Below are positions 1 through 64,000 of a stretch of 64,000 nucleotides of DNA, one piece after another. Made by a program: the position numbers and the translations under genes. The stretch comes from Dactylorhiza incarnata (taxonomy: Eukaryota; Streptophyta; Magnoliopsida; Asparagales; Orchidaceae). The DNA lies in assembly GCA_033032865.1 (NCBI GenBank), contig JAWHQI010000166.1, forward strand, positions 2,542,001-2,606,000, written 5' to 3'. Under the pieces are notes generated by a model, which saw only the letters and a list, made by a program, of their open reading frames with translations, was not told the origin of the DNA and made no database searches. Positions within the stretch are counted from its first letter, which is position 1. Every line of letters starts with the position of its first letter.

Positions 1-1309
1 GCACAGTTAGCCTCACTAGAATTCTCTAGGGGGGGGGGTGAATAGAGATTTAAAAATATTTTGTGCAAAGTTAATAAATATATATTTGTGTGTGTAATAT
101 TCACAGATTTAAGCTTCCCACACACCAAAAAGAATTAAGCAAAAAAAATAGCAAAAAGAAAATCACAGCACAACACAAAGAAATATAGTGGTTCCCCAAA
201 CTTTGGGTAGTCCACTCTTCTACCCCCTTGGTAGGAATTCACTATCTTGCACTGAGTCTTTTGATAAGGAGACTCTTAGAACCAGCCTGAGTATTTTGAT
301 AAGGAGACTCTTAGAACCACTACAACTAAATCTTTTGAAGAGAGATTCTAAAAACTCGTTTACACAATTTGAGAGTGAAATAAGAATAAGAAAAAGAAGT
401 AGAAGAAAAACAATTAAAGTAAAAAGAATCTTCTTCCTAGCAAGAAGATTAGAAGCACAAGTATAGTGAATTTGAAATCTCTCTTCTATAGTGAGAAGGA
501 GATTGTAGGCCTTTTTCTCTTTCAGTGAGAGCTTTCAGGAATGGCAGCAGTATGGCTTTAGAAGGAGGAGAAGAAGAAGGCTTTTTCTTTGCTGCAGCAC
601 TCTTTCACTTTTCTCAGCTTTCTCACTTTTCACTTGGGAGATTTTCCTCTTTTTCAAATGGATGGAGTGGATCACTTCTTCTTTCTTCTTTTTCGACCTC
701 CTTCTGTATTTATAGCTCTGTTTATTCAAAAATATTGCTATAGGAGGATAATCAATTAGCAGTCAGAGAAATAGTAAGAAAGAAAAGTTTCCATAATCAT
801 TATTTTTGTAGAAGGAAGGAGATCATTCTATTTTCAAATAATGTCCATAATAATCTTAATCAAATTAGCGAAGAATCATTTAGAAGGAAAGATTGATTCA
901 GAACGGCTAGAAAAGAATAATATAATTTCATAAATTTCAGATCTACAGAAAGAAGGAAAGAGATCTGGCGTGTTTTTGAATCTGCCACAGAAATCGACGT
1001 GCGTCGATTACTATTCGACGTAAGCGTCAATTTCAGCCTGGCTAGACGTCGAGAAGAGAATATGGAAAGAGCGTCGACAGAAGTGTGTCGACTTCACTGG
1101 GTGCATCGACTAGAACTCAGAGTTACGTCGACTTTGGTTATATCGAATTCTGTTTAGAAATACTTCGACTCAGTATGAGAGATATGTTGGCTAAACTTCG
1201 ACGTTGCGTCGATTACTATTCGACGCATATTTACTTAAACTAATTTTTTTACTCTGAGAATACATATTCTGCTCATTTCTAGGGGTTAAGATAAATTATT
1301 TCCCCAACA
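1..1309 (-). repeat. E1 3' LTR (about 7 bases cut by the window edge)
   Basis: Matches 6052-7374 almost base for base. Read on the minus strand it begins TGTTGGGGAA at 1309 and would end CTTTCA just outside the window. It holds a CGTCGA/TCGACG palindrome cluster (about 990-1235), a TATA box, two copies of a TTGATAAGGAGACTC repeat (about 258-325) and a G run of 10 at 29-38 near the outer end. The other LTR has 44 G at that place. Confidence 0.9.
706..715 (-). promoter_or_regulatory. TATA box of the E1 3' LTR
   Basis: The minus strand reads CTATAAATAC, downstream of the palindrome cluster in transcription order and ahead of the R/U5 repeats. The same site occurs in the other LTR at 6788-6797. 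It is the best candidate for the core promoter of E1. Confidence 0.6.
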
Positions 1310-1324
1310 ATCTCCCCCTATTTG
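1310..1324 (-). other. Polypurine tract of E1
   Basis: The minus strand reads AAATAGGGGGAGATT directly before the LTR start TGTTGGGG. This is the plus-strand priming site used in reverse transcription, and it fixes the element's orientation. Confidence 0.85.
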
Positions 1325-1502
1325 TCTTAACCCTATTCATAGAGAAATTTTATCAGCTTGTAATCAACACATCAAAGCATATTTATAGAAAAGAGATATA
1401 TCAGAAGATAATGGGGAAAGAAATCATATAACAGACTATTTGTACAGATCAAGCAGTACTTAAGTATTAAAAATAGAGGACTGCATAAAATTGTTCAACA
1501 TA

Positions 1503-2843
1503 TCATTCAGGAGGAGTAGGAGGAGTTTTTCTCTTTCTAGAGAATACTAAAGGGAGATCAGGTCTTTTTATAGAGGTGAGTTGTTCCTGTTCATTCAGCT
1601 CCCCCTGAGTCAAAGCAGTCTGCTCCCCCTGAGATAGAACTTCCTGCATACCTTCTTTTTCTGCTTCTTCAGCTTCTTTCTCAGCTCCAGCTTCAGCTAT
1701 GACCTGATCTGGCTCCCCCTGAGCTTCAGCTTCTTGTTCAACTTCTTTCTCTACTCTACTTGCCTCCCCTTGTAAGAGAGTTACTTGTTGTTCAACCTCT
1801 CTTGCTATAGAAAGTACATCTGTTAGCTGTTCTGTAGTATGTAGCTCAGGTACTATTTCATTCTCAATGGTCTTAGGCAGAGCACGACTATCAGATTTTG
1901 ATGTTGGAGAGGATTTGTGTGAGTGAGATTTGTGGCTGGAGAGTTGTTCTTCATCTAACTTCTCCCCCTTCTTGACCTTCTTAGCCAAGGAGGTTAAGAA
2001 TGATTTAGTAACCTTAGATGAAGACACAGAGGTTTTGAGTACTTGCACAGAGGCATTTACCCCATCCAACTGGGTTTGCATGTGTCTGATAGAGGAGTGA
2101 ATTTGAAGGTAGTGTCCATCCAGCATTTCTTGAAATCTTTGGGTTGCTGACTGGATACACTGAGTGATGAGAGTTTCAGTGGATGGAGATGTTTCAGGTT
2201 GTGTTGGTGAAGGAGATAATGGTGGAGAAGTGGTTGTTGATATATGAGGTATGTGAGATGATGTAGGTAGAGAGGATGTGATAGTAGGAGGAGGAAGAGG
2301 TGGTGATTGAATTGGTGTATGTGAAGATGTAGTTAAGGTAGGAGGTGTGAGGGTAGTGGAGACTATTGGTGTGGATGATGTTGGTAGGGAAGAAATGTCT
2401 GTATGTTGAGGAGGAGGGGAAGATGGATGCACAGGAGAATTAGGAGGAGAGGGAGTCCTTTCAGAAATGGATCTAGGCTTGGGGATTTTCCTGGTCCATT
2501 TTGAGAAGAGGGCTATGGACATCCTTTTTCCAGGAGGAATGGGAATTCCTTTTGACCTACATAGGTCAGGGAAGGAGTGAAGGAGTACCTGACTCATGAT
2601 CCTCATGAAGGCATTCTCTTTGTGGGAATATTTGTGGCCTATCATCTTCAGTAAGCAGCTGCCCCAGTCTATCTTCTTTTTCAGCACAAGGCCCCCCATA
2701 ATGTTTAGTTGATGCTTGGGCACTGCATCATGGGCAGAGATTTTGCATAGTAGTATTTTTCCGACTATGTCTGCCAAGAGCCTATATTCATCAGAGAAAT
2801 CTATTTTCTTCAGGTGGATTGGTTTATCTTTGGAGAACTTCAT
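1503..2843 (-). pseudogene. Env-position accessory ORF (aORF), C-terminal part, 446 codons
   Basis: The open frame starts MKFSKDKPIHLKKIDF. The first ~120 residues form a conserved block (DIVGK, LLCKIS, SKGIPIPP, FSKWTRKI) shared with the E3 homologue at 54.9-55.3 kb. It then has a long Pro/Ser/Thr-rich stretch (about residues 125-230), a short helical block containing FLTSLAKKVKKGEK, an acidic Glu-rich tail and a basic end SRKRKTPP. No membrane segment is visible, so an envelope role is not supported. The conserved block loosely resembles domains annotated as putative plant transposon protein, which is a weak inference. QGEL, QGEP and QGEQ peptides are encoded by CAGGGGGAGC tracts like the PPT. 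A frameshift separates this frame from the N-terminal part at 2859-3252. Function is unknown. Confidence 0.65.
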
Positions 2844-2858
2844 GATGAGTAATAGATT

Positions 2859-3252
2859 TCAGATTTCCTCAGGGGTGAGTTCCACAGGTTCATCACCTGA
2901 TAAGGGAATGATGATGGCGATTAATTTAGTTACTCTTAGAAAATAATTTACTTTCCCTTTCTGATTTGGACAAGGATAGTGTACCTGATGGAAGATCAAA
3001 AGTGTCCCTAAGGTGTTCTGCAGAGATTGAGACAGGTGTCTCATAGAGTGTTCCTGTGATCTCTCCTTGTTCAGATATTTGAGCATGATTCATTAACTCA
3101 GTGAGTTCTGTCTCTAGGAGTCTGCATCTTGTGGAAATGAGTTTGTCTAGACCAGCTTCAGTGAAGAGAGCAATGATGCTCTTATAGTTTTCGGCGGCCG
3201 CTTGGAAGGATTCAAGATCAATATCGAAACCAGAGTTGATCTTGGGAGCCAT
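2859..3252 (-). pseudogene. aORF N-terminal part of E1, frameshifted
   Basis: A 108-codon frame starts with ATG at 3252 (MAPKINSGFDIDLESF) and holds an AAAENYKSIIALF helix, then LISTRC, matching the E3 protein beginning at 54582 (MDPPKVNSRFDVDIDSF). It shifts frame before the conserved MKFSKDKP block: the continuation (LSGDEPVELTPEEI, then a stop) lies in another frame down to 2859. The shared start, order and motifs between E1 and E3 show one ancestral protein of about 550-600 residues. No catalytic motif is recognised. Confidence 0.65.
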
Positions 3253-3624
3253 TTAGGTCAGTGAAATAGAGGAAGAAATGGCTGGACTGAGAAATGAGAA
3301 GGATGAGAGATGCAGAGAGTGTGCAGATTTCTAACTGAAGATTTTATTTAAGTCAGGTGAAACGTCGAGACGAGACACAACTCGAGGTTTATTCGGTACT
3401 ACAGTAGATGTGACCGAAAATATTTTAGTATTGCCGCTCTTTTTCATGAAGTTGACGTTGCGTCGACTGGAAGTCAATGTATGCGTCGGAAATGGTTTAG
3501 GGTTTCCTATCGACGATGCGTCGATTTAGAAATCGACGTGACTTTTATTTTGTCTTGAAAATTCTAAGTTTTTCTTGAGAGATTTTTTCTTCCTAAGGTT
3601 TTCTAAGTCAGCCTTGGATTAATT
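3253..3624 (-). promoter_or_regulatory. Spacer between gag and aORF with palindromes, candidate internal promoter
   Basis: Non-coding stretch between the gag stop and the aORF ATG. It carries several CGTCGA/TCGACG half-sites (about 3425-3540), then on the minus strand a CTTAAATAAAATC TATA-like box (about 3338-3350) roughly 90 bases before the ATG, and pyrimidine-rich tracts with CTCAG. The same order occurs in the spacers of E3 (54004-54581) and E2 (59081-59580). Promoter function is inferred. Confidence 0.5.
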
Positions 3625-4629
3625 TTATAGACAATTGGATTGATTGTGCCAGCATTGTTTGGCAATGTGGCTAGGTTTATTACAGATATAACACTTGATT
3701 GTCTTTAGATTATGTGAATTTGAGTTTAGAGAGGGATAGAGATGTTGATTATGATAACAATTTTGATTGGGATAGAAATTTTGATTAGGATAACAGTTTT
3801 GAAAAGGGTAGAGATTTTGATCAGGATGAATGGGTCCTGAATGGGGTTTAAGATAGAAAATTTTTGAAGGATAGATATGTCCTGTATTTAAGTTGTTCTG
3901 AGGTTTTATGCGTCGATATCTATTTGACGTATGTTGAGAGTTGCATCGATTTATATTCGGCGCGTTCTTTAGATTGCGTTGATCTTGAATCGATGCATGG
4001 GAGTAGTTGCGTCGATTGTAAGTCGACGTAATGCTATTCATGCATCGATTTGAGGTCGAAGCATCTAAGAGATTGTGTCGAGTAGAATTCGACGTACTGT
4101 CATTCATTCGTCGATATGAAGTCGACGTAATTGTGTCTTCACAGATTTTATTCTTCCCTTTTTCTGGTTGGAGATTTATTTTTTTATGAATTGTTTCTTT
4201 TGGCCTAGTAGCCTTCTTAGGAGGAGTTTGAGAGTCTTCATCTGTATAGTATGATGTTTCATCAAAATGGTCTATCTCCTTGAAGGTGAAGTCTTCTTCT
4301 TTATTCTGTGAGTATTCTTCTAAGTTTGTTGATTTTATGGGTTTAGTAAATTTAACAGGGCTCATCCAAGCAGGTTTGGTAGATGGTATTGAACTGGTTG
4401 AGGGATCAGCCCCTAGCCCCAGATTCTTATGTCTGATTGTTTGTTTTTCAGTGATTTCTTTAAGTGTTTGGCTTCTGACTTTTATAGATTCTTCAAAATC
4501 TTTAGCCTGGGAAACCTTATTCTTAAGGAGTTGATTTTCTATTTTAGCACTTTGTATTTCCTTTTCTGTTTTATAGATTTCACACCTTAGTTCATAATTT
4601 TTTGAACATGTATCCTCTATTTTTCTCAT
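3625..4629 (-). pseudogene. gag: E1 gag, C-terminal part with second zinc knuckle
   Basis: This 334-codon frame continues in the same frame as the upstream gag ORF; one TAA and a few codons separate them. It opens with a coiled-coil-like segment (KNYELRCEIYKTEKEIQSAK and following), then a low-complexity Asn/Arg/Ser/Thr-rich middle, then a Tyr/Pro/Asn repeat (YPNQNFYPNQNCY). It ends in a CCHC zinc knuckle, CYICNKPSHIAKQC, encoded at 3652-3693. Zinc knuckles bind genomic RNA in the particle. The Asn/Arg-rich middle (3905-4130) is encoded by repeated CGTCGA and TCGACG motifs like those of the LTR, so protein and DNA signal overlap. A similar knuckle is encoded in E2 at 62988-63029. Confidence 0.75.
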
Positions 4630-4674
4630 ATTGATTTGTTCTTTTAGATCCTTAATTTCTTGTTTAGCTTTTAG

Positions 4675-5937
4675 TTAATCTAAATAGAGTCCTTTAAAAT
4701 CACTTTTGAAATCATCACATAGAAAATCTATTTCATCAAAAATGCTTACCTCATCCTTATCCTCAGATTCCTCTATGAGAATAAGGCTATCTTCTTTTTC
4801 ATTTTCAGAAGAGATGCTTCCTTCTGAACCCGTTTCACTCCATGATTCAGCGACACATTCTTTTTCTGAGCTTCCAAGAGCCATTAAGCATAGGTCTTCT
4901 TGCTTAGACTCTTCACTGTCACTTTTAGATGAGGTGCTGTCTTCAGAGTCTGTTTCACTCCAAGCTTCTGCAATGAAGCTTCTTTCTTTCTTCTTCTCCT
5001 TCCTCTTGAGATCTTTCTTTTTCTCAGCATTTTCTGGACATTCTGGAGCAATATGTCCAGTTTTCCTGCAGGAGTAACAAATAATTTCTTTAGTAGGAGT
5101 CTTATCATACCTTGGTTTTGACTCTCTCCTTCTAGACCCATCTTTCCTGACCCATTTCTTGAATCTTCTGGACAGGAGGCTGAATAATTCTTCTTCAGTA
5201 ACAGGGGTTTCCTCTTCTGTTGCTTTTAATGCAATATTTCTATCTTTTGAGGAGGTTGGAGTGTTTTCCCTTCTTTCCTTCTCTTCTCTGGTTTTCAGTA
5301 GTTGCTCATAGGATTTGAGTTTTCCTAAGAGGACATCTGTTGAGATTTCCTTTTGTCCTCTAGTATCCCATATTGCCCATATTCTTGAGTCCCATGAACT
5401 TGGGAGACTCATTACCAATTTGTCATTGATCTCTGTGAGAGAGATCTCTCTATCCAAGCTCCTTAATTGATTCATGATCAGACTGAATCTGTCATACATC
5501 TCAGATATGCATTCTTCATGCTTCTTTTGAAAGTTCTCATATTGGGAGATCAATAGAGCCTTTCTATCTTTCCTTTCATCAGCACTTCCTTCTACTATCT
5601 TTGTAAGAGCCTCCCAGATTTCTTTGGCTGATTCACAGTCAACAACCTTTTGAAAGATTTCATCTGAGAGGGTTGAGACAAGAATGTTCATAGCTTTTGC
5701 ATCACTTGTTCCTGCCTTCTTCTCTTCAACTGTCCACTCAGCCCTTGGGACAAGTGTTTGAGTCACTTTACCACTTGAATCCTTTCTATAGGGCTTGGGA
5801 GGACCTATCAAAATAACATTAAACAAATCTTCATCAATAGAATTCATATAGATCCTAATTCTTGTTTTCCAAAGTGCAAACTTTTCAAGGTTGCAAATTG
5901 GTGGTCTGGTGGAAGCATAATCTTTGATTTGTGCTAT
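4675..5937 (-). pseudogene. gag: E1 gag, N-terminal part with first zinc knuckle
   Basis: Copia gag (UBN2-like) polypeptide. The reading frame extends upstream of the first ATG (5847) to homology with the family start: E3 and E4 have an ATG where E1 reads ATA (5935-5937), so the start codon appears lost. Conserved gag blocks follow in order: STRPPICNLEKFALWK, YMNSIDEDLF, FQKVVDCESAKEIWEAL, DERKDRKALLISQYENF, and CFPSSWDSRIW (in E1, SLPSSWDSRIW). The first CCHC knuckle, CYSCRKTGHIAPEC, is encoded at 5038-5079, followed by a Lys-rich and then Glu/Ser-rich acidic tail. It forms the particle core and packages RNA. The frame stops with a single TAA before the C-terminal part at 4629. It is about 400 residues as read here. 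Confidence 0.8.
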
Positions 5938-5947
5938 AAAAAGTTTT

Positions 5948-5952
<5 letters not shown>

Positions 5953-5982
<30 letters not shown>
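5953..5982. repeat. AT microsatellite
   Basis: An uninterrupted (AT)n run of about 30 bases in the E1 leader between the primer site and the gag start. It has no other recognisable role. Confidence 0.95.
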
Positions 5983-5985
<3 letters not shown>

Positions 5986-6030
5986 GTAGGATCTTTTTGA
6001 TCAAGGAGTTATCCCTTTTTGATCAACCTC

Positions 6031-6042
6031 GCTCTGATACCA
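6031..6042 (-). other. Primer binding site of E1
   Basis: The minus strand reads TGGTATCAGAGC, complementary to the 3' end of plant initiator methionine tRNA, two bases inside the LTR end. This is the usual Copia primer site and fixes the 5' LTR at 6045-7374. Confidence 0.9.
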
Positions 6043-6081
6043 ATTGAAAGTGCACAGTTAGCCTCACTAGAATTCTCTAGA

Positions 6082-6082
<1 letters not shown>

Positions 6083-6126
<44 letters not shown>
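6083..6126. repeat. Homopolymer run of 44 G inside the E1 5' LTR
   Basis: The run sits in the U5 end near the LTR border. The other LTR of the same element has 10 G at the matching place, and E3/E4 LTRs have 7 C on the other strand. It may be real slippage or an assembly artefact. Confidence 0.85.
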
Positions 6127-6787
6127 CGGGGTGTGAATAGAGATTTAAAAATATTTTATGCAAAGTTAATAAATATATATATGTGTGTAATATTCACAGA
6201 TTTAAGCTTCCCACACACCAACAAGAATTAAGCAAAAAGAAAATCACAGCACAACACAAAGAAATATAGTGGTTCCCCAAACTTTGGGTAGTCCACTCTT
6301 CTACCCCCTTAGTAGGAATTCACTATCTTGCACTGTGTCTTTTGATAAGGAGACTCTTAGAACCATCCTGAGTCTTTTGATAAGGAGACTCTTAGAACCA
6401 CTACAACTGAATTTTTTGAAGAGAGATTCTAAAAACTATTTTACACAATTTGAGAGTGAAATAAGAATAAGAAGAAGAAGTAGAAGAAAAACAATTAAAG
6501 TAAGAAAGAATTTTCTTCCTAGCAAGAAAATTAGAAGCACAAGTATAGTGAATTTGAAATCTCTCTTCTATAGTGAGAAGGAGATTGTAGGCCTTTTTCT
6601 CTTTCAGTGAGAGCTTTCAGGAATGGCAGCAGTATGGCTTTAGAAGGAGGAGAAGAAGAAGGCTTTTTCTTTGCTGCAACACTCTTTCACTTTTCTCAAC
6701 TTTCTCACTTTTCACTTGGGAACTTTTCCTCTTTTTCAAATGGATGGAGTGGATCACTTCTTCTTTCTTCTTTTTCGACCTCCTTCT

Positions 6788-6797
6788 GTATTTATAG
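6788..6797 (-). promoter_or_regulatory. TATA box of the E1 5' LTR
   Basis: The minus strand reads CTATAAATAC, the same site as in the 3' LTR. It is the likely core promoter for E1 genomic RNA. Confidence 0.6.
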
Positions 6798-7374
6798 CTC
6801 TGTTTATTCAAATATATTGCTATAGGAGGATAATCAATTAGCAGTCAGAGAAATAGTAAGAAAGAAAAGTTTCCATAATCATTATTTCTGTAGAAGGAAA
6901 GAGATCATTCTATTTTCAAATAATGTCCATAATAATCTTAATCAAATTAGCGAAGAATTATTTAGAAGAAAAGATTGATTCAGAACTGCTAGAAAAGAAT
7001 AATATAATTTCATAAATTTTAGATCTACAGAAAGAAGGAAAGAGATCTTGCGTGTTTTTGAATCTGTCACAGAAATCGACGTGCGTCGATTACTATTCGA
7101 CGTAAGCGTCGATTTCAGCCTGGCTAGACGTCGAGAAGAGAATATAGAAAGAGCGTCGACAGAGGTGCGTCGACTTCACTGGGTGCGTCGACTAGAAATC
7201 AGAGTTACGTCGACTTTGGTTACATCGAATTCTGTTTAGAAATACTTCGACTCAGTATGAGAGATACGTCAGCTAAACTTCGACGTTGCGTCGATTACTA
7301 TTCGACGCATATTTAACTCTGAGAATACATATTCTGCTCATTTCTAGGGGTTAAGATAAATCATTTCCCCAACA

Positions 7375-8440
7375 ATCTACATCGCTCCCGATCAACTCCC
7401 CTGTCAAGTGTTCCCGGCAACCTTGAAGGGACAAGCACGCACTTGGTTCCACTCCCTGTGAGATGGGGCCATCAACAACTTCGTAGAAATGGCGCAGCAG
7501 TTCGTCGACCAGTTCATAGCCAATCGTAGGATTGTCCTAGATCCCTCCCAACTCTCGGGAATCCGCCAGAACGACGGGGAAACTTTGAAGGATTTTTTTT
7601 TGACGCTTCACCTCTGAGGCTTGACAGATTCTGGGAGTCGACCCCGAGCTCCTGCGAGTAGTTTTCCTCGGAGGCCTCCGCCCAAGTGGTTTCTACTCAG
7701 CCCTAATGAGAGAACCGTGCCAAGTTACCCCGACCTCGTTCATCGGGTTGAAGCTCAGATAGATGCCGACGAGGCCATCGAAGCGCACCATCAACAGTTC
7801 GAAGGTAGCCAAGGAAGAAAGAGGATGTCAAATCAAGCCCCTCGTGGACGAGAAGAGCGGCGTGACGAGGGACGCCGTAGTGATGAACATCTCCGCGACC
7901 CCCAAAGAGACCTGGGTCCGCAGCCCCCCAGGATCTACACTCCGTTGAATACCACCAGAACAAATGTACTATATGCCATTCAGAACAACCCAGAGCTCCG
8001 CGCACCTCGGGCGTTAGCCCCAAACCCAAGTGGGGATCAGTCCAGGTACTGCGAGTTCCATCGGGGACCGGGCATACCACTGAAGAGTGTACCAGACTTA
8101 AGGATGAAATCGAACGTCTCGTCGGTCAGGGACTCCTAGGGAGATTCCTACAAGGCCAGGTTCCCAATCAGCCTCAGCAGCCTAGGGATGCAAGGGAGCA
8201 GCCTCCCGCTCCCCGGGGCGCGGAAGGAGGAAGACCGATGGTGGGAGAAATCGAAACGATCACTGGACCTCCCGTCCTAGCGGCGCAAATCCTCTCGATT
8301 GCAAAACCCCCGAGAGACCACGAAGACAAGAAGCTCAAACAGGACATTACGATCGCTTTCGGGGAAGAAAACCTGCAAGGATTATGACTACCGCACCAGA
8401 ATCCCCTCGTAATCAGCGCAGGGACCGGTGACCCTTGCTT
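7375..8440 (+). pseudogene. gag: T1 gag, 3' part
   Basis: Starts inside the conserved Ty3 gag core: translation gives LPCQVFPATLKGQARTWFHS, then FVEMAQQFVDQFI, typical of Retrotrans_gag. A TGA follows WFHSL and another stop lies near 7617. Downstream is an Arg/Glu-rich segment (REERRDEGRRSDEHLRD) and a degenerate Tat-type knuckle, YCEFHRGPGHTTEEC, reached by a frameshift near 8070. The remaining frame runs into the protease leader. Gag forms the particle shell. The N-terminal part is missing because E1 inserted here. Confidence 0.7.
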
Positions 8441-8444
8441 TAAC

Positions 8445-8924
8445 GTGAAGAGGATATTGGTCGATAACGGAAGCTCAGTTGATGTTCTGTTCCTTTCTAC
8501 TTTGCAAAGTATGAAGCTCACAAAGGATCACCTCAGCCCTGCAGCCGGGCCCGTCTACGGCTTCGACAACCGACCTGTCCCTGTTCAAGGCATGATCACT
8601 CTCCCTGTCACATTGGGCGAGTTTCCGAGACAGTCGACATACAGCATCCAGTTCGTCGTGGTGGAATCCACTTTCGCCTATAATGCCATCTTCGGGAGAC
8701 CGCTCCAGTCTATCTTTGGAGTAGTCTCATCTATTCCGCATCTGGCTATAAAGTTCCCGACCGCCGCTGGCATAGGAGTCGTAAGAGGGAACCAGGAGGC
8801 AGCCAAAACCTGCTATCTGAAGCAAGCTCAACCAGCAAAGGCAACCGCTCTCAATATCAATAACTTCGATATGCGAGACGAAGCTACTCTGCAGCGAGGA
8901 GCGCCCGTCGAAGGACTAGTATAA
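8445..8924 (+). pseudogene. pol: T1 aspartic protease
   Basis: About 160 codons around the retropepsin active site: RILVDNGSSVDVLF has the D-(N)-G-S triad seen in Tat proteases, followed by a flap region (VYGFDNRPVPVQGMI) and the hydrophobic YNAIFGRPL motif near the end. It cleaves the polyprotein during particle maturation. The frame stops at 8924 (TAA) shortly before the RT frame begins, so PR and RT are no longer joined. No ATG start is expected in this internal domain. Confidence 0.8.
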
Positions 8925-8969
8925 GTACCGCTCTCCCAACAAGACCCAACTCGGACTGTTCAGGTCGGG

Positions 8970-9698
8970 TTGCTCTTGTCACCAGAAGAGCGGGAAGAGT
9001 TCAAAACCTTCCTACAGGAGAACGAAGACATTTTCGCTTGGAGCCCAGAAGACATGCCTGGGGTAGATCCCGAAGTCATTTATCACTCTCTAAACATCAA
9101 CCCTGCTTGTAGGCCTGTAGTTCAAAAGAAGAGGAACTTTGCCCCCGAGCGGTTGAAGGCGAGCGAAGAGGAAGTAGCTAAACTACTGGAGGAACGATTC
9201 ATACGCGAAGCGGAATACCCCACGTGGCCCGCCAACGTGGTCATGGTAAAAAAGGCCTCGGGGAAGTGGAGAATGTGCATCGAGTACAGCAACCTGAACC
9301 AAGCATGCCCAAAAGATAGCTTCCCCTTCCCGAGGATTGACCAGCTCGTCGACGCGACGGCCGGCCACGAGCTACTTAGCTTCATGGATGCTTATTCTGG
9401 CTACAACCAGATAAGGTTGAATCCCGCGGATGAGGAACATACCGCCTTCCGCACCGACAGAGGAGTCTACTGCTACAAAGTGATGCTGTTCGGCCTTAAG
9501 AACGCAGGAGCCACCTATCAGAGACTGATGAACAAGGTCTTCAAGAACCTCATTGGAGAAACGATGGAGGTATACGTGGACGACATGTTAGTCAAAAGCG
9601 TCCACCGTTGCGACCACTTGAGAGACTTGGGAAAGTGCTTTCAGCTTCTCCATCGCTTCCAGATGTGGCTCAACCCAGCAAATGCACATTTGGTGTGA
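8970..9698 (+). pseudogene. pol: T1 reverse transcriptase
   Basis: A 242-codon frame with the Ty3 RT blocks: DIFAWSPEDMPG upstream, VVMVKKASGKWRMCIEYSNL, SFPFPRIDQLVDATAG, FMDAYSGYNQI, LFGLKNAGATYQRLMNKVF, and an intact catalytic YVDDMLVKS. It copies genomic RNA into DNA. The frame is lost at about 9695 within the thumb (NPANAHLV, then a stop); the reading resumes in another frame around 9700-9770. The DMPG and YVDDMLVKS wording is typical of Tat elements. Confidence 0.88.
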
Positions 9699-9699
9699 C

Positions 9700-10404
9700 G
9701 GCGGGAAAGTTCTTGGGTTTCATGGTAACCCATCGGGGGATTGAGGCCAACCAGAGAAGATCAAGGCGTTGGAGGATATGTCACCACCTCGTTCAATTAA
9801 GGAAGTGCAACGTCTAAACGGGAGGATCGCCGCGTTATCTCGTTTCTTGTCGCGGACAGGAGACAAGTACCTCCCTTTCTTCAAAAATTTTCAAGGAGTG
9901 CGCCACCCTGGGTTCCAGTGGACTGACGAGTGTCAGGCGGCATTTGAACTTCTCAAACAGTACCTAGCTTCGCCACAGCTTCTGTCAAAACCCGTCCCCG
10001 GAGAAACTTTGTTCTTTTACCTAGCAGGCTCACCTATGGCTCTCAGCTCGGTACTCGTGAAAGACGAAGGATGGGTGCAACGACCAGTCTACTACCTCAG
10101 CAAGGTCCTCACCGACACCAAAACCAGATACCCGGCAGCAGACAAGACAGCCTTGTCCCTCGTCTTCTCCGCCAGAAAGCTTCAGTCCTACTTCCAAGCT
10201 CATACAGTGAAAGTGTTGACTCACCTCCCGTTACAAGCAATCCTCCAGAAACCAGAAGTCTCGGGAAGACTAGTGAAGTGGGCTGTAGAACTCGGCGAGT
10301 TTGACATCCAATTCCTGCCCCAACCAAACATCAAGTCACAAGTACTCGCCGACTTTGTTGTAGAGTACACCATCCCACCAGAAGCAGCTCCTATCGAAGA
10401 CACC
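9700..10404 (+). pseudogene. pol: T1 connection domain and first RNase H
   Basis: After the frameshift, the translation gives FMVTHRGIEAN, then MSPPRSIKEVQRLNGRIAAL, the conserved RT connection motif. The Ty3-type RNase H region follows (LFFYLAGSPMALSSVLVKDE, QRPVYYLSKVLTDTKTRYP, KLQSYFQAHTVKVLT). In Tat elements this ancestral RNase H is often degenerate: here the first catalytic position reads LAGSP rather than a clear Asp, so it is probably inactive. The following aRH would supply the activity. Confidence 0.75.
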
Positions 10405-10800
10405 ACTAGCCCCCGTTGGATTCTCTATGTTGGCGGTGCCTCAGTAGCTGAAGGGGTCGGAGCGGGACTGCTCCTCATAAGTCCCGATGAGATCACCTTG
10501 GATTACGGCCTCCGGTTAAAATTCCCCGCGACAAACAACATTGTAAAGTACGAGGTGCTGATCGCCGGTCTCTGACTTGCCATCGATTGCAAAGCAGAGA
10601 ACCTAACGATCTATGCAGATTCTCAACTCGTAGTCTCACAAGTAGAAGGAGACTACGAGGCTAAGAGCGACCAGATGGCGAAATACCTCGCATTCGCAAA
10701 ACTACTCCTCCAGAAAATCCTGTCATATCAAATTCTACACATTCCCCGGGAGCAGAATTCCAGGGCAGATGCTCTATCCAAGCACGCCACTTCACCCTCC
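10405..10800 (+). pseudogene. pol: T1 archaeal-type second RNase H (aRH)
   Basis: The second RNase H that marks the Tat lineage. WILYVGGASVAEGVGAGLLL is the first block (usually V-D-G-A, here VGGA, so the first Asp is replaced by Gly). KYEVLIAGL carries the Glu, and after a stop (TGA, 10573-10575) TIYADSQLVVSQV carries the next Asp. IPREQNSRADALSKHA ends the domain with the last Asp. It would remove the RNA strand during reverse transcription. Both the stop and the D-to-G change point to loss of function. Confidence 0.78.
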
Positions 10801-12127
10801 AGCTACCAGTCTCGAAGACGCCGAATAGAAGAGATCGTGATTCAGAGTATTCAAGGGTCATGGGAGATCGCAACCATCCACCAGGAAGAGTCATCCTGGA
10901 TGACCCCCTTACGAGCTTACCTCGAGCACGGACACCTCCCTGAAGACCGCCTAGAAGCACGAAGATTATGGATGCGGGTGACATCATTCACTATTATGGA
11001 CGGGGAGCTCTACAAGCGGGCGTTCTCAGGACAATATCTAAAATGCCTACTGGCGGGCGAGTCAGACTACGCCCTCAGAGAAGTGCACGGGGGAGTCTGC
11101 GGAGAGTATCTAGGCGAAAAGGCGTTGGCACAAAAGATACTACGCCAAGGCTTCTATTGGCCAACAATGAAGAGGGACGCAACCGAGCTGGTCCAAAAGT
11201 GCAGGAGCTGTCAGTTGCATGCCAACGTGCCTCATCAGCCCCCGGTCGCGCTCTCCACACTCCAAAGTGCGTGGTCGTTCGCGCAATGGGGAATCGACCT
11301 CCTAGGCCCCCTACCTCTAGCTTCCGGGCAGAGGAAGTTCATCATCCTAGCCATCGATTACTTCACCAAGTGGATAGAAGCGGAGCCCCTAGCCAAAATC
11401 ACAGAAGAGAGCGCTAAACAATTTGTCTTGAAGAACATCGTCTGCCGCTTCGGTATCCCAGCAACAATCATTGCCGACAACGACACTCAGTTCACCGGGA
11501 AGACCTTCACTAAGATGTGCGAGGACCTGAAGATCAACCTTCGTCATACTGCCGGCACATCCGCAAACCAACGGGCAAGTAGAAGTTACGAACCGCACCA
11601 TCCTCAAAGGATTGAAGATGCGCCTGGAAGAAGTTGGGGGACAATTGGTGGACGCACTCCCAAATGTACTATGGGCATATCGAACAACAGAGAGGACTCC
11701 CACAGGAGAGACGCCATATAACCTCTGTTACAGTAATGAAGCTGTCATCCCCATCGACATCGGCATTCCGAGCACTCGAGTGCTAACCTTCGATCCCAGC
11801 AAGAATGACGGGCTGCTTCGGGAAAACCTCGACCTAATCCCCGAAGTCCGGGACGACGCCGCCCAGCGTGCCGTCTATTACCAAAGGCGCGTAGCCCGGC
11901 TCTATGACAGAAGGGTGAAGCCCATACCAATCAACATAGGAGATCTCGTCCTACGCAGCATCGAGGCGGCTGGAAAGGGCCCCCAAGGAGATAAACTCTC
12001 ACCCACTTGGGAAGGTCCGTACGTTGTCACTGCGGTCGTAAAACCCGGAACATACAGGCTCAAAACAACGGAAGGAAAGACTTTAGCATGCACCTGGAAC
12101 GCCCAGAACCTGCGCCGTTTCTATTAG
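10801..12127 (+). pseudogene. pol: T1 integrase
   Basis: Contains the HHCC zinc-binding region (EVHGGVCGEYLG... then KCRSCQLH), the first catalytic Asp in WGIDLLGPLP, the second in IIADNDTQF and, after a frameshift near 11560, the region where E would lie (about 11575-11600). The C-terminal frame (11612-12127) continues with VLWAYRTTERTPTGETPYNL and ends with the GPY-type module LSPTWEGPYVV, closing NLRRFY. Integrase inserts the cDNA into the genome. No chromodomain follows, as expected for Tat. Confidence 0.82.
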
Positions 12128-12154
12128 TAACTTCAAGTCTTCTATCAAGTAAAA

Positions 12155-12405
12155 AGTCGCGAGTTCAGACTCGTGCAAACTTATCTTATATTATGTATTG
12201 TATGCAAAGCCGCGAGCTCAGACTCGTGCAAACTTATCTTATATTATGTATTGTATGCAAAGCCGCGAGCTCAGACTCATGCAAACTTATCTTATATTAT
12301 GTATTGTATGCAAAGCCGTGAGCTCAGTCTCGTGCAAACTTATCTTATATTATGTATTATATGCAAAGCCACGAGCTCAGACTCGTGCGAACTTATCTTG
12401 TATTG
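12155..12405 (+). repeat. 53-bp tandem repeat, about 4.6 copies
   Basis: The phrase CTTATCTTATATTATGTATT recurs at an exact 53-base step (starts near 12180, 12233, 12286, 12339), with GCGAGCTCAGACTCGTGC in each unit. It lies directly after the integrase stop. A partial stray copy reappears at 12928-12975, beyond the next repeat block. Such arrays between pol and the 3' LTR are known in Tat elements. Confidence 0.93.
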
Positions 12406-12488
12406 CAAAAACTATCTTCAAAACAATTTTTTACTATAAAAAATATATATATGCTTTGACATCTATAATCAATTAAGAAAGACCTTTA

Positions 12489-12927
12489 TTTCGGGGCCCT
12501 GCCCCGGGGACTTCGCACCGCCGTCGATTGAAGATTCGCTCTTCTCCTCCGCAGTAGAGTCCCGGCGTCGTAGGGGCCTGCCCCCCCCCCCCCCCCCCCC
12601 CGCACGTTTGCCCCCGGTTTGAATACACCAGCTATTCACCGGCCATCTCGGGGCCCTGCCCCGGGGAGTTCGCACCGCCGTCGATTGAAGGTTCACCCTT
12701 CTCCTCCGCCGTAGAGTCTCAGCGTCGTAGGGGCCTGCCCCCCTTACGTTCGCCCCCGGTTTGAATACACCAGCTATTCACCGACCACTTTGGGGCCCTG
12801 CCCCAGGGATTTTGCACCGCCGTCGATTGAAGGTTCTCCTTTCTCCTCCCCCGTCAAGTCCCGGCGTCGTTGGGGCCTTCCCCCCTTACGTTTGCCCCCG
12901 ATTTGAATACACCCGCTATTCACCGGC
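12489..12927 (+). repeat. About 140-bp tandem repeat, 3 copies
   Basis: Each copy begins near GGGGCCCTGCCCC, contains CACCGCCGTCGATTGAAG and ends TTTGAATACACC(A/C)GCTATTCACC. Starts are near 12491, 12649 and 12789. The first copy is longer because of a C run of 21 at 12581-12601. Very GC-rich, non-coding. Confidence 0.9.
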
Positions 12928-13271
12928 CGAGCTTATATTATGTAAAAGTCACGAGCTCAGACTCGTGCAAACTGATTTCTTAAAGTACGAACACCCTTCG
13001 CCGGCCAACTTGAAGCATCCTCCCTCAAATCGACATGCACTTCGACAACAACCAGGGCAGCGGGGCCACGAGAACGCTATCACAACGCATCACAGAACGA
13101 GATGCGCCTATACAGAACAAGAAGTCAAAAGCAATAGCACGCTCATCCTCCGACGGTAATTCCTACCCAAGGCACTGCAAAGAAAGCAATGATCAAAGCC
13201 GTCACATAAAAATCGAAACCTATAAACTCCTCTGCGCAGAAGTCCGGACTCTGAAGGATTCAGGGGACTTA
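12928..13271 (+). other. T1 3' untranslated region
   Basis: Holds a partial 53-bp repeat (12928-12975) and about 300 bases without a convincing reading frame. It ends in a weak purine tract, AAGGATTCAGGGGACTTA, just before TGTTACATA. That tract is the candidate plus-strand primer site of T1. Confidence 0.5.
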
Positions 13272-13430
13272 TGTTACATATCCGTAGAGGCCTTGGGGTG
13301 CGTCTAGGGAAAACTCCACTCAAGGGAGGTGGGGTCAACAGTCAACGCATGATCGCCCGAGTTGAAGAAGCTGAAGCCACCAATTCCGCCACCAACGCGC
13401 AAACAAGCACGGAACGCACGTCACGCCCCG

Positions 13431-13555
13431 CCATGACCGAACCCCACTACTGGGGTGCGATTAGCCCGCACCCCACTAGTGGGGTGCGAATAACCGCACT
13501 CTCCATAGTGGGGGGTGCGCCCAAACTGCACCCCATGAGGGGTGCGCCCGAGCCG

Positions 13556-13588
<33 letters not shown>

Positions 13589-13725
13589 GTGCGGCCAAGC
13601 CGCACCCCCCCCCCCCCCTTGGGGGGCGGCTGAGCCGCACCCCATGAGGGGTGCGGCCAAGTAAGGTCGCGCCCCTCCCTCGGGTGCGGCTGCGCCGCGC
13701 CCGCCTTTAGGTGCGGTCGAACCGC
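13431..13725. repeat. GGGTGCGGC/GCCGCACCC palindrome array
   Basis: Repeated GGGGTGCG and CGCACCCC half-sites face each other with short spacers (for example CACCCCATGAGGGGTGCG and GCACCCCACTAGTGGGGTGC). A C run of 31 (13556-13586) interrupts the array. It lies in the presumed U3 upstream of the TATA box. Apparent reading frames here are a by-product of the repeats. Confidence 0.9.
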
Positions 13726-14153
13726 TCTCCCCCGTAGCAAGGTTGGGGTGAGTCCCCGGCCTCTTCCGGCTCGCCGCCCGCTTTTCGGGCTCTGGACCCC
13801 GTTCGGAGCAATTCCCCGTTCGTTACGCGCTCAGAACACTTCTGATCGCGCTCAGAACACTTTCACATTTCGGGCACGCTCACTTTTTGTCTTTCTAGCA
13901 TGCTCACATTTTGTCTTTCTAGCATGCTCACATTTTGTCTTCCTAGTTTCTCAGATTGCAGGAACGTCTTGTCGCCTTTTTCGTCTTCAACAAAGCTGCC
14001 CGAATTGCCCAAACTGCCCGAACTGCCCGAGGGCAAGACGATCATTTACGAAAAATGGCGACCTGTGTGCTCTGAACCGGGAAACGTGATTCGCCCGTCA
14101 GGTGGTTATGGTGGTTACGACGGCAAAATTACCGGGCTACCCCCGACCAAAGT

Positions 14154-14160
14154 TATAAAA
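14154..14160 (+). promoter_or_regulatory. TATA box of the T1 LTR
   Basis: TATAAAA within AGTTATAAAAAGAGCC, about 430 bases downstream of the palindrome array. It is the likely core promoter. Confidence 0.55.
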
Positions 14161-14404
14161 AGAGCCCAGAGCCTTCATTTGAGGAGACCTTGCCTTCTGG
14201 ACCCGGGAGAGCTTCTTGCAGACTTTCGCGGAATTCTCCTTCGGCGCTTGAAGGTCTCCTTCGTGGACTTGAAGATTTCCTTCGTCCCGAACGGCGACTC
14301 AGCATTCTCACTTTTGTTCTCCAGAGCATTCTCACTTTCATTCTCAGCAGTTCTCAGAAGGAAAAAGACTTAGTTTTTCTTGAGGTGGTCTGTCACCTTC
14401 GGAA

Positions 14405-14422
14405 CTCTCTCTCTCTCTCTCT
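14405..14422. repeat. CT microsatellite
   Basis: (CT)n run in the T1 LTR downstream of the TATA box, possibly a pyrimidine patch of the transcribed leader. Confidence 0.85.
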
Positions 14423-14496
14423 ATTATTGTAACGAGCAGCGGCCTGTCGCGCTCGAGTTCTAAGTCTCTAATTGTAACCCCGAGAAGATAGTGGAA

Positions 14497-14582
14497 GTTT
14501 CGTCGTGGGGGCGACCTTCGTCGTAGGGGCGACATTCGTCGTAGGGGCGACATTTATCGTGGAGGGCGACATTTATCGTGCA
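14497..14582 (+). repeat. About 21-bp tandem repeat at the T1 LTR end
   Basis: Four units of the form TTCGTCGTAGGGGCGACA (third and fourth with TTTATCGTG). Each unit contains a facing CGTCG/GGCGAC pair. They lie at the presumed U5 end. Confidence 0.85.
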
Positions 14583-14909
14583 GGTTGACTGGAATTATAA
14601 AACATTTTAAGCAAACAAAACTATTCTCAATTCAAGTTAACTAAAACAGGTGATATCTCATCGTTCCAAGACAATAAACATTCCACTATCAACACAATTC
14701 ATCATTTCATTCCAAATCATTCACAATTCTCCAAGGGCTGGTATATATATAGACCAAACATGAACAAAAGACATGAATGCTCCTTGATTAACTTTATGAT
14801 TACCAAACAAAACTTCTTTAACTAAAACACTAAATGAAAACGCCATCGTCCGAGGACACGGCAAGGGTCCTAATGCAGGACACAGCCGCAAGAAAAAGCA
14901 AACAAAAAA
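14583..14909. other. AT-rich sequence without recognised gene
   Basis: Follows the T1 LTR. No open frame, repeat or known terminal motif is evident. It may hold the downstream flank of the gene remnant or the 3' end of a Helitron, but no CTRR-with-hairpin end was convincing. Confidence 0.4.
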
Positions 14910-16572
14910 TCAAGAATGACGGTGATGAAGGTTATTAGATTTTCTGCCTGTTGTTGTCCTGATAAGACCAATATCAAGAAGAGCACGGAACCATCTCCTG
15001 GACTCTGCAGGTTCAACAGAGTAGTCCTCACCAGTAGCCTGCACAAAATGGTGAAATTATTGACAAAAAAATGAATTTCTAAAATAATAGTTTGAAAAAA
15101 TAGAGCGGTGCTCAGACAACAGCAGCAGCAAATCATTTCATCCTAATTATTCGTCTTTATTAGATTATTTTAGTAAATATAATTCCAAATCATTTAATCC
15201 TAATTAATAAATTTAAAACACAGCAACATAAGCAATGATTAAACCACCAACAAATCAAAAGCTCAGACAACAACAGCAAATCAAAAGCTCATACTAAGCT
15301 TCGATTAAACTGAAAATGGAAACCACAATAAAAATCTCGAGCACCTATTTTTCTAAAATAATTGCAATAAAGAAATGATTCGTTGATTCACAGAAATGGA
15401 AACAATAAGTAGGAATGTAGAAAATGGAAACAATAAGTAGGTACCTTCAGATTGATTATAAACACCGTAAAATGATTCCTGATGCTGCACAGAAATGATT
15501 CGCCGATTCACAGAAATGATTCATGATGCTGCATTTTAAAAAATAAATAATGCATTTTAAGAAGCAGGAATGTAGAGAAAAATTGATATCAGATTACTCC
15601 ATTACTACCTTGTGAGCTAGATCATCACCCTAATTAGGCTGAAAGTTGAGATGGGCCTTCTTAATTAATCATCTCTATAAAAAATAATTTTAGCATCGAG
15701 TAAGAAATTCATTAGCTAACATCTTCAACTGTACCCTAATTAGCATTTGATAACTCCATTACTACCTTTTGAGCCAAGAAATCGACAGCTTGGCTGCACG
15801 TTTGGTCAATAATTTCAAAACCTGCGCAAGTGAGATGACCCCCTTGGCTCCACGATACGGTGTCCCTTAATAGTTTGTTAGAGAACTGTAGTAATTTTGA
15901 ATATCAATAGCTTTAAAGTGAGGAAAGAATAGCATATAACAACATTGATATTTTTTTGTTGATGTTATACAAATTTACATATTTTCTATACCAAATAATT
16001 TCAACTGATTTGCATGTATGCGCAGAGTGTTTTTGGTTGCTTAAAGATGGGTTCCTGTACCAAAAATCTGAGCCAAAATCTAACCCAAAATCTGCAATAT
16101 AAGAGATGGGTTCCATTTTTGTGTTGTGGGCTGATTGTTTCCTATACCAATAATCAGAACAAATATTTTGTGCATCTAAAATCTTGCTCTTCAAAAATGG
16201 TTTGAATCAAACATATGCATGTACACGATGCATATGTTTTTTTTTCAATTCTGTGGGATGAGTTCTTACAGCAATACTTTGAATTGTAGATTTGCAATAC
16301 TAATATCAATACTCTGACAGATAGATTAGCATAATGAGGAAAATCATAAACATAAATTTCGTCATGGCAGAAAGAACTACTACTTCAGAATAACTCAAAC
16401 AGCAGGGCGAATTGCAATTGGAAAAAAAATATGAAAGAACTTTGTTTACCTAGTTCCAGTTTGCACATGACATGCACTGTCTTCTTCTGCATAAGAAGAT
16501 AAGAACATAAATAGGTAAAATAGACTAATCAAGTGGCAAATGATACGTGTTTCATAAAAAAAATTAAGCACA

Positions 16573-17136
16573 CATTACAACAAATTAGACCTATAGTGAC
16601 GTTTTTATTGCGGCGTTTTTAAAAACGTCGCTGTATTTATTTGTATTTTGCGGCGTTTGTTATATTAAACGCCGCTAATGCTGTATAACAATATTGGCGG
16701 CGCCCAGTTCTAAAAATGCTGCGAAAAATAGAAGTATTCGCGACGATTTTGATTAAAGCGTCGCTAAAATAAAGACTAATATATAACATATTTACATCCC
16801 ACCATCTTATTCCCTCGCAGTCCCCGATCTAGGGTTCTCGTCTGCTGTTCTCCTCGCCTTCTCACTGCGCCAAGCCCTCCTCCTTCACTTTTTCTCGCGC
16901 AGCCAGTGAGTCCTCACTTCGCAATGCCGTCAACATTCCTCTCGCCGTTGTTCTCACAGTGGCTAAGCCGTCCTCCATATTATTTAGAGATTTTGCATAA
17001 CTCCATTCTACGCTGACGGTCGCATCCCCGGCGCTTTTGCGGCGTTTTGCAAAACGACGCCGAATCAATGACAACGCTTCAAAAACGCCGCAAAAGGTCT
17101 TTAAAAACGTGGTGGTAGCTGTTATTTCTTGTAGTG
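16573..17136. mobile_element. CACTA-type MITE (564 bases) with ACA target duplication
   Basis: The left end reads CATTACAACAAAT and the right end, reverse complemented, CACTACAAGAAAT, differing at two positions. The 3-base flanks are ACA (16570-16572) and ACA (17137-17139). Inside both ends lie subterminal GCGGCGTTTT/AAAACGCCGC repeats typical of CACTA elements. There is no transposase, so it is non-autonomous. Confidence 0.85.
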
Positions 17137-17667
17137 ACATAAAATGAAATAAAAGAATCGATATCAAAACCAATGGCAGTGAACAAAGTTAAAATAACAA
17201 TGGTGATCATGAGAGTTAAAAAAACAAAGGTGATGAAGCTAGATATCTGCAACAGTGATGAAAAAATTAAGAAACAAATGCACCTTAGAACTCACGCTGG
17301 ATCGCCTCCGTAAGCAGAGCAAAGGCAACAGTGTTGTTCCCAATCCGTTTGAAGTAGCAGCCTCAAAGATCTTTACCTGATCCCAAAATAGCTATGGTCT
17401 TGTTGGATGAGAACAGGCCAAGCTTGTCACCATCTCATCCATTTTTCAGAGATCCCTGAATAAACCAATGAATTTAAAACAGTAACTAACATATATGCTG
17501 GAAGCTGATAAAAAATTTTAACTCTTAGCCTCTCCATTCAAGGGCAAAGCAGTGACTACTGTCTCTCCATCAGTGATTCACCTTCCAAAACTAAAAAGAT
17601 GGTACCGACGGAACGTGGAGATGAAAAATGAAAGGGGAGAGCAGAAATACCTTGGAAATGGGTTTGA

Positions 17668-17808
17668 TATTTCTGAGATCTAGATGGAGACAGTTGTAGA
17701 GGATGGAGATCTGCAAGCTAACCATGTATTTCTGAGATCTAGATCGAGACAGCTGTAGAGGATGGAGATCTGCAAGCTAACCTTGTATTTCTGAGATCTA
17801 GATCTAGG
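17668..17808. repeat. 59-bp tandem duplication, about 2.3 copies
   Basis: TATTTCTGAGATCTAGAT recurs near 17668, 17727 and 17786, with GATGGAGATCTGCAAGCTAA in each full unit. It lies in the presumed intron region of the gene remnant. Confidence 0.9.
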
Positions 17809-18354
17809 TCAACATAAACAGAAATACCGTGAAGGAGGAGATGTAGGTGGCCTACCTTGAAGAAGTCGCAGCGTCGGAGGGAGGCGGTGTGGTCGATCTG
17901 CTGCGGGAAAATGAGGGCAGTGATGACGTTGATGTGCAGAAAGAGAGATACCTGCAGAGATTTGAAACGTAAATGGAAAGATTAACTCTAACCTTGGTAT
18001 GCGGCGGAGGGAAGACGGGCTTTCCATGGAAGTCCGCTTGTGTAAGAACGAAGACCTCTATTGGACGAACGAAGCTCCGTCTCCTATCACGTTTCCGCCT
18101 TCGAAGAATAGGGAGGAAGAAGGCGATGCTCTGATCTCGCTGGAGCTGCGTGATGGAAAAGCTCGATGTTACGGATGCAATGGGATGTAAAGCTGCGTGA
18201 CGTGTGATGTGAAATAGCGGGAGAGTAGAATTTACTAAGGTGTCCTTCATTTTTAAAAAAATTTGAAATTCTTTTGAATATTTGCTAGTCTTTAAGTAAG
18301 AAGAATGGGGATATTATAGGTATTATGAATGTTGCACCAAAGGGTGTTTTTCCT

Positions 18355-18371
18355 TTATAGTATAGTATAGA
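18355..18371 (-). other. Helitron-like 5' terminus
   Basis: The minus strand starts TCTATACTATACTATAAA at 18371, the usual 5' end of many plant Helitrons, with T as the next plus-strand base (18372) as expected for insertion between A and T. If real, the element extends left and would carry the gene-like exons. The matching 3' end was not found. Confidence 0.45.
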
Positions 18372-19487
18372 TAATAACGGTTGCGGATCGCTTTCCGCTC
18401 TCACGGATCAGAGAAATTAGACTGTCTTAACTCGAGAGTGAGTTAAGTGCGCAAACAGTCAAAATAATGAATCAACAACAAACTGCAAGATTTTTACGTG
18501 GAAAATCTGGAAAAAGAAAAAATCATGGGTGTATACCCAGTTCTGATGAAATCCACTAGTATCAGTTTAGTACAAATGTCAGCCTTCTAGAGGCTAATGT
18601 CACGAGCCGTCTAAAAGCAAAAGTCAGAGTGCGCTTTGGGCGGGTCGTGATGTCATAGACATGGGGGAAAGAAACAATATCATATCTGCTAGAGGGGAGC
18701 TGATTTAGTGTTATTAAATTTAAAATTAATAATTTGAAGAAAAATACAATATCTTTATGCGGAAGCTTTAGAACATGACAGTGAAAAGTAAAATACTTAT
18801 GCATTTTAATAAAAGTTATGATACATAGTTTCTAATACCAATTCATGGAATAAAAATCCCAAAGAAAAAAAAGAACAAGCAATAATATCAAATTTTAATG
18901 CATAATTTATAGCCTAGCAGTTGTCCATGATACAAGAGAAAATGTCATATCATAATTATTACAGGAAATAAAACATTGTTCCAACATTACAGGAAATAAA
19001 ATATAGAACCTGACATAGCAATAAATAAGATAAACCTCCAGGAAGACAGGAACTTGACGCAGATCAGGCTCAGGTAGCAGGCGGCGCAGTCACGACCGCT
19101 AAGGCAAATTCTAAAACAAACAAGAAAAAAAAACCCTCTAAACATTGGAAAAGTAAGTAAAGTACAACTAGTAAGTGGTCAGAAATGTAAGTGTACTAAT
19201 TAATTTTCATGAAGCAAAACTAGCTAGCAAAGTAGGCAAGTAAATGAGTCAAGCAGAAACGACTAGAATTATTAGTCTACTCTAGAGTGTAGCATATGCT
19301 CGTTCATGTATTGACATAAACTGTAACAAACAAAATGTGTAGGTGTCTTTATTTGATGTACATGATTCATGATTCATGATTCAGAATGATTCAAATTAAG
19401 ATTCGAGACTTATCAGAGATTTGGAATTTATGCTCGTGATCTCTAAGGGGTGGTTCTTGCGAACCCTCACCCTTGAGCCAGAAAGTT
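18372..19487. other. AT-rich stretch, probably the distal part of the G1 LTR
   Basis: No reading frame is supported. Together with 21486-21629 and 32606-33717 it probably makes up one Tekay-like LTR split by S1 and T2. The left end is unclear: TGTCACGAG near 18597 or a primer-site-like ATTGGTATTAGA (minus) near 18830 are candidates. Three copies of GATTCAT occur near 19369. Confidence 0.35.
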
Positions 19488-19492
19488 CATGC

Positions 19493-21485
19493 TGTAACAC
19501 CCCAAAAATAGTAGTTCAGCGAAGTAGGCGGAGTGGTAGTGCTGTGCTTGAAGCAGGCTAAATTTTCCCTGTCTGCTCTTAGCGCACGATCAGTGGCCTC
19601 TTCGCGCACGACCAGTGATCGTGTGCCAGCAATCGTGCGCATATTCGCAAGAAATCGGAGTTCTGTCTCCTCTTAGCGCACGACCATTTCTCCTCTTAGC
19701 GCACGACCAGTGATCGTGCGCCTGTGATCGTGCGCCCTGTTTATTCTGCTCCGCGATTTTGAGCGGAGAAGCCGATCCGACCGATCAAATTTCCTGGAAA
19801 TTGATCCAACGACTGGGATTTGTTGCTGGGGGGGGGGGGGGGGGGGGGTCTTAGGGCTTTGGAGAGGGATTAAACCCTCATAATTCCATAGCCTTTCTCT
19901 CTCCAACCCTAGAGAAAGAAGAAGGAGCCAAGGAAGAAGAAGGAAGATCCCGCCATTGACGGAGCTTCGGAGCTCCGTTTCGCGAGCCGTTTCCAGATTT
20001 GGAGAGTGCAGCCCGGTGCGGTCGTTTCTCTCCGTGTAGAATCTCGGATCCATGGCAAAAAAGAACTCGTCTAGGGTAACGATTCTTCCTCCCGAACTTT
20101 GGACTTGTATTTTTCCTTTCATTCCTCTTTCTATGCTTGCATGAGGTATCTCTTTCACCAAATGGGTGAAGTGTAGGATTCCCTCAAGTTCTTCGGAACT
20201 CCGGGTAGATTGTGTCCGTCCCCGACATTATTGCATGTAGAAAATCCGGTAGTCGTGCGGATTTAGGCATTTTGTGTGAAGCCTATTCGTGGCCGCGAGC
20301 CCGAATCGGTGATGCTTGATTTGCGACGTTGCATTTAGGTTAGGCCTAGAATGCGTGCCGGAGAATGACTCCATGTAATCCTCTTTAGTATTGCGGGAAT
20401 TAAGTGTAGGCGTCTTGTGAAGATCCTAACGAAAGCCCTATGCTTTGAGATTTGGATGAAGGCAAACCTTCACCACGAAATTGATGCGGAGCGTATGTAC
20501 CTCCCTTGTTGAGTATTCGTGAAGCCTAGATCCTTGTGAAGGGGGTTAGGTGCGTAGCGTATATTTAGTGTAGCACTTGAAAGTGCTAAACCCTTACGGG
20601 CCGAGGTGAACCCGTACCCGCGTCGTGCGATAGATCGCGACGATTAGAGCACGGGCAAAGCTAAACCGAACCCGTTTCCATGCAGATCGGTATGAGGTCC
20701 CTACCTCATGAGAGCCGTGTGATCATGGGAGAGGTCGTGGAAGGTGTCTTACCTAGTCCGACCAAAAGCTCTATTCCCCACCTAAGGCGATGGCCCTTAC
20801 GGTGGAGTGTTTTGTGAAATGGATGTTATGTTAGCCTCATGCGATTTCTTAGGCGGTTGTGGGGAACCTTCGGGTGAACCCAACCAACATCATGTGCATA
20901 CCTAGGTTCCCTTCTCTTGATGCTCAACCTAGAAGATTGATTGTGCTTGAAACCTCATCTTGTGTAGTTGCACTTTCCTTATATTAGTACTTGTGCTAGT
21001 ATGGCTTGCTTGCAGGGTAGAAGCTCCGCCACCCCGGGAAAGGGGTGGGGTCGTTATAATTTGGTCAGCTGTGCTGACCGTTACTTTGTTTGCCACCGCT
21101 TGGTGGAATGTTCTTATGCAGGTGCAGGTGAGCCTAGCGGGAAATAGCGGGCGATGGCCCTTTTGCTGCGTTGGTCCTCGAAGGCCAGCCTTTTTCCTGT
21201 TTTTCATGTATTGCCGGCCTGCGTGCCGATGTATGCTTTATGGAGCTTTGTGCATTGGGTAAATGTAAGGCCTGAAGGCCGTAACTCTTTATTCTGGTTT
21301 CATTCCTATGATAGTGGACAGTTCTAAATGAAATGGTTTAATTAATGCTTCCGCTTACGTTTTGTACTCTCGTGTAGTTGTTACTTTCTGGTTATCACCT
21401 TTTAACTCCTAGCTAGTGTGGTTTGTATGGCGTGGGGTCCCGGCCGGACCTGCTGTTATACTTTTCTTACTGGCAGGGTGTTACA
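19493..21485 (+). mobile_element. S1: solo LTR of a Tekay-like Gypsy element, target duplication CATGC
   Basis: Runs from TGTAACACCCC to GGGTGTTACA, flanked by CATGC at 19488-19492 and again at 21486-21490. The 1993 bases contain no internal coding region, so this is a solo LTR left by recombination. It carries an array of GCGCACGA/TCGTGCGC sites (19582-19732) and a G run of 21 (19828-19848). The TGTAACACC start is typical of Tekay/Del LTRs, which is an inference for family. Confidence 0.88.
19582..19732. repeat. GCGCACGACC / GATCGTGCGC palindrome array in S1
   Basis: Several half-sites GCGCACGA(C/T)CA face (A/G)TCGTG(C/T)GCC. The array ends GTGCGCCCTGTTTATTC. Nearly the same half-sites and the same CTGTTTATTC tail occur in the unrelated solo LTR S2 (48175-48545). 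Confidence 0.92.
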
Positions 21486-21629
21486 CATGCACTCTATGAC
21501 CGGTCCTTTGTTCTGGTTAGGGATTCAAGAGGGAACCCAGTTCAAGGAGTTTCATCAATTAGACACTACCTTTCAATGATTTCTTATGATATTAATGAAT
21601 GAAATGATTCATAGTTTAGTGATTCCAAG

Positions 21630-22219
21630 TGTTGACGCCTGGAAAATCCTGGCCCCAAAATTCGGATCAATGCAGCCTGAGGCTACTTGCCCAGCGGTTC
21701 AGCGAGAAGGTTTGGTTAGCCACTACGAGTGAAACGGAGAGATAAAGGACACAACCCCAGGTGCTGAGACAGGGAGGTCCCACCACGTACCCAGAAGCTC
21801 AAAAGAGTCTTCTCCTCCAAAACCACGAATGGACGAGCTTGGTACTAGGTAGGCACTTGTTAGGGAAGATTCTCCTTTGTAAAGGGGGGGGGGGGGGGGG
21901 GGGTGCAGCTCTGATTTTGACAAGTGCCATTCCTGGTACCCCTGGGGGTCTATTTATAGACAAATCCGAAGGGGGGGGAGCAGATGACTATCCCTGACCC
22001 CCTAGACAAATCCTTCGTTCAACGGACTCCGAGAGCCTGCGTTCGACGAACTCTTGGCCTTTCTTCCTCGTCATGGAGCGAGCAAGTACCTGCTCGCACA
22101 ACCAAGTCTCTTGATCCCTTGATCTTCTAGATTGTTGACTTCTGTCTTGACCTTTTGACCTTGACCTCCGCCTACGTGGCCTTGAGACGGGCCCACCCTC
22201 GGAGAATGAGGGTTGTACA
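21630..22219 (-). repeat. T2 3' LTR (590 bases)
   Basis: Plus-strand ends TGTTGACGCC and GGGTTGTACA. It lacks about 205 bases present in the other LTR near 32190-32400 and has a G run of 20 (21884-21903). A TATA-like CTATTTATAGAC lies at about 21949-21960. Inside it, on the minus strand, the purine-rich AAGAGCGGGGATTG (22220-22233) is the likely polypurine tract. Confidence 0.9.
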
Positions 22220-22335
22220 CAATCCCCGCTCTTTGCGAGCAACGTAGTTGGTTGGAAAGAATCATCCAATCCTTATTAGACGAGCTTCTTCTGGCAGGAA
22301 AATTACCTACTCGGCAGGCCCGACCTCCGGAAGTC

Positions 22336-22344
22336 TATAAATAG
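22336..22344 (+). promoter_or_regulatory. TATA box of antisense gene 1
   Basis: TATAAATAG followed by a G-rich GGGGGTGGTCC, 66 bases ahead of the first in-frame ATG (22410). A very similar TATAAATAGGGGGGTAGG precedes antisense gene 2 at 24025. Confidence 0.6.
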
Positions 22345-22409
22345 AGGGGGGTGGTCCTTCCTTGGCACGCCACTTTTTTAGAATCGACGAGATCCTGTCT
22401 GCCGAGCAG

Positions 22410-23735
22410 ATGATCGCGAAGGCCGAGCTGTTGATGAAATTGATGAAGAAGAAGAAAAGCCCTGATGCCCGTAAGAGAAAAAGGGGATCCTCCGATCGTC
22501 GCCTTAGCCCCTTGGGCGAGGAAATCCCTCAGGCAAATCCGGCGACCTCCGCGCCCGGGCCTTCCCTCGCGCCACCAACATGTGAGAGATTGGGGGACAA
22601 AGTTCCTCAATCTACTGCTGAGGAGGAACCCCTAAACGTTAACCCGGACCCTCCCCGAGAAGGTACGCGCCTTCTCGAGATACCGCATTTCTTGTGCGAA
22701 CTATTTCTTGATGCCGATGCTCCATTGCAGGTGGGCCCTCAGCGGAGGTGAACACATAGACATCCCCGCTTGACGGGCGAGCAGGTGCCGAGCATCTACC
22801 GCCTCCACCGGTCCTTCCCGCAGGGATCATCCCCGGGCGGGAACCTCTTCGGCCGCCATCCCCCATTCGTGAGCGCGTGACGGGCGGAAACCAGATACTG
22901 CTAAGGAATTCCAGGGTCACCATTGCTGGAGGAAGGGGAGAGGGAGGGTCTTCCTCGGTGGTGCCTACGGCTCAGCTTCCTCGGCGCCCTGATGCTGTGC
23001 CGTCGTCTCGTAATGGTCGGGGTGGTCGCTCCGGGGGCCGACACACTCCTAGGCGCTCACCTTCCCCTCGCAGATCTCCTCGGCGGAGGCTCAGTCCTCG
23101 CCGAAGACCGTCTCCTCGTCGGGTTGTGTCTCCTCCTCGCCGGGACGCTCCTCGGCGGTCACCCTCTCCTCCTCTTCATCAACCGAGGGCAGCACCTGTG
23201 CGGGCAGGTATGAGCATCGCATCGTGCTGTCTTTTTGGGGTTCTTTTTACTAACTCGCTATTTTCCAGCCCGCGCCACGTCTCCTGGGTCAGCCTTTATT
23301 GAGGCGCTTGGGCTTCCTACTCGCGAGTATAGGACGAAGTTGGCGTCCGCCTACCTCGACTTGGAGATGAAGGTAGAAAGGTTGCTGGCCTACGAGGTTC
23401 ATCGGCGAGTAACCTCGCTTGAAGGACGGTTCTCGAATATTGAAGGATTCGAGCATCGGCTTGAGGCGGCACAAGGGTAGCACTATCTCGTCACCGAGCT
23501 AGAGTGGCGGATGCTGAGCCTGGAACAATGCTACGACGCGTTGAAGACGGACGTGCGTGGCCTGCGGGCGAGTATCGGGTCCCTTGGGACACTAAATCGC
23601 ATGGAAGAGCACATTCGGCTTGGCGAGGAACTTTTGGCGAGAGCAAACGAGCAGATGGCCTTCGCGCGCCAATTGGGTGTCATTGGGCGGCAAGGTGCTA
23701 CCTCGGACAGACGCGGCGACCCTCTCGTTAATTAG
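22410..23735 (+). pseudogene. T2 antisense gene 1: spliced, RS-rich and coiled-coil protein
   Basis: Proposed exons: 22410-22662, 22731-23207 and 23269-23735. The introns have GT...AG ends (AAG|GTACGC to CATTGCAG; GCAG|GTATGAG to TTTTCCAG) and the joined length, 1197 bases, is a whole number of codons (398 residues). The N-terminus is helical and Lys-rich (MIAKAELLMKLMKKKK), the middle is a block of SPRR repeats resembling RS domains, and the C-terminus is coiled-coil-like (LDLEMKVERLLAYEVHRRV, then MEEHIRLGEELLARANEQM). The only interruptions are TAG at 22757-22759 and TAG at 23478-23480. It lies opposite to gag-pol. The function is unknown; a nucleic-acid-binding role is a guess from the RS block. 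Confidence 0.6.
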
Positions 23736-24024
23736 CTTCGTTTGCTACTTTGTATTTGAAGAACATTATTCTGCGAGTATTGTAATAATCTCGAACTGCC
23801 TATGTGATGTGACTTTGAACCATATTGCTTGATCGCATTTGTGCTGACTTCGTCTTCTGTAGTGTTTTCTTGTGTTTTTTTAGATCGTCTCCTAGACACG
23901 AGAAGGGTGGTCAACACCCCGCGCATATAGTAGTTTGTGCGACTTTGATGTAGGCGAGTAGGTAGAAACCTCGCACATACTTACGTCGCGATTCCCCCCC
24001 CCCCCCTCCCCTTTTGCCGATTTC

Positions 24025-24033
24025 TATAAATAG
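24025..24033 (+). promoter_or_regulatory. TATA box of antisense gene 2
   Basis: TATAAATAG followed by GGGGGTAGGGGTCC, 93 bases ahead of the ATG at 24118. It has the same box and G-rich tail as at 22336. Confidence 0.62.
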
Positions 24034-24117
24034 GGGGGTAGGGGTCCAAAATCGGCGCGCTTTCTCGAAATTCTTCAATTGCCTTTCCTTCTCGTTTCCT
24101 TCTTCCTGCTCGCTGCG

Positions 24118-26025
24118 ATGACGCCTTCTTTGGAAGCTGAGACTCGCCGCTTGACTTATGCCGAGAATTTTATTGCGCATAAGTTCAAGAAACCCGTTAC
24201 TTGCGCGGACGATCTGGAGAGATTCGTCTATCAACACCTCGCGCAAGGCTTTCAGGTTGGCCTTCCCGCTCCCCACGAGCGGATCAACACCTTCTCGGAG
24301 GGCAAGCTCGCCATCTCCCTTTCGCACTTCGAGGTCGGCCTGCGCCTTCCTCTGTGGCCCGAGTTCTGCCAAATCCTCCGGTACTACGGCTGGGTCCCCG
24401 CCCAGATCAACACAAATGGGGTCACGATGATCATCGGCTACCTCTGCTTCCTTCGCAGCGAGAAGATCGCTTTCGACTTGGACGTCTTCCGAAAGATCTT
24501 CTATATGGGAGCGACCAAGGATGGGGTGATTTTCTTCGGCAGCCATCACTGCAAGGTGGTTGGGACTTCGAACAAGGTCCACCGTTGGAGCGAGAAGTTC
24601 ATTTTCGTAACCGGTGACTTCTCGCATATACCAAATCGCCCTCAGCAAAGACCGGCCGCGACGCTCTCCACTCCAGCGCTCAGAGGTCAACGCGAGGAAC
24701 TCTTCCGTGCCCTGAAGAACAAGAAACACGACATCGAGTTCTTGCACCGGAACGTGGACCATCTCGCCTTCGTGCATCCTGGCGAGGGTAATATTCTTTA
24801 ATCGCCGCTAAAAAGTAATTTTACCATTGCTTCTTTGTCTAACGCCTGTCTTCAGGTTGTCGGCATCTTCCATCCACAGCTCTTCCTGTGGGGGGTCAGA
24901 CCCCACCTCCTCTATCTCCCACGGTCGATCCAGCGACAATGCAACATGGCGAGGAGGAGGAAGGCGAGTAGGGATCTCCTTTCTCGGAGATTCCTCCTGG
25001 GGTTGGCGACGCGGCCGAGATTCTTCCCGCGGCGGGATGGCCGGCAGAAGGCGAACCACCAGAGATCAAGAAAAGGAAGAGGAAGGAGGTTGCCCGGCGC
25101 GTGGCGGAGGAGCGGGCTCGCGAGGAGGAAGACAACGTCCCTGAGAACCATCCCAATTTTGGGCAGGGTTCGCTAAATTGGGGCTTGGATGGCGAGCCGA
25201 TGATCACCTGGAGCCGGGAGCGTAGCGAGGTGTCCTTAAGCACTCGCCTGCCTTCGTGGAGCGAGGATGAGGTCCCGAACGACGATGCCTTCAGCGTCTT
25301 GTTCGGACTTTATGGTCGTGATGATGCGAAGGTTCTGCAGGAGGCTTCTCCTCGTTTTCTCGCGGACCAGGGATCGCGGGCAATGTTACACGCTTCGGAG
25401 TTGTTCCATCAGACCGCGCGGAACATTCTCGGCTCCGAAGTGGAGCTCGCACTTCATCGGAAGCTCATGATGGAGGCCGAGAAGCGTAAGGACGAGGCTT
25501 TAAGGCACGCCAAGGTGGCCGAGGATAAAGCCGAATCCAGCCGGAGCTTCGAGGTGGTCTTGGTACTTTACGCGAGCTAAGATCGGAACCAACTATGCTT
25601 TCTACACAACTTCTAACCTGTCCTTCTCGCATCTGCAGGAAGAGCAGTTGGTGGCAGCGGAGACGATCTCCAAGCTTGAGTGCGAACTGCGGGCGAGCCA
25701 GGTCTTGCTGGAGGCAACGCAGGTTCATAACGCTGAGTTGGACTCGAGGATGGCCGCACTTTCCTTCTCGGAAGCCGGACCTTCCCGCCGACCTTCTGGA
25801 TCGTTCATGACGTCGCAGGAGCTTTCGTCTCTTCGGCGGGAGATCGCCCTAGCCGTCGGTGACCTGGTCTTCTCGAAACTTTCAGTGTCCGGCTTGCTAG
25901 TTCCTGGGGCGGAGAGCTTGACGACGGAGGGGCTTCTGTCGGACATCCTGAATGCTAGCGAGGAGGAGGACGACGAGGAAGGGAATGAGTCGGATTCGGC
26001 CGACTATGTTCCCTCGCCTAAGTGA
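24118..26025 (+). pseudogene. T2 antisense gene 2: spliced plant-transposon-type protein with coiled coil
   Basis: Proposed exons: 24118-24787, 24856-25553 and 25639-26025, joined length 1755 bases (584 residues), in frame throughout. Introns are 68 and 85 bases with GT...AG ends. The first exon (MTPSLEAETRRLTYAENFIA, then LPLWPEFCQILRYYGWVPAQ) resembles the globular domain found in antisense extra ORFs of Tat elements. The middle has a basic KKRKRKEVARR motif, a possible nuclear signal. A coiled coil follows (EAEKRKDEALRHAKVAEDKA into EEQLVAAETISKLE across the second intron), and the end is acidic (ASEEEDDEEGNESDSADY). One TAG (24969-24971) breaks the frame. It may act on DNA or chromatin, which is inference. 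Confidence 0.68.
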
Positions 26026-27187
26026 ACCTTTTGTTATTTATCAATTTTGATGCTTCTCGCGGCTCTGCGAGCATATTTTTTGGTAGATAGCATTTCTTTT
26101 GATTGTAATATTTACTTCTTTCGTGATTCTTTTTCGTGCTGTTGCGATGTCGCTAGGCTCATAGGCTCGCTTGTGCATGTTTACTTGTCTTTCTCGACAG
26201 GACGGCTTAGGATGAGATCGGATTCGCCGACTATCTATCTTGCTCGCTTCTTCGCTCCGCTTGTCCATATCTCGGATACTCGCCAAAACCAGCTACTCGC
26301 ACTCAACCCTGCGAGTTGGTTTCCTACTCGCACGCTGACTGCCGAGAAGGGATCGTTAGATAGGAAAAGACTGTCGGGGCTTCCAAGGGGATTCATATTC
26401 CCGATAGCCTCCCTCTTAGTTCGATACTGGTGCTATTGAAGAGAACGACTTAGGAGGGAATGACTGTCGGGGAGGTTCCAAAGGAGTGCCTTCCCAGGGA
26501 ACACAACATCCCAAGGTCTTCATTCCGTTGCTCTTGTTGATGCTGTTGAAGACGTCGACATAGTAGGGAATGACTGTCGGGGAGGTTCCAGAGGAGCACC
26601 TTCCAAGGGAACACAACATCCCAAGGTCTCCATCCCACTTGGATGTTGAATGCCGACCCAACCTGTTTCCTGTTGCTTCAACAATTCAACGGGGAGTTAA
26701 GCACACTTAAGCACATTAACTCATACGATCGGAGGAAATAATTAGAAACGAATCACTTTGTTACGGGCTCTCAGCCCTCGAGGGTGCACAACACCTTTAT
26801 TCAAGGGTCCCCAAATCGGTTAAGTCGATCATCTCTTCGTTGAATTGGGAGGTCGGCGTCCAGACTTTTTCCTGATAATCTCCCCAGTCGGATGAGAAAT
26901 GCAGTCGGTGGGAACCGCGACCAACTTGCAAGGGGGGAGCTGATCTCGGCCGTCATTGCAGAGGCTTGGACTTAAGGGAACGCACAACCGAGGCACTGTC
27001 CCATCATCCGCTCTGGGTTTTATGAGAATCAAGTCGGAGACCCGTTTCCCAACCTGCCGTGGAGATCGACTGCACCTGCTTTCTTTTTTTAAGACTTGCT
27101 ATTATGAAAAATTTCCCTCATCCCTTATTTCGGGGGGTTTTATTTTTAAGCAATCAATTTACAGGAGAGAAGGGTATACATCCCTGC
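26026..27187. other. Spacer between antisense gene 2 and pol of T2
   Basis: Convergent 3' ends of the antisense gene and of pol meet here. No coding frame is supported. It includes the repeat block at 26358-26645. The rest shows no recognised feature. Confidence 0.5.
26358..26645. repeat. About 110-bp tandem repeat, 2 copies plus a degenerate third
   Basis: GGGAATGACTGTCGGGGAGG recurs near 26457 and 26567, each followed by GGGAACACAACATCCCAAGG. A diverged copy (GACTGTCGGGGCTTCCAAGG) starts near 26369. It lies at the convergent 3' ends and could influence termination. Confidence 0.88.
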
Positions 27188-28707
27188 TTAGGGATAAAAC
27201 CTCTTTAGATCATCGCCGCTCCATGTATTCCCCAAGAGATCCTCTTCCTGATTCTGTAAGCGATACCCTCCGGTTGCAAGTGCTTCGTGGATGATGAAAG
27301 GTCCCTCCCAATTAGGGTTGAGCTTTCCCATGGTTGCCGATCTCCCACCTGCGTCCACTTTCTTCAGGACTAGGTCACCCGATTGGAAGTGTTTGACACG
27401 AACGTGCTTGTCGAAGTGTCTTGCCATGCGACGCTTGATCTCCTCCCGCCTTGCTGAGGCTAGATCTCGGAGCTCTTCGATGTAGTCGAGGGACAGCTTC
27501 TGGGCTTCCTCATTCTCTAGTCTCCATTCCTCATCTCCGTCTTCTGCCGCAATCACCCTAGGACTTCTGACCTCGACCTCTACTAGAATGAGAGCTTCGG
27601 ACCCGTGAGAGAGTTTGAACGGGGTTTCCCCTGTGGCTGAGCTAGGAGTGGTTCTCAAAGCCCACAACACCGAGGGGAGCTGCTCCGCCCAATTACCTCT
27701 TAGGTTCTCGACTTTCTTCTTTAGTAGGTTATGATTAACTTGTTGGCGGCCTCCACTTGTCCATTGCTCCTGGGATGATGTACTGACGCGAACCGGAGAT
27801 CAGTTCCGAGCTGTCTGCAAAAATACTCCAGCTCCAAACTGGCGAACTGAGGACCGTTGTCAGTGACGATAGCGAGGGGAATCCCGAATCTGCAGGCGAT
27901 TTCTCCCCAGATGAAGTTCTTCACGACTTGAGAGGTGGTCTTGGCCAAAGCCTTGGCCTCGATCCACTTGGATAAATAGTCAATCATGACGAGAACGAAC
28001 TTCCTTTGGCCGCTAGCTGAAGGAAAGGGACCTATCAAATCCATTCCCCAGATAGCGAATGGCCATGGGGCGGTGATCGAATGAAGATGCTGGGCCGGCT
28101 GCAGATGAAGGGGTGCGAAAAGTTGGCACTTCTGGCACTTTTTCGAGAAGACTTCTGCATCCTTGCGGATAGTGGGCCAGAAGTAGCCATGTCTCAGGAT
28201 CCTTTGCTCCAAAGTGCAAGTCCCAGAATGGCTTCCGCACTCTCCCGAGGGAATCTCCTCCAACACTCGGGGTACTTCGTCTTCAGAGACACATCTAGCC
28301 AGAGGGCCTGAGATGGTCTTGCGATATAACTCCCCATCCTGTAATAGGTAGTACGCCGCCTTGTACCGAAACCTTCTTTGATCCCCTTCCTCCACAGGAA
28401 GTTGCCCAGAGTTCAGGAAGGAAATGAACGGATCCATCCACGAAGGACGCCGGTCGATTTCCATCATCTCTCCCTCCTCAATGGATGGTCGAAACAACTC
28501 CGTGATAGTCCCTCCTGCTCTTGGCCCGTACTTGGCCAGACGATCCGCTGCCGAGTTCTCCTCTCTCGGTACGTGCTCGACAAAGAAGGATTGGAAGCTT
28601 CCAATCAATCCTTTCACCTTCATGAGGTACTTTTGCAGAATGGTGTCGCGCACTTCGAACTCTCCCCGAATCTGAGACGCAACTACCATTGAATCGGTGA
28701 AATCCAT
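27188..28707 (-). pseudogene. pol: T2 aRH end and integrase
   Basis: The N-terminus is the tail of the archaeal-type RNase H (MDFTDSMVVASQIRGEF, then HVPREENSAADRLAKYG). The integrase follows: the zinc site (H and H in SHSGTCTLEQRILRHGYFWP, then KKCQKCQLF), Asp in WGMDLIGPF, Asp in VTDNGPQF and Glu in NGQVEAANK, so the DDE triad is intact. A one-base shift near 27721 separates the C-terminal part (27188-27670), which resumes at VLWALRTTPSSATGETPFKL and ends with LNPNWEGPFII and LKRFYP. No chromodomain. Confidence 0.85.
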
Positions 28708-30157
28708 GACGTCTTGAATGCCCAGCTCCGAACACGCACTTCGCCGGATTGAGCCTCATCTTGAACTTTCTCGGCGTTGCAAAGGTCTCCACCAGATCTG
28801 CTATATGCTCCGTGACGCTCTTGCTCTTGATCAAGAGGTCGTCCACATACACCTCCAGGTTCCTCCCCTTCTGATCTTTGAAGACAAGGTCCATCATCTG
28901 CTGGTAGGTTGCTCCTGCATTTTTTAGCCCAAAGGGCATCATTTTATAGCTATAGCACCCATCCCCAGTGATGAAGGAAACATCGCGGAAATCGAGGGGA
29001 TACATCCTGATCTGGTTGTATCCCGAAAATGCATCACGAAAACTCATTACAGGGAAACCGATGGCTGAATCAACCAGCGCGTCGATTCGAGCCAAGGGAT
29101 AACAATCCTTGGGGCAGCTTTTATTTAACAAAGAGAAGTCCACACACATCCTCCAGCTGCCTACAGCTTTCTTAACCATTACAACATTGGAGACCCAGCC
29201 TGGATACTGGATCTCCGACACAAAACCTGCGTCCATCAACTTCTTCACCTCTTCACGAATAGGTCCGGCCAACACGGTGGCACTGGACCTCTTCTTCTTG
29301 CGGACGGGCTTCACCGCGGGGTCGAGATTGAGGTGGTGGCAGGCAACCTCTAGGTCGATCCCGGGCATCTCAGCAGCACTCCAGGCGAAGATGTCAACGT
29401 TATCCTGCAGGCACGTTGCCATCTCCACCTTCTCGGTGACCTTCAGCGATCCCCCGATCTTCAGCAGCCCCGATACTCCCGCTGCGGAGAGTACCTCGAT
29501 TTCTTCCACCTCCTCGGACGCCTCCATCCGGGTCGTGCCTCCAGTTACGCTCTCGAACTCCTCCGCGTCAGCCATCCAGCTGATGGTGCTAACCGAGCTG
29601 AGGTAGCACTCGCGGGCGGCTCTTGGATCGCTCTTGATCCTCACCTGGACGTCCCCTTGGCAATACTTGAGGCACTGATGGTAGGAGGATGGGACGGCCT
29701 TGAAGGTGTTGAGAAATGTCCTCCTGAAGATGGCCTTGTAGCAGCTCGGGGCGTCCACGATGACGAAACGGCACTGGAGAGGGGTGCCCCCGAGTGTTAC
29801 AAGGAGATCTACTCCTCCTTCCACCTCCTGCTTCTCTCCGGAGAAGCCAAAAAGGGGACCATCCGGCACCCGGACCCTTCCCGCGCCGACGCCCAGCCCG
29901 TCAAACGTCTTCTTGAAGATGACGTTTACGGAGCTGCCATTATCGATCAAGATTCGATCAACGGTAAAATATTCTACGGCGGCATGGATCACGAGGGCGT
30001 CATGAAAGGGGTTCTCATTCCCTAACATGTCTTCTTCGGAGAAGGTGATCTCCTCCAACGGGGGCGGTGCCTGCGAGGTCGAAGCGACGCTCCTTCGATA
30101 GATCTGATGGAGACTTCCCTTGCGGGAAGCTCCTATCCCCGCACCCCCGTGGATCAC
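28708..30157 (-). pseudogene. pol: T2 protease and reverse transcriptase
   Basis: One long frame. Protease: RILIDNGSSVNVIF with the D-N-G-S active site, then YKAIFRRTFLN. RT: DIFAWSAAEMPGIDLEV, VVMVKKAVGSWRMCVDFSLL, FRDAFSGYNQIRMYP, MPFGLKNAGATYQQMM and an intact YVDDLLIKS. At about 28714, after NPAKCVFGAG, the sequence jumps directly to the end of the second RNase H, deleting the connection domain, the first RNase H and most of aRH (expected length in T1 over 1 kb). The frame runs on past the junction out of register with IN. The RT itself looks intact, but the element cannot degrade its RNA strand by itself. Confidence 0.88.
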
Positions 30158-30288
30158 CCCTACTCCTCTGCCTCATAGGGCCACCTCCCCTCGACATCCT
30201 TGGTCGATTCGATCCTCATTCCTCCTTCGACCGACGGCTTGAACGGCCGGCGGCTCGACCGGGGATTCTATCCTCCGCTGCTCCCCTT

Positions 30289-31746
30289 CTACCTCTCCTG
30301 CTGCCAGCCTTCTCCTGGCTTTCCAAAAGTCCGGGCAGGCCATCGTGCATGCCCTTCCACCTGGTGGAGGTCACAGTAGAGGGGAACCTCCTCTACCTGC
30401 GGGCTCCTCTCCTTCCTATTCTTCCGGCCCTGCCGATTGCCGCGCCTGGCAACCGCCATTGCTTCCTCCCTTCTTCTCTCCTGACGCCCCTCTGGCCTGT
30501 CGAAGCGCCTTCTCTCCGGGGATCTCCTTCCCTGATCCTGACGCTGAGGTCCCCTGGCCGGCTTCCACGGTGGCCGGTTAGCAGGGACTTGGTAGCGTCT
30601 TTCCTCCTCCCGATGCTCCGGAGCCACGATGAGCCTCCTCTCATCGTTCCTTCTTGGATCCTCCCTCCTGGGTTCTCTTTCTCTTCTTTCTTCCCTGCCA
30701 CTTCCCTCCGGCTTCCGCTTTTCTGCCCTCCTGGGATCTTCCTTCTTCCTCTTCTCGGGGGGACTTTCTTCTTCCTCCTCTTCATCTTCCTTGGTCACTC
30801 GGGTGAGCCTGGCTAGGAAGCCGCGGTTGGAAGCCTCACCCTGGACGAACTGATTGGCCCTTTCGATGAGATTGGCGTAGGAGTAGGGACGATTCCTACC
30901 AATCTCCAACTTAAAGAGGCCTTCGCGAAGGCCGAAGGTTAGGGCCAACCGTAGGGTGCGACCATCCACCTCCTAGATGAGTAGCACCTCTTCCGAGAAG
31001 CGGTCGATGTAGTCCCCCAACATTTCTTTTGCTCCCTGGGTCAGATGGAAAAGGGATGTAGCCTCCTTCTTCAACTTCTTTGCCGTGGCGAACCGCATGT
31101 TCAGCCCCCGACAAAGGTCTTCAAAACAGTAGATGGAGCCTTCCGGCAACTGGTGGAACCAGTCCCTTGCCTTCCCTCGGAGTGAAATCGCGAACAGCCT
31201 ACATTTGAAGGCGTCGGACATGGTCCGCAGGGAGGCGACATCCTCAAACCACTGGATATGACGGATAGGGTCCTCTCTCCCTGAGTAGTAATTCATCGAG
31301 GGATCTCTGAACCCCTCTGGCACTGGCGCGGCCAGGATCTCCTCACAGAAGGGGCTCCTCCCTCCAATTTGGCGACGATCATCATCTTGCCGAGTATCTC
31401 CCCCATACTCGCTAGCCTGGCGAGTATTGTAGTATCTCGCCTTCTCCTCCTCCTCGCGGAACCGAGTTTCGCCAGCTCCTTGCGACGCCTGTAGACCAAA
31501 CTACGACTTCCTTGGTCGCTCGACCTCCACGGCGTGTTCCTTTCCTGCTCGCTGGGGGCGAGCACCTTCCTCGGACGGACCCGGGCGATGAGGCGAGGTC
31601 GCCGTTCCTTCCATGCGAGGTAGAAGAGCTGCTCGCATGGAGCCTTCTACCCTTCGCGCAAATTCCTCGAAGACAGCCAACGATACAAACTCGCCACCTC
31701 GGGCCGAGTTTCCCGCCACATCCTCGTGGTCGCAAACTGTTACCAT
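30289..31746 (-). pseudogene. gag: T2 gag
   Basis: Starts with ATG at 31746 (MVTVCDHEDVAGNSARGGEF, including AVFEEFARRVEG) soon after the primer site. The frame changes near 31500-31320, and the conserved core follows: FRDPSMNYYSGREDPIRHIQ, CRLFAISLRGKARDWFHQLP, LNMRFATAKKLKKEATSLFH. A single TAG interrupts after EEVLLI (near 30974). The rest is strongly Arg/Glu/Lys-rich and ends with a degenerate knuckle (YCDLHQVEGHARW). It forms the particle and packages RNA. The stop at 30289 separates gag from PR-RT. Confidence 0.78.
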
Positions 31747-31785
31747 CTCACTTTTCTACCAGACTTTCTTCCTCTGGCCGCGATC

Positions 31786-31801
31786 CACGCTCACCGCACC
31801 A
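31786..31801 (-). other. Primer binding site of T2
   Basis: The minus strand reads TGGTGCGGTGAGCG three bases inside the LTR end (after CTT). The leading TGG pairs with a tRNA CCA end. The exact tRNA is not identified here. Confidence 0.55.
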
Positions 31802-31804
31802 AAG

Positions 31805-32605
31805 TGTTGACGCCTGGAAAATCCTGGCCCCAAAATTCGGATCAATGCAGCCTGAGGCTACTTGCCAAGCTGTTCAGCGAGAAGGTTTGGTTAGCCACTA
31901 CGAGTGAAACGGAGAGATAAAGGACACAACCCCAGGTGCTGCGGCAGGGAGGTCCCACCACGTACCCAGAAGCTCAAAAGAGTCTTCTCCTCCAAAACCA
32001 CGAATGGCCGAGCTTGGTACTAGGTAGGCACTTGTTAGGGAAGATTCTCCTTTGTAAAGGGGGGGGGGGGGGGGGGGGGGGTGCAGCTCTGATTTTGACA
32101 AGTGCCATTCATGTTACCCCTGGGGGTCTATTTATAGACAAATCCGAAGGGGGGGGGGGGGGGAGCAGATGACTAACCCTGACCCCATAGAGTTGATTTT
32201 TTAGACAAGGTAATAGGTTAGCGAGTAGGTAAGGGACTCAGACCTAACTGGCGAGTTGGTTGGCTAAGTCGCTCATAGGCGAGTAAGGCCAAACTCACGA
32301 CCTCCTCGCCTGGCCGGGTAGGTGAACGCCGGGCAGGTCTTACCTACTCGTCTTGTGCGATTAAGTACCTTCCCGCCCAACCGAAACTCTTGATCTTCCT
32401 TCGTTCAACGGACTCCGAGAGCCTGCGTTCGACGAACTCTTGGCCTTTCCTCCTCGTCATGGGGCGAGCAAGTACCTGCTCGCACAGCCAAGTCTCTTGA
32501 TCCCTTGATCTTCTGGATTGTTGACTTTTGTCTTGACCTTTTGACCTTGACCTCCGCCTACGTGGCCTTGAGACGAGCCCACCCTCGGAGAATGAGGGTT
32601 GTACA
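31805..32605 (-). repeat. T2 5' LTR (801 bases)
   Basis: Same ends as 21630-22219 with an extra ~205 bases (about 32190-32400) that include GTAGGTAAGG and several GCGAGT motifs. The G runs are 23 (32059-32081) and another near 32148. TATA-like GTCTATTTATAGAC at about 32126-32139 reads TATAAATAG on the minus strand and is the likely promoter of gag-pol. Confidence 0.9.
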
Positions 32606-33717
32606 CCTAGCGTATTAATATAAACTAACAATTTGATGATTCAGGTATTCAAAAGTAAAATTCATGACATAGGAAAAGGTACAACAAGTTAAGATCAATG
32701 TTTGCAAGAGAGAGATTTCTCTACTTTCCTTAAGTAAGGCCAAATCTAACAGTAGCAGTTAAGCGGCTCAAGCAAAATTAATAATCTTATTTCAGACATG
32801 TTCAAGCACAATCATGGACGATATTTGAATTAACGAAAATCCCTAGGCTAACACATGCAATTAACATAACATAACCTAAAAATGAGATGGTTTAACAAGT
32901 TACCTTCATCAATAGTTAGGGGAGCAGAGACTACCACGAGGAATCAGAGATTTGGCGGCGCTTAATTTAGGGAAAACCTAATTCATAAGGGTTTTGAGTG
33001 ATCCCACCAACAGATTCAATGAGTGGCTCCGAAAATCACAAACACAAAGTGGTTAGTGGATTACATGAAAGGCATAAACATGGATCAACATATATATGCA
33101 ATTTGGAGCGCAAAAATAAGCAAAATAATTTCAAGAGAAATCTAAATAAAGGGGATAGAAGGAGTTCCTTACCCAAGGAAACCCAAATCGGAGTCCAAAA
33201 ATCCGAGTATAGGGGGATTCGTGCAAACCCAATGCGCCCCTCTCGCAATTACTAGTCAAATTGAATAGAAATAGTAGTAGAGGGGGATGCCAACCCATGA
33301 AGAGGAGGGAATATGGTTTCTGTTGCTGGTTTGGGAAGAAGAAGACTGTTGTCGGCTCCTTGGAGGAAGAATAAAGTTGTTGGCCTCTTGGAGGAAGAAA
33401 GGATACCGCCGGCTAGAGTAGGAGGAGGGGTAGGAGGCGTCGACCTTGTCAAAAGGATGACTAGGAGGCGGCAGAATCAGGAGCATCTTGCAGAAGAATA
33501 GCGGCGTACGGGAGTCGGCACTTGCGGAGAGCAGAGGCGAACGAGCGACGGGTGCTGGAAACCTAGCGCCGAAGAAATGAAATAAAATGGGGGGTTGCTG
33601 CTCGACAAGGTATTAAAGGGAATTCTAATACTCTAATTACAGGAATGCCATTACATTATTAATATTATTATATTTTTTGTTTTGTTTTTAAAACATGGGT
33701 TGTTACATTCTCCCCTA
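32606..33717 (-). repeat. G1 LTR, promoter-proximal part
   Basis: On the minus strand it starts TGTAACAACCC at 33717 right after a purine tract AAGTAGGGGAGAA, as a 3' LTR should. It is cut by T2 at 32605/32606 and probably continues at 21486-21629 and 18.6-19.5 kb. No reading frame is supported. Confidence 0.6.
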
Positions 33718-33884
33718 CTTAGGATGTTCATCTCAAAACTTTTGAAGACTCCCCGAATGGGTCCTCCTATGACAAAAATTCAGATGACATTCATTCCATC
33801 AAGGTTTGCAAATCAAGGTATATAAAACTAAATATGAATATAATAGAATGGATGGGAGAACAAGTTCGAAGACTTACGGAGATC

Positions 33885-35230
33885 AAGGGAAAAGTTGTGG
33901 ATACTTGCTACGCATATCAGATTCAAGTTCCCAAGTGTACTCCTCAGACTTGCCATGCATCCAAAGCACTATGACCATGTGAATGGTTCTCCTTCGAAGA
34001 TTGCATACTTTATATTCCACTATCTCAGTGGGCTCGACCAGATAAGAAATATTGGCCTCAGGAATAACAGGAATTTCTTCAATGATGCGATTAGGGTCAC
34101 AAATGTACTTCCGAAGTTGATTAACTTGGAAAATACTGTGCAGACCGGCAAAAGAAGTTAGTAACTCAAGGCAATATGCAGATCCTCCGAAATGCTCTTA
34201 GATAGTATATGATCCCACGAACATCGGGCTAAGCTTATGATGGTGACCAAACCGTTACACCCCGGGAGAAGGGGAAACCTTCATGAACTCTTGATCACCC
34301 ACATCAAATTTTAACAGATGGCAATGCTGGCTTGCGTACTTCCTCTGCCTCTTGACAGCACGACTGAGCTGAAGTTGAGTCTTCCTTGTGGCTTCTTGCA
34401 TTTCATGAAGTAACTCAGGCCCCAAAACAACCTTTTCACCCACTTCCAATCAATAGAGAGGGGTCCTACAATGTCGCCCGTATCATACTTCAAAGGGGGC
34501 TATTTTGAGGATCTCTTGATAGATATATTGTAGGCGAATTCAACCAATGGTAGGTGCTCATTCGAAGCTCCATTGTAATCAAGAATGTAACATTGAAACA
34601 TGTCTTCAAGTATCTAATTAACCCTTTCGGTCTTACCATTGGTCGTCAGATGATAAGCAGTGTTCAGGTTGAGTTCGGTGCCCAAAGCTTGGTGAAAGTC
34701 CTACCAAAAATGCGATACAAATTTCAAATCGCGGTCTGAGTCATTCCGTAAAGGAATCCCATGAAGTCTAATAATCTCCGATACATAGATCTGTGCCATC
34801 TTCTCCGTGGAATGACCTTTCTTATACGGGATGAAGTGAGCCACTTTAGTCATACGGTCTATATGACCCAAATCGCATCATGCCCTTTCGGAGTGCAGGG
34901 CAAACCCGTGATGAAGTCCATAGAGATGTCTTCGAACATCTAGTCAGGGATAGATAGAGGTTGTAAAAGACCACCAAGACACTGACGTTGAGATTTCACC
35001 TTATGACACGTCAAACATCGAGAAATGAAGCGAGCTATGTAATTCTTCATAACAGGCCACCGCATAATCTACTTCAAGTCATGATACATCTTATTATTGC
35101 CCGGATGATCAGATGTGCGGGATTCATGAGCTTCAGGACATATACGATCGCGCAATTAAGGAATATCGGGGATGCATAGGAGACCTCAGAAATGCAAAAC
35201 GTTGTTTGAGATAGAGAAATCTATAAGACG
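33885..35230 (-). pseudogene. pol: G1 integrase and chromodomain remnant (Tekay-like)
   Basis: Heavily mutated, but its order is readable on the minus strand. A zinc site region HPGNNKMYHDLK and CLTCHKVKSQ comes first, then DISMDFITGLP with the first catalytic Asp. The C-terminal module reads KYASQHCHLLKFDVGDQEFM and KVSPSPGV, and the tail YTWELESDMRSKYPQLF is the end of a Tekay-type chromodomain. That domain targets integration to heterochromatin. Many stops and shifts show age. A Tat RT splinter interrupts at 35237-35428. Confidence 0.72.
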
Positions 35231-35236
35231 GTTGCT

Positions 35237-35428
35237 TCATATCACCAAATTAGAATGCATAAGCTCGATATCCCTCACACCTCGTTTATCACGAATGACG
35301 GTTGCTTCTGCTATCTCGTAATGCCTTTCGGGCTAAAGAATACTGGTGCTACCTATCCGAAAATGATGGACACCATTTTTAAAACTCAAAAGGAAGAAAT
35401 TTTGAGGTCTATGTCCACAAGTTCAACC
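35237..35428 (+). pseudogene. pol: Tat-type RT splinter in opposite orientation inside G1
   Basis: A plus-strand stretch of about 190 bases encodes SYHQIRMHKLDIPHTSFI, then MPFGLKNTGATYPKMMD, and after a one-base shift GRNFEVYVHK in place of YVDK. It is clearly Tat/Athila-type RT, whereas the surrounding G1 is Tekay on the other strand. It has no LTRs. It is best explained as filler DNA from break repair or template switching. Confidence 0.7.
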
Positions 35429-35559
35429 TTTCGAATGCGCTGGAGTATGGCATCAGATGGCTGCAAATCTTTTACTTATTCTACACATAACGGACCAAAA
35501 CCTCTTCTTGACCCTCAGGTGAGATGGATATATCCATTCGTTCGAGGTCATCAATCAAG

Positions 35560-36298
35560 CCTGCAAGAGTAGCTGACATGGCTGCACAAGAGGAAATAGA
35601 AGCCTGACGACTCAATGCATCTGCTACTGAATTGGCTTTACCGAGAACGTACATGTGCTACAAGTCATAACCTGCTATGAATTCAATCCATCGCCTCTGA
35701 CGAAGATTGAGATCTTTCTGAACAAAAATATACTTCAAGCTTTGATAGTCAATATAAAAGTGATACTTCACGCCATAGTGATAATGCTGCTAAAGTTTCA
35801 GTGCAAAAACCACCGCATCGAATTTCAGATCATGAGTGGGGTATTTACGCTCTTGAGTCTTTAACTGCCTCGACCCATAAGCGATAACATGATCGTACTG
35901 CATCAAGACACATCTCAAGCTAACTCCGGAAGCGTCAGTGAAAGCTGAAAAATCTATCCCCTCAGAAGGAAGAGCTAAAACCGGTGTCGAACATTGCCAT
36001 TGCTTCAATTCCAAGAAGGCCTCCTCACACTGATCAGATTACTCGAATCTAGCATGCTTTTGAGTTAGCTTTATCAGAGGAGCAACAAGATAGGAAAATA
36101 CCTTGACGAGACGTCGGTAGTAGACAACCAAACCAAGGAAACTGCAAATTTTAGTAGGTGTAAAAGGCCGCTTCCATTTGATAACTGCAGAAATCTTGAC
36201 AGGATCAACGGAGAGTCCATCTCCTGAAATAACATGTCCTAAGAAAAGCAACTCGATCCAGCCATAACTCACATTTCACTAGCTTAGAATAAAGTTGA
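35560..36298 (-). pseudogene. pol: G1 RT thumb and RNase H remnant
   Basis: The minus strand gives RVAFLGHVIS-like wording (ELLFLGHVISGDGLSVDP), then FLGLVVYYRRLVKVFS, the RT connection, then [20 protein letters not shown] with the RNase H Asp and [20 protein letters not shown]. It is cut at 36298 by the E2 LTR. The upstream RT fingers and palm would lie beyond the far end of E2, outside the window. Confidence 0.75.
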
Positions 36299-37800
36299 TG
36301 AAAGTGCACAGTGACTCACCTAAGTATTCTCTAGAGGGGAGGTGAATAGAGATATAAAAAAGTTTTCACTAATAAGTGCACAGAAAAACAATCCTTATTA
36401 CTAGGCATCCATGATTCCAACCAGAATAAATATAATCACAGAATAATAGAAACAATCAAGAGACAAGCACAAGAAATCACAAGCACAGAAGACATAAAAG
36501 CTTTATTGGTTCCCCAAAATCTGGGTGCATCCACTCTTCTACCCCCTTGGTAGGAATTCAGTATCACAGTGCCCAAGTCTTTTGATAAGGAGACTCTTAT
36601 AACGAAGGACTGAGTCTTTTGATAAGGAGACTCTTAGAACCAAACTAGATCTTTTGATAAGGAGATCTTAAATCAAACTGAATCCTTTGAAGAGGGATTC
36701 TTAAAACTCTTTACTCAATTTACAGAAATAAGAAATAGGCTAAGCAGAAGAATAAGAAGAAGATGAAGAGTAATCTTCTGATTTGAATCCTCCTTCAGCA
36801 GTCACTGAAAATTCAAGGCATTAAGTGTTATGGATCCTTTATTAGAGAATGAATCCTTGCTTACAAGAATATGCAAGGATTATAAACACTGATCCAGTCT
36901 TGATCGCTGCATCCTTTGTTAGCTTCTTTCAGAGATGGAGGAAGAAGAAGCTTTATGCAGCTTGTAGAAGATGAAATGCTGTACAGAGATCTGTCGGGTA
37001 GGCCGAGAGTGGGAGAGATAGGAAAGAATTATTCTTGCTCCCTTTTCGAATTCTGTATGTATATTTTTTTGTCGATTCAGTGGAATTGGAGATGAATGAC
37101 TTTCCTTTTCTGATCCTTCTCCGGTTGGAATGTCCAAGAAGAATTATTTCCCTCTTTCTATCTATGTTGACAACCCGTCAATATCCTTCTAATTTCATCA
37201 CTTTTGAATCTCTGGAATTATTCTTTCTCTTCTTGTACATGTGCGACCCGTTATATTTTAAATATCTTTAATAAATATCTTCTTAATAATCATCAGAATC
37301 TATTCAAGAAAGTTTCCAATTCTTTGACTGTATTCGACGTTGCGTCGAATAACTCCTGACTTTATATCGACGCACCTTTGAATTCTACTAGAAGCATCTT
37401 TGAAATCTTCCTCAGCTTTGAATTGAACTCTGCTATCGAAGTTGCGTCGATTACTTATCGACGTATCCATCGAGATAAAGAACGTAGACTTTAAACTCTG
37501 ACTTTTCCGTCAAATACCATTCGATGTTGCGTCGACTACCAGTCTGAGTTATCTTTACTTCTATTCGAAGTTACTTAAACTTTCAATCAAAGCTACGTCG
37601 ACTTCTTTTCGACGCAAATTTAACTCAACTTATTTTTGATCTCCTTTAGACTAGACTTTGACACTCTAAGATGAATATGTTATCCTAGGACATCTAAAGA
37701 CCATATTACCCTCACTATACAACATGAGTAATAAATCCTAGAGAATGAAATAACTTTTACAGAATTTGTAAGATAAATCAAGAGGATGTTTTTCCCAACA
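36299..37800 (-). repeat. E2 3' LTR (1502 bases)
   Basis: Plus-strand ends TGAAAGTGCACAG and TTTTCCCAACA, followed by the complement of AAATAGAGGGAGATTG (polypurine tract, 37801-37816). U3 (37330-37620) is rich in CGACGTTGCGTCGA-like sites. Three TTGATAAGGAGA repeats lie at 36568-36665. The left flank is GTTGA. Confidence 0.85.
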
Positions 37801-37982
37801 ATCTCCCTCTATTTATCTTAACAAATTTTACATACTTTTAAGTGATTTCAATATATTGAAAAAATAAATGAACGCATATAAAATCATATGATAAAAGGAT
37901 GACAACATAAACTGAGATGGTATGAAAAACTTCTAAATAATAGATATTGTGTCATCAGAATGAATTACCTAAAGAAACATTC

Positions 37983-38520
37983 TACTTTTTCTTTCTAAGG
38001 AATGTGAAAGATCTTCATAGATTTTCCTAAACTTTGTTTCCACATACTTGAAGTTAGCTGGTTTTGCCTTCTCTGGATTCTGTCATGCCCTTTGAGTAGT
38101 TTTTCGATGTCAGCTTCTGCATCAGAATAGACATCATTTACCTTGAATCCAAGGTTTATGATTTCAGTAGTCGGTTCATTTATTTCAATCAAGTCTAGCT
38201 CATCTGAGTCTCAATCTGGCACTATGAAGGTTGATTGTGTGATGCCAGAAATTATAGCCGTTTTGAAAACAATCTTTCTTTTCTTTTGAAATGGCTTATC
38301 TGCTATATTTTGATCAAATCTAAGATCCCTTTTGTGAAGTTGTCCTTTATCTTTCAGAACTTTTGCTTGAGGATTCTTGGTAGCATATTTTAAGGAATCA
38401 AATAATGTACTTGAAATTTTCATTGCTTCTTTTATCTGCACTTCTTTTGCTTCATCTTTCCCCTTGAGCCTTTCATAAACTTCCTTCTATTTTTCTCAAT
38501 TTCTCTTTGAGATACATCAT
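37983..38520 (-). pseudogene. aORF C-terminal part of E2
   Basis: Two in-frame pieces separated by one TGA (38211-38213): an upstream part with STLFDSLKYATKNPQAKVLK and a basic FQKKRKIVFKTA, and a downstream part beginning DSDELDLIEINEPTTEI with SDAEADIEKLLKGHDRIQRR and ending MKIFHIP. It sits directly before the polypurine tract, like the aORF of E1 and E3, but shows no clear similarity to their tails. It is not recognised outside this context. Confidence 0.45.
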
Positions 38521-38537
38521 ATTCATACTGATCCCTT

Positions 38538-40245
38538 TGTTGGGAAAAACTCATTTGATTTAACTTAACAAACTATCTACAAAGTGATTTTATCCCTTAG
38601 GTTGAATTACCCATTGTATAGTGAGGCTAATGTGGTCATTAGATGTCTTAGGATGACCCAGGGTGTCAAGACCATATCAAGAGAAGCACAATTTGGGCAG
38701 AGTTAACATTTGCGTCGAATGGAAATCGATGCAACATCCAATGGATGTCGACGCTAGTTATACTAGAAGTCCAAGCAACTCAACCTTCTGTCGAAGTTAC
38801 TCTAGTCGACGCTATGTCGAAAGGATATCGACATAGAGGCCAAGGTCCTGTCGAAGTATCTTGAGAAGTCGACGCAGCTTCTACTTCAACTCAGCGCAGA
38901 AGGAACTATCTGTCGAAGCCATCTGAAGTCGACGCAACGTCAACTACAATTCGACGCAGATAATGAAGTTCCGAGTCAAGCCCTCAACTCGACAGTTACG
39001 TCGATAAGATATCGATGTAACGTCGACAAACAAACTTCAATCAGAGCAAGAATGAATTCAAAGCCGCTCTTACAAGGAATCGAAGGTGCGTCGATAAGAG
39101 AGGAAGAGAACTCGACGCTACGTCGAATACAGTCTGAAAAGGAAACCTTTTCAGCTGTCATTTTAGACTCTCTCTCATGGCCCACAATATTGAAGACCGT
39201 TCTCCAACGGCTTAATTATTGCCTCAAATAGACAGAAGAATTAAAAGAGGACAGAAAAGCTTTCTTGGAAACAAGCTTACAGTTGGTGGACGGGTCATGA
39301 ATTGAAGATGGAAAGAAAGAGAAACTGTCTATGCAAAATACCTTTTTTTGACCTATCAGAAAGGGAAATCAATTCAAATTGAAAAGGGACAATAAAAGGC
39401 AGGAGTAAAGAGAGAAACATAGAGCATTCATCACAATCGGCTGAAGTTTTTCAATTAGGCCTTCCTCTTCTTCTTCTTCCTCCTGGAACCCTAATAGAGA
39501 AAACATAGAGAAAACAAAAGAACCGCTCTCCCTCTCTTAGAACAGAACAACTGAAGGATGCTCATCATCAATATTATATAGCAGCCAAAGTTCAATCAGA
39601 AGGAAGAGAAAGAATCTGACAATCATAGCTCCTGCAAAACATCACAATCATAAGCAAGAGTTCATCATCAACTGATCCAGTGAAAGAATATAGAAGCTGT
39701 TCTTGATACAGACTTCATAAGAATTCTGAGAACAAAATTCTTCTTCCTCCCCCTTCTTCTTTCTCCTTCTCATTCTCAACTGTAAAAGAGTTTTAAGAAT
39801 CCCTCTTCCAAAGGATTCAGTGGTACAAGATCTCCTTATCAAAAGATCTGGTTGGTTCAAGATCTCCTTATCAAAAGATCTGGTTGGTTCATGATCTCCT
39901 TATCAAAAGATCTGTGGTTATAAGAGTCTCCTTGTCAAAAGACTCATGCACAGGTGGTGCATTCCTACCAGGTGGTAGAAGAGAGAACTACCCATATTTT
40001 GGGGAACCACTATAAAATCTTTGCGTCTTCTGGTTGCTTATTTTTTGTGTTGTCCCATATAGTTTTTATTTCTTTTACTGTTTTCGTGCTTTACTTATCA
40101 GCATTAGTTTTATTCTGTGTGTGTGGAATTGTTGAAGCATAACACCTAGTGTTTTATTGTGTTTGCATAAATAGGATTGAAATATTTTTTAATCTTTATT
40201 CACCCCCCCTCTAGAGTATTCTCAGAGGCACACAGTGCACTTTCA
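38538..40245 (+). repeat. E3 5' LTR (1708 bases)
   Basis: Runs TGTTGGGAAAAAC to GCACTTTCA. The U3 palindrome cluster of CGTCGA/TCGACG lies at 38705-39125. A TATA-like AATAAAAGG lies at 39391-39399 and is conserved in the other LTR (57462-57470). AGATCT(CCTTATCAAA)AGATCT repeats lie at about 39826-39925, and seven C follow near the end. The primer site after it reads TGATATCAGAG, one base from the usual form. Confidence 0.9.
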
Positions 40246-40345
40246 AGTGATATCAGAGGGAGGTTGATGATTAAAAGGTTAACACCTTGATCAAAAAGGA
40301 CCTCCTACTCTTATCTCTTTATTTCAAATCTATTTTATATGGAAA

Positions 40346-41933
40346 ATGAGTTCTAAGGATTATGCTTCTACAAGACCCCCAATGTGTAACTTGAATAAGT
40401 TCACACTCTAGAAGGCCAGAATAAGGCTCTATATGAATTCCATTGATGAAGACATCTATAATGTCCTTCTCACAGGTCCTCCAGCTCCAGTCAGACAAAA
40501 GGCAGGAGAATCCTCAACAACTGAGGCTGTCCCAAGAAGTGAGTGGACAAAAGCTGATAAGAAGGTCAAGGCATGTGATGCCAAGGCCATGAACATTCTG
40601 GTAATGTCAGATGACATTTTCCAGAAGGTTGTTGAATGCCAATCAACAAAGGATATCCGGGATTCTCTCACCAGAATGGTGGAAGGAAGCTCAGATGAAA
40701 GAAAGGACAGAAAGTCCCTTCTCATATCCCTGTATAAGAACTTTCAGAAGAAAGTTGACGAATATGTTGCTGATATGTATGACAGATCCAACATTATCAT
40801 TAATGAGCTCAGAGGTTTGGACAAGGAAATATCCTTGACTGAAATTAATGATAAAATCCTCATGTGCTTCCCTAGCTCATGGGATTCCAGAATTCGGGCA
40901 ATCAGAGAGTCCAGGTGCCACAGAGAAATCTCTACTGAAGCTTTGCTAGGAAAGCTTAAGTCATATGAGATGCTTCTGAAGAACTGGGCTTAGTCTGAAG
41001 AAAGGGAGACTACTCCAGCTCCTATCCAGAGGAGCCTTGCCCTGAAAGCTACTGAAGGAGAGCCCTCTACTCCTGAAGATGAGATGTTCAATCTCCTAGC
41101 AAGGAGATTCAAGAAACGGGTCAAGACAGAAGACTCAAGGAGAAGAGAAAGGGACTCAAGACCCAGGTATGATAAAACTCCAAAGAAGGAGATTATCTGC
41201 TACACTTACAACAAACCAGGGCACATAGCTCCTGAGTGTCCACAAGAACAAAGGGATAGAAGCAGCAAAAAGGATGAAAAGAAGAAGAAGTCTTTCAAAG
41301 GGCAAGACAATAAGAGAGCCAAGGGCTTCATTGCTGAAACATGGAGTGACTCAGAAGTTGAGTTAAGCTCCTCATCATCTGAAAGTGAAGATGAAGCAGA
41401 AGCAGAAGAAGCCTGCATGATGGCACTGGGGATGCCATCAGATGATTAAGAGGATAAGTATCAATATTTGATGATTTTGATTTTAGTTCAGATAATTTTA
41501 AAACTTGTTTTAAAGATTTCTGTATTGATCATCTTAGGGTAGAAAGAGAATTAGACACAACTAGGACTGAATTAGAAAACCTTAAGCAAGATGGCATATA
41601 CCTAAGAAAACAAGACTTAACAAATGAAATTAATAATAAAGAGTCAGAATTAATTGAAATTAGAAAAGAGAACATAAAACTAAAAGAAGAGCTAGCAAAA
41701 GCAAAGGCCTTTGAGGACTCACTCAATGGGAGGAGTCAGAATCTAACATGGCAGAAAATCTCTCTATGAGATTTAATCACATAAGGTAAGGAGCAGAGCC
41801 CTCCACTAGCATAGAAGCACCTAGGAAACCTACCTGGAAAAATCAAGTATCCTTTGTTAGACCTTGTGAGTACCAACCAAGTAAGAAAAATACATCATCT
41901 AAGGGTAAGGCTTGTAGTTATCCAGATAGGATA
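40346..41933 (+). pseudogene. gag: E3 gag (first unit)
   Basis: ATG at 40346 (MSSKDYASTRPPMCNLNKFT), then TAG where the second copy at 58426 has TGG. The gag blocks follow: YMNSIDEDIYNVLLTGPPAP, DERKDRKSLLISLYKNF, CFPSSWDSRIRAI. A stop (TAG near 40990) and a three-base gap relative to copy two (STMSDD missing ST) also occur. The first knuckle reads CYTYNKPGHIAPEC: its second Cys is Tyr, so zinc binding is probably lost. An acidic tail (SSSSSESEDEAEAEEA) follows and, after a frameshift, a heptad-rich coiled coil (near 41540-41730). E4 interrupts at 41934. Confidence 0.75.
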
Positions 41934-43637
41934 TGTTGGAACAACCCTATTACTGATTTGGGCTAGGATCACTATCTATTTATTAGGACTAAAGTTGACC
42001 CCAATGTATAGTCAATGGGTCAATGGTTTAGGCTGTTAGAACTCAAGAAAATATTCAGGTTCTGCGTTCGACGAACTCCACACTGCGTTCGACGAATTGC
42101 TATCTGCGTTCGACGAACAGCTTGCTCCCTGTGTTCGACGAACGGCGTGTCACTCTGCGTTCGATGAACGGCATGTCAATCTGCGTTCGACGAACGGCGT
42201 GCTTCAATCAGCGGTCGACAAAATTATTCAGTCTCAGCGGTTGACAAAATTATCCAGGCTCAGTGGTCGACGAATTATCCAGGCTCAGCGGTCGATGAAA
42301 TTATTCAGTCTCAGCGGTCGACGATTTTGCTCAGCTCAGTGGTCGACGAATTCGTCCGTTCGACGAAGTCAGTCTGTGTTCGACGAATATCTTCAGATCG
42401 ACGGACTCATCTTTGAGATCGACGAATCTAATTCTGTTCGACGAATTTCAATCTCAGATTGACAAATTTTCTGACAGCAGATTTAATTTCAAAAGATCAG
42501 TTAATTTCTCTGAACTCAGATCGTTTACAACAACGGATCTATATTCCAGATAAGACAAGATTTCTGCCTTACTTATTATATTCCTTTCTATTCTCTTCTT
42601 CCAAGATTATAGTCGTTGTCATTTAATGGAAAAGGAACATTTCACGGAAAAGGAATTAAGTATTCTGCAGAATCATTTTGGTTACCTTTGCAGTCCTAAG
42701 AAGGATTTATTACAGATTATTCTACTCCTTTCTCAGATGATTTGAATTTCAAATCATCGATATAATCTAAAAGGAATAAGGAAGAAGCAGAAGTAATAGA
42801 TCATTACACGACAGCATTACAGAACATAAATCCTCAAGCAGCACTCATTCACTCTTCTTCTTCCTCAAGCATTACAGAACAGAAAGAGAAAGAGGAATTC
42901 AGTAGAGAAACATTTGCAGGAAGAAGAAAGAAAAAGCTAGCAGATCATCTCCTTCTTCCTCAAGCAGCACTCATTCACTGAGAACATCAACTCTACTCTC
43001 CCAGTCATCTGCTGGTAGATCAGATCTTCAAAGAGCAACAATAATCTGAGGAATTTATTCTCTCAGATTCACCAGCTACAGGAAGATCAATACATCCAAG
43101 AGAAAGCTCCAACCATCTGTTGTCAAACATTTTATATCAGACAAGGGGAGCTTTACATCATCAACAATCCAATAGAGTCTTCTCTCAAAATATTAACAGA
43201 GAAGAACTTCATAACCCTTCTTATCCCCTCTTGTACAGGGTTTTAACTCCCTTCAAAAGTTAACCCATTGGTGGCCGGGCACCTGAACAAAAACCTGTGG
43301 TTTGGTTAGAGCACCTGATCAAAAGCTCACTTGGTGTGTGGACACCTGATCAAAAACCCCTTGGTGATAGGGCACCTGATCAAAAACCTAGTGGATCCTA
43401 CCAAGTGTGGTAGAAGAGTAGATGTACCCAGGTTTATTGGGGAACTACTATAAAAATCCTTGTCCTCTATGTTGTGATTTTTTGTGTACTGTGTTGTGTG
43501 CTCTCTTTGTGTTTGCTTTTTATTACTCACTCAATACACATACATTATTTTAATTCCGCTATAAAATTAAGTGAAAAAGTTTTAATACTCTATTCACCCC
43601 CCCTCTAGAGTAAATCTAAGATCTAACCTCACTTTCA
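41934..43637 (+). repeat. E4 5' LTR (1704 bases)
   Basis: The U3 cluster of TTCGACGAA and GGTCGACGAA sites (42065-42470) is far denser than elsewhere in the element. Four CACCTGATCAAAA repeats lie in the U5-proximal part (43280-43390). Several base differences from the other LTR suggest it is older than E1. Confidence 0.9.
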
Positions 43638-43639
43638 AT

Positions 43640-43651
43640 TGGTATCAAAGC
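43640..43651 (+). other. Primer binding site of E4
   Basis: TGGTATCAAAGC, one base from the iMet form TGGTATCAGAGC, two bases after the LTR. Confidence 0.85.
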
Positions 43652-43810
43652 GTGGTTGATTATATCAACTCCCTTTCAACTGATATTCAATTGACTTTAA
43701 ATTGGGTATCAGAGGTAGGTTGATTTTATATACAGGCTAACACCTGAATCATAATGATCAATTAGATCTTAAATTTTTCTAGAGTTTTATTTTATTTTTG
43801 TTAAAAACTC

Positions 43811-45874
43811 ATGGCACAGAACAAAGAATATTCTAGCACAAGACCTCCTATGTGCTATCTTAGTGAGTTTGCACTATGGAAGGCAAGGATTAGATTGTAC
43901 ATGAATTCTATTGACGAAGAAATTTTTAATGTTATTTTGATAGGACCCCCAACACCTACAGCAGCAATAAGTGCTGAAACCACAACTAACAACAATGCTG
44001 TTCGACCTCTTGAGTGGACAGATGCACAGAAGAAGCAGAGAAGTGCTGATGCCAAACCTATGAATATTTTGGCACAAACAATGTCTGATGACATTTTCCA
44101 AAAAGTGGTGGAATGCACTTCAGCAAGAGAAATCTGGATCTCACTCAACAATATGGTTGAAGGATCAGCAGATGAAAGAAACGATAGAAGTTCTCACCTT
44201 ATCTCTCAATATGAGAACTTCAAAAAGGGAGAATCTGAGACAGTAGCTGATATGTATAATAGGCTCAGCCTCATAATCAATGAGCTGAAGACCTTGGACA
44301 AAGTGATCTCCATCACTGAGATCAATGATAAGATCCTAATGTGCTTCCCCATCACATGGGACTCTAGGATCTGGTCAATCAAGAAAGCCAGAATCCTTAA
44401 TGAGATCTCCACTGAGAGCTTATTAGGCAAACTCAAATCCTATGAGCAGCTCATCAAATCCAGGGAAGCTGAGCAATCTACTTCATCTCCAGCATCCAAG
44501 AAGGAGAGAAGCATAGCTTTTCAAGCTAAAGAAGAAGAAAAAGCTCCAAGAGATAGAGAGTTCATGAGCCTTCTAGCCAAAAGGTTCTACAAGATGGCTA
44601 AGAAGGACTTCAGAAAGAAGGACTCCAAATCAAGAGAAAAGCCAAGGTATGACAAATAAAATCCTAAGGAAATTATTTGTTATGGCCGCAGGAAACCTGG
44701 ACACATTCTGCCAGAGTGTCTAGAGAATCAGAAGAAGGAGAAGAGAAAAGAGAAAGAAGACAAGAGGCACTCCAGCAAGTCTTCCTCCCACAAACACAAA
44801 CACAAGGGAAGAGGATTCGTAGCAGAAACTTGGAGTGAAACTGAGTCAGAGTCTTCATCCAGTTCTTCTGATGATGAAGAAGAATCAAAGGAGAATGATC
44901 AGTGCTTGATGTCCATTTATGACTCAAGCAGTGAGTCAGTAAGTGTATCTTCATCCAGCTCTTCTGATGATGAAGATGATGAAGAAGAAAAGAATTTACA
45001 TGATGGCTATCAATGCCTCAGCAAACAACTCAGATGAAGAAGAATCAGAATCAGAAGCTGACAATGATGCTGATCAGGTAATCTCAAATTTTGATTTCAG
45101 TTCAATAGAATTCAAAGATGAATTCAAAGTTCTTTCTTAGACTTAATTAAATCTGAGAAGGAAATAATCTCTCTCAGAAATAAGCTGGCTGAAATGGACA
45201 AATTAAGTGAAGATAATGCTATTCTTAAGAAAGAACTGGCTGCCTCTAGAGAACATATTATTCTCAGTGAGAATAAACTATCTGAGGCTAAGAAATTTGA
45301 AGAATCCCTAAATGGGAGAAGCATCAAACTAATGGACATTACAAGCACAGTAAATGCCAGATTAAGTGGCAAACTAGGCTTGGGTGCATCATCAAGTGAG
45401 CCACCTCTGATTAAGAAAAACATACTTTCTACACCTATAAAATTCATTTATGCTAAGAGCAAAGAGGTTGTAGATGTAAATAAAAACATTTCAAGTAAGG
45501 CTGTTAAGAATAAAGGAATTCAGCAGAGTTCGTCGAACGGAGCTCGACGAAATGAATTCACTTCGTCGAACGGAGATCGACGAACTTTGAAGCCAGAATC
45601 TCTGTATATTCATTATTCGAACGGCGCTCGACGAAAGCATGTCCATTCGTCGAACAACGATCGACGAACTCAGCCCAGTTCGTCGAATGGAAAATACACA
45701 GAAAATCTGAAAAATTCCTATTCTTCACATACTTTCAATCCTTTCACTGAATGGATAATACCTCCATGGAGATATCATCCACAAGGTTATAAGGAACAAC
45801 CTGAAATGTCTATTATTTTAGAGTTTTGTGGTAAAATAAAAGGACCCAAGGTAGTCTGGGCCAAAAACAACTAG
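43811..45874 (+). pseudogene. gag: E4 gag
   Basis: ATG at 43811 (MAQNKEYSSTRPPMCYLSEF). Gag blocks: YMNSIDEEIFNVILIGPPTP, FQKVVECTSAREIWISL, YENFKKGESETVADMYNRLS, CFPITWDSRIWSI. A TAA at 44657-44659 comes just before the knuckle, CYGRRKPGHILPEC, in which the second Cys has become Arg. A Ser/Asp/Glu tail and a coiled coil follow after frameshifts (45194 on: LKKELAASREHIILSENKLS). The C-terminal part encodes repeated SSSNGARR and SSNGDRR peptides from TTCGTCGAACG and GATCGACGAA sites (45528-45690), and it ends GKIKGPKVVWAKNN. Packaging and particle formation would be its role. Confidence 0.8.
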
Positions 45875-45924
45875 TTTATTTTTCTGTTTTGCAGGTACAC
45901 AGCTAGCCAAGCAAGAATGAACAA

Positions 45925-46460
45925 TGGTATTTGGATAGTGGGTGTTCAAAACACATGATAGGAAACAAGGCCAACCTGAGCAACTACAAGGCAAAGCTTG
46001 GACCCAAGGTGATCTTTGGAGACTCCAACTGTGGACAAACCAAAGGCTATAGACAGATCAAAGTTGGAGCAGTGACCTTCAAGGAGGTAGCCTATGTCAT
46101 GGGTCTGAAGCACAACCTCATCAGCATAAGCCAGTTTTGTGATGAAGGTTATCAGGTAACTTTCAATCATTCCTTATGTCTTATTACCAATAATAAAAAT
46201 ATTAATGTGTTATCTGGTATTAGACATGGAAATATTTATTTAGTCAATTTTGACTCTGCCAATTCTGATATTTGCTTATTCAATTCTATAAGTAAAACAA
46301 ATGAATTATGACATAAAAGGCTTGGACAGATTAACCTTAGAACTATATCTAAGCTTTCTAAGGATAATCTTGTTAGAGGACTACCTTCTGGTTCATACAA
46401 GAAGGAAGGACTTTGCAGGGCTTGTCAATTAGGTAAGCAAACTAGAAGTAGTTTTAAATC
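45925..46460 (+). pseudogene. pol: E4 protease and pre-integrase zinc region
   Basis: WYLDSGCSKHMIGNK contains the Copia protease active site D-S-G. The frame continues VIFGDSNCGQTKGY and LKHNLISISQFCDEGY, typical of Copia. The GAG_pre-integrase domain should read NELWHKRL, but TGG is TGA here (46309-46311), a stop. After it come GQINLRTISKLS and CRACQLGKQT, giving the H-H-C-C zinc site apart from the broken start. In E2 the same place reads NELWHKRLNHLN. Confidence 0.82.
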
Positions 46461-47502
46461 TTTATCCAAGAGTGATTCACCTATGATTTTGTATTTACTG
46501 CATTTAGACCTTTTTGGACCTACTGCTATACAAAGTCTAGGAGGGAAGCATTACTCTCTAGTTATTGTAGATGACTTCTCAAGATTCACTTGGGTGTTCT
46601 TTCTTAGGAACAAGTCTGACACCTTCAGTGTTCTGACAGACTTTCTCAGGTCCATCAAGATTGAGTACTCTACTCTAGTTGCATTGATCAGAAGTGATCA
46701 TGGCACTGAGTTTGAATCTCTTTTGATGAGAGAATTTTATGGAAAAGAAGGGATCAGGCAATGTTTCTCTGCTCCTAGAACTCCTCAACAAAATGGGGTA
46801 GCTGAAAGGAAAAATTGAACCCTAATTGAATCAGTAACTACATTGATTGCTGATGCTCACTTGCTACTCTCTTTTGGGGCAGAGGCAGTGAACACTGCTA
46901 ATTATGTGTTGAATAGAAGCCTGATACATAAACTTAAGGGTAAAACTCCATATCAATTACTTAAGAATAAAAGGCCTAAGGTTAACTATTTTAAGATATT
47001 TGGTTGTAAATGCTATATGCATAACAATGACAAGAAGTATCTCAGGAAGTTTGAAGCAAAAGCTGCTGAAGGCATATTCCTTGGATATTCACTTTCTAGT
47101 AAAGCATATAGAGTTTACAAAAAATCCACTCTTAAGATAGAAGAGTCCATGCATGTATCTTTTGATGAGACTAACATGTTAATTGAGGAGAGGAATACCA
47201 CCTCTACCAAAAATAATTTGTATGTACCAACTCTATGTGAAGAGCTTAATGGACTAGATCTACAAAAAGAAGAATCACCACTTCCATCAACACAAAATCT
47301 TGAAGACAGTGAAGAAGAGGATCATCCAGATCTTGCTAACAGCTCAAATCAAATGACAGTTGAACAAATTCCCCAAGTGGATATCATTGCTGAACCAACT
47401 CCAACTGTTGATCACATCACAGTTAGAGATCATCCAATATCTCAATTGATTAGTGATATTTCAGCAGGTGTTCAAACAAGGCATCAACTACACCAAAATT
47501 AG
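46461..47502 (+). pseudogene. pol: E4 integrase
   Basis: First Asp in LHLDLFGPT, second in IRSDHGTEFES, Glu in NGVAERKN, so the catalytic triad is intact. A TGA follows at 46816 where CGA (Arg) is expected (ERKNRTLIES in E2). The C-terminal part (46843-47502) has the Copia wording LLKNKRPKVNYFKIFGCKCY and GIFLGYSLSSKAYRVYKKST. An acidic linker (EDSEEEDHPD) leads towards RT. It inserts cDNA into the genome. Confidence 0.85.
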
Positions 47503-47580
47503 ATGCACACTTGTTTCCTATCACAAGTTGAACCTACAACCATAAAAGATGCAGAATAAGATCCAAACTGGATTCTTGCA

Positions 47581-47914
47581 ATGCAAGAGGAGCTCAATCA
47601 ATTTGAAAGGAACAAGGTATGGGATTTGGTTCCAATACCAAAAGGCCATCCAATTATTGGCACCAAGTGGGTATTCAGGAACAAGCTTGATGATCAAGGC
47701 AACATAGTCAGAAACAAAGCAAGATTGGTAGCCCAAGGATATTCACAGGAAGAAAGAATTGATTATGATCAGACCTTTGCTCCCGTTGCAAGACTTGAAG
47801 CTATAAGGATCTTTCTGGCCTTTGCTGCATTCAAGAAATTCAAGGTATATCAAATGGATGTGAAGAGTGCATTTCTTAATGGAGACATCAAAGAAGATGT
47901 CTATGTGGAACAAC
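47581..47914 (+). pseudogene. pol: E4 reverse transcriptase, N-terminal part
   Basis: Starts [17 protein letters not shown], then [54 protein letters not shown] and [20 protein letters not shown], the classic Copia RT fingers and palm. It is cut after EDVYVEQ by S2 and resumes at 49583 with PPGF. A stop upstream (near 47560) separates it from integrase. Confidence 0.88.
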
Positions 47915-48174
47915 TGATGAGTCCCGATTATATACACATATATGGACTCATCTGGGCCGTTTATCTAGTCATTCCACTGCACTTTAGCCTTGTTTTAGCT
48001 TATAGTTGTTATCACTTGCCATGTGCACGTCTTGGCCCATTTTGGTGTTATTTCGTATCTTTCTTTGTTATTAGTTTTCTTGCGATGTTAAGTCCCACTT
48101 TCAGTGGCTAGACTGGTGTCGTACGCTGGAACAGGTGTCGTGCAGGTGTTTCCGGTGCAATTCTGCACAGGAAC

Positions 48175-48540
48175 ACTGCGCACGATCACCGGTTCTATTG
48201 CGCACGACCACTGGTCGTGCGCCACTGATCGTGTGCACTTAACCCTTTTTTATGAGTTCTGTTTGGTGCAGTGCGCACGACCATCTACGCTAGTGCGCAC
48301 AACCACCGGTCGTGCGCCACTGTTCGTGCGCGCTTATCATCAATTTCTTGAGTTCTGTTTCAATCAGTGCGCACGACCACCTACGATAGTGCGCACGACC
48401 ACCGGTCGTGCGCCACTGGTCATGCGAACATGTTATTTCATAATTTCTGTCTTTGCAGGTTCCGTCCAGGCAAAGCGCATGATCACCGAATTCTAGTGCG
48501 CACGACCACTGGTCGTGCGCCACTGACCGTGCGCACTGTT
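48175..48540. repeat. GCGCACGACCAC / GGTCGTGCGC palindrome array in S2
   Basis: At least four complete palindromic units of the form GCGCACGACCAC(C/T)GG followed by TCGTGCGCCAC, plus half-sites. The array stops just before the TATA box. The apparent open frames here come from the repeats. Confidence 0.93.
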
Positions 48541-48552
48541 TATTCCAGCGCC

Positions 48553-48559
48553 TATAAAT
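48553..48559 (+). promoter_or_regulatory. TATA box of S2
   Basis: CCTATAAATCGACC lies about 20 bases after the last palindrome (CTGTTTATTCCAGCGCC between). It is the likely LTR core promoter. Confidence 0.65.
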
Positions 48560-49582
48560 CGACCTGCTCGCGATTTAGGTCAGATCTTCCGCATTTTTCC
48601 GCCGTTCTTCCGCCGTTCCGCGCCAGTTTCGCCCCTCCACCGCCGCCCACCATCTGGAGGTGCTCCGGGCTTGTTCTTCATGCCAATCTTGAGCCGGAGT
48701 TTCCTCTCGGCCTCCTCCTTCATCCAAGAGCTTCAAAGAGAGATCTAGCCGCCATCTCCATCGAGCAAGAGGAAGTTTGCAACCTCTACCGGATCGTGAC
48801 ACGAAGAAGACGGGTCCATTGGAGAGTCGTGACAGCTCTCTCTACCCCGGACGTAGTTGCGGACCGAGCTTGGACGCGGATTGACAACCCGACGATTCCA
48901 ACCGTGAATCTACAACGAGACTTCGGATTCGGTCGATTTCTTGCCTTATTCTTCTCTTTTTGATGTATATGTAACTAGATCTAATCATGATGATGAAGTG
49001 GCACTTGAATTAGTTATATTTACATATATATTTCATGTCTATGTGATTGTGTAATTTATCTATTTGAGTTGCTTGAGGTGCGCCGCCGTCCATTTCCATT
49101 CCGCCGTCACGTTCGTGTGCCGCACTAGCAATTGCTAGTGGCGTGCTTGTCGAAGAGGTGCTTGCGACCCTCACTCCGCTAGCCTACTCGTCCATCCGCC
49201 TACCGAAGCATGGCCTCGCGGCCCGTATTCCATCCCGCCTAACGAAGCAGTGCGCTCAAGGCCTGCACAGTTCGATTCCGCTTGCCTGCTCGTCCATCCA
49301 CCCTTTCGACGCAGCGCGCTCATGGCCTGCCTAGTCTCCATCCCGCCAAGCGAAGCATTGCATAGCGGCATTGCATAGGAGTAGTTGATAGCTTTTATTT
49401 TATTTTCCAAAAGCCAACCCAACTCCCCCGCATTCCATCCGATTTAAGGACTTCAATCCCAAGTCCTTCCTCGAAACCTAACTCCACCTTACTGTGTTCC
49501 TCAAGAGACTGACACTCGGGGATTTCCCCCATTATTATTACTTGCGCGACCGGTGCACTTGCCGAATCATCGCATCAACAAC

Positions 49583-50732
49583 CACCAGGTTTCATCTCTC
49601 CAACTCACTCCTCTTATGTATTTAAGCTTAATAAATCTCTCTATGGTCTCAAACAAGCTCCCAGAGCATGGTATGAGACCTTAGCTAGTTTTCCTTTGGA
49701 GAACAATTTCTGTAGAGGCATAGTTGATAAAACCTTATTTTTCAGGACACATAAAAATCAAACTCTACTAGTTCAAATATATGTAGATGATATTATTTTT
49801 GGCTCAACTGATTAAAATTTATGCAAAAGATTTTCTAACCTAATGCAATCTAAATTTGAAATTAGTAGTATGGATGAACTATCATACTTCCTTGGTCTTC
49901 AACTGAAGCAGACTCCAAATGACATATTCATATCACAATACAAGTATGCTAAGGAATTAATGAAAAGGTTTGGTATGTCTGATGCTTCCACCATGAAAAC
50001 ACCCATGCCCTCAAATGCTGTTGTTGATGCTGATGAATCAGGGAAACCTGTTGATCAGAAAGTATATATAGCAATTGTTGGCTCATTACTTTATTTAACA
50101 GCAAGTAGGCCTGATATAATGTTTGCTACCTGTATTTGTGCTAGGTTCCAAGTTAACCCCAAAGAATCTCACCTAATTTTACTAAAAGAATTTTGAGATA
50201 TATAAAGGGTTGTCCTAATTTAGGACTCTGGTATCCAACAACATCAGAATTTGAATTAACTGGATTCTCAGATTCTGATTATGCTGGATGCAGAGTAGAC
50301 AGGAAAAGCACATCAGGAACTTGCCAGTTTCTTGGTGATAGGCTTGTGTCTTGGTTTTGTAAGAAACAAACATCTGTGTCTACATCAACAACTGAAGCTG
50401 AATACATAGCTGCCGGCAGTTGCTGCTCACAGATATTGTGGATACAAAATCAACTCCTAGACTATGGTGTCAATCTAAATAATTCAATTATATTTTGTGA
50501 TAATACTAGTGTAATATCTATAACACAAAATCTAGTTCTCCATAGTAGGACTAAACACATAGAAATTAGGCACCACTTTATCAGAGATAATATGGTTAAA
50601 AATAAAATTTGCCTACAATTCATCTCTACTGATTTGCAAAGAGCTGACATTTTCACCAAGCCCTTGGATGAAAAGAAACATATTTTCTTTATAAATCAGA
50701 TAGGAATGATAGCTGGAGATTCAATCTGCTAA
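49583..50732 (+). pseudogene. pol: E4 RT C-terminal part and RNase H
   Basis: Resumes PPGFISPTHSSYVFKLNKSL and YGLKQAPRAWYETL, then the intact catalytic QIYVDDIIFGSTD, followed by a TAA. ELSYFLGLQLKQTPNDIFIS and GSLLYLTASRPDIMFATCIC complete RT. A frameshift near 50193 leads into RNase H: GFSDSDYAGCRVDRKSTSGT, STTEAEYIAA, ADIFTKPLDEKKHIFF with the D-E-D residues. It ends at 50732. RNase H removes the RNA strand after minus-strand synthesis. Confidence 0.87.
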
Positions 50733-51848
50733 AAATTAAGTTTTCTACTTATCCCATCTCTTCATCGAACTGAGATCGATGAAATCTAGTTTTTTGTCGA
50801 ACGGAGATCGACGAAGTCATCAAGTTCGTCGAACCGAGATCGACGAAAATCTATTTTTCGTCGAACCCGTTTTTGATGAAGCTTTTTATTTCTGATCTGT
50901 CATCATAATCAAATATTTTACTTTATTTTAACTGAATACCTACAAAAATTGTTTCTCTTCCAGTTCCTTTGCACTTGATCTCTATTCTATTTTGCAGGAA
51001 CAGTAGAAATATAAAAAATTACATCCATCCCTACCTCCTCAAAAGTCCCTTCTTCTAGGGGCCTACCTCCAGGTCTTCCTGAAACTAGGCAGGGGGAGAT
51101 GTATTGAAGAAGCTCCTTTTTGTCAGGGGAAGATACTTTCCTTTTTGACATGGGGAGTTGCTTTCTGAAGATGCTCAAGCTTCAAGAGGAAATGCCGATG
51201 AAGAAGCATGTTTTCAGTTCTATGAAGAAGCTCCATATGATGCAGTTTTTGCTCAGGGGAGATGTTCTATGAACTAGGCAAGGGGTGAAAGCTGAAGAGG
51301 CTCCAGTCTCAGGGGGAGATGCTCTCAGGCTAATATATTTTATGAAAGAGCGAAATGATGCATGAAGAAGCTACATATGTTGCAATTTCAGATGCAGTGT
51401 TTGCTCTAGCTTAATGCAAATTCAGATAAAGTTTTCATGTTCAAATTCAGTTTCAGATTATGATAGATTTAGGGGAAGATGTTATGACAGATTCAAATTC
51501 TGATTGGTAGCAAAGCAGATTAAGAAAGAATATCTGTTAGAAGCAGATATCAAATTCAGATTATAAAGCTACAGTTCAGATCAACAAATTCAGAAAGCTG
51601 AAATATAGCAGATACAGTTCAGACAATATCAGAATTCAGAAAGTCAGAAAGCAAGAATTCAGAAAGACAAAAGGTTCTGATTGTTTGTTATTATTATTTC
51701 TATTTTCATTGAAATGTTTCAGAACTCAGAGTATCATATTTTTATATCTGATGAAATATTTAAAATATATTAGATAAATATGCTCTGTTGTTATTTTTGT
51801 TTGTTTCAATTTTTGTCAAATAGTGTCCTAACCCAAATAGGGGGAGAT
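50733..51848 (+). other. E4 3' region with repeated polypurine tracts
   Basis: After RNase H come TTCGTCGAAC/GATCGACGAA pairs (50760-50880), then a series of PPT-like tracts: CAGGGGGAGATG near 51089 and 51307, CAGGGGAAGAT near 51117, CAGGGGAGATG near 51254, AGGGGAAGATG near 51469, and the functional AGGGGGAGATTG at 51839-51850. Between them GAAGAAGCTCC recurs. Multiple PPTs are a known Sirevirus trait. No coding frame is supported. Confidence 0.75.
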
Positions 51849-53547
51849 TGTTGGAACAACCCTATTATTGATTTGGGCTAGGATCACTATCTGTTTATTA
51901 GGACTAAAGTTGACCCCAATGTATAGTCAATGGGTCAAGGGTTTAGGCTATTAGAACTCAAGAAAATATTCAGGTTCTGCGTTAGACGAACTCCACACTG
52001 CGTTCGATGAATTGCTATCTGCGTTCGACAAACGGCTTGCTCTCTGCATTCGACGAATGGCATGTCAATCTGCGTTTGATGAATGGCGTGTCAATCTGCA
52101 TTCGATGAACGACGTGCTTCAATCAGCGGTCGATGAAATTATTCAGTCTCAGCGGTCGACGAAATTATCCAGGCTCAGCGGTCGACGAAATTATCCAGGC
52201 TCAGTGGTCGACAAAATTATTCAGTCTCAGTGGTCGACGATTTTGATCAGCTCAGTGGTCGACGAATTCGTCCGTTCGACGAAGTCAGTCTGCATTTGAT
52301 GAATATATTCAGATCGACGAACTCATCTCTGAGATCGATGAATCTAATTCTGTTCGACGAATTTCAATCTCAGATCGATGAATTTTCTGACAACAGATTT
52401 AAATTCAGAAGATCAGTTAATTTCTTTGAACTCAGATCGTTTACAGCAACGGATCTATATTCCAGATAAGACAAGATTTCTGCCTTACTTATTATATTCC
52501 TTTCTATTCTCTTCTTCCAAGATTATAGTCGTTGACATTCAATGGAAAAGGAACATTTCACGGAAAAGGAATTAAGTATTCTGCAGAATCGTTTTGGTTA
52601 CCTTTGCAGTCCGAAGAAGGATTTATTACAGATTATTCTATTGCTTTCTTAGATGATTTGAATTTCAAATCATAGATATAATCTAAAAGGAATAAGGAAG
52701 AAGCAGAAGTAATAGATCATTACACGACAGCATTACAGAACATATCACATATAACTGTACAGGAAACAGAAAGAGAAAAAGGAATTCGGTAGAGAAACAT
52801 TTGCAGGAAGAAGAAATAAAAAGCTAACAGATCATCTTCTTCTTCCTCAAGCAGCACTCATTCACTGAGAACATCAACTCTACTCTCCCAGTCATCAGCT
52901 ACTAGATCAGATCTTCAAAGAGCAACAATAATCTGTGGAACTTATTCTCTCAGATTCATCAGCTACAGGAAGATCAATACATCCAAGAGAAGGCTCCAGC
53001 CATCTACTGTCAAACATTTTATATCAAGCAGGGGGAGCTTTACATCATCAACAATCCACTAGAGTCTTCTCTCAGAATATTGATAGAGAAGAACTTCATA
53101 ACCCTTCTTATCCCCTCTTCTACAAGGTTTTAACTCCCTTCAAAAGTTAACCCATTGGTGGCAGGGCACCTGAACAAAAACCTGTGGTTTGGTTAGAGCA
53201 CCTGATCAAAAGCTCACTTGGTGTGTGGACACCTGATCAAAAACCCCTTGGTGTTAGGGCACCTGATCAAAAACCTAGTGGATCCTATCAAGTGTTGTAG
53301 AAGAGTAGATGTACCCAGGTTTATTGGGGAACTACTATAAAATCCTTGTGTCCTCTGTATTGTGATTGTCTGTGTACTGTGCTGTGTGCTCTCTTTGCTG
53401 TGTGCTCTCTTTGTGTTTGATTTTTTTACTCACTCAATACATATGCATATATCACTATTTTAATTCCGCTTTAAGATTAAGTGAAAAAATTTTAATACTC
53501 TATTCACCCCCCCTCTAGAGCAAATCTAAGATCTAACCTCACTTTCA
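51849..53547 (+). repeat. E4 3' LTR (1699 bases)
   Basis: Same ends as 41934-43637 with scattered point changes, including several CG-to-TG/CA changes in the U3 palindromes, and a deletion of some 55 bases near 52745. The U3 array lies at 51980-52385. Confidence 0.9.
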
Positions 53548-53851
53548 AGATAGATGAACCTAACAAAGTTAATCTGAATAAGAAAGGAAAACCCTTAGGC
53601 AAGAACAATGTAGAGAAATTAAATAACCTCAACCAAAAGGTTAAAGAAAAACCTAGGGTAATAAAATATTCTGCTGATCTTCTATATTTAGATACATTCT
53701 ATACTCATTTCAAGTGTCAAAATAATAGGTTTGAGAAACCCATTCCTTATCATCCAAAAGTGAATCATGAAAGACCCTTGTATTCCTTCATTGAACCCTA
53801 CAATGGTAAAAGCAAAGGGCCCAAGGTAACCTGGGTTCCTTCTAATGTTTG
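53548..53851 (+). pseudogene. gag: E3 gag, C-terminal end
   Basis: Resumes the frame interrupted by E4 (DRxEPNKVNLNKKGKPLGKN) and ends GKSKGPKVTWVPSNV, matching GKIKGPKVVWAKNN in E4. The LTR-type palindromes found in the gag of E1, E2 and E4 are missing here, and no second knuckle is visible. A non-coding stretch of about 150 bases follows (53852-54003). Confidence 0.65.
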
Positions 53852-54003
53852 AATTACTTGTGCAGGGTAAGGAAGGGGACTATCTAGGAGATAATGAGAA
53901 AAGGAATAAAGAACTAAACTCAATCAAGGGAGTGATTACTTCTCTTAATTCCCTTGTTATCTTTATAGTTCATTGAATCATTATCATAAACTCTATTTTC
54001 AAT

Positions 54004-54581
54004 AAATATAATTGCTGGGAAAAACAACAAGAATTTTCTAAGGAAATAGATCTGTTCATTCATAGGTGCGTCGAATAGAAGTCGACGTACCATTGACTTC
54101 TACTCGATGCTTGCATCAAGAAGCACTAAGAGTGGATAATTCGAATAGAATTCGACGCAACGTCAATTTCATATCGATACATGCGTCAACTCAATGGTCA
54201 CTGCTCAAAGTCGAGTTAGCGTCAATTGGAAATCGACATAACGTCGACAGGACTACGCCGACTTAAGGTCTGTTGAACTATCTCCAAATTACGTCGAATA
54301 CTAGTCGACGCAATGTCGATATAACAGCGCGCGCAGAACTGCTTCTAGAAGCAATCTAAACACAGCTTTGTGCGCCAAATAATAAGTTTTATCGACGGTG
54401 CGTCGACCTAAACCCTAAGTTGCGGCGATTCATCTCCTTTTAAGCAATTACATCGTCAAAATATCCGTGCTTTTGAATTTTCCTCTCCGTGCTCTCTTGC
54501 TCTCCTCTTCTCCAGCTCTCTTGCATTTTCTCCTCTCTTTCTCTCTCATTTTTCTTTGTGATTGCAGGTGATAACAATCAG
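54004..54581 (+). promoter_or_regulatory. E3 spacer: LTR-like internal promoter candidate for the aORF
   Basis: Starts ATTGCTGGGAAAAACAAC (54010-54027), close to the E3 LTR start TGTTGGGAAAAAC with its ATT flank. CGTCGA/TCGACG palindromes follow (54066-54405), then CTTTTAAGCAATTAC, a long CTCTC pyrimidine patch and TTTTTCTTTGTGATTGCAG|G just before the ATG at 54582. The E2 spacer (59081-59580, minus) has the same parts in the same order. The layout suggests its own start site, or a splice acceptor, for the aORF. Confidence 0.6.
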
Positions 54582-56391
54582 ATGGATCCACCAAAAGTAA
54601 ACTCCAGATTTGATGTGGACATCGACTCTTTCAGTGCAGCTGCCGATAGCTTTAAAGCCATTCTTGGCTTATTCCAGGATGCTGGTCTGACCAAACTGAT
54701 ATCTACTAGATGTAAGATATTTGATATAGAGCTGAATGAGTTCAAAGAAACTGTGCAGATAGGGGATGATGGATCCCTTAGTGGAAAAATCTCTGAATCA
54801 AATATATACATCACAGAAGAAATTCTAAACTAGACTTTTGATCTAGCCACTAAAAGTGTGTTAGATGAGTTATCAGGGAATGAGATCAAGGAGGCTCTTG
54901 ATATTATGAAGTTCAAGAAGGACAAGCTGATAATCTGAAGAAGATTGATCTTGGGGAAGAATATAGGTTCCTTGTTGACATAGTAGGGAAGGTATTGCTG
55001 TGTAAGATCTCATCACATGATGATGTTTCAAAGCAACAACTTCAAATTATGGGAGCTTTAGTTATTAAGAAAGGGATCAATTGGGGGAAATGTATCCTAA
55101 GGTTGATTGAGCATAAATATGCTCACAAATAAAATGCCTATATGAGGATAATGAGTCAGGTATTTCTTCACCACTATCCTGGTGTGTGTAAGTCAAAAGG
55201 AGTGCCTATTCCTCCTAGAAAGAGAATAAATATAGGAATATTCTCAAAATGGACCAGACAGATATTGAAACCTGGTCAAGCTCCAGCCTCACCTCCTCCC
55301 TCTCCTCCCCCTTAAGATTCAGAGAGACATATCCCAGATCCTCCAAGGGATAATATTCCTCCTCCTCCCTCTCAAACTCCTCTGGACACAGTTCCAGTTC
55401 TTCCTCAGGATAATGCTTTAGCTCAACCATCTCCTCTTCAACAACAACAACAACAAATCCCTCAATCCATCCCATCTTCTTCAATCCTAGAGCCATCCTC
55501 CCACATTCCTCATCAACAACCATTTATCCTAGTCTCTCAGTCTGCTCCTCCACCACCACCATCAATATATATCTCTCCTGAAACCTATAATGCACACTCT
55601 CCTATCCAAGAAGACTTCCCTCCATCACCTCCTCCATCTACCACACCTATCACTTTAATTGACCTTGATCAAGTCATCTCAATAGCAGTAGGGCTAGCTT
55701 CTAGCACCTTTGTTGATCTTCTGGCTGCTCAATCAAGAAGATTTGATAAAAAGTACTCTCAAGTGGAATCTGAACTCATGGATTCCAAAAGATCTCTACA
55801 GTGAAACAAAGACTTCATGTCCTCCTCCCTAGTGACAAAGGAGTTCTTAACCTCTATTACCAGCAATGTTAAGAAGGGGGAGAATATTCAGGAGGAGGAA
55901 AGGACTATTCCAAATTCTAGTGGCCAAGATAAAAGGAATGATGATGCAGCCCCTGATAAAGTGATCTTCCAGGGTCGAAATATCCAGGGGAGCCAATTCC
56001 AGAGCATCAGGAAGGGAAAGAAAAAGAAAATGAGCCAGTGAATCAAGTGGATTTTACTGCAGATAATCAGGGGGAGCTCCCATCTACTCAGGGGGAGCCT
56101 GTTCCTGATTTCCAGAGGAATTTGGATGAAGAGATGGTAGCTGTAGGTACTACAGTGGTTCAGTGGGAGCCTCAGGATGAAAATATGTTGGATGAAGTGG
56201 CAAAGATTGCCAAGGATGCTGCTGATATGGTTGAGCTGAATGCACAAACTCAGGGGGAACTCCTCAATGACAACATTGCTGAAGAAGCAAAAATGTCCCA
56301 TGAAGATGATGAGCCTCTGCAGATTGCTCCAAGGAAGGTTACTCCAAATGTATTTTCAAGGAAAAGAAAAACTCCTGAGAAGGAGCAATGA
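54582..56391 (+). pseudogene. E3 aORF
   Basis: ATG at 54582: MDPPKVNSRFDVDIDSF, AGLTKLISTRCKIFDIEL, then a TAG near 54832. After frameshifts the conserved core reads KKIDLGEEYRFLVDIVGK, LLCKISSHDDVSKQQL, IKKGINWGKCIL, SKGVPIPPRK, FSKWTRQILKPG, parallel to E1. A long proline-rich section follows, then SSLVTKEFLTSITSNVKKGE and a tail with NQGELPSTQGEPV and TQGELLND, ending FSRKRKTPEKEQ. At least three stops break it. The start (MxPKxNSxFD), core and end (FSRKRKTP) are kept between E1 and E3 although the middle differs. No enzyme motif or membrane segment is seen. Confidence 0.7.
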
Positions 56392-56600
56392 GGTTAAGGT
56401 ACTCTGTAAGGTTTTATGCTTCCTGAAAAATAGCTGTGGAGATCTCTATATTTCTTGACAATTGAATGAAATGGCTTGTATTTTCAGTCTGTCATTTTCT
56501 TATGTCTATGCTGACTTGAATGTATTTTGTTTATATAAAAAGAATGTGTAAAATCACTTTAATGAATATGTAAAATTTGTTAAGATAAATAGGGGAGATT

Positions 56601-58325
56601 GTTGGGAAAAACTCCTTTGATTTAACTTAACAAATTATCTAAAAAGTGATTTTATCCCTTAGGTTGAATTACCCATTGTATTGTGAGGGTAATGTGGTCA
56701 TTAAATGTCTTAGGATGTCACACTCAACCTAGGGTGTCAAGACCATATCAAGAGAAACACAATTTGGGCAGAGTTAACATTTGCGTCGAATGGAAATCGA
56801 CGCAACATCGAATGGATGTCGATGCTACTTAGACTACAATTCCAAGCAACTCAATCTTCTATCGAAGTAATTCAAGTCGATGCTACATCAAAAGGATATC
56901 GACGTAGAGGCCAAGGTCCTGTCGAAGTATCATGAGAAGTCAAAGCAGATTCTACTTCAACTCAGCACAGAATGAAGTATCTATCGAAGCCATCTGAAGT
57001 CGACGCAACGTCAACTACAATTCGACGCAAATAATGAAGTTCTGAGTCAAGCCCTCAACTCGACGGTTACGTTGATAAGATATCGACGCAACGTCAACAA
57101 GCAGACTTCAATTAGAGCAAGAATAATTTCGAAGTGGCTCTTACAAGAAATCGAAGGTGCGTCGATAAGAGAGGAAGTGAACTCGACGCTACGTTGAATA
57201 CAGTCTGAAAAGGAAACCTTTTCAGCTGTCATTTTGTACCCTCTCTCATGGCCCACAATATTGAAGACTATTCTCCAACAGCTTAATTATTGCCTCAAAT
57301 AGATAGAAGAATTAAAAGAGGACATAAAAGCTTTCTTGGAAACAAGCTTACAGTTGGTGGACAGGTCGTGAATTAAAGAAGGAAAGAAAGAGAAATTGTC
57401 TATGAAAAATACCTTTTCAGGACCTATCAGAAAGGGGAATCAATTCAAATTGAAGAGGGACAATAAAAGGCAGGTGTAAAGAGAGAAACATTGAGCATTC
57501 ATCACAGTCGGCTGAAGTTTTTCAATTAGGGCTTCCTCTTCTTCTTCTTCCTCCTGGAACCCTAATAGAGAAAACATACTGAAAACATGGAGAAAACACA
57601 AGAACTGCTCTCCCTCTCTTAGAACAGAACAACTCAAGGCTGCTCATCATCAATATTATATAGCAGCCAGAGTTCAATCAGAAGGAAGAGAAAGGATCTG
57701 ACAATCATAGCTCCTGCAAAAAATCAAAATCATAAGCAGGAGTTCATCATCAACAGATCCAGTGAAAAAATATAGAAGCTTTTCTTGATGCATGCTTCAT
57801 AAGAATTCAGAAAACAAAATTCTTCTTCCCCCCCCTTCTTCTTTCTCCTTCTCATTCTCAACTGTAAAAGAGTTTTAAGAATCCCTCTTCCAAAGGATTT
57901 AGTGGTTCAAGATCTCCTTATCAAAAGATCTGGTTGGTTCAAGATCTCCTTATCAAAAGATCTGGTTGGTCCATGATCTCCTTATCAAAAGATCAGTGGT
58001 TCTAAGAGTCTCCTTGTCAAAAGACGCAGGCACGGGTGGTACATTCCTACCAGGTGGTAGAAGAGAGGACTACTCACATTTTGGGGAACCTCTATAAAAT
58101 CTTTGTGTCTTCTGGTTACTTATTTTCTATGCTGTCCCATATAGTTTTTATTTCTTTTACAGTTTTCCTGCTTAACTTACCAGCACTAGTTTTATTCTGT
58201 GTGTGGAATTGTTGAAGAATAACACCTAGTGTTTTATTGTGTTTGCTCAAATATGATAGAAATAGCTTTTAATCTCTATTCACCCCCACTCTAGAGTATT
58301 CTCAGAGGCACACAATCCACTTTCA
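56601..58325 (+). repeat. E3 central LTR (1725 bases), shared by two tandem units
   Basis: Follows AAATAGGGGAGAT (polypurine tract, 56588-56600). Ends TGTTGGGAAAAAC and CCACTTTCA. It is nearly identical to 38538-40245 with point changes. Directly after it comes a primer-site-like TGGTACCAGAGG (58328) and a new gag, so it serves as 3' LTR of one unit and 5' LTR of the next. Confidence 0.9.
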
Positions 58326-58425
58326 ATTGGTACCAGAGGGAGGTTGATCATTAAAAGGTTAACACCTTGATAAAAAAGGACCTCTTACTCTTATCTCTTT
58401 ATTTTAAATCTATTTTATAAAGAAA

Positions 58426-59080
58426 ATGAGTTCTAAGGATTATGCTTCTACAAGACCCCCAGTGTGTAAGTTGAATAAGTTCACACTCTGGAAGGCCAGA
58501 ATAAGGCTCTATATGAATTCCATTGATGAAGACATCTATAATATCCTTCTCACAGGTCCTCCAGCTCCAGTCAGACAAAAGGCAGGAGAATCCTCAACAA
58601 CTGAGGCTGCCCCAAGAAGTGAATGGACAGAAGCTGAGAAGAAGGTCAAGGCATGTGATGCCAAGGCCATGAACATTCTGGTTTCAACAATGTCAGATGA
58701 CATTTTCCAGAAGGTTGCTGAATGCCAATCAGCAAAGGATATCTGGGATTCTCTCACCAGAATGGTGGAAGGAAGATCAGATGAAAGAAAGGACAGAAAG
58801 TCCCTTCTCATATCCCAGTATGAGAACTTTCAGAAGAAAGCTGATGAATCTGTTGCTGATATGTATGACAGATTCAACATTATCATAATGAGCTCAGAGG
58901 CTTGGACAAGGAAATATCCTTGACTGGAATTAATGATAAAATCCTCATGTGCTTCCCTAGCTCATGGGATTCAAGGATCTGGGCAATCAGAGAGTCCAGG
59001 TGCCACAGAGAAATCTCTACTGAAGCTTTGGTAGGAAAGCTTAAGTCATATGAGATGCTTTTGAAGAACAGGGCTGAGTC
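58426..59080 (+). pseudogene. gag: E3 second-unit gag, truncated
   Basis: ATG at 58426: MSSKDYASTRPPVCKLNKFT, LWKARIRLYMNSIDEDIYNI, IFQKVAECQSAKDIWDSL, SLLISQYENFQKKADESVAD. One base is missing near 58885 (NIII(N)ELRGLDKE) and the other frame carries LRGLDKE-type wording to CFPSSWDSRIWAI and LKSYEMLLKNRAES. Homology stops at 59080, before the knuckle. It is better preserved than the first copy (TGG instead of TAG at the third block). Confidence 0.8.
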
Positions 59081-59580
59081 GATTTCCAAGTCGATTACTT
59101 CAAGGATGTCTCCATTAGATGGGATTGATTGTCTATGTGTACCTACAAAGAAGAGAGAAGATAAGAGTAGAAAAACAAGAAAATAGGAGAGCAAGAGGGA
59201 GAGAATTTTAAAGTATAATGAAGACTAACGGTTGTGTTGATTTTAGAAGATGATTCGTCATAACTTAGGGTTGTACTCCAAGCAATGTCAAAAAGAAGTA
59301 GATTCAGCGCGCCAAAATAGGTTGAAGTATCTTCTAGAAGCAAAGTCTGCGAGCGCTCGAAAAGTTGACATTGCGTCAAGTGGAAATCGACATGCCTTCG
59401 AATAAAAGCAGCAACTATTGAGTCGGCACATACGTTGAGTGCTATTCGAATTAACTATCCCAGACAGCTCTCAAATCTAACATCGAGTAGAAATCGACGG
59501 TGCATCAATTTGTATTCGACACAGCCCAGAATAAACTATAATATTTTTCTCAAAATTTTTTGCTGTTTTTCCCAACAATA
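59081..59580 (-). promoter_or_regulatory. E2 spacer and aORF start: LTR-like internal promoter candidate
   Basis: On the minus strand, after the RNase H end, it reads ATTGTTGGGAAAAACAGC (about 59578-59561), the LTR start of this group. TCGAATACAAATTGATGCAC and other CGTCGA-type sites follow, then TTGCTTCTAGAAG (shared with E3), AACCCTAAGTTATG (shared), TATACTTTAAAA, CTCTCCCTCTTGCTCTCC and TTCTTCTTTGTAG|G. A degenerate aORF start, GGAGACATCC...GTAATCGACTTGGA, corresponds to E3 54584-54625. E3 cuts it at 59080. Confidence 0.6.
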
Positions 59581-59621
59581 CCTTTCTTTGGAAAATAGTT
59601 TTTACTAAATAATAAAGTGAA

Positions 59622-60143
59622 CTAGGGAGCTCTATCAAGCATTCCAAATGCATTGATGAAGAAATTGTGCTTACTTTCATCAAGTGGCTTAGCGAGTATA
59701 TCAACCCTTTGATTATGAGTGGGAATGTATTGAAGAGAGATCTTACACTTCTTTACATTATATCTGAGAAAGAGACAACTTATCTCTATGTGCTTAGTTC
59801 TACTATGGAGAATAGGGTTGGAAGCTATAGAAATAACACTAGAACTGTCACAGAATATTGTGGAGTTATCAAGGGCCAAGTTGTAATCCAACAATTGATT
59901 TTGCACCTACAATATTTGTGAGCAGCAATTTCTTGCAGCTATGTACTCGGCTTCAGCAGTAGAAGTGGAGACTGATGTTTGCTTTTTGCTAAACTAGGAA
60001 AGCAGTTTAGTGCCCAGGAATTGATAAATTCCCAAGGTGCTCTTTCTATCAAGACTGCACCCAATATAATCTACATCTTAGTAACCTACTAGCTCAAAAC
60101 TAGACTCTATGGGATACCATAAGCCAAGTTCAGGTGTACGCTT
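59622..60143 (-). pseudogene. pol: E2 RNase H
   Basis: The C-terminal frame (59622-59906) has NQLLDYNLALDNSTIFCDSS, HSRTKHIEISCLFLR and QRVDILAKPLDESKHNFFIN, matching the E4 RNase H end. The N-terminal part (59907-60143) is broken by stops but still shows KSKHQSPLLLLKPST-type remnants out of frame. It would degrade RNA in the hybrid. Confidence 0.72.
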
Positions 60144-61100
60144 TTAATATATGAGTATTCTTTTTATAGAACTCATGTGTGATTCCTTGGGGTCAACCTG
60201 AAATCTAGAACATATGCAAGTAGCAAACATTATGTCTAGCCTACTAGCTGTAAGATAGAGAAGTGAGCGAATGTCTATTCTGTAAGTCTTTTGATCAAAT
60301 AACTTACCCTTTTCATCTCTATCAAGTACAATATTGGTAGCCATGGGGGTTTCCATGGTAGAGGCATTTTCCATCCCAAATCTCTTGATAAGCTCTTTAG
60401 TGTATTTGTATTGGAATATGAAAATAACATCTGCACTTTGTTTCACTTGAAGGCCGAGAAAGTAGGATAATTCCCATATGCTGCTCATCTCAAACATGGA
60501 CTGCATTAGTTCAGCAAACCATTTGCAAAATCTTTGGTCTGTTGAGCCAAATATGATGTCACCTACATATATTTGTACTATAAGTAACTGATTTTTATGT
60601 GCTCTAGTGAAAAGTCTTTTATCCACCTTGCCTCTTACAAAGGAGTGTTCTAGAAGAAAGGTGGACAAGGTCTAATACAAAGCTCTTAGAGCTTGCTTGA
60701 GACCATACCGTGCTTTATATAACCTATAAACAAAAGCGGGATGAGATGGATTGACAAAACCTGGGGGCTGCTCCACATATACTTCTTCTTAAAGAGTTCC
60801 ATTCAAAAATGGATTTTTCACATCCATCAGATATACCTTGATTTTCTTATAAGCAACATAATCAAGGAACGTCCTAATTGCTTCTATTCTAGCCACTAGA
60901 GCAAAAGTCTGATTGTATTCAATTCCTTTTTCTTGTCTATATCCTTGAGCAACTAGTCTGGCTTTATTCATTACTATAACTCCATTTGAATCCATCTTGT
61001 TTTTATATACCCATTTTGTTCCAATAATTGGGCAGTTCCTTAGTCTTTCCACTAAAGCCCAGACTTTATTTCTTTCAAATTGTGCAAGCTCCTCTTGCAT
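60144..61100 (-). pseudogene. pol: E2 reverse transcriptase
   Basis: N-terminal frame 60789-61100: [48 protein letters not shown], then a TAA where E4 has Asp/Ile. The middle (60669-60788) encodes [21 protein letters not shown]-terminal frame 60144-60668: QIYVGDIIFGSTDQRF, where the catalytic YVDD has become YVGD (GAT to GGT), then SYFLGLQVKQSADVIFIFQY and SLLYLTASRLDIMFATCIC. The Asp loss removes activity even apart from the stop. Confidence 0.85.
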
Positions 61101-62250
61101 GACAGCTATCTAGTGAAGATCATTGTCTACTTCAAACTTCTTAGGTTTATATCGGGAGAGGAAACACTGCAACATGGACTCATTTGTAAGTTGATCTCTG
61201 GTATTCACTCCAACAGTCATGTCTCCTATAACTTGAGAATGAGGGTGATCCTTTAGAGTTATTCTAGCTCTGGTTGAACTATTTAGTGGATCATATTCTC
61301 ATTAATTTCTTCTTCTTTATTTGCTGTAGTAGAATCATTTTCTTCCTGTTGAATAGTGCCTTGTTCTGGTGGACTAGGTTCCTTGATGCATCATCATTTT
61401 CAACAAGTCTTCATCTTATTCACTATCAGTTTGATGCTTTCTTTTTTTATGACAGCCTGTTGAGTGATTCATAATGCTCAACCTTTCAACTTGATCTGCA
61501 AGTTGATCTTCTTCCTGCAATGTAACATTGGTGGAAGTTTCCCTCCACTTGGAAAACATGTTAGTTTCATCATATGCTACATGAATTGACTCTTCAATTT
61601 TTAGAGTACTCTTATTATAACACATATAGGCCTTGCTTGATGAGGAGTATCCCAAGAATATTCCATCATCAGCCTTCTTGTCAAATTTAGCAAGTTGACT
61701 CTTTCCATTATTTAGAATGAAGCAAGTACACCCAAATATCCTAATGTATGTGACTATGAATGTCTTTCCTTTCAACAACTCATATGGAGTTTTTAACGTA
61801 GTCTTGTGGATGAGACTACTATTCAGAACATAGTAGGTTGTATTCACTGCCTCAGCCAAGAAAGACCTTGGCAAATTGGATTCAGCCAATAATGTCATTC
61901 CTGATTCAATTAGAGTTCTATTTTTTCTTTCAGCCACCCTATTTTATTGGGGGGTGGGGGTGGGGTTAGGAGTTGAAAAGCTTTGGTTTATCCCTCATCC
62001 TCATAGAATCTACAAGTTAACTGATTCTAAAACTCAGTGCCATGATCACTCCTGATCATAGCAACCTGAGTATTGAATTTAGATTGAATCTGTCTAATGA
62101 ATCTTGAGAGGATCTTGAAAGTTTTTGACTTAGCTTTTAGAAAGAACAACCAGCTGAATTTAGAAAAGTCATCTACAATAATTAAGGTATAAGACTTGCA
62201 TGTTAAGCTTTGAGTGAAGATAGGACTAAATAGATCCATGTGCAACAGAT
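61101..62250 (-). pseudogene. pol: E2 integrase and linker
   Basis: Core: MHMDLFSPIFTQSLTCKSYT with the first Asp, VDDFSKFSWLFFLKAKSKTF, IRSDHGTEF with the second. A G-rich expansion (61952-61968) disrupts the reading before NRVAERKN, which holds the Glu. The C-terminal part (61416-61937): RTLIESGMTLLAESNLPRSF, IFGCTCFILNNGKSQLAKFD, DGIFLGYSSSSKAYMCYNKS. The linker to RT is broken by stops. Confidence 0.82.
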
Positions 62251-62280
62251 AAAGGATTATAGGGGAATCATTCTCACCAA

Positions 62281-62814
62281 TTAGTTTGAATGAAGATTTG
62301 TTTGTTTTCCTAATTGGCAGGCTCTACAAGGATGATCCTTTTTGAACTTACCATTTGGTAAGCCTCTTACTAGGTAGTGCTTTGATAGCTTAGTTATTGT
62401 TTTAAAGTTTAAATGATTAAGTCTCTTATGCCATAATTCATTATTTTCTAAGTTAGAATTAAACAAGCAAATTTCAGATTTAGAGTAGTTGAAATCTACT
62501 ACATACACTTTCCCTTTTCTAAGGCCAGTTAATACTATTTGATTAGTTAATGAACTAACAATATGACAAAATGATTTAGTGAATGCAATCTTGTATTCAC
62601 CATCACATAATTGACTAATGCTAATTAGGTTGAGTTGAAGACCTTCAACATAAGTTACCTTAGAAAAGGAGATTTCTCCAACACTGAGCACACCATATCC
62701 TTTTGTTTGGCCAGAGTGAGAGTTACCAAAAATTACCTTAGGGCCTTCTTTAGCCTTGTAGTTTTCCAGCACATCTTTTGCTCCATTCATATGCATGGAG
62801 CATCCACTGTCCAA
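62281..62814 (-). pseudogene. pol: E2 protease and pre-integrase zinc region
   Basis: LDSGCSMHMNGAKDVLENYK holds the protease D-S-G, followed by VIFGNSHSGQTKGYG and LQLNLISISQLCDGEYKIAF. The zinc region is intact: NELWHKRLNHLNFKTI and CRACQLGKQTN give H-H-C-C. This is the best preserved pol segment of E2, without an internal stop over 177 codons. Confidence 0.85.
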
Positions 62815-64000
62815 CTACCACTGATGGTTTATGGTAGAATAGTCTCTTTTCTACACATAGATTTAAACATTAACATGTACCCTCACTTGCCGGGTCCCTT
62901 TCTTCTACCATCATAAGGAGTTATGAAAGAATAAGTTGGTCTTTCAGGATACCCCTTAAGTTAAAGAAGTGTTGGTTTATTATACCAACAATGTTTTGCC
63001 TTATGCCCAATTTTGGAACAATAATAACATTTAGAATTGAAGTGAGAAGTGAGAGACGAAAATCAAAATGTATTAAAAACATTTTATAAAAACATATGTC
63101 GAGAAGAAGTCGACGCATCTCTAGAGTTGCATCGAAAGTAATTCGACGTGTCTGCATAGTTGCGTCGATAATAAGTCGATACAGAATGCTGGTTGCATTG
63201 AGTGTTATTCGACGCATCTTCATTCCTGCTTTGTGTTGATGTCTAAGCACTTTCAGAACTCTGTTGAGTTTCATTTGACATCTTTAAAGTTGCGTAGAGT
63301 TCTATTTGATGCATAATTCCTTTTATTAAAAATCTAATTGTTATTGATTGATTTTTCTAGAAGATGTTTGCCTAGAATTCCCTTTTGATCATTAATGTTT
63401 ACCCTATTAAATACAGTGACTTTATCAAAAAGATTATCCAGTTCTCCATAAGATTCTATATTGTGATTTAATTGCTTCTCACTGGATCTAATAAATACTA
63501 TAAGACTCTCCCAAGCAGGTTTGCTGGATGCAAGATATTTAAATCTCATAGAGAGATTTTCTTTGATATCTGTTAGCTTCTGACTCCTCCCATTGAGTGA
63601 GTCTTCAAAGGCCTTTACCTTTGCAAGCTTTTCCTTTAATATTAAATTTTCAGCAGTTAATTTATTTATTTCTATTTCCTTCTTATATACCTCACCCCTT
63701 AATTCATAATTATCATAATATATATCATCTTCCTTAAGATCTTCTAATTTTTTCTAAGTGTTTTAATTTCTTCTTAAGCTTTTAGATAATCATTACAAAA
63801 TTCTTTAAAACAATTTTGAATTCACCTGAAGAAAAATCAAAGTCATCAAAGAGAGATACTTGATCTTCCTCAGAGGAATCTTCCAATGTCATCAGACAGG
63901 CTTCCTCAGCAACAGTTTCTTCATCACTTTCAGATGAAGAGCATGACTCAGATTTTGAGTCAGTCTAGGTTTCAGCTATGAAACCTCTTCCTTTCTTCTT
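62815..64000 (-). pseudogene. gag: E2 gag, C-terminal half
   Basis: Second zinc knuckle CYYCSKIGHKAKHC at 62988-63029. Upstream in the gene lies a stretch coded by palindromic sites (63095-63320: ATGTCGAGAAGAAGTCGACG and similar). Further up, SKPAWESLI and a conserved GRSQKLTDIKENLSMRF-like segment read near 63540-63600, then a coiled coil (63600-63800) and the acidic Ser/Glu tail near 63850-63980. Several stops and shifts are present. The first knuckle and N-terminus lie beyond the window. Confidence 0.7.

Follow-up and report, generated by a model that had tools for sequence, protein, structure and literature searches.

Nested Ty1/copia elements and the aORF

The 64-kb window, that is, the whole stretch of DNA analysed here, reads on self-comparison and sequence inspection (the basis of our element map) as a nest of Ty1/copia elements, designated E1, E2, E3 and B, with the following parts.

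7378-6122 and 1313-29, minus strand: LTRs of E1, 94% identical (self-comparison and sequence reading)
1503..3252, minus strand: aORF of E1, including a 446-residue open part at 2843-1503
36299..37799, minus strand: 3' LTR of E2, palindrome array at about 37640-37310 (self-comparison, sequence reading, box count)
63989-59110, minus strand: gag, pol and linker of E2, the 5' LTR and leader lying outside the window
59115-59113, minus strand: ATG of the E2 aORF (hand count)
38539..40245, plus strand: 5' LTR of E3, palindrome array at about 38690-39150 (self-comparison, sequence reading, box count)
54582..56391, plus strand: aORF of E3, in an envelope-like position and now with stops and frame changes
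56601..58325, plus strand: 3' LTR of E3, palindrome array at about 56760-57220, with the PPT immediately 5' (self-comparison, box count)
About 41934-43638 and 51850-53548: LTRs of B, 91% identical, nested in E3 (self-comparison)

E2 is interrupted by E3 (self-comparison and sequence reading), and the 92% match between the two E3 LTRs extends into the start of gag (self-comparison). While pol is present in E2 and B, self-comparison detected no match to either pol in E1 or E3, which kept gag and aORF; these are two non-autonomous elements that retain the same 3' module. The pol-less E3 (40246-54003) and E1 (6121-3625) differ in their break points after gag. Beyond the E3 3' LTR, the stretch 56601-59080 includes a second gag start, 92% like 38537-40995, which stops abruptly at E2 sequence as a truncated tandem, with some of the E2 aORF apparently lost. 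The pol of B holds an insert of ~1.66 kb (47915-49577) that E2 does not have; flanked on both sides by ACAAC, with TG..CA ends and four palindrome units like GTGCGCACGACCACCGGTCGTGCGC followed by TATAAA, it looks like a solo LTR left by a different CpG-rich element. The poly-C integrase-signal region with which the E1 5' LTR ends (6083-6126) holds a run of 44 C, versus 10 in the 3' LTR.

A Pfam domain scan found PF14223 in the gag ORFs of E1, E3 and B and PF07727 in the pol ORFs of B and E2; the gag and RT domains are copia-type, and the placement within Sirevirus is by sequence characters. The PPT AGGGGGAG with an AT/TG junction occurs in E1 and B, with TAGGGGAG in E3 and AGAGGGAG in E2; the PBS ATTGG-TATCAGAGC is exact in E1 and near in B and E3 (the 5' end of E2 is outside the window); and an inverted repeat surrounds the PPT in all four folded 3' LTR junctions (E1, E2, E3, B). 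The PBS, PPT with AT/TG, poly-C signal and 3' LTR-junction inverted repeat are among the Sirevirus signs listed by PMC2829016. Together with the copia gag and RT domains, these characters lead us to regard the elements as Sireviruses (Ty1/copia, SIRE lineage). A search with RT returned 7993 matches, the organisms named among the best 120 being plants, and no relatives were found among viral contigs.

In the E1 aORF the N-terminal part that starts at ATG 3252 is not in a single open frame with the 446-residue part; in E2 the frame stops six codons after the ATG, and E3 sequence starts soon after. The E1 and E3 products align from residue 3 after the ATG (46% identity over 90 residues, 67% over 114), with Ks 2.35 and Ka 0.44 over 82 codons and Ks 2.13 and Ka 0.20 over 106 codons. 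Near saturation such Ks values lack precision, yet Ka/Ks stays far under 1. This ratio and the alignment from the ATG indicate that the aORF is a real, once-selected gene starting at the ATG after the spacer. It is retained in both pol-less elements. In the pieces tested (parts of the E2 and E3 ORFs being lost or broken) no transmembrane segment was evident, the best 19-residue hydropathy being 1.16 in the 446-residue part of E1, 1.33 in the E2 tail and 0.79-0.86 in three other pieces. A low-confidence structural model of the E1 part (mean pLDDT 50) has long helices at residues 221-273, 276-290, 330-373 and 384-420. Near the C-terminus the motif VFSRKRKTP, which resembles a nuclear localisation signal, is identical in E3 (56350-56376) and E1 (1547-1521, minus strand), and the E2 tail has PFQKKRK. 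Scanned against Pfam, the aORF pieces gave no match above the curated cut-off and no DNA-binding domain, and two protein searches (7988 and 80 candidates) returned no homologue at E up to 0.001.

Anatomy of the spacer before the aORF

Upstream of the aORF lies a spacer with several recognizable parts, some of them recurring elsewhere in the elements.

54011..54025, plus strand: E3 spacer head, matching the PPT-LTR junction or LTR start (ATTGYTGGGAAAAAC) at 14/15 positions (mismatch search)
54040..54430, plus strand: E3 pre-aORF palindrome (RM) array and CpG island, CpG observed/expected 1.79, 33 CpGs in 391 nt
54410..54418, plus strand: AAACCCTAA box, presumably telo-box-like, of which AACCCTAA is also in the E2 spacer
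54478..54557, plus strand: CT-rich tract before the aORF (pyrimidine scan)
54560..54568, plus strand: acceptor-like GATTGCAG/G, its AG ending at 54567, 14 nt 5' of the ATG
59110..59580, minus strand: E2 spacer, with head at 59579-59565, array at 59540-59280, CT tract and TTTGTAG/G
63090..63240, minus strand: E2 array in the gag 3' coding region (box count, CpG)
3355..3545, minus strand: E1 pre-aORF palindrome array (sequence reading, box count)
3890..4150, minus strand: E1 array in the gag 3' coding region, CpG observed/expected 2.23
45510..45710, plus strand: B array in the gag 3' coding region, CpG observed/expected 2.14
50750..50997, plus strand: B linker, with array at 50750-50890 and then TTTTGCAG/G; no match to the E1 aORF

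A sequence-only reading of this DNA had proposed that the spacer opens with a near-copy of the element's own LTR start and continues with LTR-type palindromes, a pyrimidine patch and an acceptor-like site, in the same order in E2, and this description holds in nearly every particular. The near-copy is there, although it begins at 54011 and not at 54004: the E3 head, ATTGCTGGGAAAAAC, differs at one of 15 positions from the E3 3' LTR junction at 56598, and the E2 head (59579-59565, minus strand), about 42 nt past the pol stop by hand count, is an exact 15/15 copy of the LTR junction, AT/TG attachment site included. At two or fewer mismatches the whole window holds five such sites, namely three LTR starts and the two spacers, versus a mean of 0.32 and a largest value of 3 in 100 shuffles; a 3-Mb Markov-2 simulation gave no match at one or fewer mismatches and seven at two or fewer. 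The interiors of E1 and B contain no copy of their own LTR start at up to 3/15 mismatches.

The palindromes share the form CGTCGA-N7-TCGACG, mostly 19 bp, and were counted as CGTCGA-N(5-9)-TCGACG with at most two mismatches. On this count E3 has 5 and 6 boxes in its LTRs and 5 in the spacer; E2 has 4 in the LTR, 4 in the gag stretch and 2 in the spacer; E1 has 4 and 2 in the LTRs, 7 in gag and 2 in the spacer; and B has 4 in gag, 4 in the linker, 1 and 0 in the LTRs and 1 in pol. None occurs in either E3 gag part, the E3 aORF, the E2 pol, the E2 aORF tail or the E1 aORF, and 28 kb of other sequence (8000-36000) holds 4 against 4.5 expected. The spacer counts of E3 (200 shuffles, mean 0.23, maximum 2) and E2 (mean 0.04, maximum 1) thus exceed every shuffle, as do those of E1 and B (maximum 1 each), bearing out the palindromes of the earlier description. 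B LTRs carry, by eye, a related half-site form, GTTCGACGAAC, in place of the box.

In E1, E2 and B the arrays also occupy a third site, the 3' part of the gag coding region, where they are CpG-rich amid CpG-poor gag and, by eye, share one common frame, xCG TCG Axx xxx xxT CGA CGx; some box starts in the E1 gag array are 33 nt or a multiple apart. No array was found in the gag parts of E3. The gag and linker arrays of B have one core in common. Homogenisation of boxes within elements was considered and rejected: a label-permutation test over 11 arrays gave p 0.017 (5000 permutations) but was driven by B, and same-element identity without B was 0.47 versus 0.50.

The alignment between the spacers of E2 and E3 takes in the head, the boxes, AACCCTAA, the CT tract and the acceptor; AAACCCTA is also present in the E1 spacer at 3505, but lies there between boxes. 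Homology of the E1 and E3 spacers over their full length was considered and rejected, the score being marginal (173.5 against 200 permutations with mean 143.8 and maximum 178). Within the CT tract, the CTCTC patch of the earlier description, pyrimidines make up 90% of a 60-nt stretch in both E3 and E2, which is the 99.98th percentile of the window (99.8 in E1, 97.0 in B). The acceptor-like sites are TGATTGCAG/G ending at 54567 in E3 (TTGCAG/G, 14 nt before the ATG), TTTGTAG/G at 59143 in E2 and TTTTGCAG/G at 50997 in B; out of 3582 YAG sites on the two strands only seven belong to this class, counting these three, and 56 sites qualify as any YAG/G with 15/20 pyrimidines. E1 has no TTTGYAG/G at the matching place; it does have YAG sites at 3287 and 3282, with pyrimidine tracts.

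CpG is concentrated in the arrays: 98 of the 119 CpGs of E3 fall within 1464 of its 8168 nt, and the corresponding counts are 90 of 110 in E1, 48 of 77 in E2 and 118 of 267 in B, the upper spacers of E1 and E2 being taken whole as array. In B, 124 CpGs lie between the gag array and the end of pol, a stretch that holds the CpG-rich insert. The observed/expected ratio is about 1.5-2.2 inside arrays, 0.04-0.09 where E1 and E3 encode gag and the aORF, 0.18 in the remainder of the E3 LTR and 0.61 in the E3 CT tract. The enrichment is partly by construction, since arrays are delimited by boxes and boxes contain CpG; the independent fact is the CpG emptiness of E1 and E3 outside the arrays.

Origin and possible function of the spacer

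The proposal that the spacer is a captured piece of U3 was not supported by comparison with the LTRs. Unmasked, the E3 spacer scores 36-45 where shuffle maxima are 29-36, exceeding all shuffles for 5/5 E-type LTRs though not for the two B LTRs, and the E2 spacer does so for 2/5 E-type LTRs; reverse-strand scores are sometimes equally high, as palindromes would lead one to expect. With the head and box cores masked, the fraction of 100 shuffles that reach the score is 0.06, 0.21, 0.24 and 0.44 for E3 and 0.44, 0.68, 0.03 and 0.02 for E2, so that 6/8 comparisons are at shuffled level and 2/8 are marginal (<0.05). The order of parts along U3 is not significant in E2 (0.08-0.53 of 200 block permutations reach the score) and weak in E3 (0.00-0.055, or 0.035-0.145 with the head fixed). 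Among the E1-E3 spacers, box cores are closer to one another (0.59-0.64) than to those of their own LTRs, the value for E3 being 0.53, with E1 and E2 spacer-LTR values below 0.53 and outside the best 12 pairs listed (E1 spacer and B LTR being represented by one box each, and each LTR pair by one LTR). Given no consistent masked residual, weak order and spacer cores closest to one another, the spacer appears to have been inherited with the element and not freshly captured from its own LTR. An absence of LTR similarity past the first ~15 bases, which would speak against capture, was thus largely what we found, the palindrome boxes excepted. We conclude that the spacer has its box type in common with U3 and carries in addition a short terminal tag of LTR-start sequence. 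Of the suggested LTR-derived promoter, then, a promoter-like, CpG-rich spacer is supported, but its capture from U3 is not: beyond the first 15-16 nt only boxes were found common to the two.

The analysis establishes how the spacer is built, that this is not due to chance, that E2 and E3 have conserved it, how much CpG it holds and that the aORF was once under selection. In our judgement the spacer is probably, if by no means certainly, a pre-envelope cis-regulatory island of a Sirevirus, and likely an internal promoter or enhancer of the aORF. Palindromic boxes of the LTR U3 kind would bind a factor, and the array would act as promoter or enhancer; a separate aORF mRNA might start in the CT tract or just 5' of it, the tract then serving as leader, and the acceptor may serve to splice out a small intron in that leader or be used by a spliced transcript. 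Candidate short-intron donors (6/8 to AGGTAAGT) lie at 54066 and 54268 in the E3 spacer and at 59433 in the E2 spacer. The island would have come down with the element by inheritance. Against a promoter are the arrays that E1, E2 and B carry within coding parts of gag, where one is unexpected; the retention of array and acceptor in B without an aORF match; and the absence from E3 (54381-54581) of any TATAWAW at one or fewer mismatches, one-mismatch sites numbering 2 in E2, 3 in E1 and 1 in B. The gag arrays fit poorly with a pure promoter role, and so a wider role of the boxes, for example in anti-silencing, is conceivable.

The main rival, doubtful in our view though to be taken seriously, is that the aORF is expressed by splicing of an LTR-initiated transcript from an upstream donor to TTTGYAG/G or TTGCAG/G before the ATG. 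The infrequency of such acceptor-like sites with pyrimidine tracts, their matching place in E3 and E2 and their position after the boxes in B agree with this, as do one good donor in the B leader (43715, 7/8), two donor-like sites close to where E3 gag ends (53826 and 53867, 6/8) and the precedent of env-like genes, for which splicing has been predicted in BAGY2 and Athila (PMC2829016). Yet the leaders of E3 and E1 hold no donor reaching 6/8 (that of E2 lies outside the window), TTTGYAG/G is missing from that place in E1 even though its aORF is conserved, and the tract is of the CTCTC kind, rich in C and not in T. Such a tract is more like a plant 5' leader. It is unlikely that the head is a relic of an ancestral 3' LTR that lay directly after pol before the aORF was there, the spacer being decayed U3 with its promoter kept. 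The exact 15-nt junction with AT/TG in E2 would then lie after pol at a distance near the mean linker length of 78 bp in classic copia elements (PMC2829016), the box order of the E3 spacer against the E3 3' LTR is reached in 0/200 full permutations (0.045 with the head kept), and the unmasked E3 scores also count in favor; the loss of similarity on masking in 6/8 comparisons, the order in E2, the E2 scores for only two E-type LTRs and the equally high reverse-strand scores all weigh against it. Furthermore, the PPT octamer is absent from the spacer head, the flanking inverted repeat of a true PPT/LTR junction appears around it in the E3 fold but not in that of E2, and the interiors of E1 and B lack a copy of their own LTR start.

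It seems quite unlikely that the arrays act on RNA, as packaging or strand-transfer hairpins or sources of small RNA, or are by-products, with no role in aORF transcription. All three kinds of array site would be in genomic RNA, and the three folded arrays are more stable than shuffles (z -4.8 for the E3 spacer, -6.4 for E1 gag and -5.0 for B gag), but palindromes fold well by construction, and selection on RNA hairpins was rejected as a candidate: over 12 arrays (boxes with at most four mismatches), stem decay showed no preference for G-U tolerant changes (C>T 48 versus G>A 72), contrary to expectation for RNA stems. It is tempting to speculate, although we consider it very improbable, that the aORF product, instead of being an envelope, works in the nucleus as a factor of the element's own, one that would bind the boxes and hold all three islands open and CpG-intact; it would be a retrotransposon counterpart of VANC, turned on by way of the spacer with its boxes, and pol-less elements might retain it because the entire family is activated by it. 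In its favor, no other parts of E1 and E3 come near the boxes in CpG content, B gag and linker share a core, and the aORF pieces combine a conserved VFSRKRKTP with no transmembrane segment. Against it, boxes occur where the ORF does not, in B and in ENV-less Sireviruses described in print, and no DNA-binding domain was found in the pieces scanned.

Relation to known systems

Returning to the favored reading of the spacer as a cis-regulatory island, the sequence-only reading held that an LTR piece captured to drive a third ORF would be an unusual design among retroelements, but a promoter-like island before the envelope-like ORF has already been published for Sireviruses (PMC2829016) and is therefore not new. 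Bousios et al. (2010, PMC2829016) described box clusters and CpG islands upstream of ENV in nine Sireviruses and read the boxes as support for an internal promoter, an idea they credit to Peterson-Burch and Voytas (2002), the promoter itself not having been identified. Stop-codon suppression and an internal promoter are both listed as expression modes in PMC3414828, by whose account the function of Sirevirus envelope-like ORFs was unproven, and heterogeneous extra 3' ORFs occur in 74% of SIRE elements (PMC6317226). Outside LTR and ENV, the portion of PMC2829016 covered here gives predicted CpG islands only for the pol of Osr9 and Osr8. In the literature searched, covered portions of PMC2829016, PMC3414828 and PMC6317226 included, we found no report of an LTR-start copy at the head of such a spacer, of box arrays in Sirevirus gag coding sequence or of linker boxes and an acceptor in an element without a detected aORF.

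Among other systems, the spliced env-like mRNAs of BAGY2 and Athila (PMC2829016) recall the acceptor-like site before the third ORF here, but those elements are Ty3/gypsy, and neither E3 nor E1 has a suitable leader donor. SIRE1, with stop-codon suppression, shares the lineage and an envelope-like ORF after pol (PMC2829016); unlike in SIRE1, pol and aORF of E2 are parted by a spacer of ~0.5 kb with stops in each frame. A likeness by description, not by sequence, exists with an unrelated element. Foamy virus has a second, internal promoter that drives a late ORF. VANDALs, which are DNA transposons, offer a further parallel. Their VANC system pairs in-element tandem-repeat targets that vary among relatives with an element-encoded extra protein (PMC5735166, PMC10398659); the likeness to the aORF rests on layout, no Pfam or protein homology having been found.

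The closest match is with the Sirevirus RM clusters, which likewise place palindromic boxes in U3 and in the stretch before the envelope-like ORF, with CpG islands and a proposed internal promoter (PMC2829016). There the core is CGG-CCG, whereas E1-E3 have CGTCGA..TCGACG without it, Tnd-1 being the exception in that work. In the portion covered, the four ENV-less RM elements have a linker without boxes, whereas B has linker boxes with no envelope-like ORF detected. The LTR-start copy in the spacer (E3, E2) and the third array in gag coding sequence further set the present elements apart from those clusters. The locus offers a testable version of the proposed Sirevirus internal promoter: aORF and island have both been retained in two elements that lack pol, CpG is abundant in the island but almost missing from the rest of these elements, and boxes occur also in gag, so that promoter, anti-silencing and RNA-signal readings should be separable by experiment.
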